A stretch of DNA of 64,000 bases, from positions 103,897,690 through 103,961,689 of the forward strand of contig OX457024.1 of NCBI GenBank assembly GCA_949752745.1, read 5' to 3'. Positions 1 through 64,000 of the stretch are shown one piece after another. This DNA comes from Protula sp. h YS-2021 (Eukaryota > Annelida > Polychaeta > Sabellida > Serpulidae). Numbering within the stretch: position 1 is the first letter of the stretch; each line of letters begins with the position of its first letter. The notes under the pieces were generated by a model. That model had not been told where the DNA came from and did no database searches. It saw nothing but the letters and a program-made list of their open reading frames with translations. Position numbers and translations under genes: made by a program.

Positions 1-3000
1 CATTTTGTGCGAGATCACGAATAAACCTAAACGTAATGCAGGTAAGTTCATTTTTGTGTCTTTTCACACAATCGCTATAACTATAGTTTAGTTAATTTGT
101 TTTATTTATAAATACTAAAGCAACAAACTGAAGCATTAATTTATATTTATAGACAACTTGGGTGCAAGTTTCTGCTCCCAAGTACCTATTTTCTATGCAG
201 TCGAGTTTCTAGCGTGATTTTTCTGTACATCTCCAGTAGATTGAAAAAAAAATCGGTGACAGTGACGTCAGCATCGCCTCAAGCGCAATCACAAAATGCC
301 TGTGAATGAGTTTTTTCAGGAGCATTGTTTTGTTCAAATGATTCGTTTTGCATCCAAATTAGTCTTTTCTGTGGCAAAACAATAAATCCATGTTAAGAAG
401 GTTTAGCCAATGCCTTTTCAGGCATCACACTGTATGTTACTTTGTTGACCTACTGTTGTTCGCCACAGTTTTATAGGCCGTTAATGTGATTTTCATTATG
501 TAAGAAAGAACAGTCATTGGTGAACAGGACAAAAACGTAAATGACATGCAATTGGAGACTCAGCGACATGGTCATTGGACCACTGTGTGAGTTTCACACA
601 ACTAAATAAGAAATTAATCAGTGTCATACTGCTGTTTCTGTCTACCTTCAACTTATGGTAAGGAGATTTGATATGATTGAAAAGGGCAAAAATTCCTATG
701 AAAAGTGACAAGACGTGGTTTATCAGTATGGTCTTCACTAACATCACTTTGGTTGAAATACCGAAATGTTTTACTTTATGTAAGTCACTGCTTCAGATCT
801 TCGAAATAGAAATTTGTTTATAGAAGGATCATATTATTACAGTATCAGTGTTGCCAAGTGTTATCTAGCATTAATGGTTCAGCTGAAAATTTTCAAGAAT
901 AAATACAAAGAAATAATGCTTTGTGTATTCATCCAGATTCTAAATTTATTTTATCATTATCCATGCACAATGCAAGTGGAAATAAGCTTAGTGTACGAAG
1001 TTACTTGGAAATATTTCGAAAACGGAGCAACTAAGGGAATGCGAAGCTTTGTTGTTCACTGGAGTTGTTTTATTTGAATTGCAATGATATTTTCAAGTAA
1101 ATTAATTTCACAAAAGCGAACATTTAACTTTACTTGGATGCCTCAGCCTAAGTACAAAAATGAGTAAAGCCCTATAATCTACACAATAACTAAAACTTTT
1201 CTTTAATTTATGGACTGAATAGTCTCGTTCCTAAACCTATTAAAAGTCTTACAACTATACGCCTGGTTCTCAAGGACCTACATGTTATGCTTTTCAGACG
1301 CATCCTACTTAATTATTAATTTGAAGATATACATTTTAAATGTTCTGGTCAGTGCTTCATTTAGTAAATCTGACAGTGCAACTATAACAGAACGATTGTG
1401 GTGTCCCACAAGTGCAATTCTTCCCGGACCTAGTTGATCAATAAATGTGTGCTTTTCTGCAATACGTGCGGTATAATATAGACGAAAAGCATGCCTCTGG
1501 TATAATTGTATAACTCAATAGAAGATGAATATCAGGTCAAATTTTTTACTCCCTTGTAACTAGAACAATACCAGTATACCATCTGCTCTTCTACAAATCC
1601 ATGATTTATTGCCTGAAAATGAATGGTGGCAAGGCAAAGATTTATCCATATGCGACAAAGATTGCTCATACTCAGGGGTAAATTACCATAGCGATGTTCG
1701 TGCTCGCTGCGTTACACATACACGGTGAAAATTTCTAAGACTGTCATAATTGTTGCAACTGTTTTCAAACCATACACAAAACTAGACGGAATTGCCCTAG
1801 ATAGTGGAATGAACTACTTGGGAAAAAATGAAATTTCAGGAGCGAAAGTATAATATCTTTAATGTTTGCCACCCAGTAATCACGGTGCTGCGACACTTGA
1901 AAGTTATTCAACACAGTGAAATATAGAAACATTGTAAAGAAGTGCCAGTTCCATGTTTTTGTGGTTTGCGCTATGTTCAAAAATTATTAAATTGTGTGTT
2001 AACAGATGTGTTCTCACAGTAAAAAGGGATATTTTAGATGTGTCGCAGATAAAACGATAGACATATGCCAGGCTATTCAGTAATTTATAGGTGAAGCTTT
2101 GGTCTGTAACATACCACTCTAGTTGGTCTTAGCTATTTTTGAGTTGTTCTGCCAGTTGCACCTTTACTATCTGAGACATGACAAGATATGAATGAGGATT
2201 GCCTAGTGCACAACATACATTAGCGGTAGAATAAGTTCATTCATAGATGACACTGCTGTCCGATTCATATCACAAAATAGTGCAAACATGTTTCAAAGGC
2301 GAATGATATTGATTGGCCATATTTTGACATAAGATCCTGTTTCTATTATAGCAAAAAAACTTTTCTCGATCTACTGGTTTCTTCCTGAAATGCAATGTTT
2401 CCAAGGTCTGTATTGGAAAGGTTCTGGCTATTTTTTGAGCTTCAAAATTCAAAGGTGTTTGTTATTCAATGTCTTTTTAAAGAGGTTGTTAATAGAATGT
2501 ACCTTCTATTTAAGTAATGCTTGCTTGATTATATTTCCACGACAATGTACAGAATATTAAGAGTCTGTGTCATTTAATGATAAGCAATTACATTAAAAAA
2601 TGATACCAATGCAAGGAGCTCTAAAAATGATGTAAAAGACCCAAAATAGTTCTATGGCAAGAGGCAGATTCAAGGTCATGGTCATGCCTGGCATAAGTAC
2701 GAGACATAAACAGCTCTTGGAAATGCATTTTTAATATTTGCTTGCCATAATTTTGTTTGGCTTAGTAAATATTCTCGCTGTTAAATATGACGTTTGCACA
2801 TGGGTCTGCGTGCATGAGATCGAAACATGTTGCAACAATTATGGAACAGATGGCATGGAAAGCAATTCCATGCTCTCGTTCTAAGTCTTAAGTCAAAGGT
2901 ATTAAATCTCACATGCTCTTTGTGTGTCATCAGCAGCTGCTTATTTCTCAAGGTAATTGTTTTACATTGCCATTAACCCCGATTGCAATTAACTCCCATT

Positions 3001-3020
3001 AACATGATATTGGGAAAATT
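1..3020. other. Non-coding host DNA, nothing recognised
   Basis: AT-rich sequence with only short open frames, frequent stops and no recognisable protein motif. I see no RNA gene, tandem array or transposon end. It is probably intergenic or intronic. A short exon could be hidden here without detection. Confidence 0.5.
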
Positions 3021-3023
3021 GTC

Positions 3024-4236
3024 TACAGATTCGCTGGTTTTCACCTAAAAATTATACGGATTCGTTGAAATTGCCTGATCGGCCATCTTTACCGACATGA
3101 TCACTTGTTTTTGCCAATATATGAAATTTAAATTGCTTTTGTATGATTTCGTTACTCCAGATGTATTTTACACACCCTCTTCTTGGTTTATGTGAAGGGA
3201 ATGTATTAAAATAGGACGTGTGACAGTAAATTAAGTAACGACAGGAAAATCTAAACACAACATCGGTTTGATAGGATCGAAAATTTACACACCTTTTCCT
3301 GGGTTGGAAAACTGAAAATCACTTTTATTTACACATGATAACTGGCGATTGAATCGCTAATTTGCACACCGTTTTCCTGGTAGCAAAACTAGGAACAAAT
3401 CATTAGTTTTATTAACACAAATCAAACTGCGATGAAATCGCGAATTTACACATCATTTTTCTGGTTGGAATACTAAAACTCAAAATTAATTATTGTGTGT
3501 TTCATTCTCTGTTTCCATTGTTGTTAACTCATTTCATGTAACTGAGGTTTTTTGGTCATTTGATGAAAATGCAGCAATTTATATGCTATCACACCGGAAT
3601 AAAGCTTCTATTCGTTGAAATCCTTGTCCCATCAATTTCTGTTAAATTAAACTATTAGTATACGGAGCATCAAAAATTAACACTGACTGGGTACGCTCCG
3701 TAATTCAATTACAATTTAATCATCCGGAGGTGACGAGATTTGTGTTGCACTCAAAGAAAAATAATTACAATTTAGCTAATGGCAATTTGAATGATACTCA
3801 GAAGGGGAGTAATGATTGCAATTTATTTAGAAACAACAGTATTAAGATTTGCTGTGATCACTTTTACGAAAACGATAAAACAAAGAGAGAAACTTAATTT
3901 AAGCCTTTCTGAATATTGATACCAAATATTTTCCAACGCTTTCCAATATTGTTTTTCATTTGAGACTAGAAATTTGTACTTCAACAATGCATTTTAAAGC
4001 TAGTTAAACAAAAATATGTGTTATTTTAAAAGTTTCGATTGCAATATATCCCACCCCCCCCCAAAAAAAAAAATAAAAAGTGTGTAAAACACTTCTGGAA
4101 GAAGTCACATAAAAACAATTAAATTTCAAATATCACCAAACACACGTAATCCTGTCGATAAAGATGACTGGTCAGGCAATTTCAGCGAATCTGTATAATT
4201 TTTTTGGTGAAAAACCAGCGAATCTGTAGATTCGCT
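3024..4236. mobile_element. Candidate non-autonomous element with ~85-bp inverted ends
   Basis: The stretch from about 3024 to 3110 (CTACAGATTCGCTGG, then a segment ending near TGCCTGATCGGCC) reappears in inverted orientation at about 4150-4236 with scattered differences. The interior has no coding potential. This looks like a MITE or other inverted-repeat element. No target duplication was identified and the exact ends are uncertain because short inverted pieces of the motif recur around 4215-4310. Confidence 0.4.
3274..3490. repeat. Three tandem units of about 80-85 bp
   Basis: Three diverged units each carry 'aatcg..aatttacacac', then 'tttcctgg' and 'aaaact'. They start near 3276, 3353 and 3438, inside the candidate inverted-repeat element. 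They contain no ORF. Confidence 0.5.
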
Positions 4237-4627
4237 GAAAATTTTCAGGGAATCTACATATTCGCTAAGTGAGTCAGCGAATCTACAGATTCGCTGAAAT
4301 TTTCTGCGACACAGTAACCAAGAACCCAGAACACACAAAAATCACTCAAACTAAATTAAAAAATCACAACATTATGTTCAATCACGTTTTTTTCGTACGT
4401 GTTTACTTCGTCATGAGGAAGCAAGAAGCACGTTCACTGCAGGAAGTAAGCGAGAAGCAGTACACAACATTTCATGCGTCAGCCGCTTAAACTCAATGAA
4501 TCTGTGACTATTTAAACAGAAGCCCGGTAGATACGGTCAATGATCGTTGAATGAATTTGTTGTAAAAGCTTTATAAATTATCTTGCTTCAAATGTTTTTC
4601 AATAATTTTTTGCACGATCATTTTGAT

Positions 4628-4630
<3 letters not shown>

Positions 4631-4717
<87 letters not shown>
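4631..4717. repeat. (CT)n microsatellite
   Basis: About 85 bases of CT dinucleotide, interrupted once by GTCT near 4671. Confidence 0.95.
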
Positions 4718-4718
<1 letters not shown>

Positions 4719-5935
4719 TCTGCATATTAGTTATTTAGAATGTAGCTGCCAGTTTTACAATAAAGCTGTTGACCGTGAAATAACTGACATTTAAACATGT
4801 AAGATCTTAGCAACTTTTTCTTCCTTGGCGATATTCAACGCGTAATACTGTGATTTAATTGTAAATAAAGGAATGCTTGCTTTGTTTTGGGTGTAAAATA
4901 GTGCTTTTGCTAAATAATAGAAAAGTCTAAAGCTCCAGCTTGTGATTAAAGAACATAATAAACATTATATAAGAAAATGTAACAAAATAAATCGTAGGAA
5001 TATGGATCTTGCACGAATACCCTTTTGTTAGAATACAAAGAGAAACACTTACCTTCCTTTATAACACAATTTCATGGCTTTGTAAAATTATTCCTGAAAA
5101 TCAAATATGTTGTGCTCAGGATGGCCAAACCTAGGTGTACAGATATTTGGGCGTTCACCAGTTTGTCCGATTTCGTAAATATTTATTGGCTTTCGAGGAA
5201 CTTCCATTTTAACTTTAATATGATCAAACCACTTTTCTATAAAGACAAAAATCTTTGTCTTTTTTACAATTGGCCATGCTTTGACCAATTTATGCAAAAT
5301 CGCCCAGCATAATAAAAACATTGTGAAAGATCTTTTGTCAGATTTCCAAGCAATTGAATAGTTTTTCTTGAAGAGCAATATTTTTATGTTTCTCTAACAT
5401 TTATCCGTTTTTATCAGTGTTATGTCCAATTTGGGCCAGAACCATTGTGGATAAACATTGCGGGAAACATTCGTATTAAATTTCACAATAACCGGATTGG
5501 ACCTGTAGGAAGGGTAACATTTCTGTGTTTTATGACATAATCTAAGCCTTTTTGCCAAAGTAACTGGACTGGATTTGTGGGGAGGGTAACTTTTCTGTGT
5601 TTTCTGAAATAATTTAGCTCTTTTTTCAATAGTTTAATCAACCGCCAAAAGAAAAGCAAGCTGAGTGTAGGGCTATCTAGGATATATTCTTGCTAGATTT
5701 CAAAGCAATCGGAGTAGAAATCTGAGAAGAGTAGCATTTTCAAAAATAGTTTACACACACATAACAGACAGCTGATAAAAGTGGGTTCGGCTGTGACGTA
5801 ATAATATGAACCCATGATGTTGCAACAATTATAAGTTTTCAATATTATACTTAGGATACTTCACCTACATTATTGCACATGATATTTTACAAAATGTATG
5901 CCTCGTGTCTTTTCAGTAGATAATAATTATAACAC
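4718..5935. other. Non-coding host DNA, nothing recognised
   Basis: The open frames here are short and lie opposite each other on both strands around 5025-5378, with no domain signature. A 'gattgga' segment followed by 'gggtaac' recurs near 5490 and 5565. No gene is supported. Confidence 0.4.
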
Positions 5936-5980
<45 letters not shown>

Positions 5981-6480
5981 TAGAACCTCATTTCGCTAGC
6001 GAAATGTTTAACATTTGACAAAAATTAAAAAGCAAAAATACTTCCTTCAATGGGTTATTTCTGGAATAATATATTGCAAACAACACAGCTGGAATACCTC
6101 TTATAAGCCGAGTAGTGTTTGGTTTTTAAGGTTTTATTGACTGATCAGGCCATGCTATCCATTTACGCAGTGATAGCTCGCACAAAGCTGAGCAACTGTG
6201 TGTTCTGTGATGTGCGTTAAATGCTCCGCATTTACTTGCAAAAATACACTCTTTTCACATGGTGTTTTAAAGAAGAAAACGAAATCGAAGGCGAATATAA
6301 AAAGTAACATTAACATGTTCAGATCAAGCTCTTCATAAGTCCCAAGTTTCATGGTCCTAGGGCCCATATTGTCAGAGAAGAAGACACAAAAAATCGGAAA
6401 ACTGTCAAGAAGAAAAAAAGGACGAAGGGCTGCTCGCACAAATTCATATAACCCTTGCAAGCCAAAGGCTTGTCAAGTGT
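5936..6480 (-). mobile_element. Candidate Helitron-like non-autonomous repeat next to (AAT)n
   Basis: Read on the minus strand, a perfect hairpin (CATTTCGCTAGCGAAATG, 5989-6006) is followed 5 bases later by CTAG (5980-5983), as at Helitron 3' ends (hairpin then CTRR). An (AAT)n tract directly abuts this end. The other end is placed tentatively near 6476, beside another AAT-rich stretch, but no clear 5'-TC start is visible. A homology search against repeat libraries would decide it. Confidence 0.3.
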
Positions 6481-8342
6481 TAATAATAGTAATAATAACA
6501 ATTATTAATAGTAATAATAATTATTATGTAAAGTTTAATTGTTATGTGTAAGAGTACACAAAGACTATAAACTACTAAGATATGACACTCCCTATACAGC
6601 CTGTAGTATCCAGCTGATTGCAGCGCCCGTGGAGGAAGAGTTACAAACTGAGAAAACAGTTGTCAAAACGCTTTACAGTATTGGTATTAAGCTCAATTTT
6701 CAATAGATTTTAGGGGATTTAAAGTAAGCTGAGCAATAGAAGTAAGAAGGATAAAAAATGCCATTTTGTTAGCAAAGCCAGCTTTTATTCAACAAATCTG
6801 ATCAGATAACGATCACTCCCTCCCCACCCTCCTCTAAAAGATCACAATAGAAAAAGATAAATACTGCTCTCACATTTACACATAAATAAGCAATAAGACT
6901 TTGCTATTTCTTTTATCACTCTAGGATCCAAATGAAGAAAAATTTGCCATTTTCAAAGCGAAATGAATTCGCATCTTCATAAACAATCTTACAGCGCTTT
7001 TTATCTTTTTAACACACGCGGTATTTGTACATTCAATGGCTGCACCTTTGGAAAAACGATGACGAAAACAGATTCCACATCTTTCATAAAATTAACCAAA
7101 TTTTCTCGGATGTATAAATAAATATTGACTAAGTTCATTCATGCAAGAATTAATTTTGACCGCTGCAGAATTGGTCTGTTTTGGTTTTTTCGCTCTCCAA
7201 AACTTTGAGCGAAGTCGTCGCACCTCTTTTTTTAATTTTTATTTTCTGGGCATATCAGGTGTAGTTGATGTTGAAGGCGTTGAAATCAAACTATACATTT
7301 TCATCACATTTTTCTTGCGGTGAGGATGGACCCACAGAAAAAGACGCTTTTGGAGTTTTTAATTCCTTTTTGTACTTCGAATTTTTGGCGCAGGGCGAGA
7401 TATTGTTATTTGGGGAGAGGGATTTCGAACATGAAACAGTGTTTTTTATGTTTGTCCGTTGGAAATCGAAAGAAGGAAAAATTGCAGTTGTAGTAGTCGT
7501 TATCGCATTCAATTGCTGCACAAGGTCGTCCTCTTCTTGTAGAAGCCATACTCTTATTCTTTACTAATTTATTATCCAGGCGACAGAATGTTTTTATAAA
7601 CTTTAAGACCGAAAAAGTAATGAAAAGTGGAAAAAACACGTGCACTTTCCAGGTAACCTCAATGTATTATCAGCTTAATTTGCAACACTTATACCAGGCG
7701 GCGCCACTGCTGTCTGGATACGCGAAAATGGCTGAGTGTCATATCTTAGTAGTAAACAGTCTTTGGCGTACATTAGGCCAACATGATTCCCAAGTAGCAT
7801 TTGTGAGTATTTGGATATTATATTTGTCAAACTGTTGATCAATTCGAATATAAGATGTCCAGATATAGGGCAAGCTACAAGATTCAAAGTGGCTCATAAG
7901 GTTCATGTTCTGTTTAAAAGTGGTGAGCTTTTTCTGGGTTATGAGTACGATACGGACTTAGAAATACTGCTAAAGGACAATTGTCTATTAAATCTCTTGG
8001 GATACCATGTTTGAATATTGAATGGAACCTATATAAATTTAATCTTTACTTAACAATATTAAAATATTAATAGTTAAATAACTGCAATCTATTATAAAAT
8101 GGTTGGGGATGATATGCTTAACTTTAAAACCATTCAAAGCAAATTATGCGTCTAATTATATTGTCTCAAAATTTGACGGGTGTATAACAACTGCAAAATA
8201 AAAAATGATATCACGCATGTGTTGAAAACTTCATAAAAAATAGTTTCAAGTCAAATAGAATTGCATTTGATATGGGGAAAAATGCTTGGATTGGTAAAAA
8301 ATTGTATTGAAAATGGCCTTCAGTTTGCTATTGACTGTTATA
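6481..8342. other. Non-coding host DNA, nothing recognised
   Basis: No frame in this stretch shows a recognisable domain. Opposed overlapping open frames around 7265-7890 are short and have no supporting motif. Confidence 0.4.
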
Positions 8343-8343
8343 T

Positions 8344-8395
<52 letters not shown>

Positions 8396-8444
8396 CAGTC
8401 AATATACATATATATATTAATATAATATATATATATATATAATA

Positions 8445-8522
<78 letters not shown>
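8343..8522. repeat. (TA)n microsatellite
   Basis: Two long TA/AT tracts, about 8343-8388 and 8403-8522, with an interruption that repeats the 5' flanking word 'aacagtcaata'. The long Ile/Tyr open frame on the minus strand is only translated TA repeat. Confidence 0.95.
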
Positions 8523-8525
<3 letters not shown>

Positions 8526-8554
8526 GTGTACCTCCAGCAATACGGGGACCATTT

Positions 8555-9915
8555 TTGCTAAAAAACCAGTATTAGGGAGACCAAAAATTTAGGGAGACCA
8601 AAAGTAGGTCTCCTTAATTCTTAGCGTGTTTAAACGTTACGAAACTACTCAGCAAACAAAAAACGAATGATTTTATGGCATAGCGAATATAACATACTTT
8701 GGTTTAAAATTAAATTTGTGTGTTGAAACTTGATAACAAGCTTTCAATTTGATCCTAAACTTTATACCCTGTATAAACATTAGTGCCAAAAAATCAGCTT
8801 TAAGGAGACCGGGGAAAACTGTCATTTTTATTTAAGATCCGCTATATATTATGTGTTTAAAAATATTATAGCAACCAGTATTTTTTTCCTTAACTGCTTA
8901 ACATGCTTATACATGGTTTAGCACGAAATTGAAGAAAAGGATAATTTAGCACTGTAAACAGGCATTTTTTCAAAGAAACGAACACTTGAGAGCAAGTTGC
9001 ATTATGACGTAATAAACATTATGACGTAATGAAACGTATCCCTACTTTATATATATATAGTGTGTAAACCGACTTAAGGGGACTATGCTTCACACTTATA
9101 CAAAACACTTCAAAGGCCATTTTTTTATATTCATTACTGTTTTTTTGCCTACCAAAATGATTTCTAAGGAATTTAAAATAACATTTTGCACTTTTTTGTC
9201 TTAATAATATAAAAATCTTGCACATATTCATGAAAAATATATGGTCTCCTTATTGCTGGTTGTATATTTCTGGGTGTATAAACCGACTTAAGGCGACCAT
9301 ATATACAACTTGAAGAGACATTTTGTTTATCATTAATTACTACTTCAATTCTTTTCTTTCCTAAGTAATGTTACAGAGTTTAATTGTCACGTAACAATAT
9401 TTTAACCAGAAACATGAAGCATCTTGCACATATTTGCATGCTAAGTAGAACTAAATGGCACAGTCATTGGTAATATGTGCATAGTGTCATCTCTCAAGGC
9501 TGTCGTACATGCGTATAACTTATACACAATACATATACATAACAAATAACAATAATAATAAACATAGGTTTAAAATAAATCTTCAAAAACACCCAACTAG
9601 TAGCAAAATATGCTACTTTGGGAGACCAAATATACAGAGCATTAAACCACACACTTACGGAGACCCGGGAAATTCCGTGGTTTTAGCCAGGTCGCCTAAA
9701 ATGCCAAGGGAAATCTAGAAAAAATACGTAGACCAATTTTTTTGTTTATTTTTTGCTACTTAATATGACAAGAAGAAAAATCACACCCATTATCTACAAC
9801 GTATAGGAACATTTTTTGGTAATTTTTGTCTGTCTAAACTCAAAGGTAAAAAATATACAAATGGTCTCCCTAAGTGCTATATTAAAGGCATGGTCTCCCT
9901 ATGACTGGTTTTAGA
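8555..9915. mobile_element. Candidate inverted-repeat element between TA tracts
   Basis: Near the left edge the sequence AAACCAGTATTAGGGAGACC (about 8561-8580) has an inverted near-copy at the right edge (GGTCTCCCTATGACTGGTTT, about 9891-9910). GGTCTCC/GGAGACC words recur throughout the interior (8586, 8607, 8815, 9243, 9659, 9863). The block is bordered on both sides by TA microsatellites, a common MITE target. It has no coding potential. Confidence 0.35.
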
Positions 9916-11856
9916 TCTATATATATATATATATATATATAACATATATATAATATACATATATATAATATACATATTATATACTAACCCTAACCCTACT
10001 CGTACATAAATGCCATTCTAAAAACCTAGAAAAATAGCAACAACAAAAAATGTCCTTGCAGTAATTGTCAGTAATTAGTTATTTTGTTTGAATATTGTTA
10101 AATGTGTTCCAGTTATATGTGAAATAGACAATAAAAATATTTTGAAGCGATTTTGTACACTTTGTACTTTATTTGTAGAGTTGTATCAAAACATGAACAA
10201 AAAGAAGTGCAGGGGCATAAAGGGTTGTGAGCTGTTTAAATCACGCGGAACATTACGACGATCGGGAATGGGCAGGATTGAACAGGCGCGAATAAGAACC
10301 TTAAAAATGACCATTGTTATAGGTATGGCAGTTAAAATTAATTTTCATGCTTAAAAACTAGAGAAGTATCCTTTTGCCTTTTTACCTTTAGATATCATGC
10401 TACTTTAATGTAAAAAAGCGACTTTCTGTGCTTCTGTGATGACTTGAAATCATTGTAAACGGCAGAAGCAAGTTGATTTTTGAAAAGAAAGATGCATTGT
10501 GAATCGCATTGTGATCTCTGTTCCACATAGCTATTTCAGGAAAAACCATACAAATTACTTAAGCCTTTGAATAATAAAATAGGCTTCGATAGATGTAAGT
10601 ACATAAAGAAACAAAACCAAAGCAATAACAAGGCTTCGATAAAGTGGTATAAACATTGTTCCGAAAGTACGGAAAGGGATGAATTGGTTCGGAGAAAGAG
10701 TTTATTTGAAAAAGACATAAGTTATTTAAAACGTACCCCTGACAGAAAATAGCCATGTTTAAGGGTTTATTTTGTTTTTGGTAACACAATTCGGGAAACT
10801 GAATACGTTCTTTTCACTGATAATATAAATTATTTTAGATTTTAAAGGCGTATATAAAATAAACGATATACGTTAATACAGGCCACTTTTAAATATGACG
10901 TATACGACTGGACTAGAATAGGTGTTTAAGCTGAATTATGAATTATATGCGGTATTTTCGTCTTAGCTTTACATTAATTGTTCACGTTAGCAGGCCAAGA
11001 TTAAAGTTTGACTGGTGATAACATTGAATTGATAACACCGACAAAATTAAACCTTAAGTTTATTGAAATATATTTTAAGTTGAAACTTGGCCTGAGTAAT
11101 GTAAACTGCAATATGTACACCGTAAAACGGGTAAGAGAACGAAAATCATGAAAAAGTTTGAATTATTTGGCACAGCAAAAGCATTTGTTTTGGTCTACAA
11201 AGTGCTGCAAACATTTACATAGTACGAAAATAACTTTTTAACCTTGTCAGTTGTTTAAAGTTGACGTTACATCAAAAAAAACTTTGCTTCGGGTTAGAAG
11301 TTGGTAGGAACTTGGAGAAAGAGTATGAACTGAACACATTTAGTTGAGTTGAATTCAATAGAAAGTTGATATTAACCCCAAACGTAACAAATGCAATTGT
11401 TTATACAAATGCTTAAGTTTTTGTTAAAATTTTGCTGATACTTCAACAACAAATTTATGTTATGTTGTACATTTGAATTGAGTTTCTGAGCAAGCATTTT
11501 CACACTTGGGGATTGGGTAATTACAAGTGTTTGAATTGGGTGGTTATAAGGGTTTCAATATGTGCCATGCATTTCCTTCTATTTCATTTTTCGGCTACTC
11601 TAATTTGTCCGGCTAACAACTCTGACATGGTCGGGGGTCGGAAGATCAAATATTGGAGAGACCTAATTTAGTATAACAAGTGATCTTTCTTTAATTTTGC
11701 CTTAATTAATTTGTAATATCTGTAAAAACGGGCATTGCAATTTAGCCATTTAAGTATATGTATTGACTGCACAAAGCTTAGCATAATATCCATCGTTGTA
11801 TTATCTACATTTCGCAATGTTGAGTTTTTGCTCTAGATTTATCAAATAAATTTAAT
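9916..11856. other. Non-coding DNA flanking element 1
   Basis: A short TA tract (about 9919-9965) is followed by a few CCCTAA-like words and then AT-rich sequence with no recognised gene. Confidence 0.45.
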
Positions 11857-11862
11857 ATCTAT
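11857..11862. repeat. Target-site duplication of element 1, left copy (ATCTAT)
   Basis: The six bases ATCTAT directly precede the AGTAGGGTG terminus and recur directly after the opposite terminus at 28872-28877. Six-base duplications are the known signature of Polinton/Maverick integration. Confidence 0.9.
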
Positions 11863-11884
11863 AGTAGGGTGAAAACGCCGGTTC

Positions 11885-12080
11885 AACCACACTTTATGAC
11901 GTCATACTGTCTGGAAGTGACGTCATAGCGTCTGGACCGGAAGTGTTGTCTGGACCGGAAGTGCTGTCTGGACCGGAAGTGTTGTCTGGAGCGGAAGTGA
12001 CGTCATGATAAGCGTTAGGATAAGCGCGGCCATCCATGACGTGATAATGACGTCATGATGACGTCATACTGTCTGGAGCG
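11885..12080. promoter_or_regulatory. Cluster of CRE-type TGACGTCA palindromes in left terminus
   Basis: Five exact TGACGTCA octamers (the CREB/ATF consensus) occur within about 190 bp. The right terminus holds five more at 28649-28840. Function in the host is inferred; the palindromes could equally be replication-related. Confidence 0.6.
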
Positions 12081-12172
12081 AAAGTCTGGAGCGAAAGTCT
12101 GGAGCGAAAGTTGCTTGATAGTGTTGGCCGAGTCAATCATCATGAAGCCAACGAACTCCACCTGTCAATCAG

Positions 12173-12188
12173 TGTAACCATGGCAACA
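12173..12188. promoter_or_regulatory. RFX X-box-like palindrome in terminus
   Basis: GTAACCATGGCAAC fits the RFX X-box consensus (GTNRCC-NN-RGYAAC). The same block occurs in the right terminus near 28530-28543 and in both arms of the 5-kb element (with CATGG or CGTGG centre). Immediately beside it in all copies lies TGATTGACAG, the PBX/PREP composite consensus. Binding has not been shown. Confidence 0.45.
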
Positions 12189-12205
12189 GACCCTAAAAAG
12201 CCACG

Positions 12206-13133
12206 ACCCCCCCCCCCCCTCGAAATTGTGATTTTTGCATATTTATCCGTTTCAGACGATTCTGAACATTTTTCATTTTTTGGGTCGACCGACCCCCCCC
12301 CCCCCCCTCGAAATTGTAATTTTTGCATATTTATCCGTTTCAGACGATTCTGAACATTTTTCATTTTTTGGGTCGACCGACCCCCCCCCCCCTCGAAATT
12401 GTAATTTTTGCATATTTATCTGTTTCAGACGATTCTGAACATTTTTCATTTTTTGGGTCGACCGACCCCCCCCCCCCTCGAAATTGTGATTTTTGCATAT
12501 TTATCCGTTTCAGACGATTCTGAAAATTATTCATTTTTTGGGTCGACCGACCCCCCCCCCCCTCGAAATTGTAATTTTTGCATATTTATCCGTTTCAGAC
12601 GATTCTGAACATTTTTCATTTTTTGGCTCGACCGACCCCCCCCCCCTCCTCGAAATTGTAATTTTTGCATATTTATCTGTTTCAGACGATTCTGAACATT
12701 TTTCATTTTTTGGGTCGAACGACCCCCCCCCCTCGAAATTGTAATTTTTGCATATTTATCCGTTTCAGACGATTCTGAACATTTTTCATTTTTTGGGTCG
12801 ACCGACCCCCCCCCCCCCTCGAAATTGTGATTTTTGCATATTTATCCGTTTCAGACGATTCTGAAAATTTTTCATTTTTTGGGTCGACCGACCCCCCTCC
12901 CTCCCCCTCGAAATTGTAATTTTTGCATATTTATCCGTTTCAGACGATTCTGAACATTTTTCATTTTTTGGGTCTACCGACCCCCCCCCCCCCCTCGAAA
13001 TTGTAATTTTTGCATATTTATCCGTTTCAGACGATTCTGAACATTTTTCATTTTTTGGGTCGAACGACCCCCCCCCCCCTCGAAATTGTAATTTTTGCAT
13101 ATTTATCCGTTTCAGACGATTCTGAACATTTTT

Positions 13134-13166
<33 letters not shown>
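12206..13166. repeat. Tandem array of ~86-bp poly-C units, 11 copies
   Basis: Each unit reads CGAAATTGTAATTTTTGCAT, then a cagACGATTCTGA core, then GGGTCGACCGA and a run of 7-12 C. Eleven copies are counted by the TTTCAGACGATTCTGA core. The array ends in about 29 T. The proline-rich open frames across it are by-products of the unit being read through. Four copies lie inverted in the right terminus. Confidence 0.95.
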
Positions 13167-13167
<1 letters not shown>

Positions 13168-13193
13168 GTCGACCATATACACAAGTAAAGTTC

Positions 13194-13206
13194 TGCTGAG
13201 TCAGCA
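13194..13206. promoter_or_regulatory. T-MARE palindrome (TGCTGAGTCAGCA), left terminus
   Basis: An exact 13-base match to the TRE-type Maf recognition element, with an AP-1 site as its core. It starts a promoter module of about 110 bp that is repeated directly afterwards (second T-MARE at 13306-13318, one mismatch). Exact copies occur at 27020-27032 in the opposite terminus and at 38667-38679 in the 5-kb element. Use by bZIP factors is inferred. Confidence 0.55.
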
Positions 13207-13378
13207 ATTTTAACAATTTTGAGCAAGTTTGAAAAGTTACACACCATATTTTGATTACATGGAAGTAGCATAAAAGCATGAGTGAAACATATATGTGATA
13301 CATTCTGCTGAGTCAACAATTTTTGAACGAGTATTGAATAAGTTTGAACAAGTTACACACCAGATACCATCAAAGTTT

Positions 13379-13386
13379 TATAAAAG
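13379..13386 (+). promoter_or_regulatory. TATA box for first left-arm gene
   Basis: TATAAAAGGAAGAGTGA here is the same promoter core as at the PolB promoter in the opposite terminus (26872-26888, reversed). Transcription would begin around 13405-13412, so the 5' leader of the gene starting at 13413 would be nearly absent, or the real start is one of the next in-frame Met codons. Confidence 0.65.
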
Positions 13387-13412
13387 GAAGAGTGACGAGA
13401 AAATACTTCACA

Positions 13413-13847
13413 ATGTCGGCATTACTTCTTGACAGATGTATGACTATGGATGACGTCTTCAAAGTGAACTATATTGACTATGTGTTTTCAAAGCTTCCTG
13501 CTTTTGAATCGGATTGGATGCTGCAAGTGAAGAATTTGCATATGCATTGGGAAGCTGTGGGAAAGGCTATTCCAAGAGATCGTTTCATCAGCTTGTTTCT
13601 ACATGAATGTGAAGAACTGCATTTACTATCAACTTACAACATTGATTTAGCATTTATCAACGCGAATACAATTTGGGCAACTGACCTCATGTTAGTTGTA
13701 GCTACTAGAATTATTCTACATTATGATGATGATGTTCCAAATAATGTATCAGACCTTGTTCGGTTCAACCATGGACGAGTTGAAGTGAATTCAAACGTTT
13801 GCAAGTTCTTTGAAAATAGAGCTGATTCAGCAGACAGTTGGGTATAA
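13413..13847 (+). CDS. Left-arm protein A, unknown function (element 1 only)
   Basis: A 144-residue acidic, alpha-helical looking protein with no recognised domain. The start at 13413 (MSALLLDRC) is the first ATG after the TATA box; Met10 and Met12 are alternatives. The pattern 'YID....KL', a Trp about 25 residues later, 'F..EC' and an Ala-rich last helix matches the product of the gene at 14600, so the two may be diverged paralogues. The stop codon lies within the TATA box of the next gene. Element 2 lacks this gene: its place is taken by an unrelated 354-residue protein. Codon use and position under a terminal promoter support a real gene expressed early or on its own. Confidence 0.65.
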   Translation: MSALLLDRCMTMDDVFKVNYIDYVFSKLPAFESDWMLQVKNLHMHWEAVGKAIPRDRFISLFLHECEELHLLSTYNIDLAFINANTIWATDLMLVVATRIILHYDDDVPNNVSDLVRFNHGRVEVNSNVCKFFENRADSADSWV

Positions 13848-13850
13848 AAG
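13843..13850 (+). promoter_or_regulatory. TATA box for the PC4-like/zinc protein gene
   Basis: TATAAAAG sits 85 bases before the ATG at 13928 and contains the stop codon (TAA, 13845-13847) of the upstream gene. The equivalent in element 2 is TATAAAAG at 56405-56412. Confidence 0.65.
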
Positions 13851-13927
13851 GGAGTGGACTCAGCAGAGTGAAGTCATTTCTCAGCAGACAGTTGGAGGGA
13901 GTGGATCATCAATACATCGTTGCAGCC

Positions 13928-14575
13928 ATGGAGAACAAGACAAGCAACGCAACGCAGCGCAGCAGCAGCTTTAAAATTAGTGCTAACTTAACCACTACTG
14001 TGGAGTATGGAGAATATGGGCCATTTCTACGCATCACACGTGGAGAGAGATGGTGTGCTTATTCACCATCTTTGTGGAAGATTGTGTGCCAGAGCTTGAA
14101 AAATTTACGCGACATTGGCTTCAAACTATACTTAACGCAAACGAAGTGGCTTGAAGTCATTTCATACTTGGATATGCGCTATGTGAGTTTTGTGCGCACG
14201 TCACGGTTTGAAGGGAAAGAATACACACATCACATCAACATGAATGATGGTGAATGGGAGACACTGCTTCAGGAGATGGACAACATCAACTCAGCCCTAT
14301 CACCATGTGAGGAATGTCATGACAAGAAAACGATCATCAAGCTGCAAAAGGATGGTCGGATGAAGGTGTCAAAGCTATCCAAGAAAAGGCTGACTGAAGT
14401 TCAGTTGGAGAACATGAACGTGCAAAATCAACTTGGACTTACCTGTGACTATTGCGGTGCTTGTGGATATGTGGAAGATTATCATTGCCACTGCCACAAG
14501 TATAATTGCAAGTTGTGTGAACCAAACAACTTCTGCGGCAAGTGTGGAGTACTTAAAGTCAGTGAAGCAAAGTAA
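13928..14575 (+). CDS. Double PC4-like domain protein with Cys/His-rich C-terminus
   Basis: A 215-residue protein. Residues about 15-61 and 66-120 look like two PC4/SUB1-like units: a few beta-strand-like segments followed by a helix opened by the pattern x-x-x-x-W-x-x-L (Trp50; 'NDGEW' with Trp110). PC4 folds bind single-stranded DNA and act as RNA polymerase II coactivators; that role is inferred here. Residues 127-206 hold a CxxC pair followed by a dense cluster (Cys173, 176, 179, 187, 189, 194, 197, 203, 206 with His188 and 190), fitting two or three zinc sites. The start was chosen at the ATG conserved with element 2 ('gcagccATGgag') downstream of a TATA box; the frame is open further 5' but without ATG. 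It is strongly conserved in element 2 (56453-57073). Confidence 0.8.
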   Translation: MENKTSNATQRSSSFKISANLTTTVEYGEYGPFLRITRGERWCAYSPSLWKIVCQSLKNLRDIGFKLYLTQTKWLEVISYLDMRYVSFVRTSRFEGKEYTHHINMNDGEWETLLQEMDNINSALSPCEECHDKKTIIKLQKDGRMKVSKLSKKRLTEVQLENMNVQNQLGLTCDYCGACGYVEDYHCHCHKYNCKLCEPNNFCGKCGVLKVSEAK

Positions 14576-14599
14576 AAGCACACAAGACACTGAAACAAG

Positions 14600-14926
14600 A
14601 TGGACGCATGTTTTAAAAATGCTTATATTGACTTGATGATTGCTAAACTTGCTTGCTATGGCACTCCAGACTATCAACTTTATCATTTGGATGCTTTTTG
14701 GGATGTTGTACATCATAGTCTTGATGTGATTGAACTGCATTCAAGATTTCTTGGAGAATGTCATAAAATTGGAATAGAAGAAGATCCTGACATTGACTTT
14801 GATTCTGCACTTTATTCTGCTCGTACTGATGTTGAAGTATATTTCACCGTAGTGGATCATTTGAGAGATTGTTGTAAAGAAGAAGAGGAAACCGAGCAGC
14901 TTTATCAGGTAACTTTAAAGATATAA
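14600..14926 (+). CDS. Left-arm protein C, unknown function
   Basis: A 108-residue acidic protein conserved at moderate level in element 2 (57138-57425), which argues for a real gene. It shows the pattern 'YID..IAKL', a Trp about 24 residues on, 'F.GEC' and a C-terminal acidic tail. It resembles the product of the gene at 13413 in this pattern. It lies 24 bases after the preceding stop. No catalytic motif, signal peptide or membrane segment is evident. Confidence 0.7.
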   Translation: MDACFKNAYIDLMIAKLACYGTPDYQLYHLDAFWDVVHHSLDVIELHSRFLGECHKIGIEEDPDIDFDSALYSARTDVEVYFTVVDHLRDCCKEEEETEQLYQVTLKI

Positions 14927-15394
14927 AAACCTTTTAATCATCTTTGTAACAACATAGTGAATTGATAACAATGTTTTTCTTACTAGCAAATTTAGTTTTA
15001 TGTGAGTGGTTTCAACGTAAACAAAGAAAGAACATGATAGAAGAGGCAGCAAATATATTAAAAGATATTTTATTACAGGAAGAAACCGACATGTCAGAAT
15101 AAAACAGCAGAAGCAAAGTCAACATGGAGAATCTTGTTGTGTGAGACTTGATGTGCAGACGTGTGAACATGGAGAAGTGTGTTAAGTGAACAGCAACTGG
15201 AAAAAAAAACTTGCTGAATTTGACAGACTTGTGCTGCATTGCCGGAGCAGCATAACCTGACAGACTTGTGCTGCATTGCCGGAGCAGCATAACTTGCTAA
15301 ACCTGACAGACTTGTGCTACATTGCCGGAGCAGCATAACTTGCTAAACCTGACAGACTTGTGCTGCATTGATTCAAGACTCACAAGACTGCATA
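14927..15394. repeat. Spacer with ~46-bp tandem repeats
   Basis: From about 15218 to 15370 a unit beginning TGACAGACTTGTGCTGCATT and carrying the hairpin TGCTGC..GCAGCA is repeated three times plus a partial copy, with one short unit. The corresponding interval in element 2 has no spacer at all (stop and start overlap as TAATG), so this is an insertion or expansion in element 1. Minus-strand open frames here are repeat artefacts. Confidence 0.8.
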
Positions 15395-15727
15395 ATGGCG
15401 GACATGACACTGAGACAATATATTGTGCAAAAAGCTTATTGTGAAGAAATGTTATCCGCTGTAAAAAAGTTTGCCTATTTAGTCTGTCCTGCTTGTCAAC
15501 ATGAAGAGTGTCAAGAACATACTTGTCATGCTGCATGTGTTTATACATATTGGAATGAAGCTAAATATTACATTCATTTAGATAAAGTGTTAGAGGATGC
15601 AAATCAACGTTGTGAGAAATATGGTGTAGATGTTATTACATTGGATGAACTCAGTCATTGGTTAATGTTCATTGAAGACCAATGGTCTCCAGTGATTCAT
15701 ACCATTGTATCCATACTTGATTTGTAA
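15395..15727 (+). CDS. Small Cys/His-rich protein D
   Basis: A 110-residue protein, highly conserved with element 2 (57425-57757). A Cys/His cluster at residues 31-48 (Cys31, 34, 39, 44, 48; His42, His45) is a probable zinc-binding site between predicted helices. The C-terminus ends in a hydrophobic helix (IHTIVSILDL). The start at ATGGCGGACATG matches the conserved start in element 2, where 'ATGACAGAC' overlaps the previous stop. No named family is recognised. It is the last gene before the integrase. Confidence 0.75.
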   Translation: MADMTLRQYIVQKAYCEEMLSAVKKFAYLVCPACQHEECQEHTCHAACVYTYWNEAKYYIHLDKVLEDANQRCEKYGVDVITLDELSHWLMFIEDQWSPVIHTIVSILDL

Positions 15728-15827
15728 AAAACTTGTTAGTTAAGTTACTATGTTAGTTAAGTGATGTTGGTTGAGTTATAAAATAAAAGCTGTTCTGTTG
15801 AGAAGGTGGTTTTCATTCGGTGTGACC
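15728..15827 (+). promoter_or_regulatory. Intergenic: AATAAA signal and possible TATA for integrase
   Basis: Contains 'gttagttaagt' repeats, an AATAAA at 15782-15787 and TATAAAATA at 15777-15785, about 50 bases before the integrase ATG. The matching interval in element 2 also carries ataaaataaaa. It probably ends the upstream transcript and begins the next one. Confidence 0.45.
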
Positions 15828-16883
15828 ATGTCGACGTGGAAAGACTACTTGACCAATATTTACTTCAAACCTGGACAGCCTGGAGCATTTGCTGGTCCTT
15901 ACAAACTGTATCACATCTTACGAAAACATAATCAACCAGTCACACATTCACAAGTGAAGAAATGGCTACAGGATCAAGATGCTTTCAGTTTACTCCAACC
16001 TGTAAAATACAGGTTCAAAAGACAACGTGTGATTACACGTGGCATTGATGATATGTGGGATATTGATTTGGCTGATATGGGAAACATAGCTCCCTATAAT
16101 GATAACATACGCTTTTTACTCATTGTCATTGATGTGTTTTCCAAATATGTCTGGGTACAGCCAATACCTAATAAATCACATACCAGCGTCATACAAGCTT
16201 TCCAAAAGATTTTTCATGACACACGACGAAGACCGCGAACTCTAAGGTCTGATAAAGGAACAGAATTTAAAAACAGATGGGTTAAAGCATTTTTGAAGAA
16301 AGAAGGCATTCATGCTTATACCACAAAGAATGAAACCAAAGCCAACTTTGCTGAAAGAGTCATTCGTACTCTGAAGGGAATGATGTATCGGTATTTTCTA
16401 CATAATCAAACTTACCGTTACTTAGACATTCTTCCAGACTTGGTGTACAATTACAACCATAGACCTCATGGTTCTCTTCCTAATAAATATGCTCCAGCCG
16501 AGATTCGTAAAGACAACGAATCAAAAGTGTGGAAGTATATGTATGTCGACAAACTGAAATTGAAACCGAAGAAGAAGAAGAAGTACAAATTTAACATTGG
16601 CGATCATGTTCGCATTTCCCACATTAAATATGTGTTTCAACGCGATTATCACATCAAATGGACGCAAGAAGTCTTCATTGTCACACATCGTTGTAAGAAG
16701 CAAGGAATACATTTGTATCGTGTGAAAGACTTTTTAGACGAAGATATTGATGGCCATTTCTATGAAGAAGAACTGCAGAAAGTGACCAAAGATATTGAAT
16801 CTATTTATAGAATTGAAAAAGTCTTGAAAACACGTAAAAGACGAGGAGGTGTGAAAGAATTATTTGTCAAGTGGTTAGGTTGA
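15828..16883 (+). CDS. INT: Polinton rve integrase, chromodomain truncated by a nonsense codon
   Basis: Retrovirus-type DDE integrase that inserts the linear element DNA and makes the 6-bp duplication. After an N-terminal helical domain ('VTHSQVKKWLQ') the rve core shows WDIDLADM (first Asp), LRSDKGTEF (second Asp) and NFAERVIRTLK (Glu). A basic linker (KPKKKKK) leads to a C-terminal chromodomain starting YRIEKVL. In element 2 this continues through KWLGWPKKFNSW to a 367-residue end. Here the Trp codon after KWLG is TGA (16881-16883), stopping at 351 residues and removing the end of the chromodomain. The frame beyond the stop remains intact to the ATPase, so the mutation looks recent. The start is at MSTWKDYL, as in element 2. 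Confidence 0.95.
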   Translation: MSTWKDYLTNIYFKPGQPGAFAGPYKLYHILRKHNQPVTHSQVKKWLQDQDAFSLLQPVKYRFKRQRVITRGIDDMWDIDLADMGNIAPYNDNIRFLLIVIDVFSKYVWVQPIPNKSHTSVIQAFQKIFHDTRRRPRTLRSDKGTEFKNRWVKAFLKKEGIHAYTTKNETKANFAERVIRTLKGMMYRYFLHNQTYRYLDILPDLVYNYNHRPHGSLPNKYAPAEIRKDNESKVWKYMYVDKLKLKPKKKKKYKFNIGDHVRISHIKYVFQRDYHIKWTQEVFIVTHRCKKQGIHLYRVKDFLDEDIDGHFYEEELQKVTKDIESIYRIEKVLKTRKRRGGVKELFVKWLG

Positions 16884-16927
16884 CCAAACAAGTTTAACAG
16901 TTGGGTGAAAGAAACAGACATTCAACA

Positions 16928-17587
16928 ATGAAGCATCCATTTACATGTTTGGTCTCTGGACCTACAGGCAGTGGCAAAACGTCTCTGGTGAAGGAAATTC
17001 TAGAACAAAAGTTGATTAAACCCTCTCCAAAAAGCATTTTATGGCTTTATGCAGCAGATCAGCCTTTGTACAAGGGAATGAAAAGCGTGGAATTTTACCA
17101 AGGCATTCCAGATGACATTGAAGAGCGTTTTAACCCGAAGAAACCAAACTTACTTATCATTGATGACTTAATGACCAAATGTCATAGTGATGAGCGTATG
17201 ACACGTCAGTTTAGTGTTGGCAGCAGTCATCAAAATCTAAGCATTATCTTTATTGTACATAATTTATTCCATCATGGGAAAGAGATGCGAAATATTAGTT
17301 TGAATACACATTATATCATTCTGTTTAAAAATCCGAGAGACAGTCAACAAATTAGTACATTGGCGCGGCAAATGTATCCTGGAAGATCTCAATTTCTCAT
17401 AGAAGCCTATCAAGATGCTACTAGCAAACCTCATGGTTATTTATTCATTGATTTAAAACCAAAGACAAATGATCAACTACGTATTCGTACAGGCATTTTA
17501 CCAAAAGATACACATTATGTCTATATTGATGAAGCAGTGTATGACCAAGAACCAACTCATTTGACCATTCGCAGTCAAGATGTCTAA
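16928..17587 (+). CDS. FtsK/HerA-type genome-packaging ATPase
   Basis: A 219-residue packaging ATPase that would pump DNA into the capsid. Walker A is GPTGSGKT (residues 11-18) and Walker B is LLIIDD (75-80). The downstream 'SIIFIVHNLF' strand and 'FKNPRDSQQISTLARQMYP' are typical of the Polinton/adintovirus branch of this family. The ATG at 16928 matches element 2, where it overlaps the integrase stop as ATGA. An upstream in-frame TTG is ignored. Its stop overlaps the next ATG by 8 bases. Confidence 0.95.
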   Translation: MKHPFTCLVSGPTGSGKTSLVKEILEQKLIKPSPKSILWLYAADQPLYKGMKSVEFYQGIPDDIEERFNPKKPNLLIIDDLMTKCHSDERMTRQFSVGSSHQNLSIIFIVHNLFHHGKEMRNISLNTHYIILFKNPRDSQQISTLARQMYPGRSQFLIEAYQDATSKPHGYLFIDLKPKTNDQLRIRTGILPKDTHYVYIDEAVYDQEPTHLTIRSQDV

Positions 17588-17903
17588 ACGTATTCGAGCG
17601 AACCAGCCGTTTCTTCATTTGCTTGCACGCAGTGGGCCTAAACGACGCAAATCCTTGCTACAGCAAGCTACAAAAGAGGAATTAACAAGCTTGTTTGAAA
17701 TTTGTTTGAATATATTGCAAGGACATTTACCCTTAAGCTCAAAACGGTTTAAGGAATTTAAACGTGAACATCATACGCTACGTACTCTAGCAGATAAGAA
17801 GATATCCCTTCGACGAAAAAAGAAGTTGATTAATCAGAAAGGATTCATTGGAGTTATTGCTAGATTGGCATTGCCCTTGTTAGCCAAACTACTGCTAAAA
17901 TGA
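17580..17903 (+). CDS. Conserved small basic Polinton protein
   Basis: A 107-residue, strongly basic protein. It has a helical region 'RKSLLQQATKEELTSLFEIC' followed by 'N.L.G.LPLS', a Lys/Arg-rich segment (residues 73-90) and a hydrophobic C-terminal helix ending LLAKLLLK. Proteins of this kind, with an 'E..xNxLxGxxxLs' centre and a basic then hydrophobic tail, recur in animal Polintons beside the ATPase, but I know of no proven function. The start overlaps the ATPase stop by 8 bases and the stop overlaps the next start (ATGA). The element 2 copy is nearly identical and keeps a Gly-Gly before the final helix, where this copy has one Gly. Confidence 0.85.
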   Translation: MSKRIRANQPFLHLLARSGPKRRKSLLQQATKEELTSLFEICLNILQGHLPLSSKRFKEFKREHHTLRTLADKKISLRRKKKLINQKGFIGVIARLALPLLAKLLLK

Positions 17904-18472
17904 AACATACGATGAAAATGGTCCTCATTCCTGAATATGAATATAAAATGTTGCTAGAAAAGAAAAATGATATCAAAACGAAAGTGAATACACTTTTACG
18001 TGAGAAACGAACACGTGAAAAGGCTATAGAAATGTCTCAACTTCTTGGTCGTCATTTACGAACAAGTCAGTCTAGGCAGCAAAAGCCCTCATCATCATCA
18101 TCATCACCTGAAAAGCCAGAAAAGTTATTTTTAAGTCATTTTCAACCTATCTATCATGGAAAAATAACACAACTTTTAGCCGAACTGAAGAAATATGGTA
18201 CGACATGGTCAGAGAAGAATGAACTTGTGTTGAAAACGGGCGATATTATAGCAAATTCCAACATGGTTGATTTGATGAAAGAAGCATTGGTGGCGACAAG
18301 AAGAAAAGAACGATCCATACCACCATATGGCTGGCATCCATTTATCCAGGAAATTGTAGATGCGAATATTCCAAAAACAATGTTTAATAAAAAGACCACT
18401 CGTGACGACATTACAACAGAAATGAAACAACGTCAACAAAGACAGTTTCCTGAAGGATGGGGAAATTTTTAA
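17900..18472 (+). CDS. Conserved Polinton protein with C-terminal 'GW..F' domain
   Basis: A 190-residue protein. The N-terminus MKMVLIPEYEY.ML is followed by a basic helix and a Ser/Gln-rich linker. A C-terminal globular segment carries 'KYGTTWSEKNELVLKTGDII.NSN.VDLMKEAL' and 'PPYGWHPFIQEIVDANIPK'. This arrangement is common to Polinton late genes, but its role is unknown to me; a DNA- or capsid-associated function is only a guess. Element 2 encodes a 197-residue homologue with a longer linker. Its last 16 bases overlap the start of the next gene. Confidence 0.8.
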   Translation: MKHTMKMVLIPEYEYKMLLEKKNDIKTKVNTLLREKRTREKAIEMSQLLGRHLRTSQSRQQKPSSSSSSPEKPEKLFLSHFQPIYHGKITQLLAELKKYGTTWSEKNELVLKTGDIIANSNMVDLMKEALVATRRKERSIPPYGWHPFIQEIVDANIPKTMFNKKTTRDDITTEMKQRQQRQFPEGWGNF

Positions 18473-18657
18473 TATGGTTGAAAGAGCAATGTTGTTGCCA
18501 AGACACAACTATTCCTGTAAAAATAAGATGTACAAGCGCGTGTTGTGAAGGAGAAATAAAAGACCATGTGAATGAGGATGAGATTTGGCATACTTGGTCG
18601 AATGGCGCGCGCTATCGTGAAGTATATAGACAACGTCAACGCACCTATACCATTTAG
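18457..18657 (+). CDS. Short Met-Gly, Cys-rich protein, possibly lipid-anchored
   Basis: A 66-residue protein starting MGKFLIWLKEQCCC. Element 2 has MGNFLTWIKELWCCCC followed by the shared motif TIPVKIRC.SACC.GE. Conservation is confined to the first ~35 residues; the tails differ completely. An N-terminal Met-Gly followed by a hydrophobic stretch and a Cys cluster fits N-myristoylation with palmitoylation. That would suit a membrane-associated late protein, but this is inference. It overlaps the previous gene by 16 bases in both elements, supporting a real gene. Confidence 0.7.
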   Translation: MGKFLIWLKEQCCCQDTTIPVKIRCTSACCEGEIKDHVNEDEIWHTWSNGARYREVYRQRQRTYTI

Positions 18658-18665
18658 TTCCCATC

Positions 18666-19424
18666 ATGGAGTCGACAAGCTTTTACATCACTTTGCCTAG
18701 CAATGCGAGTATGACCTATTATCCCAACAACAAGGCTTCGAATTATCAAATTCGTATGCCTCGAACCATCTATCTGAATGGAAAATATGAAGTGGCTTTA
18801 GCTGAAATTCAATATCCACATACATGGACAACGATGAGACAGGGCATGGACTACTCTATTCAGTATCGACAAGAACTATTCGATGATCCTATTCTTAGCA
18901 CTCTCGATATTCCTTATGGGTACTATAGAACCATACAAGAACTATGTGAGGCAGTCAATGAAGAAGCGACTAATGCTCTGAAACTTACAGAAGCTATTCG
19001 AATAAAGTATGATAAGATTAGACGACGTGTGTTTCTATTTCTCGATTATGGTTATGAAGTGTCCTTTTCCACTGGATTAGCTGAGATTTTAGGATTTATC
19101 CCAGATCAATGGTATACTGAAACATGTACAGCTGACCATAAAGCGGATGTGAAACAGGGGTTTTATACACTGTATGTGTATTGTAGCATTTGTGAACCAC
19201 AAGTTGTTGGTGATTATTATGTTCCGTTACTACGTTCTGTTGGCATACAAGGCCATGATGGAGATATTATCATGAAAACGTATGGCGAACCGCATTATGT
19301 TCCTGTAAACACATCCAAATTTGACATGATAGAAATGAATATTAAGGACGACACAGGCCATACTGTTCCATTTCAAACTGGAAAGGTGATCTGTAAACTT
19401 CATTTTCGACCAAAAGCATTATGA
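18666..19424 (+). CDS. Penton-like minor capsid protein (Polinton PX type)
   Basis: A 252-residue protein expected to form the capsid vertices as a single jelly roll. The N-terminal signature FYITLPSNASM.YYPNN..SNYQIRMPR.I.LNGKYEVALAEIQYP is characteristic of Polinton minor capsid proteins. Further conserved strands include 'FSTGLAEILGF' and 'YVYCSICEPQVVGDYYVPLLR'. Its length fits the family. It lies directly upstream of the core-like and major capsid genes, and its stop overlaps the next start as ATGA. The element 2 copy is 253 residues and very similar. Confidence 0.9.
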   Translation: MESTSFYITLPSNASMTYYPNNKASNYQIRMPRTIYLNGKYEVALAEIQYPHTWTTMRQGMDYSIQYRQELFDDPILSTLDIPYGYYRTIQELCEAVNEEATNALKLTEAIRIKYDKIRRRVFLFLDYGYEVSFSTGLAEILGFIPDQWYTETCTADHKADVKQGFYTLYVYCSICEPQVVGDYYVPLLRSVGIQGHDGDIIMKTYGEPHYVPVNTSKFDMIEMNIKDDTGHTVPFQTGKVICKLHFRPKAL

Positions 19425-19762
19425 AAGCTTATACACACGATCCGTCTGCATATCGCAACCATTTTCTTCGTCAAGTGGGCGGGGAATTACCAGGATTCAA
19501 AGGAGCGCGAATCCAATATGGCGATGGTATTGGTTCAATACTGGGATCATTGGCTCGCAAAGCTATTCCACTACTTAAGGCTGGGGCTAAGATCGTTGCG
19601 CCACATCTTAAGAAGGCTGCAAAGAATGTCGCGAAAGATGTGACGGGCCGAGTAGCAGAACGTGTGTTTGGTGAACAAAAGCGCATGCAACCGACGAAAC
19701 GTGCCAGAAGACGAAAAACAGCCAGACGGATAACATCAAAATATCGCAAAGATATCTTTTGA
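19421..19762 (+). CDS. Basic core-like virion protein
   Basis: A 113-residue protein with 'GGELPGFKGARIQYGDGIGSILGSL', an amphipathic Ala/Lys-rich helix (residues about 44-78) and a very basic C-terminus rich in Arg and Lys (KRARRRKTARR). Such Gly-rich then basic proteins sit between the penton and major capsid genes of animal Polintons and resemble adenovirus core or membrane-active precursors in composition. The exact equivalence is uncertain. The Gly-Gly and Gly-Ala positions could be cleavage sites of the element's protease. It overlaps the penton gene by 4 bases. Confidence 0.75.
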   Translation: MKAYTHDPSAYRNHFLRQVGGELPGFKGARIQYGDGIGSILGSLARKAIPLLKAGAKIVAPHLKKAAKNVAKDVTGRVAERVFGEQKRMQPTKRARRRKTARRITSKYRKDIF

Positions 19763-19766
19763 AATC

Positions 19767-21140
19767 ATGTCTCTCATTCATAATCATTCGTGTGAATGTA
19801 GTCTTTCTCCATTGGAATGGTTTCACGTACCACCAACGCAAACTGCTGTAGAGAAAAGTTATAATGTTGACTATCAACCACTTACAAGCATTAGAGAAGG
19901 CGCTCCAATAGAATTCTACATTCCTGCGAGTACAGAAGAATATCTGGATTTAAAGAACAGCAAACTTCATATTGTATGTCGCATTCTAAAGGCTGATGGA
20001 ACAGAGTGTGGCGCAGATGATAATGTCTCTTGCATCAATGATGTGTTTAATGGGTTATGGTCTAATATTGAATTGTTTCTGAATGATCGTTTGGTTTCGC
20101 ATAGCAACAATACTCATGGTTATACCAGCATTATCTCTCATCTCATCCATGATTCGGAAGAAAGTCTACATTCTGAGCGCTCTATGCGTCTCATGTACAA
20201 GGATACTGCTGGGTCAATGAATAGTCATGAGGTGAAAAGACCTAATCATGAACAATATGTATCCGGGTTTCATGTCAATGCTGACGGTGGTGACTTGGCT
20301 GAGCAAGGAAACAATGGTTTACATCATCGTTATTTGCATACTCGTCTTAGCCGTGATGTTTTGCTCGCAGGTGGTTTAAGGGTAGATTTGTTTGAGCAGG
20401 ATCGTTATCTTCCGAATGGCATCAGTTTGAAATTGCGTTTCCATAGACAAAAAGATGACTATGTATTGATGGCTGCAAATAATACCTATAAGGTAGAAGT
20501 GAAAGAGGCATTTTTAACCATTCGCAAAGTGAGGGTGAGTCCAGGTATTCAGTTAGGACATACAGATGCATTGATGAAAAGTCCTGCCAAGATCATCATC
20601 ACTAGAAAAGAATGTAAAGTCTTGGCTATTCCAGCAGGATTTCAGTCTTTTGTGAAAGATAACATCTTTTTGGGTCAATTACCAAATCGTATTGTTATTG
20701 GTCTGGTTCATAATGAAGCTTTTGGTGGATCAGTATTGAGGAATCCATATGATTTCAAACATTTTGATCTGGACTATATGCAACTGTACACGGATGGTGA
20801 ACCAGTTCTATCCAAACCTCTCAAGCTTGACATTACACAGAACAAATACCTGAACGCTTTTGAAACGCTTTACAAATCGTTTGATCGGTTGAATGGTGAG
20901 AAAAGTTCCATTATAAAACGGGAAGATTGGCCTAGAGGTTATGCTTTATTTTCGTTTGACTTAACACCGGATTATGATGGTGATGATCATTTCCCCCTGA
21001 TCAAGCATGGGAATTTGCGGCTAGAAATGAACTTTGCTACGGCTTTGCAACCTACAATCAATGTCATTGTCTATGCTGAATTTGACAACATTATTGAGAT
21101 CAGTGCAAATCGCAGCATCCAATTCGACTACCAGTCATGA
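19767..21140 (+). CDS. Major capsid protein, double jelly-roll (hexon-like, PY type)
   Basis: A 457-residue protein forming the capsid shell. The N-terminus SPLEWFHVPPTQTAVEKSYNVDYQPL, then 'GAPIEFYIPASTEEYLDLKNSKLHI' and 'NGLWSNIELFLNDRLVSHSNNTHGY', are hallmarks of the Polinton/adintovirus major capsid family. The C-terminus 'NFATALQPTINVIVYAEFDN..EI' is the last strand of the second jelly roll. The same length is kept in element 2. It starts 4 bases after the previous stop and its TGA overlaps the protease ATG. Confidence 0.92.
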   Translation: MSLIHNHSCECSLSPLEWFHVPPTQTAVEKSYNVDYQPLTSIREGAPIEFYIPASTEEYLDLKNSKLHIVCRILKADGTECGADDNVSCINDVFNGLWSNIELFLNDRLVSHSNNTHGYTSIISHLIHDSEESLHSERSMRLMYKDTAGSMNSHEVKRPNHEQYVSGFHVNADGGDLAEQGNNGLHHRYLHTRLSRDVLLAGGLRVDLFEQDRYLPNGISLKLRFHRQKDDYVLMAANNTYKVEVKEAFLTIRKVRVSPGIQLGHTDALMKSPAKIIITRKECKVLAIPAGFQSFVKDNIFLGQLPNRIVIGLVHNEAFGGSVLRNPYDFKHFDLDYMQLYTDGEPVLSKPLKLDITQNKYLNAFETLYKSFDRLNGEKSSIIKREDWPRGYALFSFDLTPDYDGDDHFPLIKHGNLRLEMNFATALQPTINVIVYAEFDNIIEISANRSIQFDYQS

Positions 21141-21574
21141 ACACGAAGCAGATTGATGCCATCCTAAGCCATGATGTCATGACCAAAGACTTGTTTCAAG
21201 GCGTGTTTGCCATGGACCAGTTACCATCTTTACAACGCGGCGCCTATGTGATCAACACAGACGATCAAGATGAACCAGGAGAACATTGGGTGGCAGTGTA
21301 TTATGATAAAGACCCTGTGGAATATTTTGACTCTTATGGACTGTTCCCTCTCGATGATCGTTTAGACATGTTTTTAAGAAATGACTATATGTATAATTCC
21401 ATCTCATTACAAACGCCGATATCATCGTCATGTGGTTTTTATTGTGTATATTATATATTACATAGAGCTCGAGGTCAGAGTATGTTTGATATTGTGAATA
21501 TATTAAAAAGAAAGGATGGTGATTTTATTGTAAAGGATTTTGTATATAGACATTATAAACCATTGTTTTATTAA
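21137..21574 (+). CDS. Adenain-like cysteine protease
   Basis: A 145-residue Ulp1/adenain-family maturation protease. The visible catalytic set is His50 in GEHWVAVY, Asp65 in YFDSYG, Gln92 in LQTP as oxyanion-hole residue, and Cys99 in SSSCGFYC. It would process capsid or core precursors during virion assembly. It is the last gene of the rightward unit; 'gttgttgt..ttagttaagt' repeats and an AATAAA (21646-21651) follow. The element 2 copy keeps all four residues. Confidence 0.93.
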   Translation: MNTKQIDAILSHDVMTKDLFQGVFAMDQLPSLQRGAYVINTDDQDEPGEHWVAVYYDKDPVEYFDSYGLFPLDDRLDMFLRNDYMYNSISLQTPISSSCGFYCVYYILHRARGQSMFDIVNILKRKDGDFIVKDFVYRHYKPLFY

Positions 21575-21831
21575 TGTTGTTGTTGTTATATTAGTTAAGT
21601 TGTAGTTAAGTTGTTGTTGTTATATTAGTTAAGTTGTTGTTGTTAAATAAAACAAACCAAGTTTTCAAACAGTCTTGTTTATTGTGTTCTATTTACAAAG
21701 TTTACAAACACTATTTACAAACTATTAACTACAAACTTTTATTTACACTATTTACAAACTTTTATTTACACTATTTACATTATTTACAAACTCTTAACTA
21801 CAAAGTCTATTTACACTATTTACAAACTTTT
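21575..21831. terminator. Convergent 3' region with poly(A) signals
   Basis: An AATAAA at 21646-21651 serves the plus-strand unit. A TTTATT-rich stretch with repeated 'tatttacaaac' words provides several AATAAA on the minus strand for the opposing genes. The rightward and leftward units end here. The repeated words resemble the forkhead-like repeats at 27.4-27.9 kb in composition. Confidence 0.6.
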
Positions 21832-22203
21832 TTATTTACAAACACAGTCATTTTTCAATACATTCATGAATGAATACCATTCATTAGAATCTAAATTGAT
21901 ATAGGTATCATAGACATTACATCCATGTTTGTAAATGCTATGAAAGCTCACATAACACACATCACCAAACTTTATCACTTTCACAGTAACATGTTCAGAC
22001 AGTTTCAGTTCATATCCTTCTTCATTTATGTCCATCACACGCATAGGTTGTGGCAGCTCAATGGATTTGGTACCCCGCATAAGTTGTATTCCATACTCTT
22101 TGAATTCAAGCGTTAGGTTCTTTCCAATCCAATGCTTGTAACAGCGCGTTCCATTCCACTGTGCTGAGGGTGATGATGTCGTAGTGTTCTGTAAGCTCGT
22201 CAT
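21832..22203 (-). CDS. Small PC4-like-fold protein (last of minus-strand cluster)
   Basis: A 123-residue frame from the first ATG. The C-terminal half runs 'YELKLSEHVTVKVI', a strand pair, then 'TYINLDSNEWYSFMNVL', matching the strand-loop-'xxxEWxxLxxxL' pattern of PC4-like units elsewhere in the element. The start is uncertain: the first ATG makes a 98-base overlap with the upstream gene, much longer than the usual 4-16. Met42 (codon at 22078-22080) would leave 25 bases between genes, or the two frames may be one gene split by a frameshift. The homologue in element 2 is partly visible at 63881-64000. Confidence 0.6.
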   Translation of the reverse strand: MTSLQNTTTSSPSAQWNGTRCYKHWIGKNLTLEFKEYGIQLMRGTKSIELPQPMRVMDINEEGYELKLSEHVTVKVIKFGDVCYVSFHSIYKHGCNVYDTYINLDSNEWYSFMNVLKNDCVCK

Positions 22204-22456
22204 ATTGACGAAATTGTACAAACACGTCTAGACCGTTCTCAGTCACACGCACTTCTAATTCATTTGAGACTACTAGGAGAAAGCCAGGTATTCTCAACTT
22301 GTCTAGATGATCCTTCAACACGGATTGGTCATCAAGCGATAGGATGAGATACTGTCCAAAATGTCGTAGCACAATATCATCACATAAGTTTCTCATGTAT
22401 GAGAATCCATATGTCATGGGTTCATAATCCAACACATAGTCTTCCATCTCGTCCAT
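22106..22456 (-). CDS. PC4-like protein of the minus-strand cluster
   Basis: A 116-residue acidic protein. Residues about 72-112 show 'LEVRVTENGLDVFVQF' strands followed by 'DIITLSTVEWNALLQAL', the same strand-helix signature as PC4/SUB1 C-terminal domains. An N-terminal part ('YLILSLDDQSVLKDHLDKL') may be a second degenerate unit. It lies 5 bases from the next gene upstream. The role is unknown; single-stranded DNA or transcription-complex binding is inferred from the fold guess only. Confidence 0.65.
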   Translation of the reverse strand: MDEMEDYVLDYEPMTYGFSYMRNLCDDIVLRHFGQYLILSLDDQSVLKDHLDKLRIPGFLLVVSNELEVRVTENGLDVFVQFRQYDELTEHYDIITLSTVEWNALLQALDWKEPNA

Positions 22457-22461
22457 GTATT

Positions 22462-22835
22462 TTATACTCGGATGATGTCGAACAGCGGATGTTGTATCGC
22501 TTCTAGGAATCGTAAGACTGCGCGCCAGTTCTTGATATCAAAGAAGATCAACTGTGCATAGGGTGTATCTGGCACAACTCCCTTATAATCCTTTGGATAA
22601 TCCTGTAAAAGATTTCTACAGAATGTCACACGTATCTTAGAATCATATTCAGCCACCGCACTTCCAGTTTATTTTCAAGTCTGCGTTTAAACCCAGGTTC
22701 AAGCGGTATGTTTTTAAAGTCTTTCCACACTTCAGGTTTAAACCGATAAGCAGAACTTCTCCGAGAACCAATCATCACTTCATTCCTCTCATTAACTTTA
22801 AGGTAAACACCATCGTCCAACATGAGTGCATTCAT
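22462..22835 (-). pseudogene. Two-unit PC4-like gene broken by a frameshift
   Basis: An ATG-initiated 69-residue frame (from 22835) carries 'GVYLKVNERNEVMIG', then 'SAYRFKPEVWKDFKNI'. A second 64-residue frame (22462-22656) overlaps its end in another phase, has no ATG of its own, and carries 'RVTFCRNL' and 'LIFFDIKNWRAVLRFLEAI'. Each piece ends in the PC4-like helix signature, so together they look like a two-unit protein like that at 13928, split by an indel near 22626-22656. It could still express the first unit alone. Confidence 0.55.
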
Positions 22836-22848
22836 GATTGTTACCTTG

Positions 22849-23205
22849 TTATGACTTGTCGTCTTGTCTGCGAAGCCTTTTATCCACTTCTTTCACCTGC
22901 TTCTTCAGCATTTTCCATTCTGTAATTGTCAGCAAAATTCCCTTTTTCGTTGGACGGTTTTTTCCAGTCCCCTCATCTCTGAGGTATTTGCGAATGTTTA
23001 TGACACCTTCATTACTTTGTTTCATAATCTTGATATACTTTCCATTGCCTAGAGAAAGCATTCCATCCCACGACTGTGGTGTTGGTGCCGTCGCCGTCGC
23101 CGTCTCCACTTTTAATTTCTTGATGGTAGTGTCAGGATGTTTCACATTCATGTCTTTCACTGTATCAGCAAGAGTATCCATATCCGTTGTTGCAGATCTT
23201 TTCAT
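22849..23205 (-). CDS. PC4/SUB1-like transcription coactivator (p15 domain)
   Basis: A 118-residue protein. After a Lys/Thr/Ala-rich N-terminus (1-48), residues about 49-112 form a complete PC4 C-terminal domain: a GNGKYIKI strand, 'VINIRKYLRDEG', the basic turn 'RPTKKGILLT' and 'ITEWKMLKKQVKEVDKRL' with Trp97. This is the pattern of human PC4 ('IREY...KPGRKGISL...QW..LK'). PC4 dimers bind single-stranded DNA and stimulate RNA polymerase II transcription. In a protein-primed element it could coat displaced strands or activate element genes; that is inference. It is the clearest member of the family and allows recognition of its weaker relatives. Confidence 0.82.
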   Translation of the reverse strand: MKRSATTDMDTLADTVKDMNVKHPDTTIKKLKVETATATAPTPQSWDGMLSLGNGKYIKIMKQSNEGVINIRKYLRDEGTGKNRPTKKGILLTITEWKMLKKQVKEVDKRLRRQDDKS

Positions 23206-23344
23206 GTTGACGCTTCAGTGTTCACACTTCAACTGACTCTAAAGTTGAAGTGTCTCCCCCTTATATACTGTAATGCCCATGCGCCAAAGTGGAATAGCCA
23301 TCACTCATCACATATCGCTTGTCATCAAAGGGAGAGAGAGCCAC
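23206..23344 (-). promoter_or_regulatory. Intergenic with TATA-like box upstream of PC4-like cluster
   Basis: On the minus strand, TATATAAGGGGGAGAC (reverse of the plus-strand text at about 23255-23270) lies about 60 bases before the ATG at 23205. It is a plausible separate promoter for the PC4-like cluster, just downstream of the PolB stop. Confidence 0.5.
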
Positions 23345-26300
23345 TTACCTCAACTTCTCCGAGAAAATCTGGTGGTCATGACTTCGAATGATATGCCCTG
23401 TGGTTATCGTTTGCGTTTGGTTGAACAAACTGTCTCTATACTGCTGATGTTTCATCAGTCTTTGACACGCGCGAGTGATGCCTTTAACCGTACGTTTTTC
23501 TTTCCCACCATACATCATACTATACATTTTGGGCCGAAGTCCAACAAACTCTTCAATGGGAATGCCCACCGTCTCATCTTTCATTTTCCCAAGCACTTTC
23601 TTGTTCACGTTGGAATGTAGGAAATGATCTGGGGGATAGTCACTTGTGTCGAACAAGTCGGCATCTTCCTGCATGTCTTTGTAGATATCTTCCGTTTCTA
23701 TGTCATAACATAGACTGTCGGTGTCGCTGAACAAGAGTTTGGCGTTGGGATACTTGGTCATGATGTAGTTGTAATGAAAGTGGAACATGAGCACCTTGCT
23801 GAGGTCGAGAATGGTGAAACCAACTTGAATGGGTTTATCCAGAAGCAGATCCACTTTGCGCAAATTTACCGCGGTCAAATCTTCGTTGAAAATTCTAAAT
23901 TTGTGGAAGGAAGGTTTGGCCACAAGTTTCTTGAACCGCTTTTCCTGGTGAACGAGTTTCACATTTATGCGCTTTCTCACATTTTCCATGGTTTTGCCAA
24001 ACACCGAGTTGTTCATCAGTTTGAAAAAGTCTTTCTCAAACGGGTTCTTGGCCAACTTTCTCTTTTCCGTGTTTAAGGAGATGTATTTTGCCAACCATTT
24101 GCTCTGTGCAAACATGATGGCACGGTGCTTCTGACTATGTTTTGACAATTCTCCCACTTTCACACATTTCCGTTCCGGAGCCACTGGGTAGTGATTATGA
24201 TGATCATGGATTGAATATGGGTATTCCAAATCCACTTCTAAAATGTACCCAATCTCATCATCTTCATCCACATCCATAAAGTCAATGGATTCTGGCTCGC
24301 TCACCCACATAAATCCACTTTCCGGCATGCTTTGCGACATGGCCCAGCCATACAAGTTGTTTGCATCCAGGTACGTCAAGTAGTTGGTTGGTTTCGTGGG
24401 ATCGTAATCTGCTACGTAGGGGTTATTTGCTTTCGCATACTTGTGTGTGATGACAGATATTCCTCCACGTAGACCTTGTTCAACCATTTGATACATGTCA
24501 ATGTCGTTGATCAATTCCAATTTCACCTTTGTCGCTTTCAACATAGCATCCCAGGACAGTCCTGGCGCTGTATAGTAGTGAGCTTGATCTAATTCATACG
24601 TGTTGAGACATACGTGACGAAAGTTTTCAAACACGTCAGCCAGCAGCAACACATCTGATTTCAGGTACAAGTCATGGTATTCACCAAATGTAGTACACTG
24701 GAATGTCTCCCACACCTTCTGCGCATGCGCATAATCCTCATCGCTAATGTCTTCTTCACTGAGCAGACTGTAAAACTTGTCCTTGGACGGCAGTTGTGTT
24801 TCAGCAAACTTGGATGGCTCATCCACGTAATCATAAGGGTACACTTCCTTTCTCAACAGTAACTCTTGTTGGTCACTATCGTGAATGTTTGACGTCATGT
24901 GATAAAAGTTGTCTTTCCCTTCTGCTGCCAGGTTGGAGACCAACTTCTGTAGAGAAGTACTCATGAACTGATAACTGTCTGTAAATTTCAGATTGCTCAT
25001 GGTGAATGCAATATATTTCTCAACGGTGTTGGGAATGACTGTAATCCTTTCGTTTTTGAACTTTCCAATTTCTTCCATGATCAAATGGCTGTCATAGCCT
25101 CGTAAATTGTGGAAAAAGACAGGAATGATGAAAGAATCTTCAACATCCTGCTGATCTTTTCGAAATCGGAATTGCAAATTGCATTGACTATGTGCAGCTC
25201 CGCGGTATTTGCCATTGATATGGTCATGATCTCTCACATGATCTGCTCCTAGAGGCTCATGACAAATGTAACAATCTGTGGCGTTCTTATAATCCTCTTC
25301 ATCTTCATGAGTCATCACCATTTTCTTTTTCTGTTGTAAACCATGCACAATACGATCACGCTCAGTCACCATATGGTCTAAAAAGACTTTCACAGCATTA
25401 TCTCCTCGATACACGACTGGAGCACGTGTATCATACTGGCTCACAACCACATAGGCAAAGCTGTTTGGACGATGATGCTGATACCTGTCTCCTTCATGCT
25501 TTTTCGTGAAACATTCAAAGTCGGCATAAATCACAAAAGGGACTCGCTGTTGTTTGGCTACATTCTTGAACTTGATGAAGGGTTCCTTGGGGAATGATAA
25601 ACGTTGTGCGCCATGCTTGCCACACACTTCACGATGCTTGTCTAACAGATCTTGTCGCATAAACCCGTGAAGACAGTTGAAACAATAAAAAGCTGCATGC
25701 TGATGGTTTGATCGATAAGCCATCAGTCTGCTGAAATTCTTGATGAGGCAGTAATGTCTTGTCTTGTCATTGCTAATCAAAAGCAAATTGATTTCTCTCG
25801 CGCTGTTGGCGCTGTTGGTGCTGGTGTTTCGACTGAGTTGTATGGGAACAACGACATCATGTTCATATCCAAACACGTTAATGGACACATCATTCTCCTT
25901 TTCAAACTTTGGAATGTCTGTTATCGGTGTTGGAAATGTCATGCCTTCTACCTTCAATTCGTTCTCAAATGCTTTGTATTGATGCACACACTGTGGGTTT
26001 CTATCTGTTGAAGGGTGAAGGTGAGCCAATACAGACCATAAGAAACATTTGTTGTCTTTATTCTGAATGTTTAACACACCTCCTGTATTCTTTACTTTCT
26101 TCGGTAGTGGGATAAAACTGCTCGCTTCCAGTGGCGCTGACGTAGCTGTATGCACTTCAATGAATAATATGTTATCCAACACCCAGCCTGAGCCTTGTCG
26201 CTCATGTTCATCAAACCTGGTAAACAATTCTTTGTAGGCTTCTGGCAAGTCCTTCTCAATATCTGTTGGATTGTATGCTGCATATGTCGGACTACTGATG

Positions 26301-26821
26301 AAGGCATTATCCACTTGTTCTACCATCACGCCTTCAACATTTGGTGTCATTTTCTTGAAGCGTGCATGTACGACAATGTACCATTTCATGCCACGGTTTA
26401 ACGTCTCTAGCAAATGTCTCTTAATCCGGTTCTCTTGTTGTCGCATTTCGAGTAGCAAATCCGATCCATCTTCAGGCTCAAACCGTCTTTCCTGTGCGTT
26501 TTCACCAAGACTCACTCTTCTGCCTCTGCCTACTTGTCCTGTCTCTTTCTTTCTTTGTTCTTCATGAGACACATTTTCCATCTCAGCACATGCATGCGTC
26601 TCAAATGCATCCAAAGATGGAAATATTTTAATACATTCACCGCAGAGGACTGGATCAGGTCTTTCAACATCATCTTGTAAGGTCTTTCGTCTCTTGACTT
26701 CAATCTGCTCAACAAGCTCTTCACGAGCACGTTTCAACCTAGCTGGTTTACATCTATGTGTCACGAACACTTCCAGAGATGGAAATGTCACATCACAATC
26801 ATGACAGTAGACTGTTGCCAT
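23345..26821 (-). CDS. POLB: Protein-primed family B DNA polymerase
   Basis: A 1158-residue pPolB that replicates the linear element from its termini. Near the N-terminus are two C2HC-like fingers (Cys6/9-His22-Cys24; Cys60/63-His76-Cys78). Residues about 250-365 ('NKCFLWSVLAHLHP' to 'RHYCLIKN') match the region of Polinton polymerases compared with OTU-like proteases. A third finger lies at Cys380-Cys400. Exo motifs: YADFE (Asp434, Glu436), NLRGYDSHL (Asp577), YLKSDVLLLADVF (Asp723, Asp729). An HNH/endonuclease VII-like insert (CYICHEPL..DHVRDHDH, 517-547) interrupts the exo domain. Polymerase motif A is YLDANNLYGWAM (Asp819), B is KLMNNSVFGKTMEN, C is SDTDS (Asp1033, Asp1035), then KMY (1098-1100). 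The frame is open 5' of the chosen ATG but lacks another ATG. Confidence 0.96.
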   Translation of the reverse strand: MATVYCHDCDVTFPSLEVFVTHRCKPARLKRAREELVEQIEVKRRKTLQDDVERPDPVLCGECIKIFPSLDAFETHACAEMENVSHEEQRKKETGQVGRGRRVSLGENAQERRFEPEDGSDLLLEMRQQENRIKRHLLETLNRGMKWYIVVHARFKKMTPNVEGVMVEQVDNAFISSPTYAAYNPTDIEKDLPEAYKELFTRFDEHERQGSGWVLDNILFIEVHTATSAPLEASSFIPLPKKVKNTGGVLNIQNKDNKCFLWSVLAHLHPSTDRNPQCVHQYKAFENELKVEGMTFPTPITDIPKFEKENDVSINVFGYEHDVVVPIQLSRNTSTNSANSAREINLLLISNDKTRHYCLIKNFSRLMAYRSNHQHAAFYCFNCLHGFMRQDLLDKHREVCGKHGAQRLSFPKEPFIKFKNVAKQQRVPFVIYADFECFTKKHEGDRYQHHRPNSFAYVVVSQYDTRAPVVYRGDNAVKVFLDHMVTERDRIVHGLQQKKKMVMTHEDEEDYKNATDCYICHEPLGADHVRDHDHINGKYRGAAHSQCNLQFRFRKDQQDVEDSFIIPVFFHNLRGYDSHLIMEEIGKFKNERITVIPNTVEKYIAFTMSNLKFTDSYQFMSTSLQKLVSNLAAEGKDNFYHMTSNIHDSDQQELLLRKEVYPYDYVDEPSKFAETQLPSKDKFYSLLSEEDISDEDYAHAQKVWETFQCTTFGEYHDLYLKSDVLLLADVFENFRHVCLNTYELDQAHYYTAPGLSWDAMLKATKVKLELINDIDMYQMVEQGLRGGISVITHKYAKANNPYVADYDPTKPTNYLTYLDANNLYGWAMSQSMPESGFMWVSEPESIDFMDVDEDDEIGYILEVDLEYPYSIHDHHNHYPVAPERKCVKVGELSKHSQKHRAIMFAQSKWLAKYISLNTEKRKLAKNPFEKDFFKLMNNSVFGKTMENVRKRINVKLVHQEKRFKKLVAKPSFHKFRIFNEDLTAVNLRKVDLLLDKPIQVGFTILDLSKVLMFHFHYNYIMTKYPNAKLLFSDTDSLCYDIETEDIYKDMQEDADLFDTSDYPPDHFLHSNVNKKVLGKMKDETVGIPIEEFVGLRPKMYSMMYGGKEKRTVKGITRACQRLMKHQQYRDSLFNQTQTITTGHIIRSHDHQIFSEKLR

Positions 26822-26880
26822 CGTTGTTGTTTCTTCAACTGCTAGAACTGAAATGAAGTAAAATATACGTTTCACTCTTC

Positions 26881-26888
26881 CTTTTATA
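26881..26888 (-). promoter_or_regulatory. TATA box of the PolB promoter
   Basis: On the minus strand TATAAAAGGAAGAGTGA begins here, 67 bases before the PolB ATG. The same 17-base core drives the left-arm gene at 13379. The promoter is part of the terminal inverted repeat and therefore present at both ends. Confidence 0.75.
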
Positions 26889-27019
26889 CCACTTCAATGG
26901 TGTGTTAACTCAGCAGAATGTATCACTAGTTGACTAGTTGACATGTTTCACTCATGCTTTTATGCTACTTCCATGTAATCAAAATATGGTGTGTAACTTG
27001 TTCAAAAATTGTTCAAAAA

Positions 27020-27032
27020 TGCTGACTCAGCA
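27020..27032. promoter_or_regulatory. T-MARE palindrome, right terminus
   Basis: TGCTGACTCAGCA, the exact reverse complement of the site at 13194-13206, about 130 bases upstream of the PolB TATA box. A degenerate second copy lies at about 26905-26917. Confidence 0.55.
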
Positions 27033-27139
27033 GAATTTTACTTGTGTATATGAATATCTCACTTACAGTTGTACTGCTGCACTGCTACACAGCAGAGACA
27101 TCTAGCGGTGAAGTTAAATGGTCTGCCAAATGGTATTCA

Positions 27140-27360
27140 TCCGCGAAGAAGCACTATAATGGTGAAATTTTCAGTCAACTATAACGAAAGTTATAACGAA
27201 AGTTATCACAATTTTAAGTTAAAATGGCGGTAAAAATGCATACAGCCAGCTGCGCAAATAGCCTATGACTACTTTATAACAAAACTTTACATAAAACTGA
27301 ATCAAATGGTGAAATTTTCATATAAATCGACCAAGTATAACGAAAGGTATTGTTTTACAA
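27140..27360. repeat. Copy of the ~163-bp repeat family shared with the 5-kb element
   Basis: Contains 'ctgaatcaaa.ggtgaaattttca', 'aaatcgaccaa.tataacgaaag', 'aaaatggcgg' and 'gcatacagcc', the same words as the tandem units in the arms of the element at 35524-40526 and in the MITE at 34573-35137. It has no ORF. Confidence 0.75.
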
Positions 27361-27386
27361 AGTTTCAATTAAGCAAATAACCAAAG

Positions 27387-27906
27387 TTTGTTTACAAAGT
27401 TTGTTTACAAAGTTTGTTTATAAAGTTTGTTTACAAATTTTCAATTATATAAATAAGTCAAGTTTGTTTTCAAAGTTTGCTTACAAATTTTGCTTATAAA
27501 GTTTGTTTATAAAGTTTGTTTACAAAGTTTGTTTACAAAGTTTGTTTACAAAGTTTGTTTACAAATTTTGTTTATAAAATTTGTTTACAAAGTTTGTTTA
27601 CAAATTTTATTTATAAAGTTTGTTTATAAAGTTTGTTTACAAAGTTTATTTATAAAGTTTGTTTATAAAGTTTGTTTACAAAGTTTGTTTACAAAGTTTC
27701 AATTATGCAAATAACTAAAGTTTGTTTACACAGTTTGTTTACAAAGTTTGTTTACAAAGTTTGTTTACAAAGTTTGTTTACAAAGTTTCAATTATGCAAA
27801 TAACTAAAGTTTGTTTACACAGTTTGTTTACAAAGTTTGTTTACAAAGTTTCAATTATGCAAATAACTAAAGTTTGTTTACAAAGTTTGTTTACAAAGTT
27901 CACTTT
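27387..27906. repeat. 12-bp tandem array, TTGTTTACAAAG
   Basis: The unit AGTTTGTTTACA is repeated with small changes for about 520 bp. Around 22 units contain exact TTGTTTAC, the FOXO/DAF-16 binding element. The Phe/Val/Lys/Cys open frames are repeat translation. It lies only in the right terminus of element 1. Confidence 0.9.
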
Positions 27907-28084
27907 TTATTTATAAAGTTTCAATAAACACTTACCGAAATAGTTGTCACTGGATGTCATCCCTGGATCTGATGTGATCCAATTGCTTCCTTGCTCCACT
28001 CACCGAAATGACTGTCACTGCTGGATGCTCATCCCTTATTTACCCCTCTGATGGAACTGAAGCTGACTTGACAGAATGTTGCTC

Positions 28085-28170
28085 GCCTAGGGGGGGGGGG
28101 GTCGGTACATAGTATGTCCTAGGGAGAGGGGGTTGGTACATAGTATGTCCTGGGGGGGGGGGGGGGGGGT
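28085..28170. repeat. Poly-G boxes with 'ggtacatagtatgtcct' words
   Basis: GGTACATAGTATGTCCT occurs twice next to G runs of up to about 18. The same box occurs in both arms of the 5-kb element (35830-35885; 40195-40255), linking the two elements by descent or recombination. Confidence 0.75.
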
Positions 28171-28515
28171 CGGTCGACCCAAAAAATGAAAAATGTTCAG
28201 AATCGTCTGAAACGGATAAATATGCAAAAATTACAATTTCGAGGGGGGGGGGGGGTCGGTCGACCCAAAAAAATGAAAAATGTTCAGAATCGTCTGAAAC
28301 GGATAAATATGCAAAAATCACAATTTCGAGGGGGGGGGGGGGTCGGTCGACCCAAAAAATGAAAAATGTTCAGAATCGTCTGAAACGGATAAATATGCAA
28401 AAATTACAATTTCGAGGGGGGGGGGGTCGGTCGACCCAAAAAATGAAAAATGTTCAGAATCGTCTGAAACGGATAAATATGCAAAAATCACAATTTCGAG
28501 GGGGGGGGGTCGTGG
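28135..28515. repeat. Four inverted ~86-bp poly-G units
   Basis: Reverse-complement copies of the unit that makes the 11-copy array at 12206-13166, again separated by G runs of 9-18. Confidence 0.95.
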
Positions 28516-28871
28516 CTTTTTAGGGTCTGTTGCCATGGTTACACTGATTGACAGGTGGAGTTCGTTGGCTTCATGATGATTGACTCGGCCAACACTATCA
28601 AGCAACTTTCGCTCCAGACTTTCGCTCCAGACTTTCGCTCCAGACAGTATGACGTCATCATGACGTCATTATCACGTCATGGATGGCCGCGCTTATCCTA
28701 ACGCTTATCATGACGTCACTTCCGCTCCAGACAACACTTCCGGTCCAGACAGCACTTCCGGTCCAGGCAACACTTCCGGTCCAGACAACACTTCCGGTCC
28801 AGACGCTATGACGTCACTTCCAGACAGTATGACGTCATAAAGTGTGGTGGAACCGGCGTTTTCACCCTACT

Positions 28872-28877
28872 ATCTAT
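28872..28877. repeat. Target-site duplication of element 1, right copy (ATCTAT)
   Basis: Direct repeat of 11857-11862, immediately after the ...CACCCTACT terminus. Confidence 0.9.
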
Positions 28878-30510
28878 TTGTTCTGATTATTCAAATAAAA
28901 CTGGATTTTGAATAACCTCGAATATCTACATTTGTAAATGCAAAAATCGTTGTTTTTCACCTTTGCCATACAAACTGGTGTTCATTCGCTAATGAATTAC
29001 ATATATTTTGTGAATACATTATCTGCAGAATGCATTTGAGGATGCTCAAGTGTTCACATATGCCTCCCATACCTTTCAAAACTCATAATCTGTAACAATT
29101 CGAGCCAGTTCATAATTCTGTGCATTTTATTTATTGGTATATATTTTTTATCTCAAATTGTAATTTCCTTCTCGATAGCGATGTCGATCCTGGCTTAAAG
29201 TTTATAGTAGGCCATTCAATTAATTTTCTAATTTTTTGCATATTCCTTTGATATATTTCAAACTTTTCTATCACAAGTTTAAATTCCTTTTCGATTGCAA
29301 AATCGGTTTGCTTGTAGTTTACAGCAGGCCACCTTTAGAAGATCAATGATCTCCTAATAATATTGAACTGAATGGTGAAATCACACTTATACAGAATTAC
29401 AGAAACATTTCAAGCTGAACTTTCCAATGAGTTTTTCAGATTGCCATTTATCTTGAAAACGGTTTGTAATAAGGGAATTTAATGGAAGTAGCATTGTATG
29501 CAGGGCAAGTCGACTTGTTGGCATCTTCTTACCAATGTTAACGTGCGATTATCTGGATTTATTCTTATTAGGTTACTTGATATCTCATCATTTGTTTCTT
29601 TGATTTTCTGCAAATTGTATCGAATATTGCTCTTTGGGAAGAAAGAAACACATTGTTTTTGTTCTTTTGTCCAAAGAAAAGGATTTTGAATAGGATGTTA
29701 CATATTCCTTTGAATGTGCAGCGCAACTAAATGATCGTCAGCTTGGAATAGAAAGGATGCTCGCTACTAGGTTACATACAAAAAGCGTACCTGATGTGTG
29801 TGTTACTGACGATTAAGTCAGTCGCATTATGCTGTCACCCACCTCGGAGCGTACCTAATACATGTGTTGTTGACACCTTAGTCAGTTTTATTATGATGTC
29901 ACCCACCTCGAAGGTAGATAAATATCTCAAAAAAGTTCAACAGGCCTAACTTAACATTGCTATTAGGATCACTCTGACTAAATGTGACGTGGCATGATTC
30001 TAAGGTTACATGCTTTCTACTTTCACAAAAACCAAGCCTCAACTTTTTGATAAGGCCTCAAATTAATTGCAATGCAAGGTTTTTTCTCAGGTTTCTTTTC
30101 AGTTACGAGAGACAATTCCTAACTTACCATTAAATGAATTCGCTCAGCAATAGCTTACAGTGCTTAAAGAAACTGAAAGAGTTTTTTTTTATAAAACATA
30201 CTCCTTGAGAAGTATTATGCTCTTTTGTCGGTTATAGTTAACCAAACAACCTACCAATAAGAAGACTTTTGAGTAAAGCCTTATTAAGACCTTTCAGTTG
30301 AGGCTACCAATTAATCATTCAATGCCATCTTACACATTTTGCCAATCTTTGAAGGTAAATCAGCTACAGCCTTTTGAGTTTTGCTGTTTACAATGCCAGT
30401 GCCACGAACCCATCAGCAACACTACCACCATATCGGTCTCTGAGGGTATTGGATTACACAGTTTTTGCCCCAGAAACGAACAATAATATTCTCATTGTGA
30501 CATACTGCAG
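28878..30510. other. Host DNA, no gene recognised
   Basis: AT-rich sequence without coding signal. A ~80-bp segment with 'gcgtacct' and 'tgtcacccacctcg' is directly duplicated at about 29785-29845 and 29853-29912. Confidence 0.4.
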
Positions 30511-30524
30511 CACTTGGCTCGCGT

Positions 30525-31420
30525 GTATCCCACATATAACGGTCGCGTGTATGCTCACACATAGCGGTCACGTGTTTCCTGATGTGTATCTCCACACACA
30601 GCGATCACCTCTATCCGCACATATAACGACCACGTGTATCCGTACGTATAATGGTCACATGTATTCTCACATATAACGGTTACGTGTTTACACATGGACA
30701 ACGGTCACGTGTATCTCAATGTATAACGGTGACGTGTATGCCCACGTATAACGGTCACGTGTATCCGCACATATAGCGGTCACGCGTACTCCCACGTATA
30801 ACCGGCGCGTGTATGCACACATTTACCGATGTCATGTATCTGCACATATAAGGATTACCTGTATACGCGCATACGGTTACGTGTATCCTCACGTATAACC
30901 TGTAACAGTCACATGTATCCGCGGGTATAACGGCCACGTGTTTCCGTAACTGTAACGGTCATCGCACATCTAGCGGTCACAGGCATCCCCACGTATGTCG
31001 GACGCGTGTATGTGCACAAAAAACGGTCACGTATATACGCACAAGTGTATTCCCACATTTGACGGTCACCTGTTTCCGCACGCATATCGGGCACGTGTAT
31101 TTGAACGTAAAACGGTCAGGTATATCCGAACCTCTAACGGTTACACGTATCCGCACATAAAATGGTACGTGTATCAGCACGTGTTACGGTTACATGTATC
31201 CCACATATAATGGTCACGTGTACCTGCAAATATAATGGTCACGTGTATCCTCACGTATAACGGTCACGTGTACCTCACGTATGACGGTTACATATCTTAC
31301 TGTCACGTGTTTCTGCACATATAACAGTTGCGTGTATATGCACGTATAGCGATTACATGTATCCCATGTATGACGGTTACATTATAGCGATCACGTGTAT
31401 CCGCAAGTATAACAGCCAGG
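30525..31420. repeat. Degenerate ~26-bp minisatellite rich in CACGTG
   Basis: About 30 or more diverged units of the form 'cacatataacggtcacgtgtatc..'. The CACGTG palindrome recurs at most unit junctions. Open frames on both strands in this block are repeat by-products. Confidence 0.85.
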
Positions 31421-31614
31421 TTTTCTTATTCAGACACGTATTCATTTACCTGGTAGTCTTAGGTGAGTTGGTGTTTCATAAAGAGCAACACGTGCTACAG
31501 AGCAAAAATGCAAGAAACGTTGACCCTTGGCGAACTAAATCCCTCGAAAAGGCAGCTTAATATCTAAATACGTAATAACTTAATCAAATGAAGAAATGCC
31601 TTGTGTATCTTTTT

Positions 31615-31740
31615 TCTTGTTTATGTGTGTGTTTGTGTGTATATGTGTGTGTCTGTATGTGTATGAGTGTATGGGCGTATATATTTGTGTGAATATGTGT
31701 TTGTGTGTGCATTTGTGTGTGTTTGTGTGTGTGTTACTTT
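31615..31740. repeat. Imperfect (GT)n repeat
   Basis: Alternating tgtgtgtttgtgtgtatatg-type sequence of about 125 bp. Confidence 0.85.
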
Positions 31741-32104
31741 TTTGCTGCTGTACAATATCGGCTACACTCGGCTACATGCCAGATTCTTTCTGCGTAAATT
31801 TGAAAATGAAAACCATTCATTGGCTAAAATCAATGCTTCCCTTTTATACATTTTTTCTGTCAAAATAAGATTAAAATTATACGTTACATCAGTTTATGTA
31901 TATAGTTCTACTATTATATTATAGTTCTATTATTCTACATTCAAGATGCAGCGGTTGTTTGTTTAGATATTTCAGACACCGAAGGCGCGAATGCAGCGCG
32001 AATGCATTTCATGATGGATGCAGTCTGAAACATTTCAATGTGATCTTTTCTTCCTTTCATTTTTTAGACCAGCGGGCTATGTCTCAAATTATAAACGAAT
32101 GTTT

Positions 32105-32660
32105 TCTAGGTAGGCCTCTCTTTAAAAATTATTTTTTTTTGGCGATCCGCCAAAAATTGGCTAAATGGGGGACATTTGAAAATTTTTGGTTGAGAATTTT
32201 CAAAATGCTTCTTCTCCCACAATTTTGATCAGATTTTCCTCAAATTTTGCACGAATATTCCCTAGGTAGGCCTCTTTGAAAAATTACTCATTTTGGCGAT
32301 CCGCCAAAAATTGGCTAAATGGGGGACATTCTTTAATTTTTTGGTGTCCAATTTTTAAATTGCTTCTTCTCCCACAATTTTGATCGGACTCCTTTCCAAT
32401 TTTGGATAGTTCTTCCCTAGGTAGACCTCTCTTTAAAAATTACTCTTTTTGGCGATCCACCAAAAATTGGCTAAATGGGGGACATTTGTGATTTTGTGGT
32501 TGCCAATTTTCAAAATGCTTCTGCTCCCACAATTTTGATCAGATTTTCTTCAAATTTTGCAAGAATATTCCTTAGGTAGGCCTCTTTTGAAAATTTACTC
32601 ATTTTGGCGATCCGCCAAAAATTGGTCAAATGGGGGACATTTTTTAATTTTTTGTTGTCA
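32105..32660. repeat. Four tandem ~155-bp units with an NFI-like palindrome
   Basis: Units begin 'ctaggtaggcctct' near 32109, 32262, 32417 and 32573. Each has TTGGCGATCCGCCAA followed by 'aaattggctaaatgggggacat' and 'cttctcccacaattttgatc'. TTGGC-N5-GCCAA is the NFI dyad consensus; unit 3 carries one change (ccACCAA). There is no ORF. Confidence 0.85.
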
Positions 32661-32689
32661 AATTGTGTTTGAGAGTGTTGAAAGCATCT

Positions 32690-34566
32690 TTCTGATAAAG
32701 TGAGAATCTTATTAAAAACACTTCGGATGCAGTTTGAGAGATTTTTACATGTTTTGTAGAATGGCGATCTTATCGAGAGGGTCTAAGATTTATTTTTTTA
32801 TTCCATGAAAAACTATTTTCATCTATTTATTATCCATGAAACTATTCAAGCCTCTGCAACCTTAATCCTTTGGATGGAATTGGCGGCTAGCTTGCAGCCT
32901 CCAGGCAACACATTCTGCCACATTACCTCGTTTCAGATGGCTAAAAATAAACCCTGGCAAAAGAAACATCTGAAACACGACCTACATCAATTTGAAACCA
33001 ATTTTACAGTCAAATGATCTACAAAAAAAAGTCACCAGAGGCAACGTCAACAACGTCAACGTCAACAAAATCAAAAGCAATGTGAGCAAAGGCTCAGTCA
33101 TTGCAGGGCTTCCAAAATATGAATATATTTCTCTTAGTTACGACTGCAGTAATTGTGATCAAAGATGTCATGGCCCAACAATTTTAGAAAATCGGATTAA
33201 AAAAAACTCTCAATGTACAATTCACACAGAAACATTGTTGTGTAGCGTTGAAAAGAGGTGTGTACAAGCTTAAGGTATTGAATCCTTTGCAAGCTCTCAG
33301 GCCAGTATGCTTCAGGAATTAACCAACACAAGTTTTTTTTTTTTCAAAGACAGACACAAATGACTGCTGAAAGGGCACTAGATAAAAATCACATTTGAAG
33401 GTTTTTACATTGTTTTTAAATTGTTTTGAAATTCCTGAGGTAGAGTTCTCGAATAATCTTGCTTGTAAGGAGCACCTTCTAAAAGAACCACCGAAAATTT
33501 TTCCTCAACTAAAAAAAGGCATCAGTATTCCAACCCTTCACATATTTTCAATTCTTCGTAACTTGAGGAAGGGAATTATTTGTTTTGCTGTCTTAAATCA
33601 ATCATTTTTATAGGTGCAAGGGTTTCTGAGAAGTTCCTTGCTAGGAACATTTACCTCTTGCTGAAGGGGAATGCAAAACCAATAAATTCTACGTTTTATT
33701 ACTGCTAACCTTGAAATTTTTCAGCTGTTTATAGAGTAGAATGCTTTTGAAATAGTCCCTATAATTATGGAATGTCATATTAACATCAATAAATCAATGT
33801 AGATCTCATTAATTTATATTTGCTGAAAAGCATTTTATCTCAAAATTTGGTTTTCAGATAAAAAACATTCAATTTTGCAAACTTCAAAAATCTTATGGGA
33901 CTCACATATTCTATTAAAATTTAACGAATTGTGGAAATCAAAAATTGAATTGCTGCATATTTTTGTGTGGTACAAAATGAAAAGAAATATTCTGCATACA
34001 GGGGCCAATCATTATTTCATTGGCTTCTAAATTTTAGATATTAAAAATAGACTCTAATATGTACTCTGACATTTTCATGTCAAAAATTAATTTTGAAGAT
34101 CAAAAGTCACTTGCAAATTTCACAGTATAAATAAAAAAGAACTTCCTTCTGAAAAAATGATATCTCAAATATTTTCTTGATATCAATAAAACACCTACAG
34201 AGTTCAAAATTGAAAATTTGATATCAAGTATTTGATTTTTGTTATTAAGAATTGAACTTTTGATCTATGAAATAAATTTTGTATATATTTGAATCATTTT
34301 TAATTTTTGACAATTATATTTGTATAAGTATTGTTGACAAAAACTATAAAATGTTTTTTTTTTGTAAAACATTGTCCAATAAATGTTAAAATAGCATTCC
34401 ATAATCCATCAAAAATAAATATCAAAATCACCAATTTTTAAGAGGAAATCCATCAGCTGAAATGTCCTAAAATGAAGTTCTTGCCATTTTCAAGTGGCTG
34501 TAAGTAAGGCTTATCGAGAATATAACCCCTGTTCTAGTGCCAGCTGTGAAAAGCAGCTTGTGAAAA
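32690..34566. other. Host DNA, no gene recognised
   Basis: Very AT-rich. Short open frames at 32805-33273 lack any motif. No transposon ends were seen. Confidence 0.4.
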
Positions 34567-34572
34567 ATTCAA
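34567..34572. repeat. Target-site duplication of the small Polinton MITE (ATTCAA), left
   Basis: ATTCAA precedes AGTAGTGTAG and recurs at 35138-35143 after CTACACTATT. Confidence 0.8.
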
Positions 34573-35137
34573 AGTAGTGTAGAAATAAAAGTACTACTCC
34601 AATCAATCATCGTGACGTTATCGATCACGTGATCAATTAAGCCCGCCCACTTCTATCTACTTTTTTCACTTTTTAAAAGTTCAAATTTTGAGGTGAAAAA
34701 CTTATGCTTACAGCCACATATACAAATAGCCTATGACCATTTTATGTCAAAACTAGATATAAAACTGAATCAAACAGTAAAATTTCCATTCAAATCGGTT
34801 GAACATAACAAAATTTATCTACGTTTTTAAAAAGTTACTAAAATAAATGTTGTAAAATTTCCCCAGTCTAAAAATAGATATGAGGGGTGTGACGCCACGA
34901 TGATTGACTGGTGATAGATAGAAAGTGGGTGGGGCTTCATTGCCTTCATTGATTTCATTGGCTTTTTATTTGTCACGTGATTCATGACGTCACGATGATT
35001 GACAGGTGATAGAAAGTGGGCGGGGCTTAATTGATCACGTGATTGACAGCTTTAATTGATGGACGGGGCTTGGTTGATCACGTGAATGAGGACGTCACGA
35101 TGATTGATTGAAGTAGAAATTTTATTTCTACACTATT
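34573..35137. mobile_element. 565-bp Polinton-derived MITE
   Basis: The inverted ends AGTAGTGTAGAAATAAAA... and ...TTTTATTTCTACACTATT are flanked by the perfect 6-bp duplication ATTCAA, the duplication length made by Polinton integrase. The terminal blocks contain 'CAATCAATCATCGTGACGT', TGATCACGTGATCA and TGATTGACAGGTGATAG, shared with the arms of the 5-kb element. The centre is one copy of the ~163-bp repeat family. There is no coding sequence. It would need enzymes supplied in trans. Confidence 0.82.
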
Positions 35138-35143
35138 ATTCAA

Positions 35144-35523
35144 TTGTAGCAAATATTTCAAAAAGATAAAAGTTTCTTTAATTTGGACAGCATTGAGACT
35201 GCATTGTAAACAATCTTGGCCAGGATTCAGTTACTCATTCAAAGTAAGAGGTGCATTCAAAGTAAAATCAACTGTTTTTGTTTTTTGTTCGGGGGTGGGC
35301 TGAAGGGCGGGGGGGGGGGGCAGGGAGGGAGGTCGCAGTAGTCTTTGCTTATTGTTCGACTTTCATTTTAAAGGAAAATGCGGGTATCTCACCTACAATT
35401 GCCATTTCCTTTATACTTTCACAGTTCAATGCTTTGAGAGTACACATTTAAAAATTGAAAAGAAAATGGGGGGGGGGGCGGGTCACCGATATTATAAGAG
35501 AAATAAAGATTCTGAAAGGTCGC
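35144..35523. other. Spacer between the two non-autonomous elements
   Basis: Contains poly-G tracts (35306-35320, 35468-35478). The word 'ggtcgcagtagt' occurs at about 35330 and again at the junction with the next element (35518-35529), suggesting an earlier insertion or rearrangement here. Confidence 0.4.
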
Positions 35524-35914
35524 AGTAGTATGATAATGGCGGTTCTGCCCCAGTCAATCATCGTGACGTCATCGATCACGTGATCAATTAAGTCCATTAA
35601 GTCAATTAAGCCAATTAAGCCCGCTGTCACCTGTCAATCATTGTGACGCCATAATGACGTCATGGGCGACGTAACCATGGCAACAGGCAGTCAGGGTAAA
35701 GAAATGACGAGCCCCCCCCCCCCCAGGTGGCAGTAGGGAGAGACCCTATGGTAAAAACTGTGGACCCCCCCCCCCCCAGGTGGCAGTAGGGAGAGACCCT
35801 ATGGTAAAAACTGTGAATCCCCCCTAGGACATACTATGTACCGACCCAACCCCCTAGGACATACTATGAAGCGACCCCCCCCCCCCCCCAGGATCGTGAT
35901 ATGTCTAACTTCAA

Positions 35915-36960
35915 GAAAGTATAACTTTAAAACTACTTGGTTGATTTACCTGAAAATTTCACTGTTTGATTCAGTTTTATGTAAAGTTTTGTCATAAAGT
36001 GGTCACAGGCTATTTTCGCAGCTGCCTGTATGCATAATGTGACATGCTGCCATTTTAACTTTGTAAAAAGTGAAAAAGTGTGATAATTTTCGTTATAGTT
36101 GGTCGATTTCAATGAAAATTTCACTGTTTGATTCAGTTTTATATTTAGTTTTGTTATAAAGTGGTCACAGGCTATTTACACCGGTGGCTATATGCATTTT
36201 TGTAACATGCCGCCAATTTAACTTCGTAAAAAGTGAAAAATTGAGATAACTTCCGTTATACTTGGTCGATTTACATGAAAAATTCACTGTTTGATTCAGT
36301 TTTATGTAAATTTTTTACATTAAGTGGTCACAGGCTATTTAAACCGGTGGCTGTATGCATTTTTGTAGCATACCGCCATTTTAACTTTGTAAAAAGTGAA
36401 AAATTTGCATAACTTCCGTTATACTTGGTCGATTTACATGAAAATTTCACTATTTGATTCAGTTTTATATCTTGTTTTAATATTAAGTGGTTATAGGCTA
36501 TTTGCGCAGCTAGCTGTATGCATTTTTGTAACATGCCGCCATTTTAACTTTGTAAAAAGTGAAAATTTGGGACAACTTTCGCTATACTTGGTCGATTTAC
36601 ATGAAAATTTCACTGTTTGATTCAGTTTTATGCAACGTTTTAAAATTAAGTGGTTATAGGCTATTTACACCGATGGCTGTATGCATAATGTGACATGCCG
36701 CCATTTTAACTTTGTAAAAAGTGAAAAAATGAGATAACTTTCGTTATAGTTGGTCGATTTGCATGAAATTTTCACTGTTTGGTTCAGTTTTATATCTAGT
36801 TTTTGTTATAATGTAGTCATTGGGCTATTTGCGCAGCTGGCTGTATGCATAATTTGACATTCGCCATTTTAACTTTTTAAAAAGTGGAAAAGTGTAATAA
36901 CTTTCGTTATGGTTAACCGATTTGAATGAAAATTTCACCATTGAATTCATATTGATGTCT
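35915..36960. repeat. Tandem ~163-bp repeats, left arm
   Basis: The word 'ttcactgtttgattcagttttat' (with variants) recurs at about 35955, 36118, 36285, 36447, 36608 and 36772, a period of 161-167 bp. Each unit also has 'catgccgccattttaactttgtaaaaagtg'-like text. An inverted set fills the right arm at 39110-40135. Confidence 0.9.
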
Positions 36961-37078
36961 TAGTTTACAGTAGTTTGCATAGGTGGTTGTTGGAATGGCG
37001 CGCGCCAACCATTCAAACATGTGTTTGAATTATTTTTACGTCAAACTATTGTTCAACAAGTTGTTTAGCAATTGTACA

Positions 37079-37330
37079 ACAATTGTTCAACAAGCTGTTG
37101 TTCAACATGTTCAACATGTTCAACAAGCTGTTCAACAAGTTGAACATGTTCAACATGTTCAACATGTTCAACAACATGTTCAACATGTTCAACAACATGT
37201 TCAATAAGTTGAACATGTTCAACATGTTCAACATGTTGTTGCACAAGTTGAACATGTTCAACATGTTGAATATGTTCAACTTGTTCAACAACATGCTGTT
37301 TAACAAGTTGTTCAACAAGTTGTAGTTCAA
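37079..37330. repeat. Array of 9-bp AACATGTTC units, left arm
   Basis: AACATGTTC is repeated with interspersed GTTGAACATGTTCAAC, a perfect 16-base palindrome. The inverted counterpart is at about 38745-39000, and a further stretch lies at about 38277-38390 in the core. The Asn/Met/Phe/Leu and Gln/His/Val open frames on both strands are artefacts of the repeat. Confidence 0.9.
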
Positions 37331-37481
37331 GCAAAGAAAAAACAAGACATATGTTGAATAGGTTTATTAATACATTTAAATACACTTAAATACACTTAAA
37401 TATATACAGCTTAAATCTATAACAATATTATAACATTTATTGATTTGCAAAGTCTTTATTATAATGTTTAGTCAAATAAGT

Positions 37482-37730
37482 CTATTTTTCTTCATCTGCT
37501 TCACTCTGTTCACTGGCATCCATATCACTTTCTTCGCCACTGCTTTCATCTTCATCCTCCTCATCTAGAAGCTCTTCAAAGAATGCATCGTTTCTTCTTA
37601 TAGCCGCCTTTAGTGCCTTTGAATACTCGTAATGTTTTTCATCAACAAAGTAATTGAAGTCTTCTAAAATGGTTTCATAATGTTCGTTTTGTTGTAGACG
37701 TTGGGCATATTTGAATAGTCTCATAAACAT
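37482..37730 (-). CDS. Acidic C-terminal part or second gene of zinc-finger locus
   Basis: An 82-residue frame: a helical N-terminal half (MFMRLFKYAQRLQQNEHYETI...YSKALKAAIRRNDAFFEELL) and a strongly acidic Glu/Asp/Ser tail. It overlaps the end of the zinc-finger gene by 10 bases in the -1 phase. The helical segment looks like the natural continuation of the upstream protein, as in C2H2 proteins of other Polintons that end in helical and acidic regions. So either a one-base indel split a single gene, or this is a separate start-stop-overlap gene like those of the autonomous elements. Confidence 0.5.
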   Translation of the reverse strand: MFMRLFKYAQRLQQNEHYETILEDFNYFVDEKHYEYSKALKAAIRRNDAFFEELLDEEDEDESSGEESDMDASEQSEADEEK

Positions 37731-38218
37731 TTGTTTAAGTCGACGCTTATTATGGGTCGAAAGTCATCACTTGCTATTTCACGCGCATCTTCAAGCCCTT
37801 GTTCTGCATATTCTGAAACCTTTTCTTGAAATTTCTTATCATATTCATCGTAGACTTCTTGAACCATATCATACCAAACAGAGTCTGTTTCTGACTCACT
37901 TTCAGAGTCTGTTTCTGACTCACTTTCAGAGCTGCCGCCATCATCACCCTCAACACAATGTTCCATATGTTTGAACAAAGCTTCTTGACTGTTGTATAAC
38001 GCACCACATTCTGTACAAGCATGCGCATTCTTTTCAGTCATGTTGAAGCTTTGATTTTCCATAGAAGACTCATCTAAAGTTTCAGTGATAGGTGGTTTTA
38101 CAGCGTTTTCCATATCTATCTCCAATTCTTCTTCTTCTGAAGTGTGAGCATTCTTTAAGTGCCTTTTAAGACTTTGTGGCCAATTGTAAGATTTCAAACA
38201 AATGTTGCATTTATACAT
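37721..38218 (-). CDS. C2H2 zinc-finger protein of the 5-kb element
   Basis: A 165-residue protein with two fingers: YKCNICLKSYNWPQSLKRHL (Cys4, Cys7, His20, His25) and ACTECGALYNSQEALFKHMEHC (Cys68, Cys71, His84, Cys88). They are joined by an acidic linker and followed by a Ser/Glu/Asp repeat (SESETDSESESETD) and a helical segment ('VWYDMVQEVYDEYDKKFQEKV'). It is probably a DNA-binding regulator; binding to the element's own termini is speculation. The ATG at 38218 follows TATATAAG at 38265-38272 by 47 bases. The same fingers are not seen in element 1, apart from unrelated ones in PolB. Confidence 0.75.
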   Translation of the reverse strand: MYKCNICLKSYNWPQSLKRHLKNAHTSEEEELEIDMENAVKPPITETLDESSMENQSFNMTEKNAHACTECGALYNSQEALFKHMEHCVEGDDGGSSESESETDSESESETDSVWYDMVQEVYDEYDKKFQEKVSEYAEQGLEDAREIASDDFRPIISVDLNKCL

Positions 38219-38264
38219 CCTTTCGGTTCAACATTCAAATGATGAAAAAGCCTTTAAACATAGC

Positions 38265-38272
38265 CTTATATA
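38265..38272 (-). promoter_or_regulatory. TATA box of the zinc-finger gene
   Basis: TATATAAG on the minus strand, 47 bases before the ATG, next to the AACATGTTC repeats. Confidence 0.6.
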
Positions 38273-38424
38273 CAACTTGTTGAACAACATGTTGAACATG
38301 TTCAACCTGTTGAACAACATGTTGAAGAACATGTTGAAGAACATGTTCAACAAGTTCAACATGTTCAACATGTTGTTGAACATGTTGTCTACACCTAGGG
38401 TTAGGGTTATGCCGCTTAGGGGAG

Positions 38425-38515
38425 TCTAACGTCATGACGTCTTTATGACGTTATTATAACATCATTATGACGTCATCACGTCATCATTATAACGTCATAA
38501 TAACGTCATTCGAAC
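38425..38515. promoter_or_regulatory. CRE-like cluster in the core of the 5-kb element
   Basis: A run of 'aacgtcatgacgtc..atgacgtta..atgacgtcatcacgtcat..aacgtcat' words, with one exact TGACGTCA and many half sites, upstream of the zinc-finger gene. Confidence 0.5.
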
Positions 38516-38539
38516 AGGCGCGCGCTTTACCAAAAAAAA

Positions 38540-38680
38540 CTGACTCAGCAGAATTTGTTTCTGTTTGATAGGTATGAAATGCATGTCTCACTCTTCCTTT
38601 TATTTTAATTCGATGTAATCAAAATATTTTGTGTAGCTTGCTCGAAAATGCCATACTTGGTAAAATTGCTGAGTCAGCAT
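38540..38680. promoter_or_regulatory. T-MARE promoter module shared with element 1
   Basis: Aligns to the inverted module at 26940-27035 of element 1: 'catgt.tcactc', 'cttttat', 'gatgtaatcaaaatat' and 'gtgta.cttg', ending in exact TGCTGAGTCAGCA (38667-38679). A second partial site (CTGACTCAGCA) starts the module at 38540. No gene follows it in the downstream direction, so it may be a relic of a lost gene or an enhancer. Confidence 0.6.
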
Positions 38681-39109
38681 TTAAGTGTATTTAAATGTAT
38701 TAATAAACCTATTCAACATATGTCTTGTTTTTTCTTTGCTTGAACTACAACTTGTTGAACAACTTGTTAAGCAGCATGTTGTTGAACAAGTTGAACATAT
38801 TCAACATGTTGAACATGTTCAACTTGTGCAACAACATGTTGAACATGTTGAACATGTTCAACTTATTGAACATGTTGTTGAACATGTTGAACATGTTGTT
38901 GAACATTTTGAACATGTTGAACATGTTCAACTTGTTGAACAGCTTGTTGAACATGTTGAACATGTTGAACAACAGCTTGTTCAACAATTGTTGTACAATT
39001 GCTAAACAACTTGTTGAACAATAGTTTGACGTAAAAATAATTCAAACACATGTTTGAATGGTTGGCGCGCGCCATTCCAACAACCACCTATGCAAACTAC
39101 TGTAAACTA

Positions 39110-40135
39110 AGACATCAATATGAATTCAATGGTGAAATTTTCATTCAAATCGGTTAACCATAACGAAAGTTATTACACTTTTCCACTTTTTAAAAAGTTA
39201 AAATGGCGAATGTCAAATTATGCATACAGCCAGCTGCGCAAATAGCCCAATGACTACATTATAACAAAAACTAGATATAAAACTGAACCAAACAGTGAAA
39301 GTTTCATGCAAATCGACCAACTATAACGAAAGTTATCTCATTTTTTCACTTTTTACAAAGTTAAAATGGCGGCATGTCACATTATGCATACAGCCATCGG
39401 TGTAAATAACCTATAACCACTTAATATTAAAAATTTACATAAAACTGAATCAAACAGTGAAATTTTCATGTAAATCGACCAACTATAACGAAAGTTATCT
39501 CAATTTTTCACTTTTTACAAAGTTAAAATGGCGGCATGTTACAAAAATGCATACAGCCAGCTGCGCAAATAGCCTGTGACCACTTTATAACAAAACTAGA
39601 TATAAAACTGAATCAAACAGTGAAATTTTCATGTAAATCGACCAAGTATAACGGAAGTTATGCCAATTTTTCACTTTTTACAAAGTTAAAATGGCGGCAC
39701 GTTACAAAAATGCATACAGCCACCGGTGTAAATAGCCTGTGACCACTTAATGTAAAAAATGTACATTAAACTGAATCAAACAGTGAAATTTTCATGTAAA
39801 TCGACCAAGTATAACGGAAGTTATCTCAATTTTTCACTTTTTACAAAGTTAAAATGGTGGCATGTTACAAAAATGCATATAGCCACCGGTGTAAATAGCC
39901 TGTGACCACTTTATAACAAAACTAAATATAAAACTGAATCAAACATTGAAATTTTCATTGAAATCGACCAACTATAACGAAAATTATCACACTTTTTCAC
40001 TTTTTACAAAGTTAAAATGGCAGCATGTCACATTATGCATACAGGCAGCTGCGAAAATAGCCTGTGACCACTTTATGACAAAACTTTACATAAAACTGAA
40101 TCAAACAGTGAAATTTTCAGGTAAATCAACCAAGT
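39110..40135. repeat. Tandem ~163-bp repeats, right arm
   Basis: Inverted counterpart of 35915-36960 with the same unit order and scattered substitutions. Confidence 0.9.
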
Positions 40136-40526
40136 AGTTTTAAAGTTATACTTTCTTGAAGTTAGACATATCACGATCCTGGGGGGGGGGGGGGGCGTCG
40201 GTTCATAGTATGTCCTGGGGGGGGCCTCGGTACATAGTATGTCTTAGGGGGGGGTTCACAGTTTTTACCATAGGGTCTCTCCCTACTGCCACCTGGGGGG
40301 TGTCCACAGTTTTTACCATAGGGTCTCTCCCTACTGCCACCTGGGGGGGGGTCATCATTTCTTTACCCTGACTGCCTGTTGCCGTGGTTACGTCATTATG
40401 GCGTCACAATGATTGACAGGTGACAGCGGGCTTAATTGGCTTAATTGACTTAATGGACTTAATTGATCACGTGATCGATGACGTCACGATGATTGACTGG
40501 GGCAGAACCGCCATTATCATACTACT

Positions 40527-41019
40527 ACTTTTACCATGGAAACCATTGGGAAAACCAAGAAATTTCATTCAAAATGCACAATTCACACATAATCACAATT
40601 GACAATTGCCTCATTTTTCCCTGTTTGAAGAACACGCCATACAAAATGTTTAAGGAAATAAAAGATATGTGTCACCGTATCAAAAAGACAATTATACAAT
40701 CTTTTTTTACAAAATCCCATTGACGCAATGGTTAAATGGTGAAAACAGTGCAATATGCATTTAATGGACAAAATATCAACACAGGCCCTTCTAGGAACAA
40801 AATATCAACACAGATCATTTCTGGAAACGACCCTATTTGTGTTTGAAAAGAACTTTTCGATGTAGACGGATTTAATAGTTATTTATACTGTGTAAACATG
40901 GATTCAAACTCAGCGATATTCAATGTAATGCGCATTTCGGTCGCTAGATGGCGCAGAGACACCCGCATTCCCCTTTAAGGGTAGAATTCTATGTGTCTTT
41001 GACTATTTTTCTACTGCAG
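40527..41019. other. Probable GPCR intron upstream of TM6 exon
   Basis: No coding signal. The interval ends in 'ttttctactgcag', a good 3' splice site, directly before the TM6-coding exon. Confidence 0.5.
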
Positions 41020-41083
41020 TTTCAGTGTTCGTGCTGTGCTGGGCACCTCACTTCGCCATCTCGGCTTGGTGGTGGATAGACAA
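41020..41083 (+). CDS. GPCR exon encoding TM6 (CWAP motif)
   Basis: Between the acceptor 'ctactgcag' and the donor 'GTGAGT' (41084) the frame reads SVFVLCWAPHFAISAWWWID. The CWAP is the CWxP hinge of class A GPCR helix 6. The last codon is split after two bases and is completed as Lys by the first base of the exon at 42238, keeping the frame. This is a host gene; its upstream exons (TM1-TM5) were not found in the window. Confidence 0.82.
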
Positions 41084-41439
41084 GTGAGTATTGCTGTGAG
41101 CATGAAATAAGGTTATAACACACCCCCCCCCCCCACTCCCCACCCCCAAAATCATGTGTCAGTCAATGCTGGCATTGATTGAATTGTCGTTTATATTTTA
41201 ATTTTTTTACTCATTTCAACCACGACCACAATAAGACAAGTTATTACAAAGAAAAGTTGTTTAAAAAAGTAAACCTGAAACCTGAAAAGAAATATGATAG
41301 ACAATGGCACAGAAGATCACCAGTGATTCTTGTGATTGGGTTGTTTCTAGGTCAAGGGCACTGGAATGGGAATTGTTTCTGTTGGTATGGTGGCTTCATT
41401 TGCGTCACGACATAACGCCCACATTCAGTAACTTCGCTC

Positions 41440-41795
41440 AAACTCTTACTCAGGCTCAAACTCATACACATGCTCAACTCGTACTCATGCTCAAACTCGT
41501 ACTCAAGCTCAACTTCATATGCATGCTCAAACTCGTATTCAGACTCAAACTCGTGCTCAGACTCAAACTCGTACTCATGCTCAAACTCGTGCTCATGCTC
41601 AAACTCGTGCTCATACTCAAACTCGTACAGAAGCTCGAATTCGTACTCAAACTCAAACCTGTACTGAGACTCAAACTCGTGCTACTGTTCAAAGTCCTAC
41701 TCAAGCTCAAACTCGTACTCGTACTCCAACGGGTACTCAAGCTGAAACTCGTCCTGATGCTAGGGTTACTCGTACTCAAAACAAATTCTAATCTT
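41440..41795. repeat. Minisatellite with 6/18-bp periodicity in the GPCR intron
   Basis: Repeats of CTCAAACTCGTACTCATG with variants fill this part of the intron between the TM6 and TM7 exons. They give apparent Ser-, Leu- or Thr-rich ORFs in several frames on both strands. Confidence 0.9.
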
Positions 41796-42237
41796 GGCTT
41801 TAAAATTGTGTTTTAGCTATTGGAAACTTCGGCGAGTGTGGTACTTTTTGGGTGGGTGGCGTGGCGGGGTTGGGGGTGTTTGTTTATATAATTTAGATAA
41901 ATGAAATAAAGTACTTCCCATATGTTTGATCCGGAACAACACGTTACCAGCTTTCTTGTTTAGCTTTACTGAATGTTAAGCCACCCCCATGCTGGCTCAA
42001 AGTGAGCCTGAGTCAGACTTATTTTTAGCCCAAGCTTGCCTTTTTTGCTAACCAAACAAAGAGCAGGCTCAGTTGTTAAGTCTGAGCCTGAGTTTGAGTT
42101 TGAGCGAAATAACTGAATAAATATATGACTACCTTTTTCTTCTAGTCCTATGCAAGCGCAGCTTAAGCATTGCTCTTTAACTGTAAGATTTGTTTTAATA
42201 GCAAGTTTTTTCTTTCTTTTTTGCGCTATTTTATTAG

Positions 42238-42326
42238 GAAATCTGCAGCCAGTATCAACCCTAAGATTCAGAGGGCGATGTTTCTACTGGTTGTGTCCAA
42301 CTCTTGCGCAAATCCAATTATTTATG
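42238..42326 (+). CDS. GPCR exon encoding TM7 (NPIIY motif)
   Basis: Acceptor 'gctattttattag' and donor 'GTAAG' flank a frame ending FLLVVSNSCANPIIY. NPIIY is the NPxxY motif of rhodopsin-type receptors. It joins in frame with the TM6 exon upstream and the tail exon downstream, giving NPIIYG.MF at the junction. The sequence resembles neuropeptide receptors of the vasopressin/GnRH-like kind, but three exons do not allow a subfamily call. Confidence 0.88.
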
Positions 42327-42481
42327 GTAAGACTATGAATCCAGTTGCATTTTTTGCTGTAAGCTTTTATTTCGAATGCTGGTTGTTAAAGGATTAGTCA
42401 ATAATTAAAGATTTTACTGTCTTAAGGGTTTTTTGTAAATGTCACGCATTGAAATCTGCTCGTTAATGTTATTCTTTGCAG

Positions 42482-42891
42482 GCATGTTCACGAACACCTT
42501 CATACGAGAAATAAAAAAGTTGTGGTGGAACGTCACCAGTAAAGCCACAGCTACTCCGCCGCCGGTTGTCCAGAACCAAGACCATTCCAATAAAAAATCC
42601 ACTCACTCATCGCACAAGCTCAATTGCCTATTAAATACGGGACAGAAAATAGCCACACCTCTCTTAGCCCGTAAATCGCCATCGTCCGATGACGCAAGCC
42701 CAGTTGACAATGCCAAGCGGAAATCCGTGGCACAGGATATTGCGTGCACTGCTTGCGCTGTGGCAATAACCCCACAAGCGAATGCTCTACTAAAGCTCGA
42801 CTTCAGTCGCTTAGAGCGCCACGATACGCCGCCACACATTTCACAAGGGCGTGGCAACAACGCCGCCTTTGAGGCATTTATGCTATTGTGA
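42482..42891 (+). CDS. GPCR last exon: helix 8 and cytoplasmic tail
   Basis: After acceptor 'attctttgcag' the frame completes the split Gly codon and reads MFTNTFIREIKKLWWN, an amphipathic basic helix 8. A ~115-residue Ser/Thr/Lys-containing tail follows, ending FEAFMLL before TGA. Ser/Thr clusters such as KSPSSDDAS are possible phosphorylation sites. Cys residues in 'DIACTACAVA' may be palmitoylated. The short open frame 5' of the acceptor is intron. Confidence 0.85.
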
Positions 42892-44205
42892 TTTGATTAC
42901 TACAAGGACAAACTGCCGAATGTATCCCGAGTCAACATTTCTGTGATATGGTCGTTCAATAGTGTCTTGGTAAGAAAGGTCAGCTGTGACGAAATCATGT
43001 GTCAAGGAGGGCTACAGTAACAGAAACACCATTAGACCCGGAAGAAGAATAGTCTTGTTTGTTATCTTTTTCCTTTTTTTTAATTTGACCAGTTTTGTTT
43101 TTCTCAGGACGAATTATCGATGACCCGTCATTAAACCAAATTCTTGTTTCGTTCTTTTTTTTTCGCGAAATGTAATTTAATGATTTTATAAAGCGTTACT
43201 ATGACGTAACATTTACATCAATAATTTTCAAGTTGTTATTTAGAAGCGTTTGGAGTCTTAATGACATTGTGAACCCAGAAGGCGCGAACGAAACCTTTTC
43301 ACAAAAATGTCAAATGTAAGGCTGTTTCCAGCACTTCTTCAGTCTTCCAGGTGAATTTCTTACTTTCGAATTTTGCACACAACAACCCATTTCTTTCTTT
43401 TTTTAATTCAAAATATTTTTTTTTTGGAGCCGATCGGATTACTTCTTTTTGTTATTTGTCATTTTAGTGATCCGGCTGGGGATGAGAAGCAAGCTTCTTA
43501 TTTTCTTATCGGACCTAGGAATGACATATTCGTGCAAAACACACTCATTCAGACAGAGAACGATCTGCAACATAAAGGATCGATTTCACAACTTAAATCT
43601 AGACCTGATTTGGAGCAAACTCAGTCTAGACCGCGGTTAGAACTAGTTTCAGACCATAGTGAATTTCACAGCCTCGGTCCAGACCACATTCATATGTAAT
43701 CTTCTATGTCTGTATAAACTGACTAAACTCTGTTTAGACTGGGTTTGAAACCTGGTTTCGGACCAGGTCTAGACTTAAGTTGTGAAATCGACCCTTTAAA
43801 ATGTTTACAATCTCCTGAGGGTATGACCCGTTCTGGTAGAAGTGACAGGGCTGCCACAAAACAAAGGGGAAAAACACTGCGTGGTTTCTATACGGGGTTC
43901 ACTTGTACAGCAATGAGCCTGGTCACATCATGTACTCTTATGCACCACTTTTCCTGTGCGCATCAAATTTATATTTCAAAGACGTAAAAAACCAGCATTT
44001 CCAGATGTGTCTTTTTAGGGCAGCGGTTGTCCGAATCCAATCTGGGACATCTCCAGAATTACTTGACAAATTACATTCCTATGAGACAGCTAGCAATGAC
44101 CATGCTTAGATCTGGAGCCGTCTGTCCACAGTGGGACTTTTTTTTATCAACTTGGATTATGTCCAGCCGGTGTCTGGGAAACTACCTGAAGGATGTCTAG
44201 ATGTA
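42892..44205. other. Downstream of GPCR, no other gene recognised
   Basis: Probable 3' untranslated and intergenic DNA. Words 'ctagacc'/'ggtctaga' in both orientations around 43608-43780 suggest an old small inverted-repeat element. No convincing gene. Confidence 0.35.
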
Positions 44206-44214
44206 ACCTGTGGT

Positions 44215-44885
44215 CGGCTTCGATTTGTCCGGATCCGTGGTGACTTTAGATTTGTCCGGATCCGTGGTGGCTTTAGATTTGTCCGGATCCGTGGAGGCTT
44301 TAGATTTGTCCGGATCCGTGGTGGCTTTGGATTTGTCCTGATCCGTGGTGGCTTTAGATTTGTCCTGATCCGTGATGGGTTTCGATTTGTCCGGATCCGT
44401 GGTGGCTTTGGATTTGTCCGGATCCGTGGTGGCTTTGGATTTGTCCTGATCCGTGGTGGCTTTAGATTTGTCCTGATCCGTGATGGGTTTCGATTTGTCC
44501 GGATCCGTGGTGGCTTTGGATTTGTCCGAATCCGTGGTGGCTTTAGATTTGTCCTGATCCGTGGTGGCTTTAGATTTGTCCTGATCCGTGATGGGTTTCG
44601 ATTTGTCCGGATCCGTGGTGGCTTTGGATTTGTCCGAATCCGTGGTGGCTTTAGATTTGTCCTGATCCGTGATGGGTTTCGATTTGTCCGGATCCGTGGT
44701 GGCTTTGGATTTGTCCGAATCCGTGGTGGCTTTAGATTTGTCCTGATCCGTGATGGGTTTCGATTTGTCCGGATCCGTGGTGGCTTTGGATTTGTCCGGA
44801 TCCGTGGTGGCTTTGGATTTGTCCTGATCCGTGGTGGCTTTAGATTTGTCCTGATCCGTGATGGGTTTCGATTTGTCCGGATTTT
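44215..44885. repeat. 27-bp minisatellite, about 24 units
   Basis: The unit GATTTGTCCGGATCCGTGGT + GGCTTTA (with variants CTGATCC and ATGGGTTTC) repeats with a higher-order pattern of several units. Because 27 is divisible by three and no unit contains a stop in this frame, a 276-residue open frame (44131-44961, motif FRFVRIRGG) runs through it. I see no promoter or homologue, so I do not call it a gene. Confidence 0.92.
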
Positions 44886-45954
44886 GATTTTGGTTCCGAT
44901 GCAGGTGTATAGTTTTAACTGGTCTTTCCCCCAGTTTAAGAAAAAACCCTTTTATTTATAACAAACACCTCAGGCGAGGGATCCGTAATCACTGATTGTT
45001 CATTTGTGAAGAAATTTGACCAGGCACAGGATCTTTTATTTTTGTCATTCGAAACACAAATTAGACAATTATTATTAATTTTATTATTGCTTTCAGCTAT
45101 CAGCCACTGGACTGCAAAAATCATTAACATTATATGTAACAAACAAGCCAAATGTAACACTAAAGCTCTGTCGTCCGCGGTTATCGATATGTCTTTATTG
45201 TCATTTCATATATAACGTGAACATACTTAACAAAACTCACACAGCGTAATTAATTACTCTAATGAATTTTTACTGTTGTTGCTAACAGTTATAAATATAT
45301 CAAATTCGTCATAACAAAAAAAATCTATTTTATTTAAGCTACCAATCATTTCCTTTTCATTTTTCGTAATATTTTTTCAATCTTAATTTTAGATCTAAGA
45401 AATATTAAAAATTCAGTAAAAATATTTCCCAAGGTGTAATGGCATCGATATATGAATGTAATAAAACACGGCCAATAGCAAACTGAAGTTCTTTTTCAAT
45501 ACATTCACTTTTACCAATCCAAGTATCTTTTTTCCTTGTGTCAAATACAAATTTGTTTAAATTGAAACTATTTTTATAACGTTTTCCAGTAGAGTTCAAC
45601 ATAAGTTTACAGTTGCGAAATGCATGAACATATAAGTGAAATCATTTTTTTTTATTTTACAGCTGTTACACATGGAATTAACTGAACTGTCGAGTATAAC
45701 CTGATAATATATTTAGAAGCATAATTCTTGTGAATAATTTTATTTAAGCATACTATCCCTAACCACTCAAGTGAAATATTTAGTTTCAATTGATATATGA
45801 TTATACGGTTCCATGCTGCCATTGTTCCGCACAGAACGGAATCACGTATTGCTCTCATATAAAGCTCCGATACATACTCTAAAATTCATTTTAAGTACAT
45901 GTTTCATAGAATGTCGTTTTTAAAGTGACACTATTGTTTCTACTCATTATATGT

Positions 45955-46776
45955 CTCGCCCTAAGGGAGACATATATAGCATTTGGTGTGTCCGTCCGTC
46001 CGTCCGTCTGTCCGCAGTGAGTTCTTATAAAATTAACAGGTCGATTTTTCTCAAAACATACATACGTATTGGGGTAAATGTCTAGATGATGCCCGTGATA
46101 TTTTTTTCGTTTCCTTAACAATTCTATTTTTTGGCAAATTTTTGAACATGGGGGGGGGGGGGGGGTGGTCCGTGCATTTTTTTTCACTTTGGTAGGCTAT
46201 ATCTCCAAAACAGTTTGTTTGATTAAGCTGAAACGTGGCAAGAACAGCACACATATAGTGCAAATGTTTACTGTGAAATTTTTTCTTCATTTCCGCTGAA
46301 AATGTATTTTTGGCGAATTTTCAAATTTTTGAATTTCAACTTTTTTTGGCCATATTATTGCGATATCTCCGAAACCGTTTGTTGGATTAGACTGAAACTT
46401 GGTAAGGAGAACTCACAAAAAGTGTGAATGTTTACTGCGAAGTTTTTTTTTCATTTTCTTTGAAAATGTATTTTTGGCGATTTTTTTAATTTTTGAATTT
46501 TTACTTTTATGGCCATATTGTTGCGATATCTCCAAAACAGTTTGTTGGATTAAGCTGAAAGGTGGCAAGAACAACACACATATAGTGCAAATCTTTACTG
46601 CGAAGTTTTTCTTCATTCATTTTCTGTAAAAATGATTTTTTGGCGATTTTTTTTCAATTTTTTGGGCTAACCAATGTTGTACTTTTAAGCAAGGAATTTT
46701 TTCCACGTGACTGATTGGGGGCGGGGGAGACATATCCGTTTTTGTTTTAACAAAAACACTGGCCAATCTAGTTTTT
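45955..46776. mobile_element. Helitron-like non-autonomous repeat inserted in the LINE
   Basis: It begins 'tctcgccctaagggagacatatatag' (first 20 bases are the conserved head), followed by 'ccgtccgtccgt'. It contains three ~200-bp units with 'gcgatatctccaaaacagtttgttggatta'-type text. It ends with a hairpin GTTTTTGTTTTAACAAAAAC, a 10-base spacer and CTAG before T. Hairpin plus CTAG fits Helitron 3' ends. The 5' TC is present but the preceding base is G rather than A. Confidence 0.5.
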
Positions 46777-47819
46777 AATGTTTTTCTTTCGACATTTGCA
46801 TGTTTTACTTGCTTCCAGGCTTTAGGAATTACAGTTGCTAAACTATTAAGCTTCAGTATGGTTGAGTTGAGATTAAACCTAATTCTTATTGTTATTTGAG
46901 TAATTAAGTTTCTCTCTTTTTGTTCAAGATATTGTCAAAATATTTAATATTCTTTTGGTATAATCCCCTGTAGAAGATGGCGGAGTTTTGCACAAGAATC
47001 TATCTGTTATAACAAATATGCTGTTTCAGTATACCATAACATGCTGGTATATATATTATATAAGACTAATGATAAAACATTTCTTGATAAAAGCTATGTA
47101 TTCCTATGGAACCTTTTGGGGGTGCATTGTTAGAGAGAGCATATCTTCAAAATCATATTAGGAAGATAGATAAGAAATTCTGTTTCTTTTACTCGACATG
47201 ATCTTTTGTGCTTTTAAAAAGAGTAATAGTCCAAATTTGGCAAGACTCCACCCTCCCACTTAGCGTAATTTTTGTATTAGTACAAGATTCTTCATACGCG
47301 ATGCTTTCTCTTTCCAACCATATAAATTTGAGAATAGATTTTTTTTGGATTTCATTTCTAAACCATTCAGAAATCAACGTTGTGATTAGTTACACACAGT
47401 ATTCTTGGAAAAACAGACTTTAGTGTTGTTATTTTTCCTCGCAGTGGTAAATTAAAATTTTCACATTTCCGTAATCATCTTTTAAAGTCTAGCAGTTTGT
47501 CTTTTAAGTTAGTTTTAACTATAAGATCTACATTAGTAACATATCTTATACCAAATGATAGCACATCGTCATCTAGCCATTTTGAATCAAAAGGCTTCCA
47601 TTTAAAATATCTAATTTTGATATTTCCGATTTGTAAAACTTCTGGCTTAATTTTTTAATCTTGAGATAGTGACCACGCTTAATGCATTTCTAAGAGATAA
47701 AATATCCTCCAATAATAGATTGGTATCATAAGCTATGAGACTTACTTTCATTAAGAGTTAGTAATACTAATCAGCCCCCGTGTGAAAGAGGGATATAGTT
47801 ATGAGCTTGTCCATAAGCT

Positions 47820-48150
47820 CATAACATGTTGTAGATGTGCACGTCGCATTATTTTTGAAATCTGTAAGAAACTGACAAAATGGCAAACTGTCAAAATTGC
47901 CAAAAATTACACTGGATTTGCAATTGTGCGATGTTTTATCCGCACCACTTCGCATAGAACCATTTGTCGTAGTAATCTACAACCTTGTACAGTGAAAATG
48001 CATATTTTGTAGATGTACATCGTTATATTATTTATTAAATTGGTGAAAAAGTGACAAAATGACAACTTGTCCGAAATAACCAAAAAATCACATTGGAGTT
48101 AGCAATTGTGCTATGTTTTGTGCGCACCACTTCGTACCATCAGTTAAATA
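47820..48150. repeat. Direct duplication of ~160 bp inside the LINE remnant
   Basis: 'gtagatgt.cac..cg', 'gtgacaaaatg' and 'gcaattgtgc.atgtttt.t.cgcaccacttcg' occur twice, at about 47830-47955 and 48010-48137. Confidence 0.7.
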
Positions 48151-48839
48151 TCCAGATGAAAGTGAATGTGATAATTTGGAACCGACGCAACTATAATAAA
48201 AATTGTTTACTATTGGGAGTAGTGCAGTTCCTTTTATACTATTTTCTTTGATTAAAAGTGCAAACTGCAGTAAAAACAATAAAGACGACGGTGAATCTCC
48301 TTGTCGCAGCCCATTTAATATCTTGAAATATGTACTTGTATATGTATTGCTAATGATACAGCTTTCATTTTTTGGTAAAATATTTGTACCAATTTACGTA
48401 TATTTAAGCCAAGGTTAAAAGTATTTTAGATATGTATCCAAAAAGGTCCAATTTAATTTGCCAAAAAACTTTTCAAAGTCAGTGAAGGCAAGGATGTTTT
48501 TTGTTACGCTTTAAGTAATCGATGCACTCCATCATTGATCTTATGGAACTCCAATGGAACAGCCTGTGGTGTAGGGATATATCTTAAATTTTGAAGGTTT
48601 GATTTGAATTGATTGATCTTGTACCAACAACTCTCATGTTATAATGGAAAGCCATACAAAAAACTTAACTAAAACAACAGAACATTTGCAAGTATAAAGA
48701 GTGAATTGTTATTTGCATAATTCGGATTATTATATTGTAAAACGAGTTTAAGTTTTTTGAAACTTCGTGTGCCATTTTGATAAACGTTTGGTGAGATTTG
48801 TACAAAAATCAATAAATTAACATAAAGTCAGGTTTTTGT

Positions 48840-49430
48840 TATTTCTCTCTGTCACGGACTGGATACAAAAGCATGCGGTTTTGTCGTCAAGTCTAGTGCT
48901 AGACGATTTTATTCTTATATACAGATACCGTCCTCATTCAAGATTACAATGTCTACAACTACAATTCTACAAAGGTCTTTCGTCACAATGAGGTGGCGAA
49001 TAGAGGGTGGTGGTGGGAATACAATTAATTACGCTCAAATGCATATGATTTTGGAAAGAATGTTGCTGCTACGCAGATACTTTTATACTGACGTTATTTT
49101 AAACAGGTGCGCTGTGACTCGTATTCCAGAGCCAATAGGCATTAACCTGTCCTGGTGGCTTATTAACGTAATGCAAACTTGCCCCTGTGGTTCGTGGATG
49201 ATTACCCATAGATGCTGCACACGTAATATGCACACGATAGCTATCAAAAAATTTCTTTAAATAACCCCTGGTAATATTTAAATGCCATTTTCATTATCTC
49301 TCTGTCAAGGACTGGATACAAAAACATGCGGTTTTGTCAAGCCTAGTACTTGACGATTTTATTCTTATATACACATACCGCTCTAAGTCAAGATTAAATA
49401 AACTACAGCATCATTATATTACACGAAATG
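48840..49430. repeat. Two direct copies of a ~125-bp segment
   Basis: 'tctctctgtca.ggactggat' followed by 'catgcggttttgtc' and 'gacgattttattcttatata' occur at about 48842-48960 and 49296-49410. An open frame between them (48949-49260) has no recognisable domain. Confidence 0.7.
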
Positions 49431-50897
49431 ATTCATTCTTAACACTAAGGTGGTGGCAAATACTCCAAGAGGATTTACGAGGTAAATCGCGCCGCCACCT
49501 GAGGGCACATACCTCCGACCCAAAACTCTGAAATGAACTTAAGGTTTGATAGCATCATGTCAGTCCACTGGTCCACATGCCAAAAGAGATCACGCACTAC
49601 ATTCTAGCTGATGAAACTCGGATGTGTTTTTAAATGCCGAAGTACTCGACCACCTCCCAATAATTTCAGTTTGTTCAAGTGATAACCCGTTTGCTGCCCC
49701 GATTCGTAAGCTGTGAATATTGTAACAAAGGCGAGCCATATGACAATGGCTTAGCCGTTGTTGTAAACGTGGTTCGAATACAGAGCGAGTTTTCCTTTAA
49801 AGAGAAAGAGTGGGCCTGGAGATGTTCCTCTTAATGACACATACTACTTAACGAGGGATACCACAGGTATTTTAGGACTCTCGTTTAATACGAGGCGGAA
49901 AGGGACTTTAGATCTTAATGTTTGTACGACTTGAAGGTAAGGGTTATTGACTTTCGTTTTTCGATCGAAAACTATATGTGACATTTGTAGCAAATTGTTT
50001 CGTCGACGATACTGTCATTTCACCTATTCTTAAAAAGGCGGAGAAAGCTAAGTTGAACATATCACATGACGGGGTTTACTTTTTGTACTCCCGTTAAAGC
50101 TTTCTGGATTGCAAAATCCACAAAAATATCCCGGCCTTTAGCAAGCTTTTGAATAAAATTCAGAGATAAGATTATATATACAATTGAATTAGATATATAT
50201 CCCTGCTGGAAAAGAAACACAATAAACATCAACTCATGGTTGTGACAAAATGGTAAAATTGGCAACCCAGCGAGGTACAAGTTCATGAAATGTCTATACC
50301 TAAGAAAGTTCTTCTTGTAAATTCGCAAAGAAGTCTTCGTAAATGACCTTCTGACTAATGTTCCTGCAGTAGCCTGCAATGTTCGAATTGACTGGGCTGG
50401 GTTGATCTCTTAAGCTTTCTGAAACTGAAGCGTGAAAGTCTATGGGTGGTATGGTTGTGGCTCTCCTTAATGTATTTAGGGGTAAAAACAATGTTATACT
50501 CGAAACAGGAGATAACGAACTGTCGAACTAGATTCATAATCAGTAAATCCTTTGGAGACTGGGAAATTAGAATGCTAACTACTGCCATGTTATTGCAGAA
50601 AAACAAGACATGACTGAATTCCGTGCGGGGTCACCTTCCTTTCACTCGTTATATTGGCTAATAATGTCCGACCCTTTTCCAGTTTATCATTTTCAGGATA
50701 GGGACCTCTTTCAATAGTGTAGACGGACCTTGTTGTACTTAACCAGGCGTCCTTGAAAAATGCCTTTAGTTTTTCGCCCACGCTCTTTGCTATATTCTCA
50801 CGTAGTTCACCCTTCGTAACGTATTGCGCAGTGACATTGCTGGTTGCTTTGGTGGCCTTGGTACTAGAGCATGTTCGTGATTCTTTACCCTTTTTGA
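49431..50897. other. Host DNA flanking element 2, no gene recognised
   Basis: Overlapping open frames on the minus strand (50062-50781) are short, contain no known motif and are not supported by splice signals that I could identify. Confidence 0.4.
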
Positions 50898-50934
50898 GGG
50901 CTTAGTAGGGGGAAAGTGGGGGTTTGAAAACAGG

Positions 50935-51300
50935 AAGTGACGTCATAATGACGTCACGTGGTGTTTTCAAAGCCCCATGGGGTTTCGAAAACAGTGACGT
51001 CATATTGACGTCATATTAACGTCATATTGACGTCATATGGTTACCATATGGTTATCATATGGTTACCATATGGTTACCATATGGTTATCATATGGACGTC
51101 ATAATGACGTCACGTGGTGTTTTGATAGCCCCATGGGGTTTTTAAAACAGTAACGTCATTTTGACGTGATCTAGACGTGTTATGGAGGTGATATGGAGGT
51201 GATATAGAGGTGATATGGAGTGGATATGAACGTCATATGAACGTCATATGAACGTCATATGAACGTCATATGAACGTCATATGAACGTCATAATGACGTA
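50935..51300. promoter_or_regulatory. CRE-type and (A)ACGTCATATG array in element 2 terminus
   Basis: Six exact TGACGTCA, several TACCATATGG/TATCATATGG palindromic words and six tandem copies of 'gaacgtcatat' occur within 365 bp. Copies of 'gtggtgttttcaaagccccatgg' recur with changes at about 50960 and 51115. Confidence 0.6.
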
Positions 51301-51462
51301 ATATGGAGAGTGGGCGGCCATTCAAACAACCATTCAAACGACCATTCAAACGGGCGGCGATTCAAACAACCATTCAAACGGGCAACCATTCAAACGACCA
51401 GTCAAACGGGCAGCCAGACAAAATGACACCCGGACAAAATGGTGCCCGGACAAAATGACACC

Positions 51463-51606
51463 CGAGCACCCGAGCACTTGAGCACCCGAGCACTCGAGCA
51501 CCCGAGCACTCGAGCACTCGAGCACTTGAGCACTCGAGCACTCGAGCACTCAAGCACTCGAGCACTCGAGCACCCGAGCACTCGAGCACTTGAGCACTTG
51601 AGCACC
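51463..51606. repeat. ~10-bp minisatellite, CTCGAGCACT
   Basis: About 14 units of GAGCACTCGA/GAGCACCCGA in tandem. Arg/Val/Leu/Glu/Cys/Ser frames on the minus strand are translations of the repeat. Confidence 0.92.
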
Positions 51607-52249
51607 CGGACAGCAAAGGGTTCATAGAGACATGGTTAGAGCTGGCCTGCTGTGTATTTTGACCCATCAATGACGTCACACAGAGCGACTCAAGCTTGCA
51701 ACCAACTGATGGATAGGCAATCCGGGGCCAGCCGTACAGTAGGTCGACAGGCCCCCCGGGGCCTGCCACCACCAGCTTGGCAAGCCCCCTGGGGCCTGCC
51801 AAACATCAGGTTGGTAGGCCCCCCCTGGCTCACCAACCCATGAGCCCCCCCCCCCGGCCCAGCAATCTTTCAGCATACACTGTATCTATATGGGTGAGCT
51901 AGTCGACAGACCCCTCCCCGGCTCACCGGCCCATGAGCCCCCCCCCCCCCCCCGCCCATGGTGGTCTTAGCCGCTGACTCACGGCTCACCGCCGCATGCC
52001 ACTGTATGTATACAAGCAATGGCCACTCTTTTTTTTTAGCTTTCTCTCTCCAAACACACGCCAGACCAGACTGGTAACGGGTCAGTCGGACAAACGGACA
52101 CCCGGACAAACGGACTACCCGGACAAACGGACTGCTGGACAAACGGACAGTCTTTTTTTTATAGTTTTTTATGCCTCTCTCTCCACACGGTAGCTGGAGG
52201 CAAACAAGCAGTCTTTTTCCGGCTTTTCCCGTTCTCCCAGCACACACAC

Positions 52250-52985
52250 CTTCACTAATGGATTACCGTGGCAGCAATTAGTAAATGAGCACTCTTTTCC
52301 TTAAGGGATGCTGTGTTTTAACCACAGAGAGGTCTCCATGCATTGTGGCCATATACAAGCAACAATCCTTTCTTTAAAGCTTTCTCACTCTTTTAACACC
52401 TATGACAACCAAACCAACGGACACCCAGACACACGGACACCCAGACACGGACACCCAGACACACGGACACCCATACATACGTTTTTTTTTTTATTTTTAT
52501 CCCTCTCTCTTTCCACACACACCAAATCACGGCAGCAACTGTTTTTTAGGGCTTTTCTCGTTCTCCAAGCACACACACCATCACTAATGGATTGCCGTGG
52601 CAGCAATTAAAAATGAGCACTCTTTTTCCTTAAGGAAGAGAGGTGTCTCCATGCATTGCGACCATATACAAGCAACAATCCTTTCTTTAAAGCTTTCTCA
52701 CTATTCTAACACCTATGACAACCAAACCAACGGACACCCAGACACACGGACACCCAGACACGGACACCCAGACACACGGACACCCAGACAGTCCTTTTTT
52801 TTTTGTTTTTTTTTTTAGTTTTTATCCCTCTTCACCCACATCAAACCAAACCACGGAAACAAGTGTTTTTCAGGGCTTTTACATGCATATCCCATCACTA
52901 ATGGCTTGTCGTAGCAGCAATTAAAAATGAGTACTGTTTTTCCTTAAGGGGGAGAACTCTCCATGCATTGCGGCTACGAAAACCG

Positions 52986-53054
<69 letters not shown>

Positions 53055-53470
53055 AGACACACATAGACACACATACATATGTTTTTTTTATTTTTATCCC
53101 TCTCTCTCCACACACACCAAATCACGACAGCAACTGTTTTTCGGTGTTTTCTCACTCTCTAACCAAGCCATTGCAGCAACAATTAGTAAATGAGCACTCT
53201 TTTCCTTAAGGGATGCTGTGTTTTAACCACAGAGAGGTCTCCATGCATTGTGGCCATATACAAGCAACAATCCTTTCTTTAAAGCTTTCTCACTATTCTA
53301 ACACCTATGACAACCAAACCAACGGACGCCCAGACACACGGACACCCAGACACGGACACCCAGACACACGGACACCCAGACAGTCGTTTTTTTTTGTTTT
53401 TTTTTATCCCTCTCTCTCTCTACACATATAGCAATAGCCACAGCTGATTCAGCGTTATATTTCTCAAGCC
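52250..53470. repeat. Four tandem ~300-bp units with nested 'acggacacccagac' and (CA)n
   Basis: Each unit contains 'gcagcaattaaaaatgagcact', 'ccatgcattg.ggcc', 'atacaagcaacaatcctttc' and a variable 'acacggacacccagac' run. The third unit has this run replaced by a long (CA)n tract (52987-53051). This is part of the element 2 left arm. Confidence 0.85.
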
Positions 53471-53554
53471 TGGGTATTTTTTTTTAACCCAGACAGTGGC
53501 TTATTTCTCTCTCTCTCTCTTCACACACATAACACCACAGCAGACGGTCAGACA

Positions 53555-53812
53555 GACAGATTTAGCGTTCGATTTCTCAAGCCAGGGTATTTTTAACCCA
53601 GACAGCAAATTCTTTTTGCTTTCTCAGACAGGCAGACGGACAGATTTAGCGTTTCATTTCTCATGCCAGGGTATTTTTAACCCAGACAGCAATTTGTTTT
53701 GCTTTCTCAGACGGGCAGACGGACAGATTTAGCGTTTCATTTCTCATGCCAGGGTATTTTTAACCCAGGCAGCAATTTGTTTAGCTTTTTCAGACGGTCA
53801 GACGGACAGATG
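53555..53812. repeat. Three tandem ~82-bp units
   Basis: 'gatttagcg.ttcatttctca', 'gccagggtatttttaaccca' and 'gcttt.tcagacgg.cagacggacag' recur at about 53560, 53640 and 53725. Confidence 0.85.
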
Positions 53813-54000
53813 GAGCTATAAATCAATGATTTATAGTCCTCTTTTTTTTTTAGCATTTTCCACACTCTCATTCATACTAAGATTGTCTGATGAAGCGTTT
53901 CATTTCGTAATAATGGGAGGGCCGCTAAAAAGCGGCCCTGGAGGGATTTCCGTAGTCTGGTCCTGGTCACTGCCTCTTGTCATCAGTTCTCCTGCCGCTG

Positions 54001-55164
54001 TCACTGCCTCCCGCCATCGGTTCTCCTGCCGCCGCCACTGGCGCCGCCGCTGACGCCACCGCTGGCACCGCTGCCGCCACCAACCTCGCCACAGCCACAC
54101 TTCCGCTTATGTGCCGCAACCGCGGCCCTGCTCGAGGTGAATCCTTTGCCCTGGACACTACAAAAATAATATTGGGACTTCAAAGCCTCCGGGCATTGCT
54201 GCTCATGCATTCTCATTGAATATTCTACCGGAAAGCCAAAATGGCAGAATTCACAATATTTAACATTATCCAAAGTGCCCAAGATTTGCATGACCTCCTG
54301 GAAATCTGACTCTTTTCTAGAGACATCCTCCAGTTTCATCTGAGCAGGTTCGTTGTTGCGGTCAGTGTTTGAAGGTGACTGTATGAGGCTGACTGTATCC
54401 GAAATACTGGCGACAGCGATTGTAAGCTCATCGTCAGGAGCTGGTGGCGGACTGTCCGGTCTTGTAACGGTTGCGCTTGGTGCCGCCAGCACCTTCCGGA
54501 CAGTCACATCAGCTTCCTTTTGATTCACTTTCAACGGGGTCGTCATCGTTGACGCAGCGACTTTGACAGGAGTTGCTCTGGCAGGAGGAGTCTCTGTCAT
54601 CGTTGCTGCGATCACTCTGGCTGGAGGAGTCTCTGTCATCGTTGCCGCGGTCACTCTGGTCACTTTGGTCACTTCCTGGCAGGGCGACGGGTCCCTGGGC
54701 GGCGAACGATGGCGTAGTCGCTTATGGCTCTCCTCCGCCGCCCTGCCAAACAGGTTGAACTGTTCCTCTGGTCTGTTCCCAAGGAAATTTCTCCACTTTC
54801 GAAACAGAAAAGTTTGATATTCAATGTAAATCTCCTCCCAGAAGTTGATATCCTTCGGTGATAGGAAGTAGCGGCCCCGAAGCTCATCCGAAAAAAACTC
54901 GTCCTTATACAACATGGTTGAATTTCGATGTGCTCGCTTCCGAAACAGAAAAATTTGATATTCTATAAATATCTCCTCCCAGAGGTTGACATCCCTCGCT
55001 GATAGAAAATAGCGACCTCGAAGCTCATCCGAAAAAAACTCGTCCTTGTACTGCATGATTAAATTTCGATGTGTTCGCTTCAAAGGTTCAAAGCAGACTG
55101 ACTGCACACAGACTGCAAAGCAAACTGATCGACCCCCCCCCCCCGAGGCAGAAGCAGACGGCAT
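54001..55164 (-). CDS. C2HC zinc-finger protein with internal duplication (element 2 left arm)
   Basis: A 387-residue frame. Residues about 31-76 and 79-123 are a tandem duplication (YKDEFFSDELRGRYFLS then NLWEEIFIEYQ / NFWEEIYIEYQ), rich in aromatic and acidic residues. A Pro/Thr/Ala-rich linker contains ATMTETPPAR twice. A finger follows: Cys304, Cys307, His320, Cys324. A second finger-like stretch (Cys335 ... His352, Cys356) lacks its second Cys (Gln338), so it is degenerate. The C-terminus is Gly/Ser-rich. The first ATG makes the N-terminus read through a poly-C tract; Met37 (MQYKDEFF) is a credible alternative start. No similar gene exists in element 1. Confidence 0.65.
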   Translation of the reverse strand: MPSASASGGGGRSVCFAVCVQSVCFEPLKRTHRNLIMQYKDEFFSDELRGRYFLSARDVNLWEEIFIEYQIFLFRKRAHRNSTMLYKDEFFSDELRGRYFLSPKDINFWEEIYIEYQTFLFRKWRNFLGNRPEEQFNLFGRAAEESHKRLRHRSPPRDPSPCQEVTKVTRVTAATMTETPPARVIAATMTETPPARATPVKVAASTMTTPLKVNQKEADVTVRKVLAAPSATVTRPDSPPPAPDDELTIAVASISDTVSLIQSPSNTDRNNEPAQMKLEDVSRKESDFQEVMQILGTLDNVKYCEFCHFGFPVEYSMRMHEQQCPEALKSQYYFCSVQGKGFTSSRAAVAAHKRKCGCGEVGGGSGASGGVSGGASGGGRRTDGGRQ

Positions 55165-55282
55165 ATAGTAGGGACCCCCCCGGCCCAGCTACCTAGTGAG
55201 CCCCCCCCGGCCCAGCTACCTAGTGAGCCCCCCCCCTCCCGGCTACTTTTTACGCCGCTGGCTCACGGCTCACCGTCAGTAG
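55165..55282. promoter_or_regulatory. GC-rich divergent intergenic region
   Basis: Three poly-C boxes 'ggcccagctacctagtgag' and 'gctggctcacggctcaccg' lie between the divergent genes. The last word repeats text near 51970-51990 ('gctgactcacggctcaccg'), where it includes an AP-1-like TGACTCA. Confidence 0.45.
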
Positions 55283-55290
55283 TATAAAAA
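55283..55290 (+). promoter_or_regulatory. TATA box of the 354-residue left-arm gene
   Basis: TATAAAAA, 51 bases before the ATG at 55334. Confidence 0.65.
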
Positions 55291-55333
55291 GGTCGGGTTG
55301 ACACCACTCTAATCATTGCATTGCCAAACCATC

Positions 55334-56398
55334 ATGGAGACGTCTCGAAACGCAGCAACGGCTAACAACATGGAAATTGATAGCCTGTTCAGCAATGAAA
55401 CAATGGCTTTTACAGATGCAGTTTTAACTGCAGAGGAGACTGCTGCCTTCCTAAGTACACTAAAAGAAGCTGAAAAAGCCTTGGAGGAAGCATTAGGGGC
55501 TCCGTCAGCCGTGTCTACAGTACAGCAAACTAGGCCTGAAGAAGTACAGCCAGTACAGCAAGCAATGCCCGATCCCGAGGGATCTGACTACCCGTTCTGG
55601 GTTGCCAATGCGCTTGTAAATGGTAGCGCCAAACCACTTAGTACAAAGTTACAGGCTCATCTAGAGCATCTTGAGGAGGAAGAAGTGGTCATGTCAAGCG
55701 ATGACGACGGTGACGACGACGATGACGACAATGGCGACAATGACGACAATGACGACAGCGACGACGATGAAAAGCAGCTCAAATCTAAATTCGAATTGAG
55801 CAAAAGTATTCCTGTTACTGAAGAAGACGTCATGCTGTTGAAACGGAACTTTCAAGCAGTGATTCCTCTGATAGATTGTAACATTTTATGGTGCTTATGT
55901 AAAGAAGGCTTTTTCGACCAACACACATACATATACCTAACGGAAGAAGTGAACACTGTCATTCAGCTTATCTACATGCTAGAAGTAAACATAGAGCATG
56001 TTCCCGCGTCAGAGCCACAGTTCTCCGAAGCCATGACCCGACGTTTCGTTCAACTTATTAGAAGTCTTCATGAGGAACTTTTTAAGACATTATGTCTACC
56101 GGCGCCAAAGTGTGTTGACGAAGATTGCGATTCCAAATGTGCAAAGGTCATGCTACATGGCTTCAAGTACCTTGAAGAACGTATTAAGGTGTACGAGATG
56201 ATGGCCTACCTCTATGAAAAAGGATATTTCACCATGCCAATGCTCTTCCAATGGATAATTGGAAGTCGCAAACGAGGAGATTTTTTAGTGATCGTCATGA
56301 GACAATCTCTAACAGACGGTTTACCAACAGCCTTTCTGGATGGTTTCAACGAGATCACTCCGCGATTTTGCAAACATCTCATGAAAACATACATGTAA
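55334..56398 (+). CDS. Left-arm protein of element 2, possible tandem death-fold (CARD-like)
   Basis: A 354-residue protein. Residues 1-120 are acidic with an Ala/Glu helix (33-55). A nearly pure Asp/Asn/Gly tract spans 123-145. Two helical segments follow: 163-220 ('LLKRNFQAVIPLIDCNILWCLCKEGFF') and 278-342 ('VYEMMAYLYEKGYFTMPML', 'RGDFLVIVMRQSLTDGLPTAFLDGF'). Both have the spacing of CARD/death-fold helices: a buried hydrophobic first half, 'L..kG.f', then a late 'L...G..aF..F'. This is a fold guess without a database search. If right, the protein could interfere with host apoptosis or innate signalling. The start ATG follows a TATA box by 51 bases; an upstream in-frame TTG is ignored. Element 1 has a different gene at this place. 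Confidence 0.7.
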   Translation: METSRNAATANNMEIDSLFSNETMAFTDAVLTAEETAAFLSTLKEAEKALEEALGAPSAVSTVQQTRPEEVQPVQQAMPDPEGSDYPFWVANALVNGSAKPLSTKLQAHLEHLEEEEVVMSSDDDGDDDDDDNGDNDDNDDSDDDEKQLKSKFELSKSIPVTEEDVMLLKRNFQAVIPLIDCNILWCLCKEGFFDQHTYIYLTEEVNTVIQLIYMLEVNIEHVPASEPQFSEAMTRRFVQLIRSLHEELFKTLCLPAPKCVDEDCDSKCAKVMLHGFKYLEERIKVYEMMAYLYEKGYFTMPMLFQWIIGSRKRGDFLVIVMRQSLTDGLPTAFLDGFNEITPRFCKHLMKTYM

Positions 56399-56404
56399 TG
56401 TCCA

Positions 56405-56412
56405 TATAAAAG
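56405..56412 (+). promoter_or_regulatory. TATA box for PC4-like/zinc protein gene, element 2
   Basis: TATAAAAG, 48 bases before the ATG at 56453 and 6 bases after the previous stop. It is equivalent to 13843-13850 in element 1. Confidence 0.65.
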
Positions 56413-56452
56413 GAGTGAGGTGTCAAGTGCAGTCATCATTCGACGCGCAGCC

Positions 56453-57073
56453 ATGGAGAAGACAAGCAGCTTTAAAATTAGTGCAAACTTAACCATTACT
56501 GTGGAGCATGGACAATTTGGATTATTTCTTCGAATCAAACGTGGAGAGAGATGGCTTGCTTTATCACCATCCTTGTGGAAGATTGTGTGTCAGAACTTGA
56601 CAAGATTACGTGACATTGGCTTCAAACTGTACTTAACGCAAACGAAATGGCTTGAAGTCATTTCATACTTGGACATGCGCTATGTGAGTTTTGTGCAAAC
56701 ATCACTGTTTGAAGGGAAAGAATACAAGTTTTACATCAACATGAATGATGGTGAATGGGAGACATTGCTTCAGGAAATCCATAGCATAACCTCAACCTTA
56801 CTGCCATGCACGGAATGTCATGGTAAGAAAACTCCTATCAAGCTACAAAAGGACAATCGGATGAAAGTGTCAAAGCTATCCAAGAAAAGACTGGCTGAAG
56901 TTCAATTGGAGAATATGGATGTGCAAAATCAACTTGGACTTACCTGTGAACATTGTGGTGCTTACGGATATGCTGAGGATTATGATTGTCACTGCCACAA
57001 GTACAATTGCAAGTTGTGTGAACCAGACAACTTCTGCAACAAGTGCGGCTCACTAACTGTTTCTGCGGAGTAA
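56453..57073 (+). CDS. Double PC4-like domain protein with Cys/His-rich C-terminus, element 2
   Basis: A 206-residue homologue of the protein at 13928, with a shorter N-terminus (MEKTSSFKISANLT). The two W-helix signatures (ALSPSLWKIVC and NDGEWETLL) and the complete Cys/His cluster (TCEHCGAYGYAEDY..CHCHKYNCKLCEPDNFCNKC) are kept. It shows substitutions spread along the gene with the frame intact, indicating selection on the protein. Confidence 0.8.
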   Translation: MEKTSSFKISANLTITVEHGQFGLFLRIKRGERWLALSPSLWKIVCQNLTRLRDIGFKLYLTQTKWLEVISYLDMRYVSFVQTSLFEGKEYKFYINMNDGEWETLLQEIHSITSTLLPCTECHGKKTPIKLQKDNRMKVSKLSKKRLAEVQLENMDVQNQLGLTCEHCGAYGYAEDYDCHCHKYNCKLCEPDNFCNKCGSLTVSAE

Positions 57074-57137
57074 GACTGAGAGTCATTTGTTTGCCAACCG
57101 TCAAAGTGTGCAGACGTGTTATATGGATATGTGAAAG

Positions 57138-57425
57138 ATGGATGTAGAAACGTGTTTCAAGGACAAGTATGTGGACTACATGATAAGTGAACTGGCGCGT
57201 TTTGGATCTATTCAACAACAACTGCAACACTTTGACATTTATTGGGAACTTGCGCATTCCACGTTAAGTGTACCAAACTTACGTGAGGATTTCATCAAAG
57301 AGTGTATGTTTTCAAACATTGACGGAGCTGAGGAGTTTGATGTGGAAGCAGCATATCACTTCGCTCGATTTGATCCAAGACTGTTTGATGAAGTGAGAGA
57401 GTGGTTAATCTACATTGCAGTATAA
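57138..57425 (+). CDS. Left-arm protein C homologue, element 2
   Basis: A 95-residue homologue of the gene at 14600. The shared pattern is CFK..YVDYMI.ELA, 'YW', 'F.KEC' and an acidic centre, but the two sequences are clearly more diverged than their neighbours. The stop overlaps the next start as TAATG. Confidence 0.7.
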   Translation: MDVETCFKDKYVDYMISELARFGSIQQQLQHFDIYWELAHSTLSVPNLREDFIKECMFSNIDGAEEFDVEAAYHFARFDPRLFDEVREWLIYIAV

Positions 57426-57757
57426 TGACAGACATTACATTGAGACAATATATTGTGCAAAAGACATATTGTGAAGAAATGTTATTAGCTGTAAAAAAGT
57501 TTGCATGTTTAGTATGTCCTGCTTGTCAAAATGAAGAGTGTTCAGAACATACTTGTCATTCTGCATGTGTCTATACATATTGGAATGAAGCTAAATATTA
57601 CATTCATTTAGATAAAGTGTTAGATAATGCAAATCAACGCTGTGAAAAATATGGTGTAGATGCTATCACATTTGATGAATTAAGTTGTTGGTTAATGTTC
57701 ATTGAAGATCAATGGACTCCAATTATTCACACCATTGTATCAATACTTGATTTGTAA
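57425..57757 (+). CDS. Small Cys/His-rich protein D, element 2
   Basis: A 110-residue, near-identical counterpart of the gene at 15395, with the Cys/His cluster kept (CPACQNEECSEHTCHSAC). An extra Cys replaces His in 'ELSCWL'. It starts within the previous stop codon (TAATG). Confidence 0.75.
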   Translation: MTDITLRQYIVQKTYCEEMLLAVKKFACLVCPACQNEECSEHTCHSACVYTYWNEAKYYIHLDKVLDNANQRCEKYGVDAITFDELSCWLMFIEDQWTPIIHTIVSILDL

Positions 57758-57887
57758 GATATGTTGATTGAGCTTTTATAAAATTTAAGATATGTTGATA
57801 AAATTTAAGATGTGTTGATAAATGCAAGATGTGTTGATAAAATAAAATGTAAGATATGTTAACAAGTGTTGATCATTTAGTGTTAAC
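57758..57887 (+). promoter_or_regulatory. Intergenic with 'aagatatgttgataaa' repeats and AATAAA
   Basis: Four or five ~20-bp units of 'aagat.tgttgata' precede the integrase; AATAAA lies at 57841-57846. The position matches 15728-15827 but the sequence is different. Confidence 0.45.
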
Positions 57888-58991
57888 ATGTCGACGTGGA
57901 AAGACTACTTAACCAATATTTACTTTAAACATGGTCAACCCGGGGCATTTGCTGGTCCTTACAAACTATATCACATATTAAAAAAACATGATCAACCAGT
58001 CACTCATTCACAAGTGAAGAAATGGTTACAGGATCAAGATGCCTTCAGTTTACTACAACCTGTAAAATACAGGTTTAAAAGGCAACGTGTCATTACACGT
58101 GGAATTGATGACATGTGGGATATTGATTTAGCTGACATGGGAAACATAGCTTCCTATAATGATGACACCCACTTTTTATTAGTTGTCATTGATGTGTTTT
58201 CCAAATATTTGTGGGTGCAGCCAATGCCTAATAAATCACATACCAGCGTCATAGAAGCCTTTCAAAAGATTTTTCATGAAACACACCGAAGACCACGAAC
58301 TCTAAGGTCAGATAAAGGAACTGAATTTAAAAACAGATGGGTAAAAGCATTTTTGAAGAAGGAGGGAATACATGCCTATACGACAAAGAATGAAACCAAA
58401 GCCAACTTTGCTGAGAGAGTCATTCGTACTCTAAAGGGAATGATGTATCGATATTTCCTTCATAATCAAACGTATCGATATATGGACATCCTTCCAGACT
58501 TAGTGTATAATTATAACCATAGACCTCATGGCTCCCTCCCTAATAAGTATGCTCCTGCAGATATTCGTAAAGACATAGAATCGAAAGTGTGGAAGTATAT
58601 GTATGTAGACAAATTGAAATTAAAACCAAAGAAGAAGAAAAAACCCTACAAATTTAAAATTGGTGATCAGGTTCGCATTTCTCACATGAAATATGTATTT
58701 CAACGGGATTATCATATAAAGTGGACGCAAGAAGTGTTCATTATCACACATCGTTGTAAGAAGCAAGGAATACACTTGTATCGTGTGAAAGACTTTTTGG
58801 ATGAAGATATTGACGGACATTTTTATGAAGAAGAACTGCAGAAAGTGACAAAAGATATTGAATCAGTCTACAGAATTGAAAAGGTCTTGAAAACACGAAA
58901 AAGACGAGGTGTTAAAGAATTATTTGTGAAGTGGTTAGGTTGGCCAAAGAAGTTTAACAGTTGGGTGAAAGAAACAGATATTCGAAAATGA
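57888..58991 (+). CDS. INT: Polinton rve integrase with intact chromodomain, element 2
   Basis: A 367-residue integrase. Catalytic residues are Asp80 (WDIDLADM), Asp142 (LRSDKGTEF) and Glu176 (NFAERVIRTLK). A basic linker with KPKKKKK precedes the C-terminal chromodomain from about 328 (YRIEKVL...FVKWLGWPKKFNSW), which is complete here, unlike element 1. Chromodomains on integrases can direct insertion to modified chromatin. The TGA overlaps the ATPase ATG as ATGA. Confidence 0.96.
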   Translation: MSTWKDYLTNIYFKHGQPGAFAGPYKLYHILKKHDQPVTHSQVKKWLQDQDAFSLLQPVKYRFKRQRVITRGIDDMWDIDLADMGNIASYNDDTHFLLVVIDVFSKYLWVQPMPNKSHTSVIEAFQKIFHETHRRPRTLRSDKGTEFKNRWVKAFLKKEGIHAYTTKNETKANFAERVIRTLKGMMYRYFLHNQTYRYMDILPDLVYNYNHRPHGSLPNKYAPADIRKDIESKVWKYMYVDKLKLKPKKKKKPYKFKIGDQVRISHMKYVFQRDYHIKWTQEVFIITHRCKKQGIHLYRVKDFLDEDIDGHFYEEELQKVTKDIESVYRIEKVLKTRKRRGVKELFVKWLGWPKKFNSWVKETDIRK

Positions 58992-59647
58992 AGCATCCAT
59001 TCACGTGTTTGGTCTCTGGACCTACAGGCAGTGGTAAAACTTCTCTAGTTAGAGAAATTCTAGAACAAAAGTTAATTAAACCCTCTCCAAAAATCATTTT
59101 ATGGCTCTATGCAGCAGATCAGCGCTTGTATAAGGGAATGAAAGGTGTGGAATTTTACCAAGGCATTCCAGATAACATTGAAGAGCGTTTTAACCCGAAA
59201 AAACCAAACTTGCTCATCATTGATGACTTAATGACTAAATGTCATAGTGATGAGCGCATGACACGTCTCTTTAGTGTTGGCAGCAGTCATCAAAATCTAA
59301 GCATTATTTTTATTGTGCATAATTTGTTTCATCATGGTAGAGAAATGCGTAATATTAGTTTGAATACACATTACATCATTCTGTTTAAAAATCCTAGAGA
59401 CAGTCAACAAATAAGTACATTAGCGCGACAAATGTATCCTGGAAAATCTCAATTTCTCATAGAAGCCTATCAAGATGCTACCAGCAAACCTCATGGCTAT
59501 TTATTCATTGATTTGAAGCCGAAGACAAATGATCAACTACGTATTCGTACAGGCATTTTACCAAAAGATACACATTACGTATATGTTGATAAGGTGGTGT
59601 ATGAACAAGAACCAAGTCACTTAACCATTCGCAGCCAAGATGTCTAA
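58988..59647 (+). CDS. FtsK/HerA-type packaging ATPase, element 2
   Basis: 219 residues; Walker A GPTGSGKT and Walker B LLIIDD as in element 1, with conservative changes only. It starts inside the integrase stop (ATGA) and ends 8 bases inside the next gene. Confidence 0.95.
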   Translation: MKHPFTCLVSGPTGSGKTSLVREILEQKLIKPSPKIILWLYAADQRLYKGMKGVEFYQGIPDNIEERFNPKKPNLLIIDDLMTKCHSDERMTRLFSVGSSHQNLSIIFIVHNLFHHGREMRNISLNTHYIILFKNPRDSQQISTLARQMYPGKSQFLIEAYQDATSKPHGYLFIDLKPKTNDQLRIRTGILPKDTHYVYVDKVVYEQEPSHLTIRSQDV

Positions 59648-59966
59648 ACGTATTCAAGCGAATCAACCTTTCCTTCACTTGCTCGCACGCAGCGGGCCTA
59701 AACGACGTAAATCCTTACTACAACAAGCTACTAAGGAGGAATTAACTAGCTTGTTTGAAATTTGTTTGAATATATTGCGAGGACATTTACCCTTAAGCTC
59801 AAAAAGGTATAAGTTATTCAAGCGTGAACGTCATACCCTACGTACACTAGCAAATAAGAAGATATCACTTCGAAGAAAAAAGAAGTTGGTTAATCAGAAA
59901 GGAGGATTTATTGGAGCTATTGCTAAATTTGCATTACCCTTGTTAGCTCAGTTGCTGTTAAAATGA
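59640..59966 (+). CDS. Conserved small basic Polinton protein, element 2
   Basis: A 108-residue copy of the protein at 17580, with the intact 'QKGGFIGAIAKFALPLLAQLLLK' tail (first 20 residues shown are the conserved part of the hydrophobic end). It overlaps both neighbours. Confidence 0.85.
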   Translation: MSKRIQANQPFLHLLARSGPKRRKSLLQQATKEELTSLFEICLNILRGHLPLSSKRYKLFKRERHTLRTLANKKISLRRKKKLVNQKGGFIGAIAKFALPLLAQLLLK

Positions 59967-60556
59967 AACATACTTTGAAAATGGTTCTCATTCCTGAATA
60001 TGAATATAAAATGTTGTTAGAAAAGAAGGGAAAAGATGTTGAAATCAAAACGAAAGTGAATAAACTTTTACGTGGGAAACGAACTCGTGAAAAAGCAATA
60101 GAAATGTCTCAAGTGCTTGGACGTCATTTACGAACAATTCAATCACAACAACAACAACGACAAAAGTCTGTTACAGCATCTAATGCAGAAAAATCAGAAA
60201 AGTCTCAACAGTTTCTAAACCATTTTCAGCCAATTTATCATGTAAAACTAACACAACTTCTGGCAGAACTTAAGAAATATGGTATGAGATGGACAGATAA
60301 AAATGAACTTGTTTTAAAAACAGGTACTGTCATTACAAATTCTAACATTATTGATTTGTTGAAAGAAGCATTGGTTGCTACAAAAAGAAAAGAACGACGA
60401 GAACCACCGCGTGGTTGGAAGCAGTTTATTGAGGAAATTGTAGACGCTAATATTCAAAAAACTGTTTTTGGCAAAAAGACAACTCGTGAAGATATTACAA
60501 AAGAGCAACAACAACGTCAACAAAGATTGTTTCCAGAAGGATGGGAAACTTTTTAA
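59963..60556 (+). CDS. Conserved Polinton protein with C-terminal 'GW..F' domain, element 2
   Basis: A 197-residue homologue of the protein at 17900. The Gln/Arg-rich linker (QSQQQQRQKS) is longer; the C-terminal 'KYGMRWTDKNELVLKTG' and 'PPRGWKQFIEEIVDANI' are kept. Overlaps: 4 bases with the previous gene and 16 with the next. Confidence 0.8.
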   Translation: MKHTLKMVLIPEYEYKMLLEKKGKDVEIKTKVNKLLRGKRTREKAIEMSQVLGRHLRTIQSQQQQRQKSVTASNAEKSEKSQQFLNHFQPIYHVKLTQLLAELKKYGMRWTDKNELVLKTGTVITNSNIIDLLKEALVATKRKERREPPRGWKQFIEEIVDANIQKTVFGKKTTREDITKEQQQRQQRLFPEGWETF

Positions 60557-60750
60557 CATGGATTAAAGAGCTATGGTGCTGTTGTTGTAAAGAAAATGGA
60601 AATAAAAATACTATTCCTGTAAAAATTAGGTGTGTTAGTGCTTGTTGTCAGGGAGAAGTAGTAGATACCAATTTAGATCATGTAGATAGCAATTTAGACA
60701 ATAATGTAGACAGCAATGTAGAAAGTGAGGATGAAGAGTGTCAAACATGA
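60541..60750 (+). CDS. Short Met-Gly, Cys-rich protein, element 2
   Basis: A 69-residue counterpart of the gene at 18457: MGNFLTWIKELWCCCC, then TIPVKIRCVSACCQGE. The tail consists of Asp/Asn/Ser repeats (NLDHVDSNLDNNVDSN) unlike element 1. The conserved head and variable tail suggest that function lies in the first ~35 residues. Confidence 0.7.
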   Translation: MGNFLTWIKELWCCCCKENGNKNTIPVKIRCVSACCQGEVVDTNLDHVDSNLDNNVDSNVESEDEECQT

Positions 60751-60804
60751 AGTAATGTATATACACATCTAGTCTATCTACATCACATAAACGATTTAGC
60801 TGTC

Positions 60805-61566
60805 ATGGAGTCAACAAGTTTTTACATTACTTTACCCAGCAATGCTAGTATGAACTATTATCCCAACAAGACTTCGAATTATCAAATTCGTATGCCTCGA
60901 ACCATCTATCTGAACGGAAAATATGAAGTGGCATTAGCTGAAATTCAATATCCACATACATGGACAACCATGAGACATGGAATGGACTATTCTATTCAGT
61001 ATCGACAACAACCACTGAATGATATTGTTCTTGGCACAATCAATATTCCTTATGGTTACTACAGATCCATACAAGAAATATGTCATGCAGTCAATGAAGA
61101 AGCAACTAATTCTATGAAAGATGACCTTAAAGAAGGTATTCGGATAAAGTATGATAAAATTAGACGACGCGTTTTTCTATATCTAAAATACGGCTTTGAA
61201 GTGTCATTCTCCACTGGATTAGCTGAGATTTTAGGATTTATCCCAGATCAATGGTATACTGAAACGTGTACAGCTGAATATAAAGCTGATGTGAAACAGG
61301 GGTTTTATACACTTTATGTGTATTGTAGTATTTGTGAGCCACAAGTTGTTGGTGATTATTATGTTCCTTTGCTACGTTCTGTTGCAATACAAGGACATGA
61401 TGGAGACATTATCATGAAAACTTATGGAGAACCTCATTATGTTCCTGTAAACACATCCAAATTTGACGTGATAGAAATGAATATTAAGGATGACACAGAC
61501 CATAATGTTCCATTTCAAACTGGGAAGGTGATCTGTAAACTTCATTTTCGACCAAAAGCATTATGA
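60805..61566 (+). CDS. Penton-like minor capsid protein, element 2
   Basis: A 253-residue copy of the PX-type protein at 18666; the signature FYITLPSNASM and 'KYEVALAEIQYPHTWTTM' are conserved. It overlaps the next gene by 4 bases. Confidence 0.9.
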   Translation: MESTSFYITLPSNASMNYYPNKTSNYQIRMPRTIYLNGKYEVALAEIQYPHTWTTMRHGMDYSIQYRQQPLNDIVLGTINIPYGYYRSIQEICHAVNEEATNSMKDDLKEGIRIKYDKIRRRVFLYLKYGFEVSFSTGLAEILGFIPDQWYTETCTAEYKADVKQGFYTLYVYCSICEPQVVGDYYVPLLRSVAIQGHDGDIIMKTYGEPHYVPVNTSKFDVIEMNIKDDTDHNVPFQTGKVICKLHFRPKAL

Positions 61567-61919
61567 AAGCATACACACACAATCCATCTATTTATCGCAA
61601 CCATTTTCTTCGTCAAGTGGGTGGAGAATTACCAGGATTTAAAGGAGCGCGAATACAATATGGAGATGGTATTGGTTCAATACTGGGATCATTGGCTCGA
61701 AAAGCTATTCCACTGCTTAAGACAGGGGCTAAAATCGTTGCACCACATCTTAAAAGGGCTGCAAAAGATATCGCGAAAGATGTTACAGGTCGAGTAGCAC
61801 AACGTATGTTTGGTGGTGGGTTACGAGGACAAAAGAGACCGAAACGAGCAAAACGTGTCAGAAGGCGAAAGGCAGCTAAACGGATAACATCAAAAAAACA
61901 TAAGAAAGATATTTTTTAA
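61563..61919 (+). CDS. Basic core-like virion protein, element 2
   Basis: 118 residues; 'GGELPGFKGARIQYGDGIGS' is identical to element 1. It has a Gly-Gly-Gly insertion before the basic tail and the same Arg/Lys-rich end. Confidence 0.75.
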   Translation: MKAYTHNPSIYRNHFLRQVGGELPGFKGARIQYGDGIGSILGSLARKAIPLLKTGAKIVAPHLKRAAKDIAKDVTGRVAQRMFGGGLRGQKRPKRAKRVRRRKAAKRITSKKHKKDIF

Positions 61920-61921
61920 TC

Positions 61922-63295
61922 ATGTCTTTAATTCATAATCATTCTTGTGAATGTAGTCTTTCTCCATTAGAATGGTTTCACATACCGCCAACGCAAACTG
62001 CTGTAGAAAAAAGTTATAATGTAGACTATCAACCAATGACTACCATTAGAGAGGGTGCTCCAATAGAATTCTACATTCCTGCGAGTACAGAAGAATATCT
62101 AGATTTAAAGAACAGTAAACTCCATATTGTATGTCGCATTGTCAAGGCTGATGGAACACTGTGTGGTGTAGATGATAACGTGTCATGTATCAATGATTTG
62201 TTTAATGGGCTATGGTCTAATATTGAATTATTTCTAAATGATCGTTTGATATCACATAGTAACAATACCCATGGTTATACTAGCATCATATCTCATCTCA
62301 TTCATGACTCGGAAGAAAGTCTCCATTCTGAGCGATCAATGCGTCTCATCTTTAAAGATACTGCCGGATCAATGAATACTTATGAGGTGAAAAGACCTAA
62401 TCATGAAAGATATGTATCAGGTTTTCATGTAAATATTGAAGGTGGTGATATAGCTGAAACAGGAAATAATGGTTTACATAATCGCTATTTGTATACACGT
62501 CTAAGCCGTGAGTTTGCGCTTACAGGTGGTTTAAGGGTAGATTTGTTTGAGCAGGATCGTTATCTTCCCAATGGTGTTAGTATGAAATTACGTTTACATA
62601 GACAAAAAGATGGATATGTATTAATGGCTGCAAATAATGGTTTTAAAGTAGAAGTGAGAGAAGCGTTTTTAACCATTCGCAAAGTGAGGGTTAGTCCAGG
62701 TATTCAGTTGGGACATGCAGATGCATTGATGAAAAGTCCTGCTAAGTTTATTGTTAATAGAAAAGAATGTAAAGTTTTAGCTATTCCAACTGGATTTCAA
62801 TCTTTTGTGAAAGATAGCATCTTTTTAGGCCAATTACCAAAACGTATTGTCATTGGAATGGTTCATAATGAATCCTTTGCTGGAACAGTATTGAGAAATC
62901 CATACAATTTTGAACATTTTAATCTTAACTTTATGCAGCTTTACTCTGATGGTGAACCAGTCCTATCCAAACCTCTCAAGCTTGATAAAAATCGAGGCAA
63001 ATATCTTGATGCTTTTGAAACTCTTTACAAATCTTTTGACAGATTGGATGGTGAGAAAAGTTCCATTATAAAACGGGAAGATTGGCCTAGAGGTTATTCG
63101 CTGTTTTCTTTTGACTTAACACCTGATTATGATGGTGCTGATCATTATGCCCTTATCAAACATGGGAATTTGAGACTAGAAATGAATTTTGCTGGTGCCT
63201 TGCAAAATACAGTCAATGTTATAGTGTATGCTGAATTTGATAACATTGTTGAAATAAGTGCAAATCGTAGCATTCAATTCGACTACCAGTCATGA
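61922..63295 (+). CDS. Major capsid protein, element 2
   Basis: 457 residues, the same length as in element 1 and collinear throughout, with mainly conservative changes. The N-terminal 'PPTQTAVEKSYNVDYQP' and the last strand 'NVIVYAEFDNIVEIS' are kept. Confidence 0.92.
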   Translation: MSLIHNHSCECSLSPLEWFHIPPTQTAVEKSYNVDYQPMTTIREGAPIEFYIPASTEEYLDLKNSKLHIVCRIVKADGTLCGVDDNVSCINDLFNGLWSNIELFLNDRLISHSNNTHGYTSIISHLIHDSEESLHSERSMRLIFKDTAGSMNTYEVKRPNHERYVSGFHVNIEGGDIAETGNNGLHNRYLYTRLSREFALTGGLRVDLFEQDRYLPNGVSMKLRLHRQKDGYVLMAANNGFKVEVREAFLTIRKVRVSPGIQLGHADALMKSPAKFIVNRKECKVLAIPTGFQSFVKDSIFLGQLPKRIVIGMVHNESFAGTVLRNPYNFEHFNLNFMQLYSDGEPVLSKPLKLDKNRGKYLDAFETLYKSFDRLDGEKSSIIKREDWPRGYSLFSFDLTPDYDGADHYALIKHGNLRLEMNFAGALQNTVNVIVYAEFDNIVEISANRSIQFDYQS

Positions 63296-63729
63296 ACACG
63301 AAGCAGATAGAAGCCATCCTATCCCATGATGCCACGACAAAAGACTTGTTTCAAGGTGTGTTTGCCATGGACCAGTTACCATCTTTACAACGCGGTGCCT
63401 ATGTCATCAACACAGACGATCATGATGAGCCAGGAGAGCATTGGGTGGCAGTATATTATGACGAAGACCCTGCAGAATATTTTGACTCTTATGGACTTTT
63501 ACCTATAGACAGTCGTTTGAATAAGTTTTTAAAGTTTAATTTCATTTATAATTCAGTTCCATTACAAACACCGATATCCTCTACATGTGGATTTTATTGT
63601 GTGTATTATATAATTCAAAGAGCTCGAGGACATAGTCCTTTTGAAATCATTGATGTATTAAGAAGAAGTGATGGTGATTTTGTTGTAAAGGATTTTGTAT
63701 ATAGACATTATAAACCATTATTTTATTGA
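63292..63729 (+). CDS. Adenain-like cysteine protease, element 2
   Basis: 145 residues with His50, Asp65, Gln92 and Cys99 conserved. Its start overlaps the capsid stop as ATGA. It is followed by 'ttagttaagtt' words and AATAAA at 63796-63801. Confidence 0.93.
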   Translation: MNTKQIEAILSHDATTKDLFQGVFAMDQLPSLQRGAYVINTDDHDEPGEHWVAVYYDEDPAEYFDSYGLLPIDSRLNKFLKFNFIYNSVPLQTPISSTCGFYCVYYIIQRARGHSPFEIIDVLRRSDGDFVVKDFVYRHYKPLFY

Positions 63730-63880
63730 TGTTGTATTAGTTAAGTTGCATTAGTTAAGTTGTTGGTAATTGTGAATTGTATTATGAATATTGTAAATAA
63801 ACAAGACAGTTTTATACAACATTCTTTTTTTTATTGTGTTATACATTATTTACATTTCACAATTATTTCACATTAAGCTT
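63730..63880. terminator. Convergent 3' region of element 2
   Basis: AATAAA at 63796-63801 for the plus-strand unit; TTTATT words supply minus-strand signals. Equivalent to 21575-21831 but without the longer 'tatttacaaac' repeats. Confidence 0.6.
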
Positions 63881-64000
63881 TTATTTTACAAATACATTCA
63901 ATACATCAATAAACACATGCCATTTATACCAATCTAAATTAATATATGTATCATAGACATTACATCCACGTTTGTAAATGCTATGAAAACTAGCATAACA
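63881..64000 (-). CDS. PC4-like small protein, 3' part only (cut by window end)
   Basis: The last 39 codons of the homologue of the gene at 21832: 'CYASFHSIYKRGCNVYDTYI' then 'NLDWYKWHVFIDVL', ending before TAA at 63881-63883. The strand-helix pattern is kept with a second Trp. It shows that element 2 also carries the minus-strand PC4-like cluster. Confidence 0.75.
   Translation of the reverse strand, partial: CYASFHSIYKRGCNVYDTYINLDWYKWHVFIDVLNVFVK

What the first reader, a model, noticed from the sequence alone, without database searches (positions are those of the whole stretch)
21832..23205. A whole family of PC4/SUB1-like proteins in one Polinton
One protein (22849-23205) carries a full PC4 C-terminal signature. 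The neighbouring genes (22462-22835, 22106-22456, 21832-22203) and both halves of the proteins at 13928 and 56453 repeat the same strand-strand-'xxxxWxxL' pattern. That makes about seven PC4-like units in one element. PC4 binds melted single-stranded DNA and activates RNA polymerase II. Such a set could coat displaced strands in protein-primed replication, take over promoter opening, or both. I do not know of a described Polinton with so many copies.
Basis: partly seen in the sequence, partly recalled or inferred. Interest (0 to 1): 0.85.

Follow-up and report, generated by a model that had tools for sequence, protein, structure and literature searches.

The report
PC4- and PUR-like proteins in a Polinton
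A virus-like mobile element in an animal-type genome carries one real PC4 protein and a small family of two-repeat proteins of the same general fold, probably tools for handling single-stranded DNA when the element is copied or read.

Summary
The core observation holds, with corrections. 22849-23205(-) is a true PC4 domain (PF02229, E 3.7e-9, over cut-off). The neighbours and the 13928/56453 proteins form a second family: AlphaFold gives two beta-beta-beta-beta-alpha repeats for 13928-14575 and a similar, partly weaker model for 22106-22456. Nearest solved folds are Pur-alpha repeats I-II, then MRP/Whirly, then PC4/MoSub1. They are PC4-like in fold; none matches the PC4 family model. The 13928 and 56453 proteins lie in two different Polintons, and 22462-22835 is split between two frames here, though open in 11 of 11 other copies fetched. 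The element (11863-28871, 6-base target duplication) holds one PC4 plus four two-repeat genes, up to nine units. Best explanation: a single-strand-binding set beside the polymerase, mainly for strand-displacement replication. Function is inferred: both base-stacking aromatics of PC4 are replaced and one member is strongly acidic. The top viral structure match is named MOSUB, from an insect adintovirus, so the kind is not new; the multi-paralogue set may be.

The parts
11863..28871 (.). Polinton 1, whole element with inverted ends and ATCTAT target duplication
   Evidence: terminal motif and 6-base duplication; inverted repeats; integrase, ATPase hits over cut-off
22849..23205 (-). PC4 protein, 118 aa
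   Evidence: PF02229 E 3.7e-9 over cut-off; PDB PC4 E 1.6e-7
22626..22835 (-). gene 4, first piece (frame broken in this copy)
   Evidence: one frame in 11 of 11 other copies fetched
22462..22668 (-). gene 4, second piece, other frame; probable second PC4-like repeat
   Evidence: hhalign of gene 4 with the second-half profile E 0.0018 against best control 0.0098: weak
22106..22456 (-). gene 3, two-repeat PC4/PUR-like protein, acidic (net -15)
21832..22203 (-). gene 2, two-repeat protein; open frame reaches 22227 and overlaps gene 3
   Evidence: paralogue of the 13928 type: E 7e-17 to L009 protein, 6e-8 to 13838-14575
13961..14098 (+). first beta-beta-beta-beta-alpha repeat of the 13928-14575 protein
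   Evidence: model residues 12-57
14123..14296 (+). second beta-beta-beta-beta-alpha repeat of the 13928-14575 protein
   Evidence: model residues 66-123; hhalign with PC4 E 5e-5
14444..14545 (+). Cys/His-rich tail of the 13928-14575 protein, possibly zinc-binding
   Evidence: Cys/His columns invariant in 4 rows; no convincing PDB relative (best E 0.39)
23261..23267 (-). TATA-like box upstream of the PC4 start
   Evidence: read from the sequence; similar box in Polinton 2
23345..26875 (-). polymerase gene, directly upstream of the PC4 cluster on the same strand
   Evidence: named from recalled motifs and gene order; no library model named it
56453..57073 (+). Polinton 2 counterpart of the 13928 protein (different element)
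63884..64000 (-). start of the Polinton 2 cluster: end of its gene 2; the rest lies beyond the window
   Evidence: profile hit E 7.5e-9; gene 2, 3, 4 and PC4 follow in L046

Best explanation
The element encodes one PC4 protein, which by analogy works as a homodimer, and four paralogous genes whose products carry two PC4-like beta-beta-beta-beta-alpha repeats in one chain, like Pur-alpha and Whirly (two shown by models, one by homology, one probable). They serve as the element's own single-strand-binding set. PC4, and probably the 13928 type, bind the strand displaced by the protein-primed polymerase during replication. The acidic gene 3 product more likely pairs with or regulates the others than binds DNA. 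Shown: domain and fold assignments, layout beside the polymerase, purifying selection, high copy number. Inferred: ssDNA binding, replication as the main job, division of labour.
For: PC4 domain. Two separate models with Pur-alpha, MRP and Whirly as nearest folds. hhalign with controls. The cluster lies directly downstream of the polymerase on the same strand in Polintons 1 and 2, and a two-repeat gene does so in family 2 as well. dN/dS 0.24-0.40 for PC4, the 13928 type, gene 2 and gene 3. PC4 net charge +9 to +14 in four types; basic contact residues 86, 100 and 101 kept as R/K. A phage T5 PC4 homologue is titled as implicated in recombination-dependent replication (entry 4bg7, title seen). 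PC4, PURA and WHY2 bind and can unwind or melt DNA (passages of PMC4350104 and PMC7990775).
Against: Both stacking aromatics of PC4 are replaced (F77 to Q or Y, W89 to L or I), and alanine at either abolishes ssDNA binding in human PC4 (passage). Gene 3 is acidic (net -15 and -11) and the other two-repeat proteins are near neutral. In family 2 the PC4 gene is not beside the polymerase. Gene 4 has dN/dS 0.66. The fold models rest on four sequences, mean pLDDT 54 and 69; no PDB Foldseek match reaches E 0.001. A viral contig with a 38% identical polymerase shows no such gene in the 15.7 of 17.4 kb read. No binding was tested.
Confidence: 0.5

Rival explanations
1. The set acts in transcription: PC4 and its relatives help host RNA polymerase II open the element's promoters or switch between early and late genes.
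For: PC4/Sub1 is a known Pol II cofactor (PMC4350104, abstract and passages). A TATA-like box precedes the PC4 gene in both elements.
Against: The nearest folds of the two-repeat family are general single-strand binders. The cluster lies beside the polymerase rather than any recognisable transcription gene; I found none in the element, though I did not search for one systematically.
Confidence: 0.25
2. The proteins work against the host: they hide or sequester single-stranded DNA or RNA, or mimic DNA (gene 3), to blunt host defence.
For: Several paralogues, one strongly acidic; gene 3 and gene 2 are the least conserved of the set between the two Polintons, 73% and 71%.
Against: All measured members are under purifying selection; nothing links them to a host target.
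Confidence: 0.15
3. The two-repeat proteins are not PC4-like at all; the resemblance is a modelling artefact or a common beta-sheet arrangement.
Confidence: 0.07

Closest known systems
PC4 / Sub1 / MoSub1 (PF02229)
   Same: 22849-23205 matches over the cut-off; basic contact residues 70, 86, 100, 101 are K, R, K, K.
   Different: Stacking residues F77 and W89 are Q and L; the other genes do not match the family.
Pur-alpha / PURA repeats I-II
   Different: 9-16% identity in those alignments; no Pfam PurA hit listed; the 13928 type has a Cys/His-rich tail.
Whirly (WHY1-3) and trypanosome MRP1/MRP2
   Different: Organelle proteins of plants and trypanosomes (recalled); low identity.
MOSUB of Bos-associated insect adintovirus (A0A5H3CT48)
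   Same: Top viral structure match of the 13928 protein, E 1.4e-4 over 123 columns; adintoviruses are Polinton relatives (passages).
   Different: 12% identity; I could not read the record or its paper, so whether it has paralogues is unknown.
Bacteriophage T5 PC4 homologue (4bg7)
   Different: Single-repeat protein of a phage; not a sequence relative found here.
Adenovirus DBP and phi29 p5 (recalled, no call)
   Same: Would share the job: coating displaced single strands in protein-primed replication.
   Different: Other folds; similarity of role only, inferred.

Membership tests
PC4 family (PF02229), protein 22849-23205 | score over the curated cut-off | tested here: met
   36.4 bits against 25
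PC4 family (PF02229), protein 22849-23205 | basic DNA-contact residues (R70, R86, R100, K101 in human PC4) | tested here: met
   K, R, K, K
PC4 family (PF02229), protein 22849-23205 | base-stacking aromatics F77 and W/Y89 | tested here: not met
   Q and L; Y and I in the family 2, 191-aa and L005 types
PC4 family (PF02229), other genes of the set | score over the curated cut-off | tested here: not met
   no PC4 hit for 13838, 56420, 22106, 21832 or the gene 4 pieces at E up to 10
PC4-like / Pur / Whirly fold class, 13928-14575 | two beta-beta-beta-beta-alpha repeats in one chain | tested here: met
PC4-like / Pur / Whirly fold class, 22106-22456 | two beta-beta-beta-beta-alpha repeats in one chain | tested here: inconclusive
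PC4-like / Pur / Whirly fold class, gene 4 | profile similarity to the two-repeat family | tested here: inconclusive
   E 0.0018 against a best control of 0.0098
Single-strand-binding protein (function) | binds ssDNA | not testable with these tools
Polinton/Maverick | inverted ends and 6-base target duplication | tested here: met
   ATCTAT on both sides of 11863-28871
Polinton/Maverick | integrase, packaging ATPase, adenovirus-type protease | tested here: met
   rve 42.9 bits, Adeno_IVa2 and Pox_A32 over cut-off, Peptidase_C5 20.6 bits just under its cut-off of 21.3
Polinton/Maverick | protein-primed DNA polymerase and jelly-roll capsid proteins | tested here: inconclusive
   no library model named them; names rest on recalled motifs and gene order

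The most novel reading that the evidence does not exclude
Animal Polintons evolved a dedicated multi-part single-strand-DNA toolkit from the PC4-like fold: a PC4 homodimer plus several in-chain pseudo-dimers, one with a zinc-type tail and one acidic partner. With very many copies per genome, such elements could also be the source of the PC4 gene expansions reported in bivalves (2 to 18 genes in the species listed in PMC9223095) and read there as host adaptation.
Probability: 0.25. Interest if true: 0.8.

Novelty: new variant of a known kind. Interest (0 to 1): 0.6.

Why it matters
As far as I recall (no call), described Polintons have no assigned single-strand-binding protein, although protein-primed replication in adenovirus and phi29 uses one. 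These genes are concrete candidates that can be tested one protein at a time. A PC4-like fold joined to a Cys/His-rich tail would be an exception to the statement in PMC7990775 that proteins of this class hold no other domain type (passage).

Tried and rejected
Relatives elsewhere: single-sequence searches of the large protein set gave none; the 9-row alignment gave one of 1031 candidates at E up to 0.01, P0001, 40% identical, from an unnamed 1435-base contig. Of five scans of viral contigs, those with the capsid protein, the two-repeat family and PC4 gave none; the polymerase gave one, L048. In the 15,693 of 17,398 bases of L048 held, none of five profiles matched better than E 0.12, so the set is not seen in that relative.

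That every small Polinton gene is PC4-like was rejected: 11 other Polinton protein sets gave hhalign E 0.098-0.69 with PC4.

Internal repeat by sequence alone: first half against second half gives only E 0.022 and 0.0031 in the two directions; the duplication claim rests on the model. Gene 4 is kept as probable only. The A7 profile listed no PC4 chain in the PDB, unlike A1. PHROGs gave no useful hit on four members of the set; NCBIfam was tried only on the polymerase and two capsid candidates. The tail of the 13928 type has no convincing PDB relative (best E 0.39).

Print search: no paper of the held library has both 'Polinton' and 'PC4'; none has both 'adintovirus' and 'single-stranded DNA binding'; four have 'maverick' and 'PC4', all off topic by title; 'MOSUB' with 'virus' gives one unrelated paper; the one paper holds no 'PC4'. 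Find-in-text for PC4 gave 0 in PMC11071296, PMC11071308, PMC8363768, PMC4028283 and PMC8097293. The adintovirus description is not held and most subscription papers are missing, so absence is weak evidence. dN/dS could not be computed where dS was saturated (gene at 14600, both family 2 comparisons) and those rows are left out of the ranges. The organism was not identified.

Full report
Setting. A complete Polinton-like element runs from 11863 to 28871, with inverted ends and the 6-base duplication ATCTAT on both sides. It carries an integrase core (42.9 bits), a packaging ATPase (Adeno_IVa2 and Pox_A32 over cut-off) and a protease just under the adenovirus endoprotease cut-off. The polymerase and capsid names rest on recalled motifs and gene order, because no library model named them. 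A second, related element (Polinton 2) lies at the right end of the window and continues past it.

The PC4 gene. 22849-23205 on the minus strand codes for 118 aa with a PC4 domain: Pfam E 3.7e-9, 36.4 bits against a cut-off of 25; PDB PC4 chains 6ycs 1.6e-7, 4usg 6.1e-7, 1pcf 8.7e-7. It is basic (net +11). Of the human PC4 contact residues named in PMC4350104 (passages), R70, R86, R100 and K101 are K, R, K and K here, but the stacking residues F77 and W89 are Q and L. In the family 2, 191-aa and L005 PC4s position 77 is Y and position 89 is I. The host-type exon in L001 keeps F and Y.

Sequence links. 21832-22203 is a clear paralogue of the 13928 type (E 7e-17 to the L009 protein, 6e-8 to 13838-14575). 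A profile without the 22106 gene finds that gene's Polinton 2 counterpart at 4.5e-9 and the window's at 5e-4 among 1761 frames. hhalign of PC4 with the second repeat gives 5e-5 over 58 columns, and with the first repeat 2e-4 over 17 columns; 11 control protein sets of the same elements give 0.098-0.69 and reversed alignments 0.23-0.58. Gene 4 is weaker (0.0018 against a best control of 0.0098). Against this, the 9-row profile A7 lists no PC4 chain in the PDB, while the 5-row profile A1 had MoSub1 in rows 1-3 at E 0.084-0.3. The sequence link to PC4 is suggestive; the fold link carries the claim.

Corrections to the finding. The stretch 22462-22835 is two pieces in different frames. In 11 of 11 other copies of the family whose cluster I fetched, the gene lies in one frame (in L035 the best match starts at residue 5); gene 3 is split in L038, PC4 is partial in L044, and L035's fetched stretch stops short of PC4. 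The 13928 and 56453 proteins belong to two elements. Polinton 2 has its own cluster in the same order (gene 2, gene 3, gene 4, PC4; L046).

Distribution. The 22849-23205 protein also filled it, at 96-100%, 144 of 150 without a stop. The PC4 family search filled it too, all 150 over the cut-off; its rows include a second Polinton family (132-aa PC4; L009, L010) and 191-aa PC4s in shorter inverted-repeat elements with a C2H2 gene (L011-L014). In family 2 the 218-aa two-repeat protein and PC4 lie on the plus strand before the integrase, and a further two-repeat gene lies downstream of the polymerase. Relic loci L005, L008 and L002 show fragments of gene 3, and L005 also of gene 2, beside a 191-type PC4. 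Outside this genome I found one 40% identical protein (P0001). A viral contig with a 38% identical polymerase shows none of these genes in the part held.

Selection and layout. Between Polintons 1 and 2, dN/dS (NG86) is 0.26 (13928 type), 0.24 (PC4), 0.40 (gene 3), 0.34 (gene 2) and 0.66 (gene 4, from another copy); the capsid protein has 0.13 and the integrase 0.05. Gene 2 and gene 3 were compared outside their overlap. A TATA-like box lies about 55 bases before the PC4 start in Polinton 1, with a similar one in Polinton 2. The four minus-strand genes follow each other with gaps of 13 and 5 bases and one overlap.

How it most likely works. The polymerase type implies protein-primed strand displacement (established for Polintons, recalled), which leaves long single strands. 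PC4- and Pur/Whirly-type proteins bind and can unwind or melt DNA (PMC4350104, PMC7990775; passages). Shown are the domains, folds, layout, purifying selection and abundance. The step to ssDNA coating is inferred, at about even odds. Two facts speak against a simple version: the lost stacking aromatics and the acidic gene 3 product (net -15 and -11). I therefore expect division of labour rather than a uniform coat. A transcription role is the main rival.

Novelty. A MOSUB-named adintovirus protein shows that a PC4-like protein in this virus group is not new. I found no report of a multi-paralogue set in the searches listed (listings were cut at 20 and 25 papers), which cover open papers only. 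A bay-scallop paper reports PC4 expansion in bivalves (2 to 18 genes) with no occurrence of 'transposon' (PMC9223095, passages). Whether those copies are Polinton cargo is an open, testable point, and I do not know whether this host is a bivalve.

Noticed in passing
window 35524-40526: A 5.0-kb inverted-repeat element with AGTAGT/ACTACT ends, the end motif reported for vertebrate Mavericks (passage), and 163-base tandem repeats in its arms; its inner part is 84% like the C2H2 gene of L012. Relatives L011-L014 also carry a 191-aa PC4. No matching target duplication at this copy. Possibly a short Maverick derivative.
   Followed up: partly
window 23345-26875 (residues about 530-568); L047; L048: The polymerase proteins carry an Endonuclease VII-like stretch (PF02945 E 6.1e-5 in L047, 1.8e-3 in the window, 1.1e-3 in L048, all below cut-off; phrog_423 E 3.8e-5 for the window).
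   Followed up: no
window 23345-26875: This copy's polymerase lacks a conserved stretch of about 45 residues and the conserved C-terminal tail that the Polinton 2 and family 2 proteins have, so the window copy looks damaged.
   Followed up: no
window 14600-14926 and 57138-57425: Small proteins at the same place in the two Polintons share only 34% identity, while the other genes compared between the two share 71-94%: fast change or replacement.
   Followed up: no
window 14444-14545: Cys/His-rich tail (CxxC, CHCH, CxxC, CxxC) on the 13928-type protein, its Cys/His columns invariant in 4 rows including P0001; no convincing PDB relative.
   Followed up: partly
window 12114-13164 and the matching right end: The terminal repeats of Polinton 1 hold arrays of 83-89-base tandem units (family D5) that also read as long repetitive frames.
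   Followed up: no
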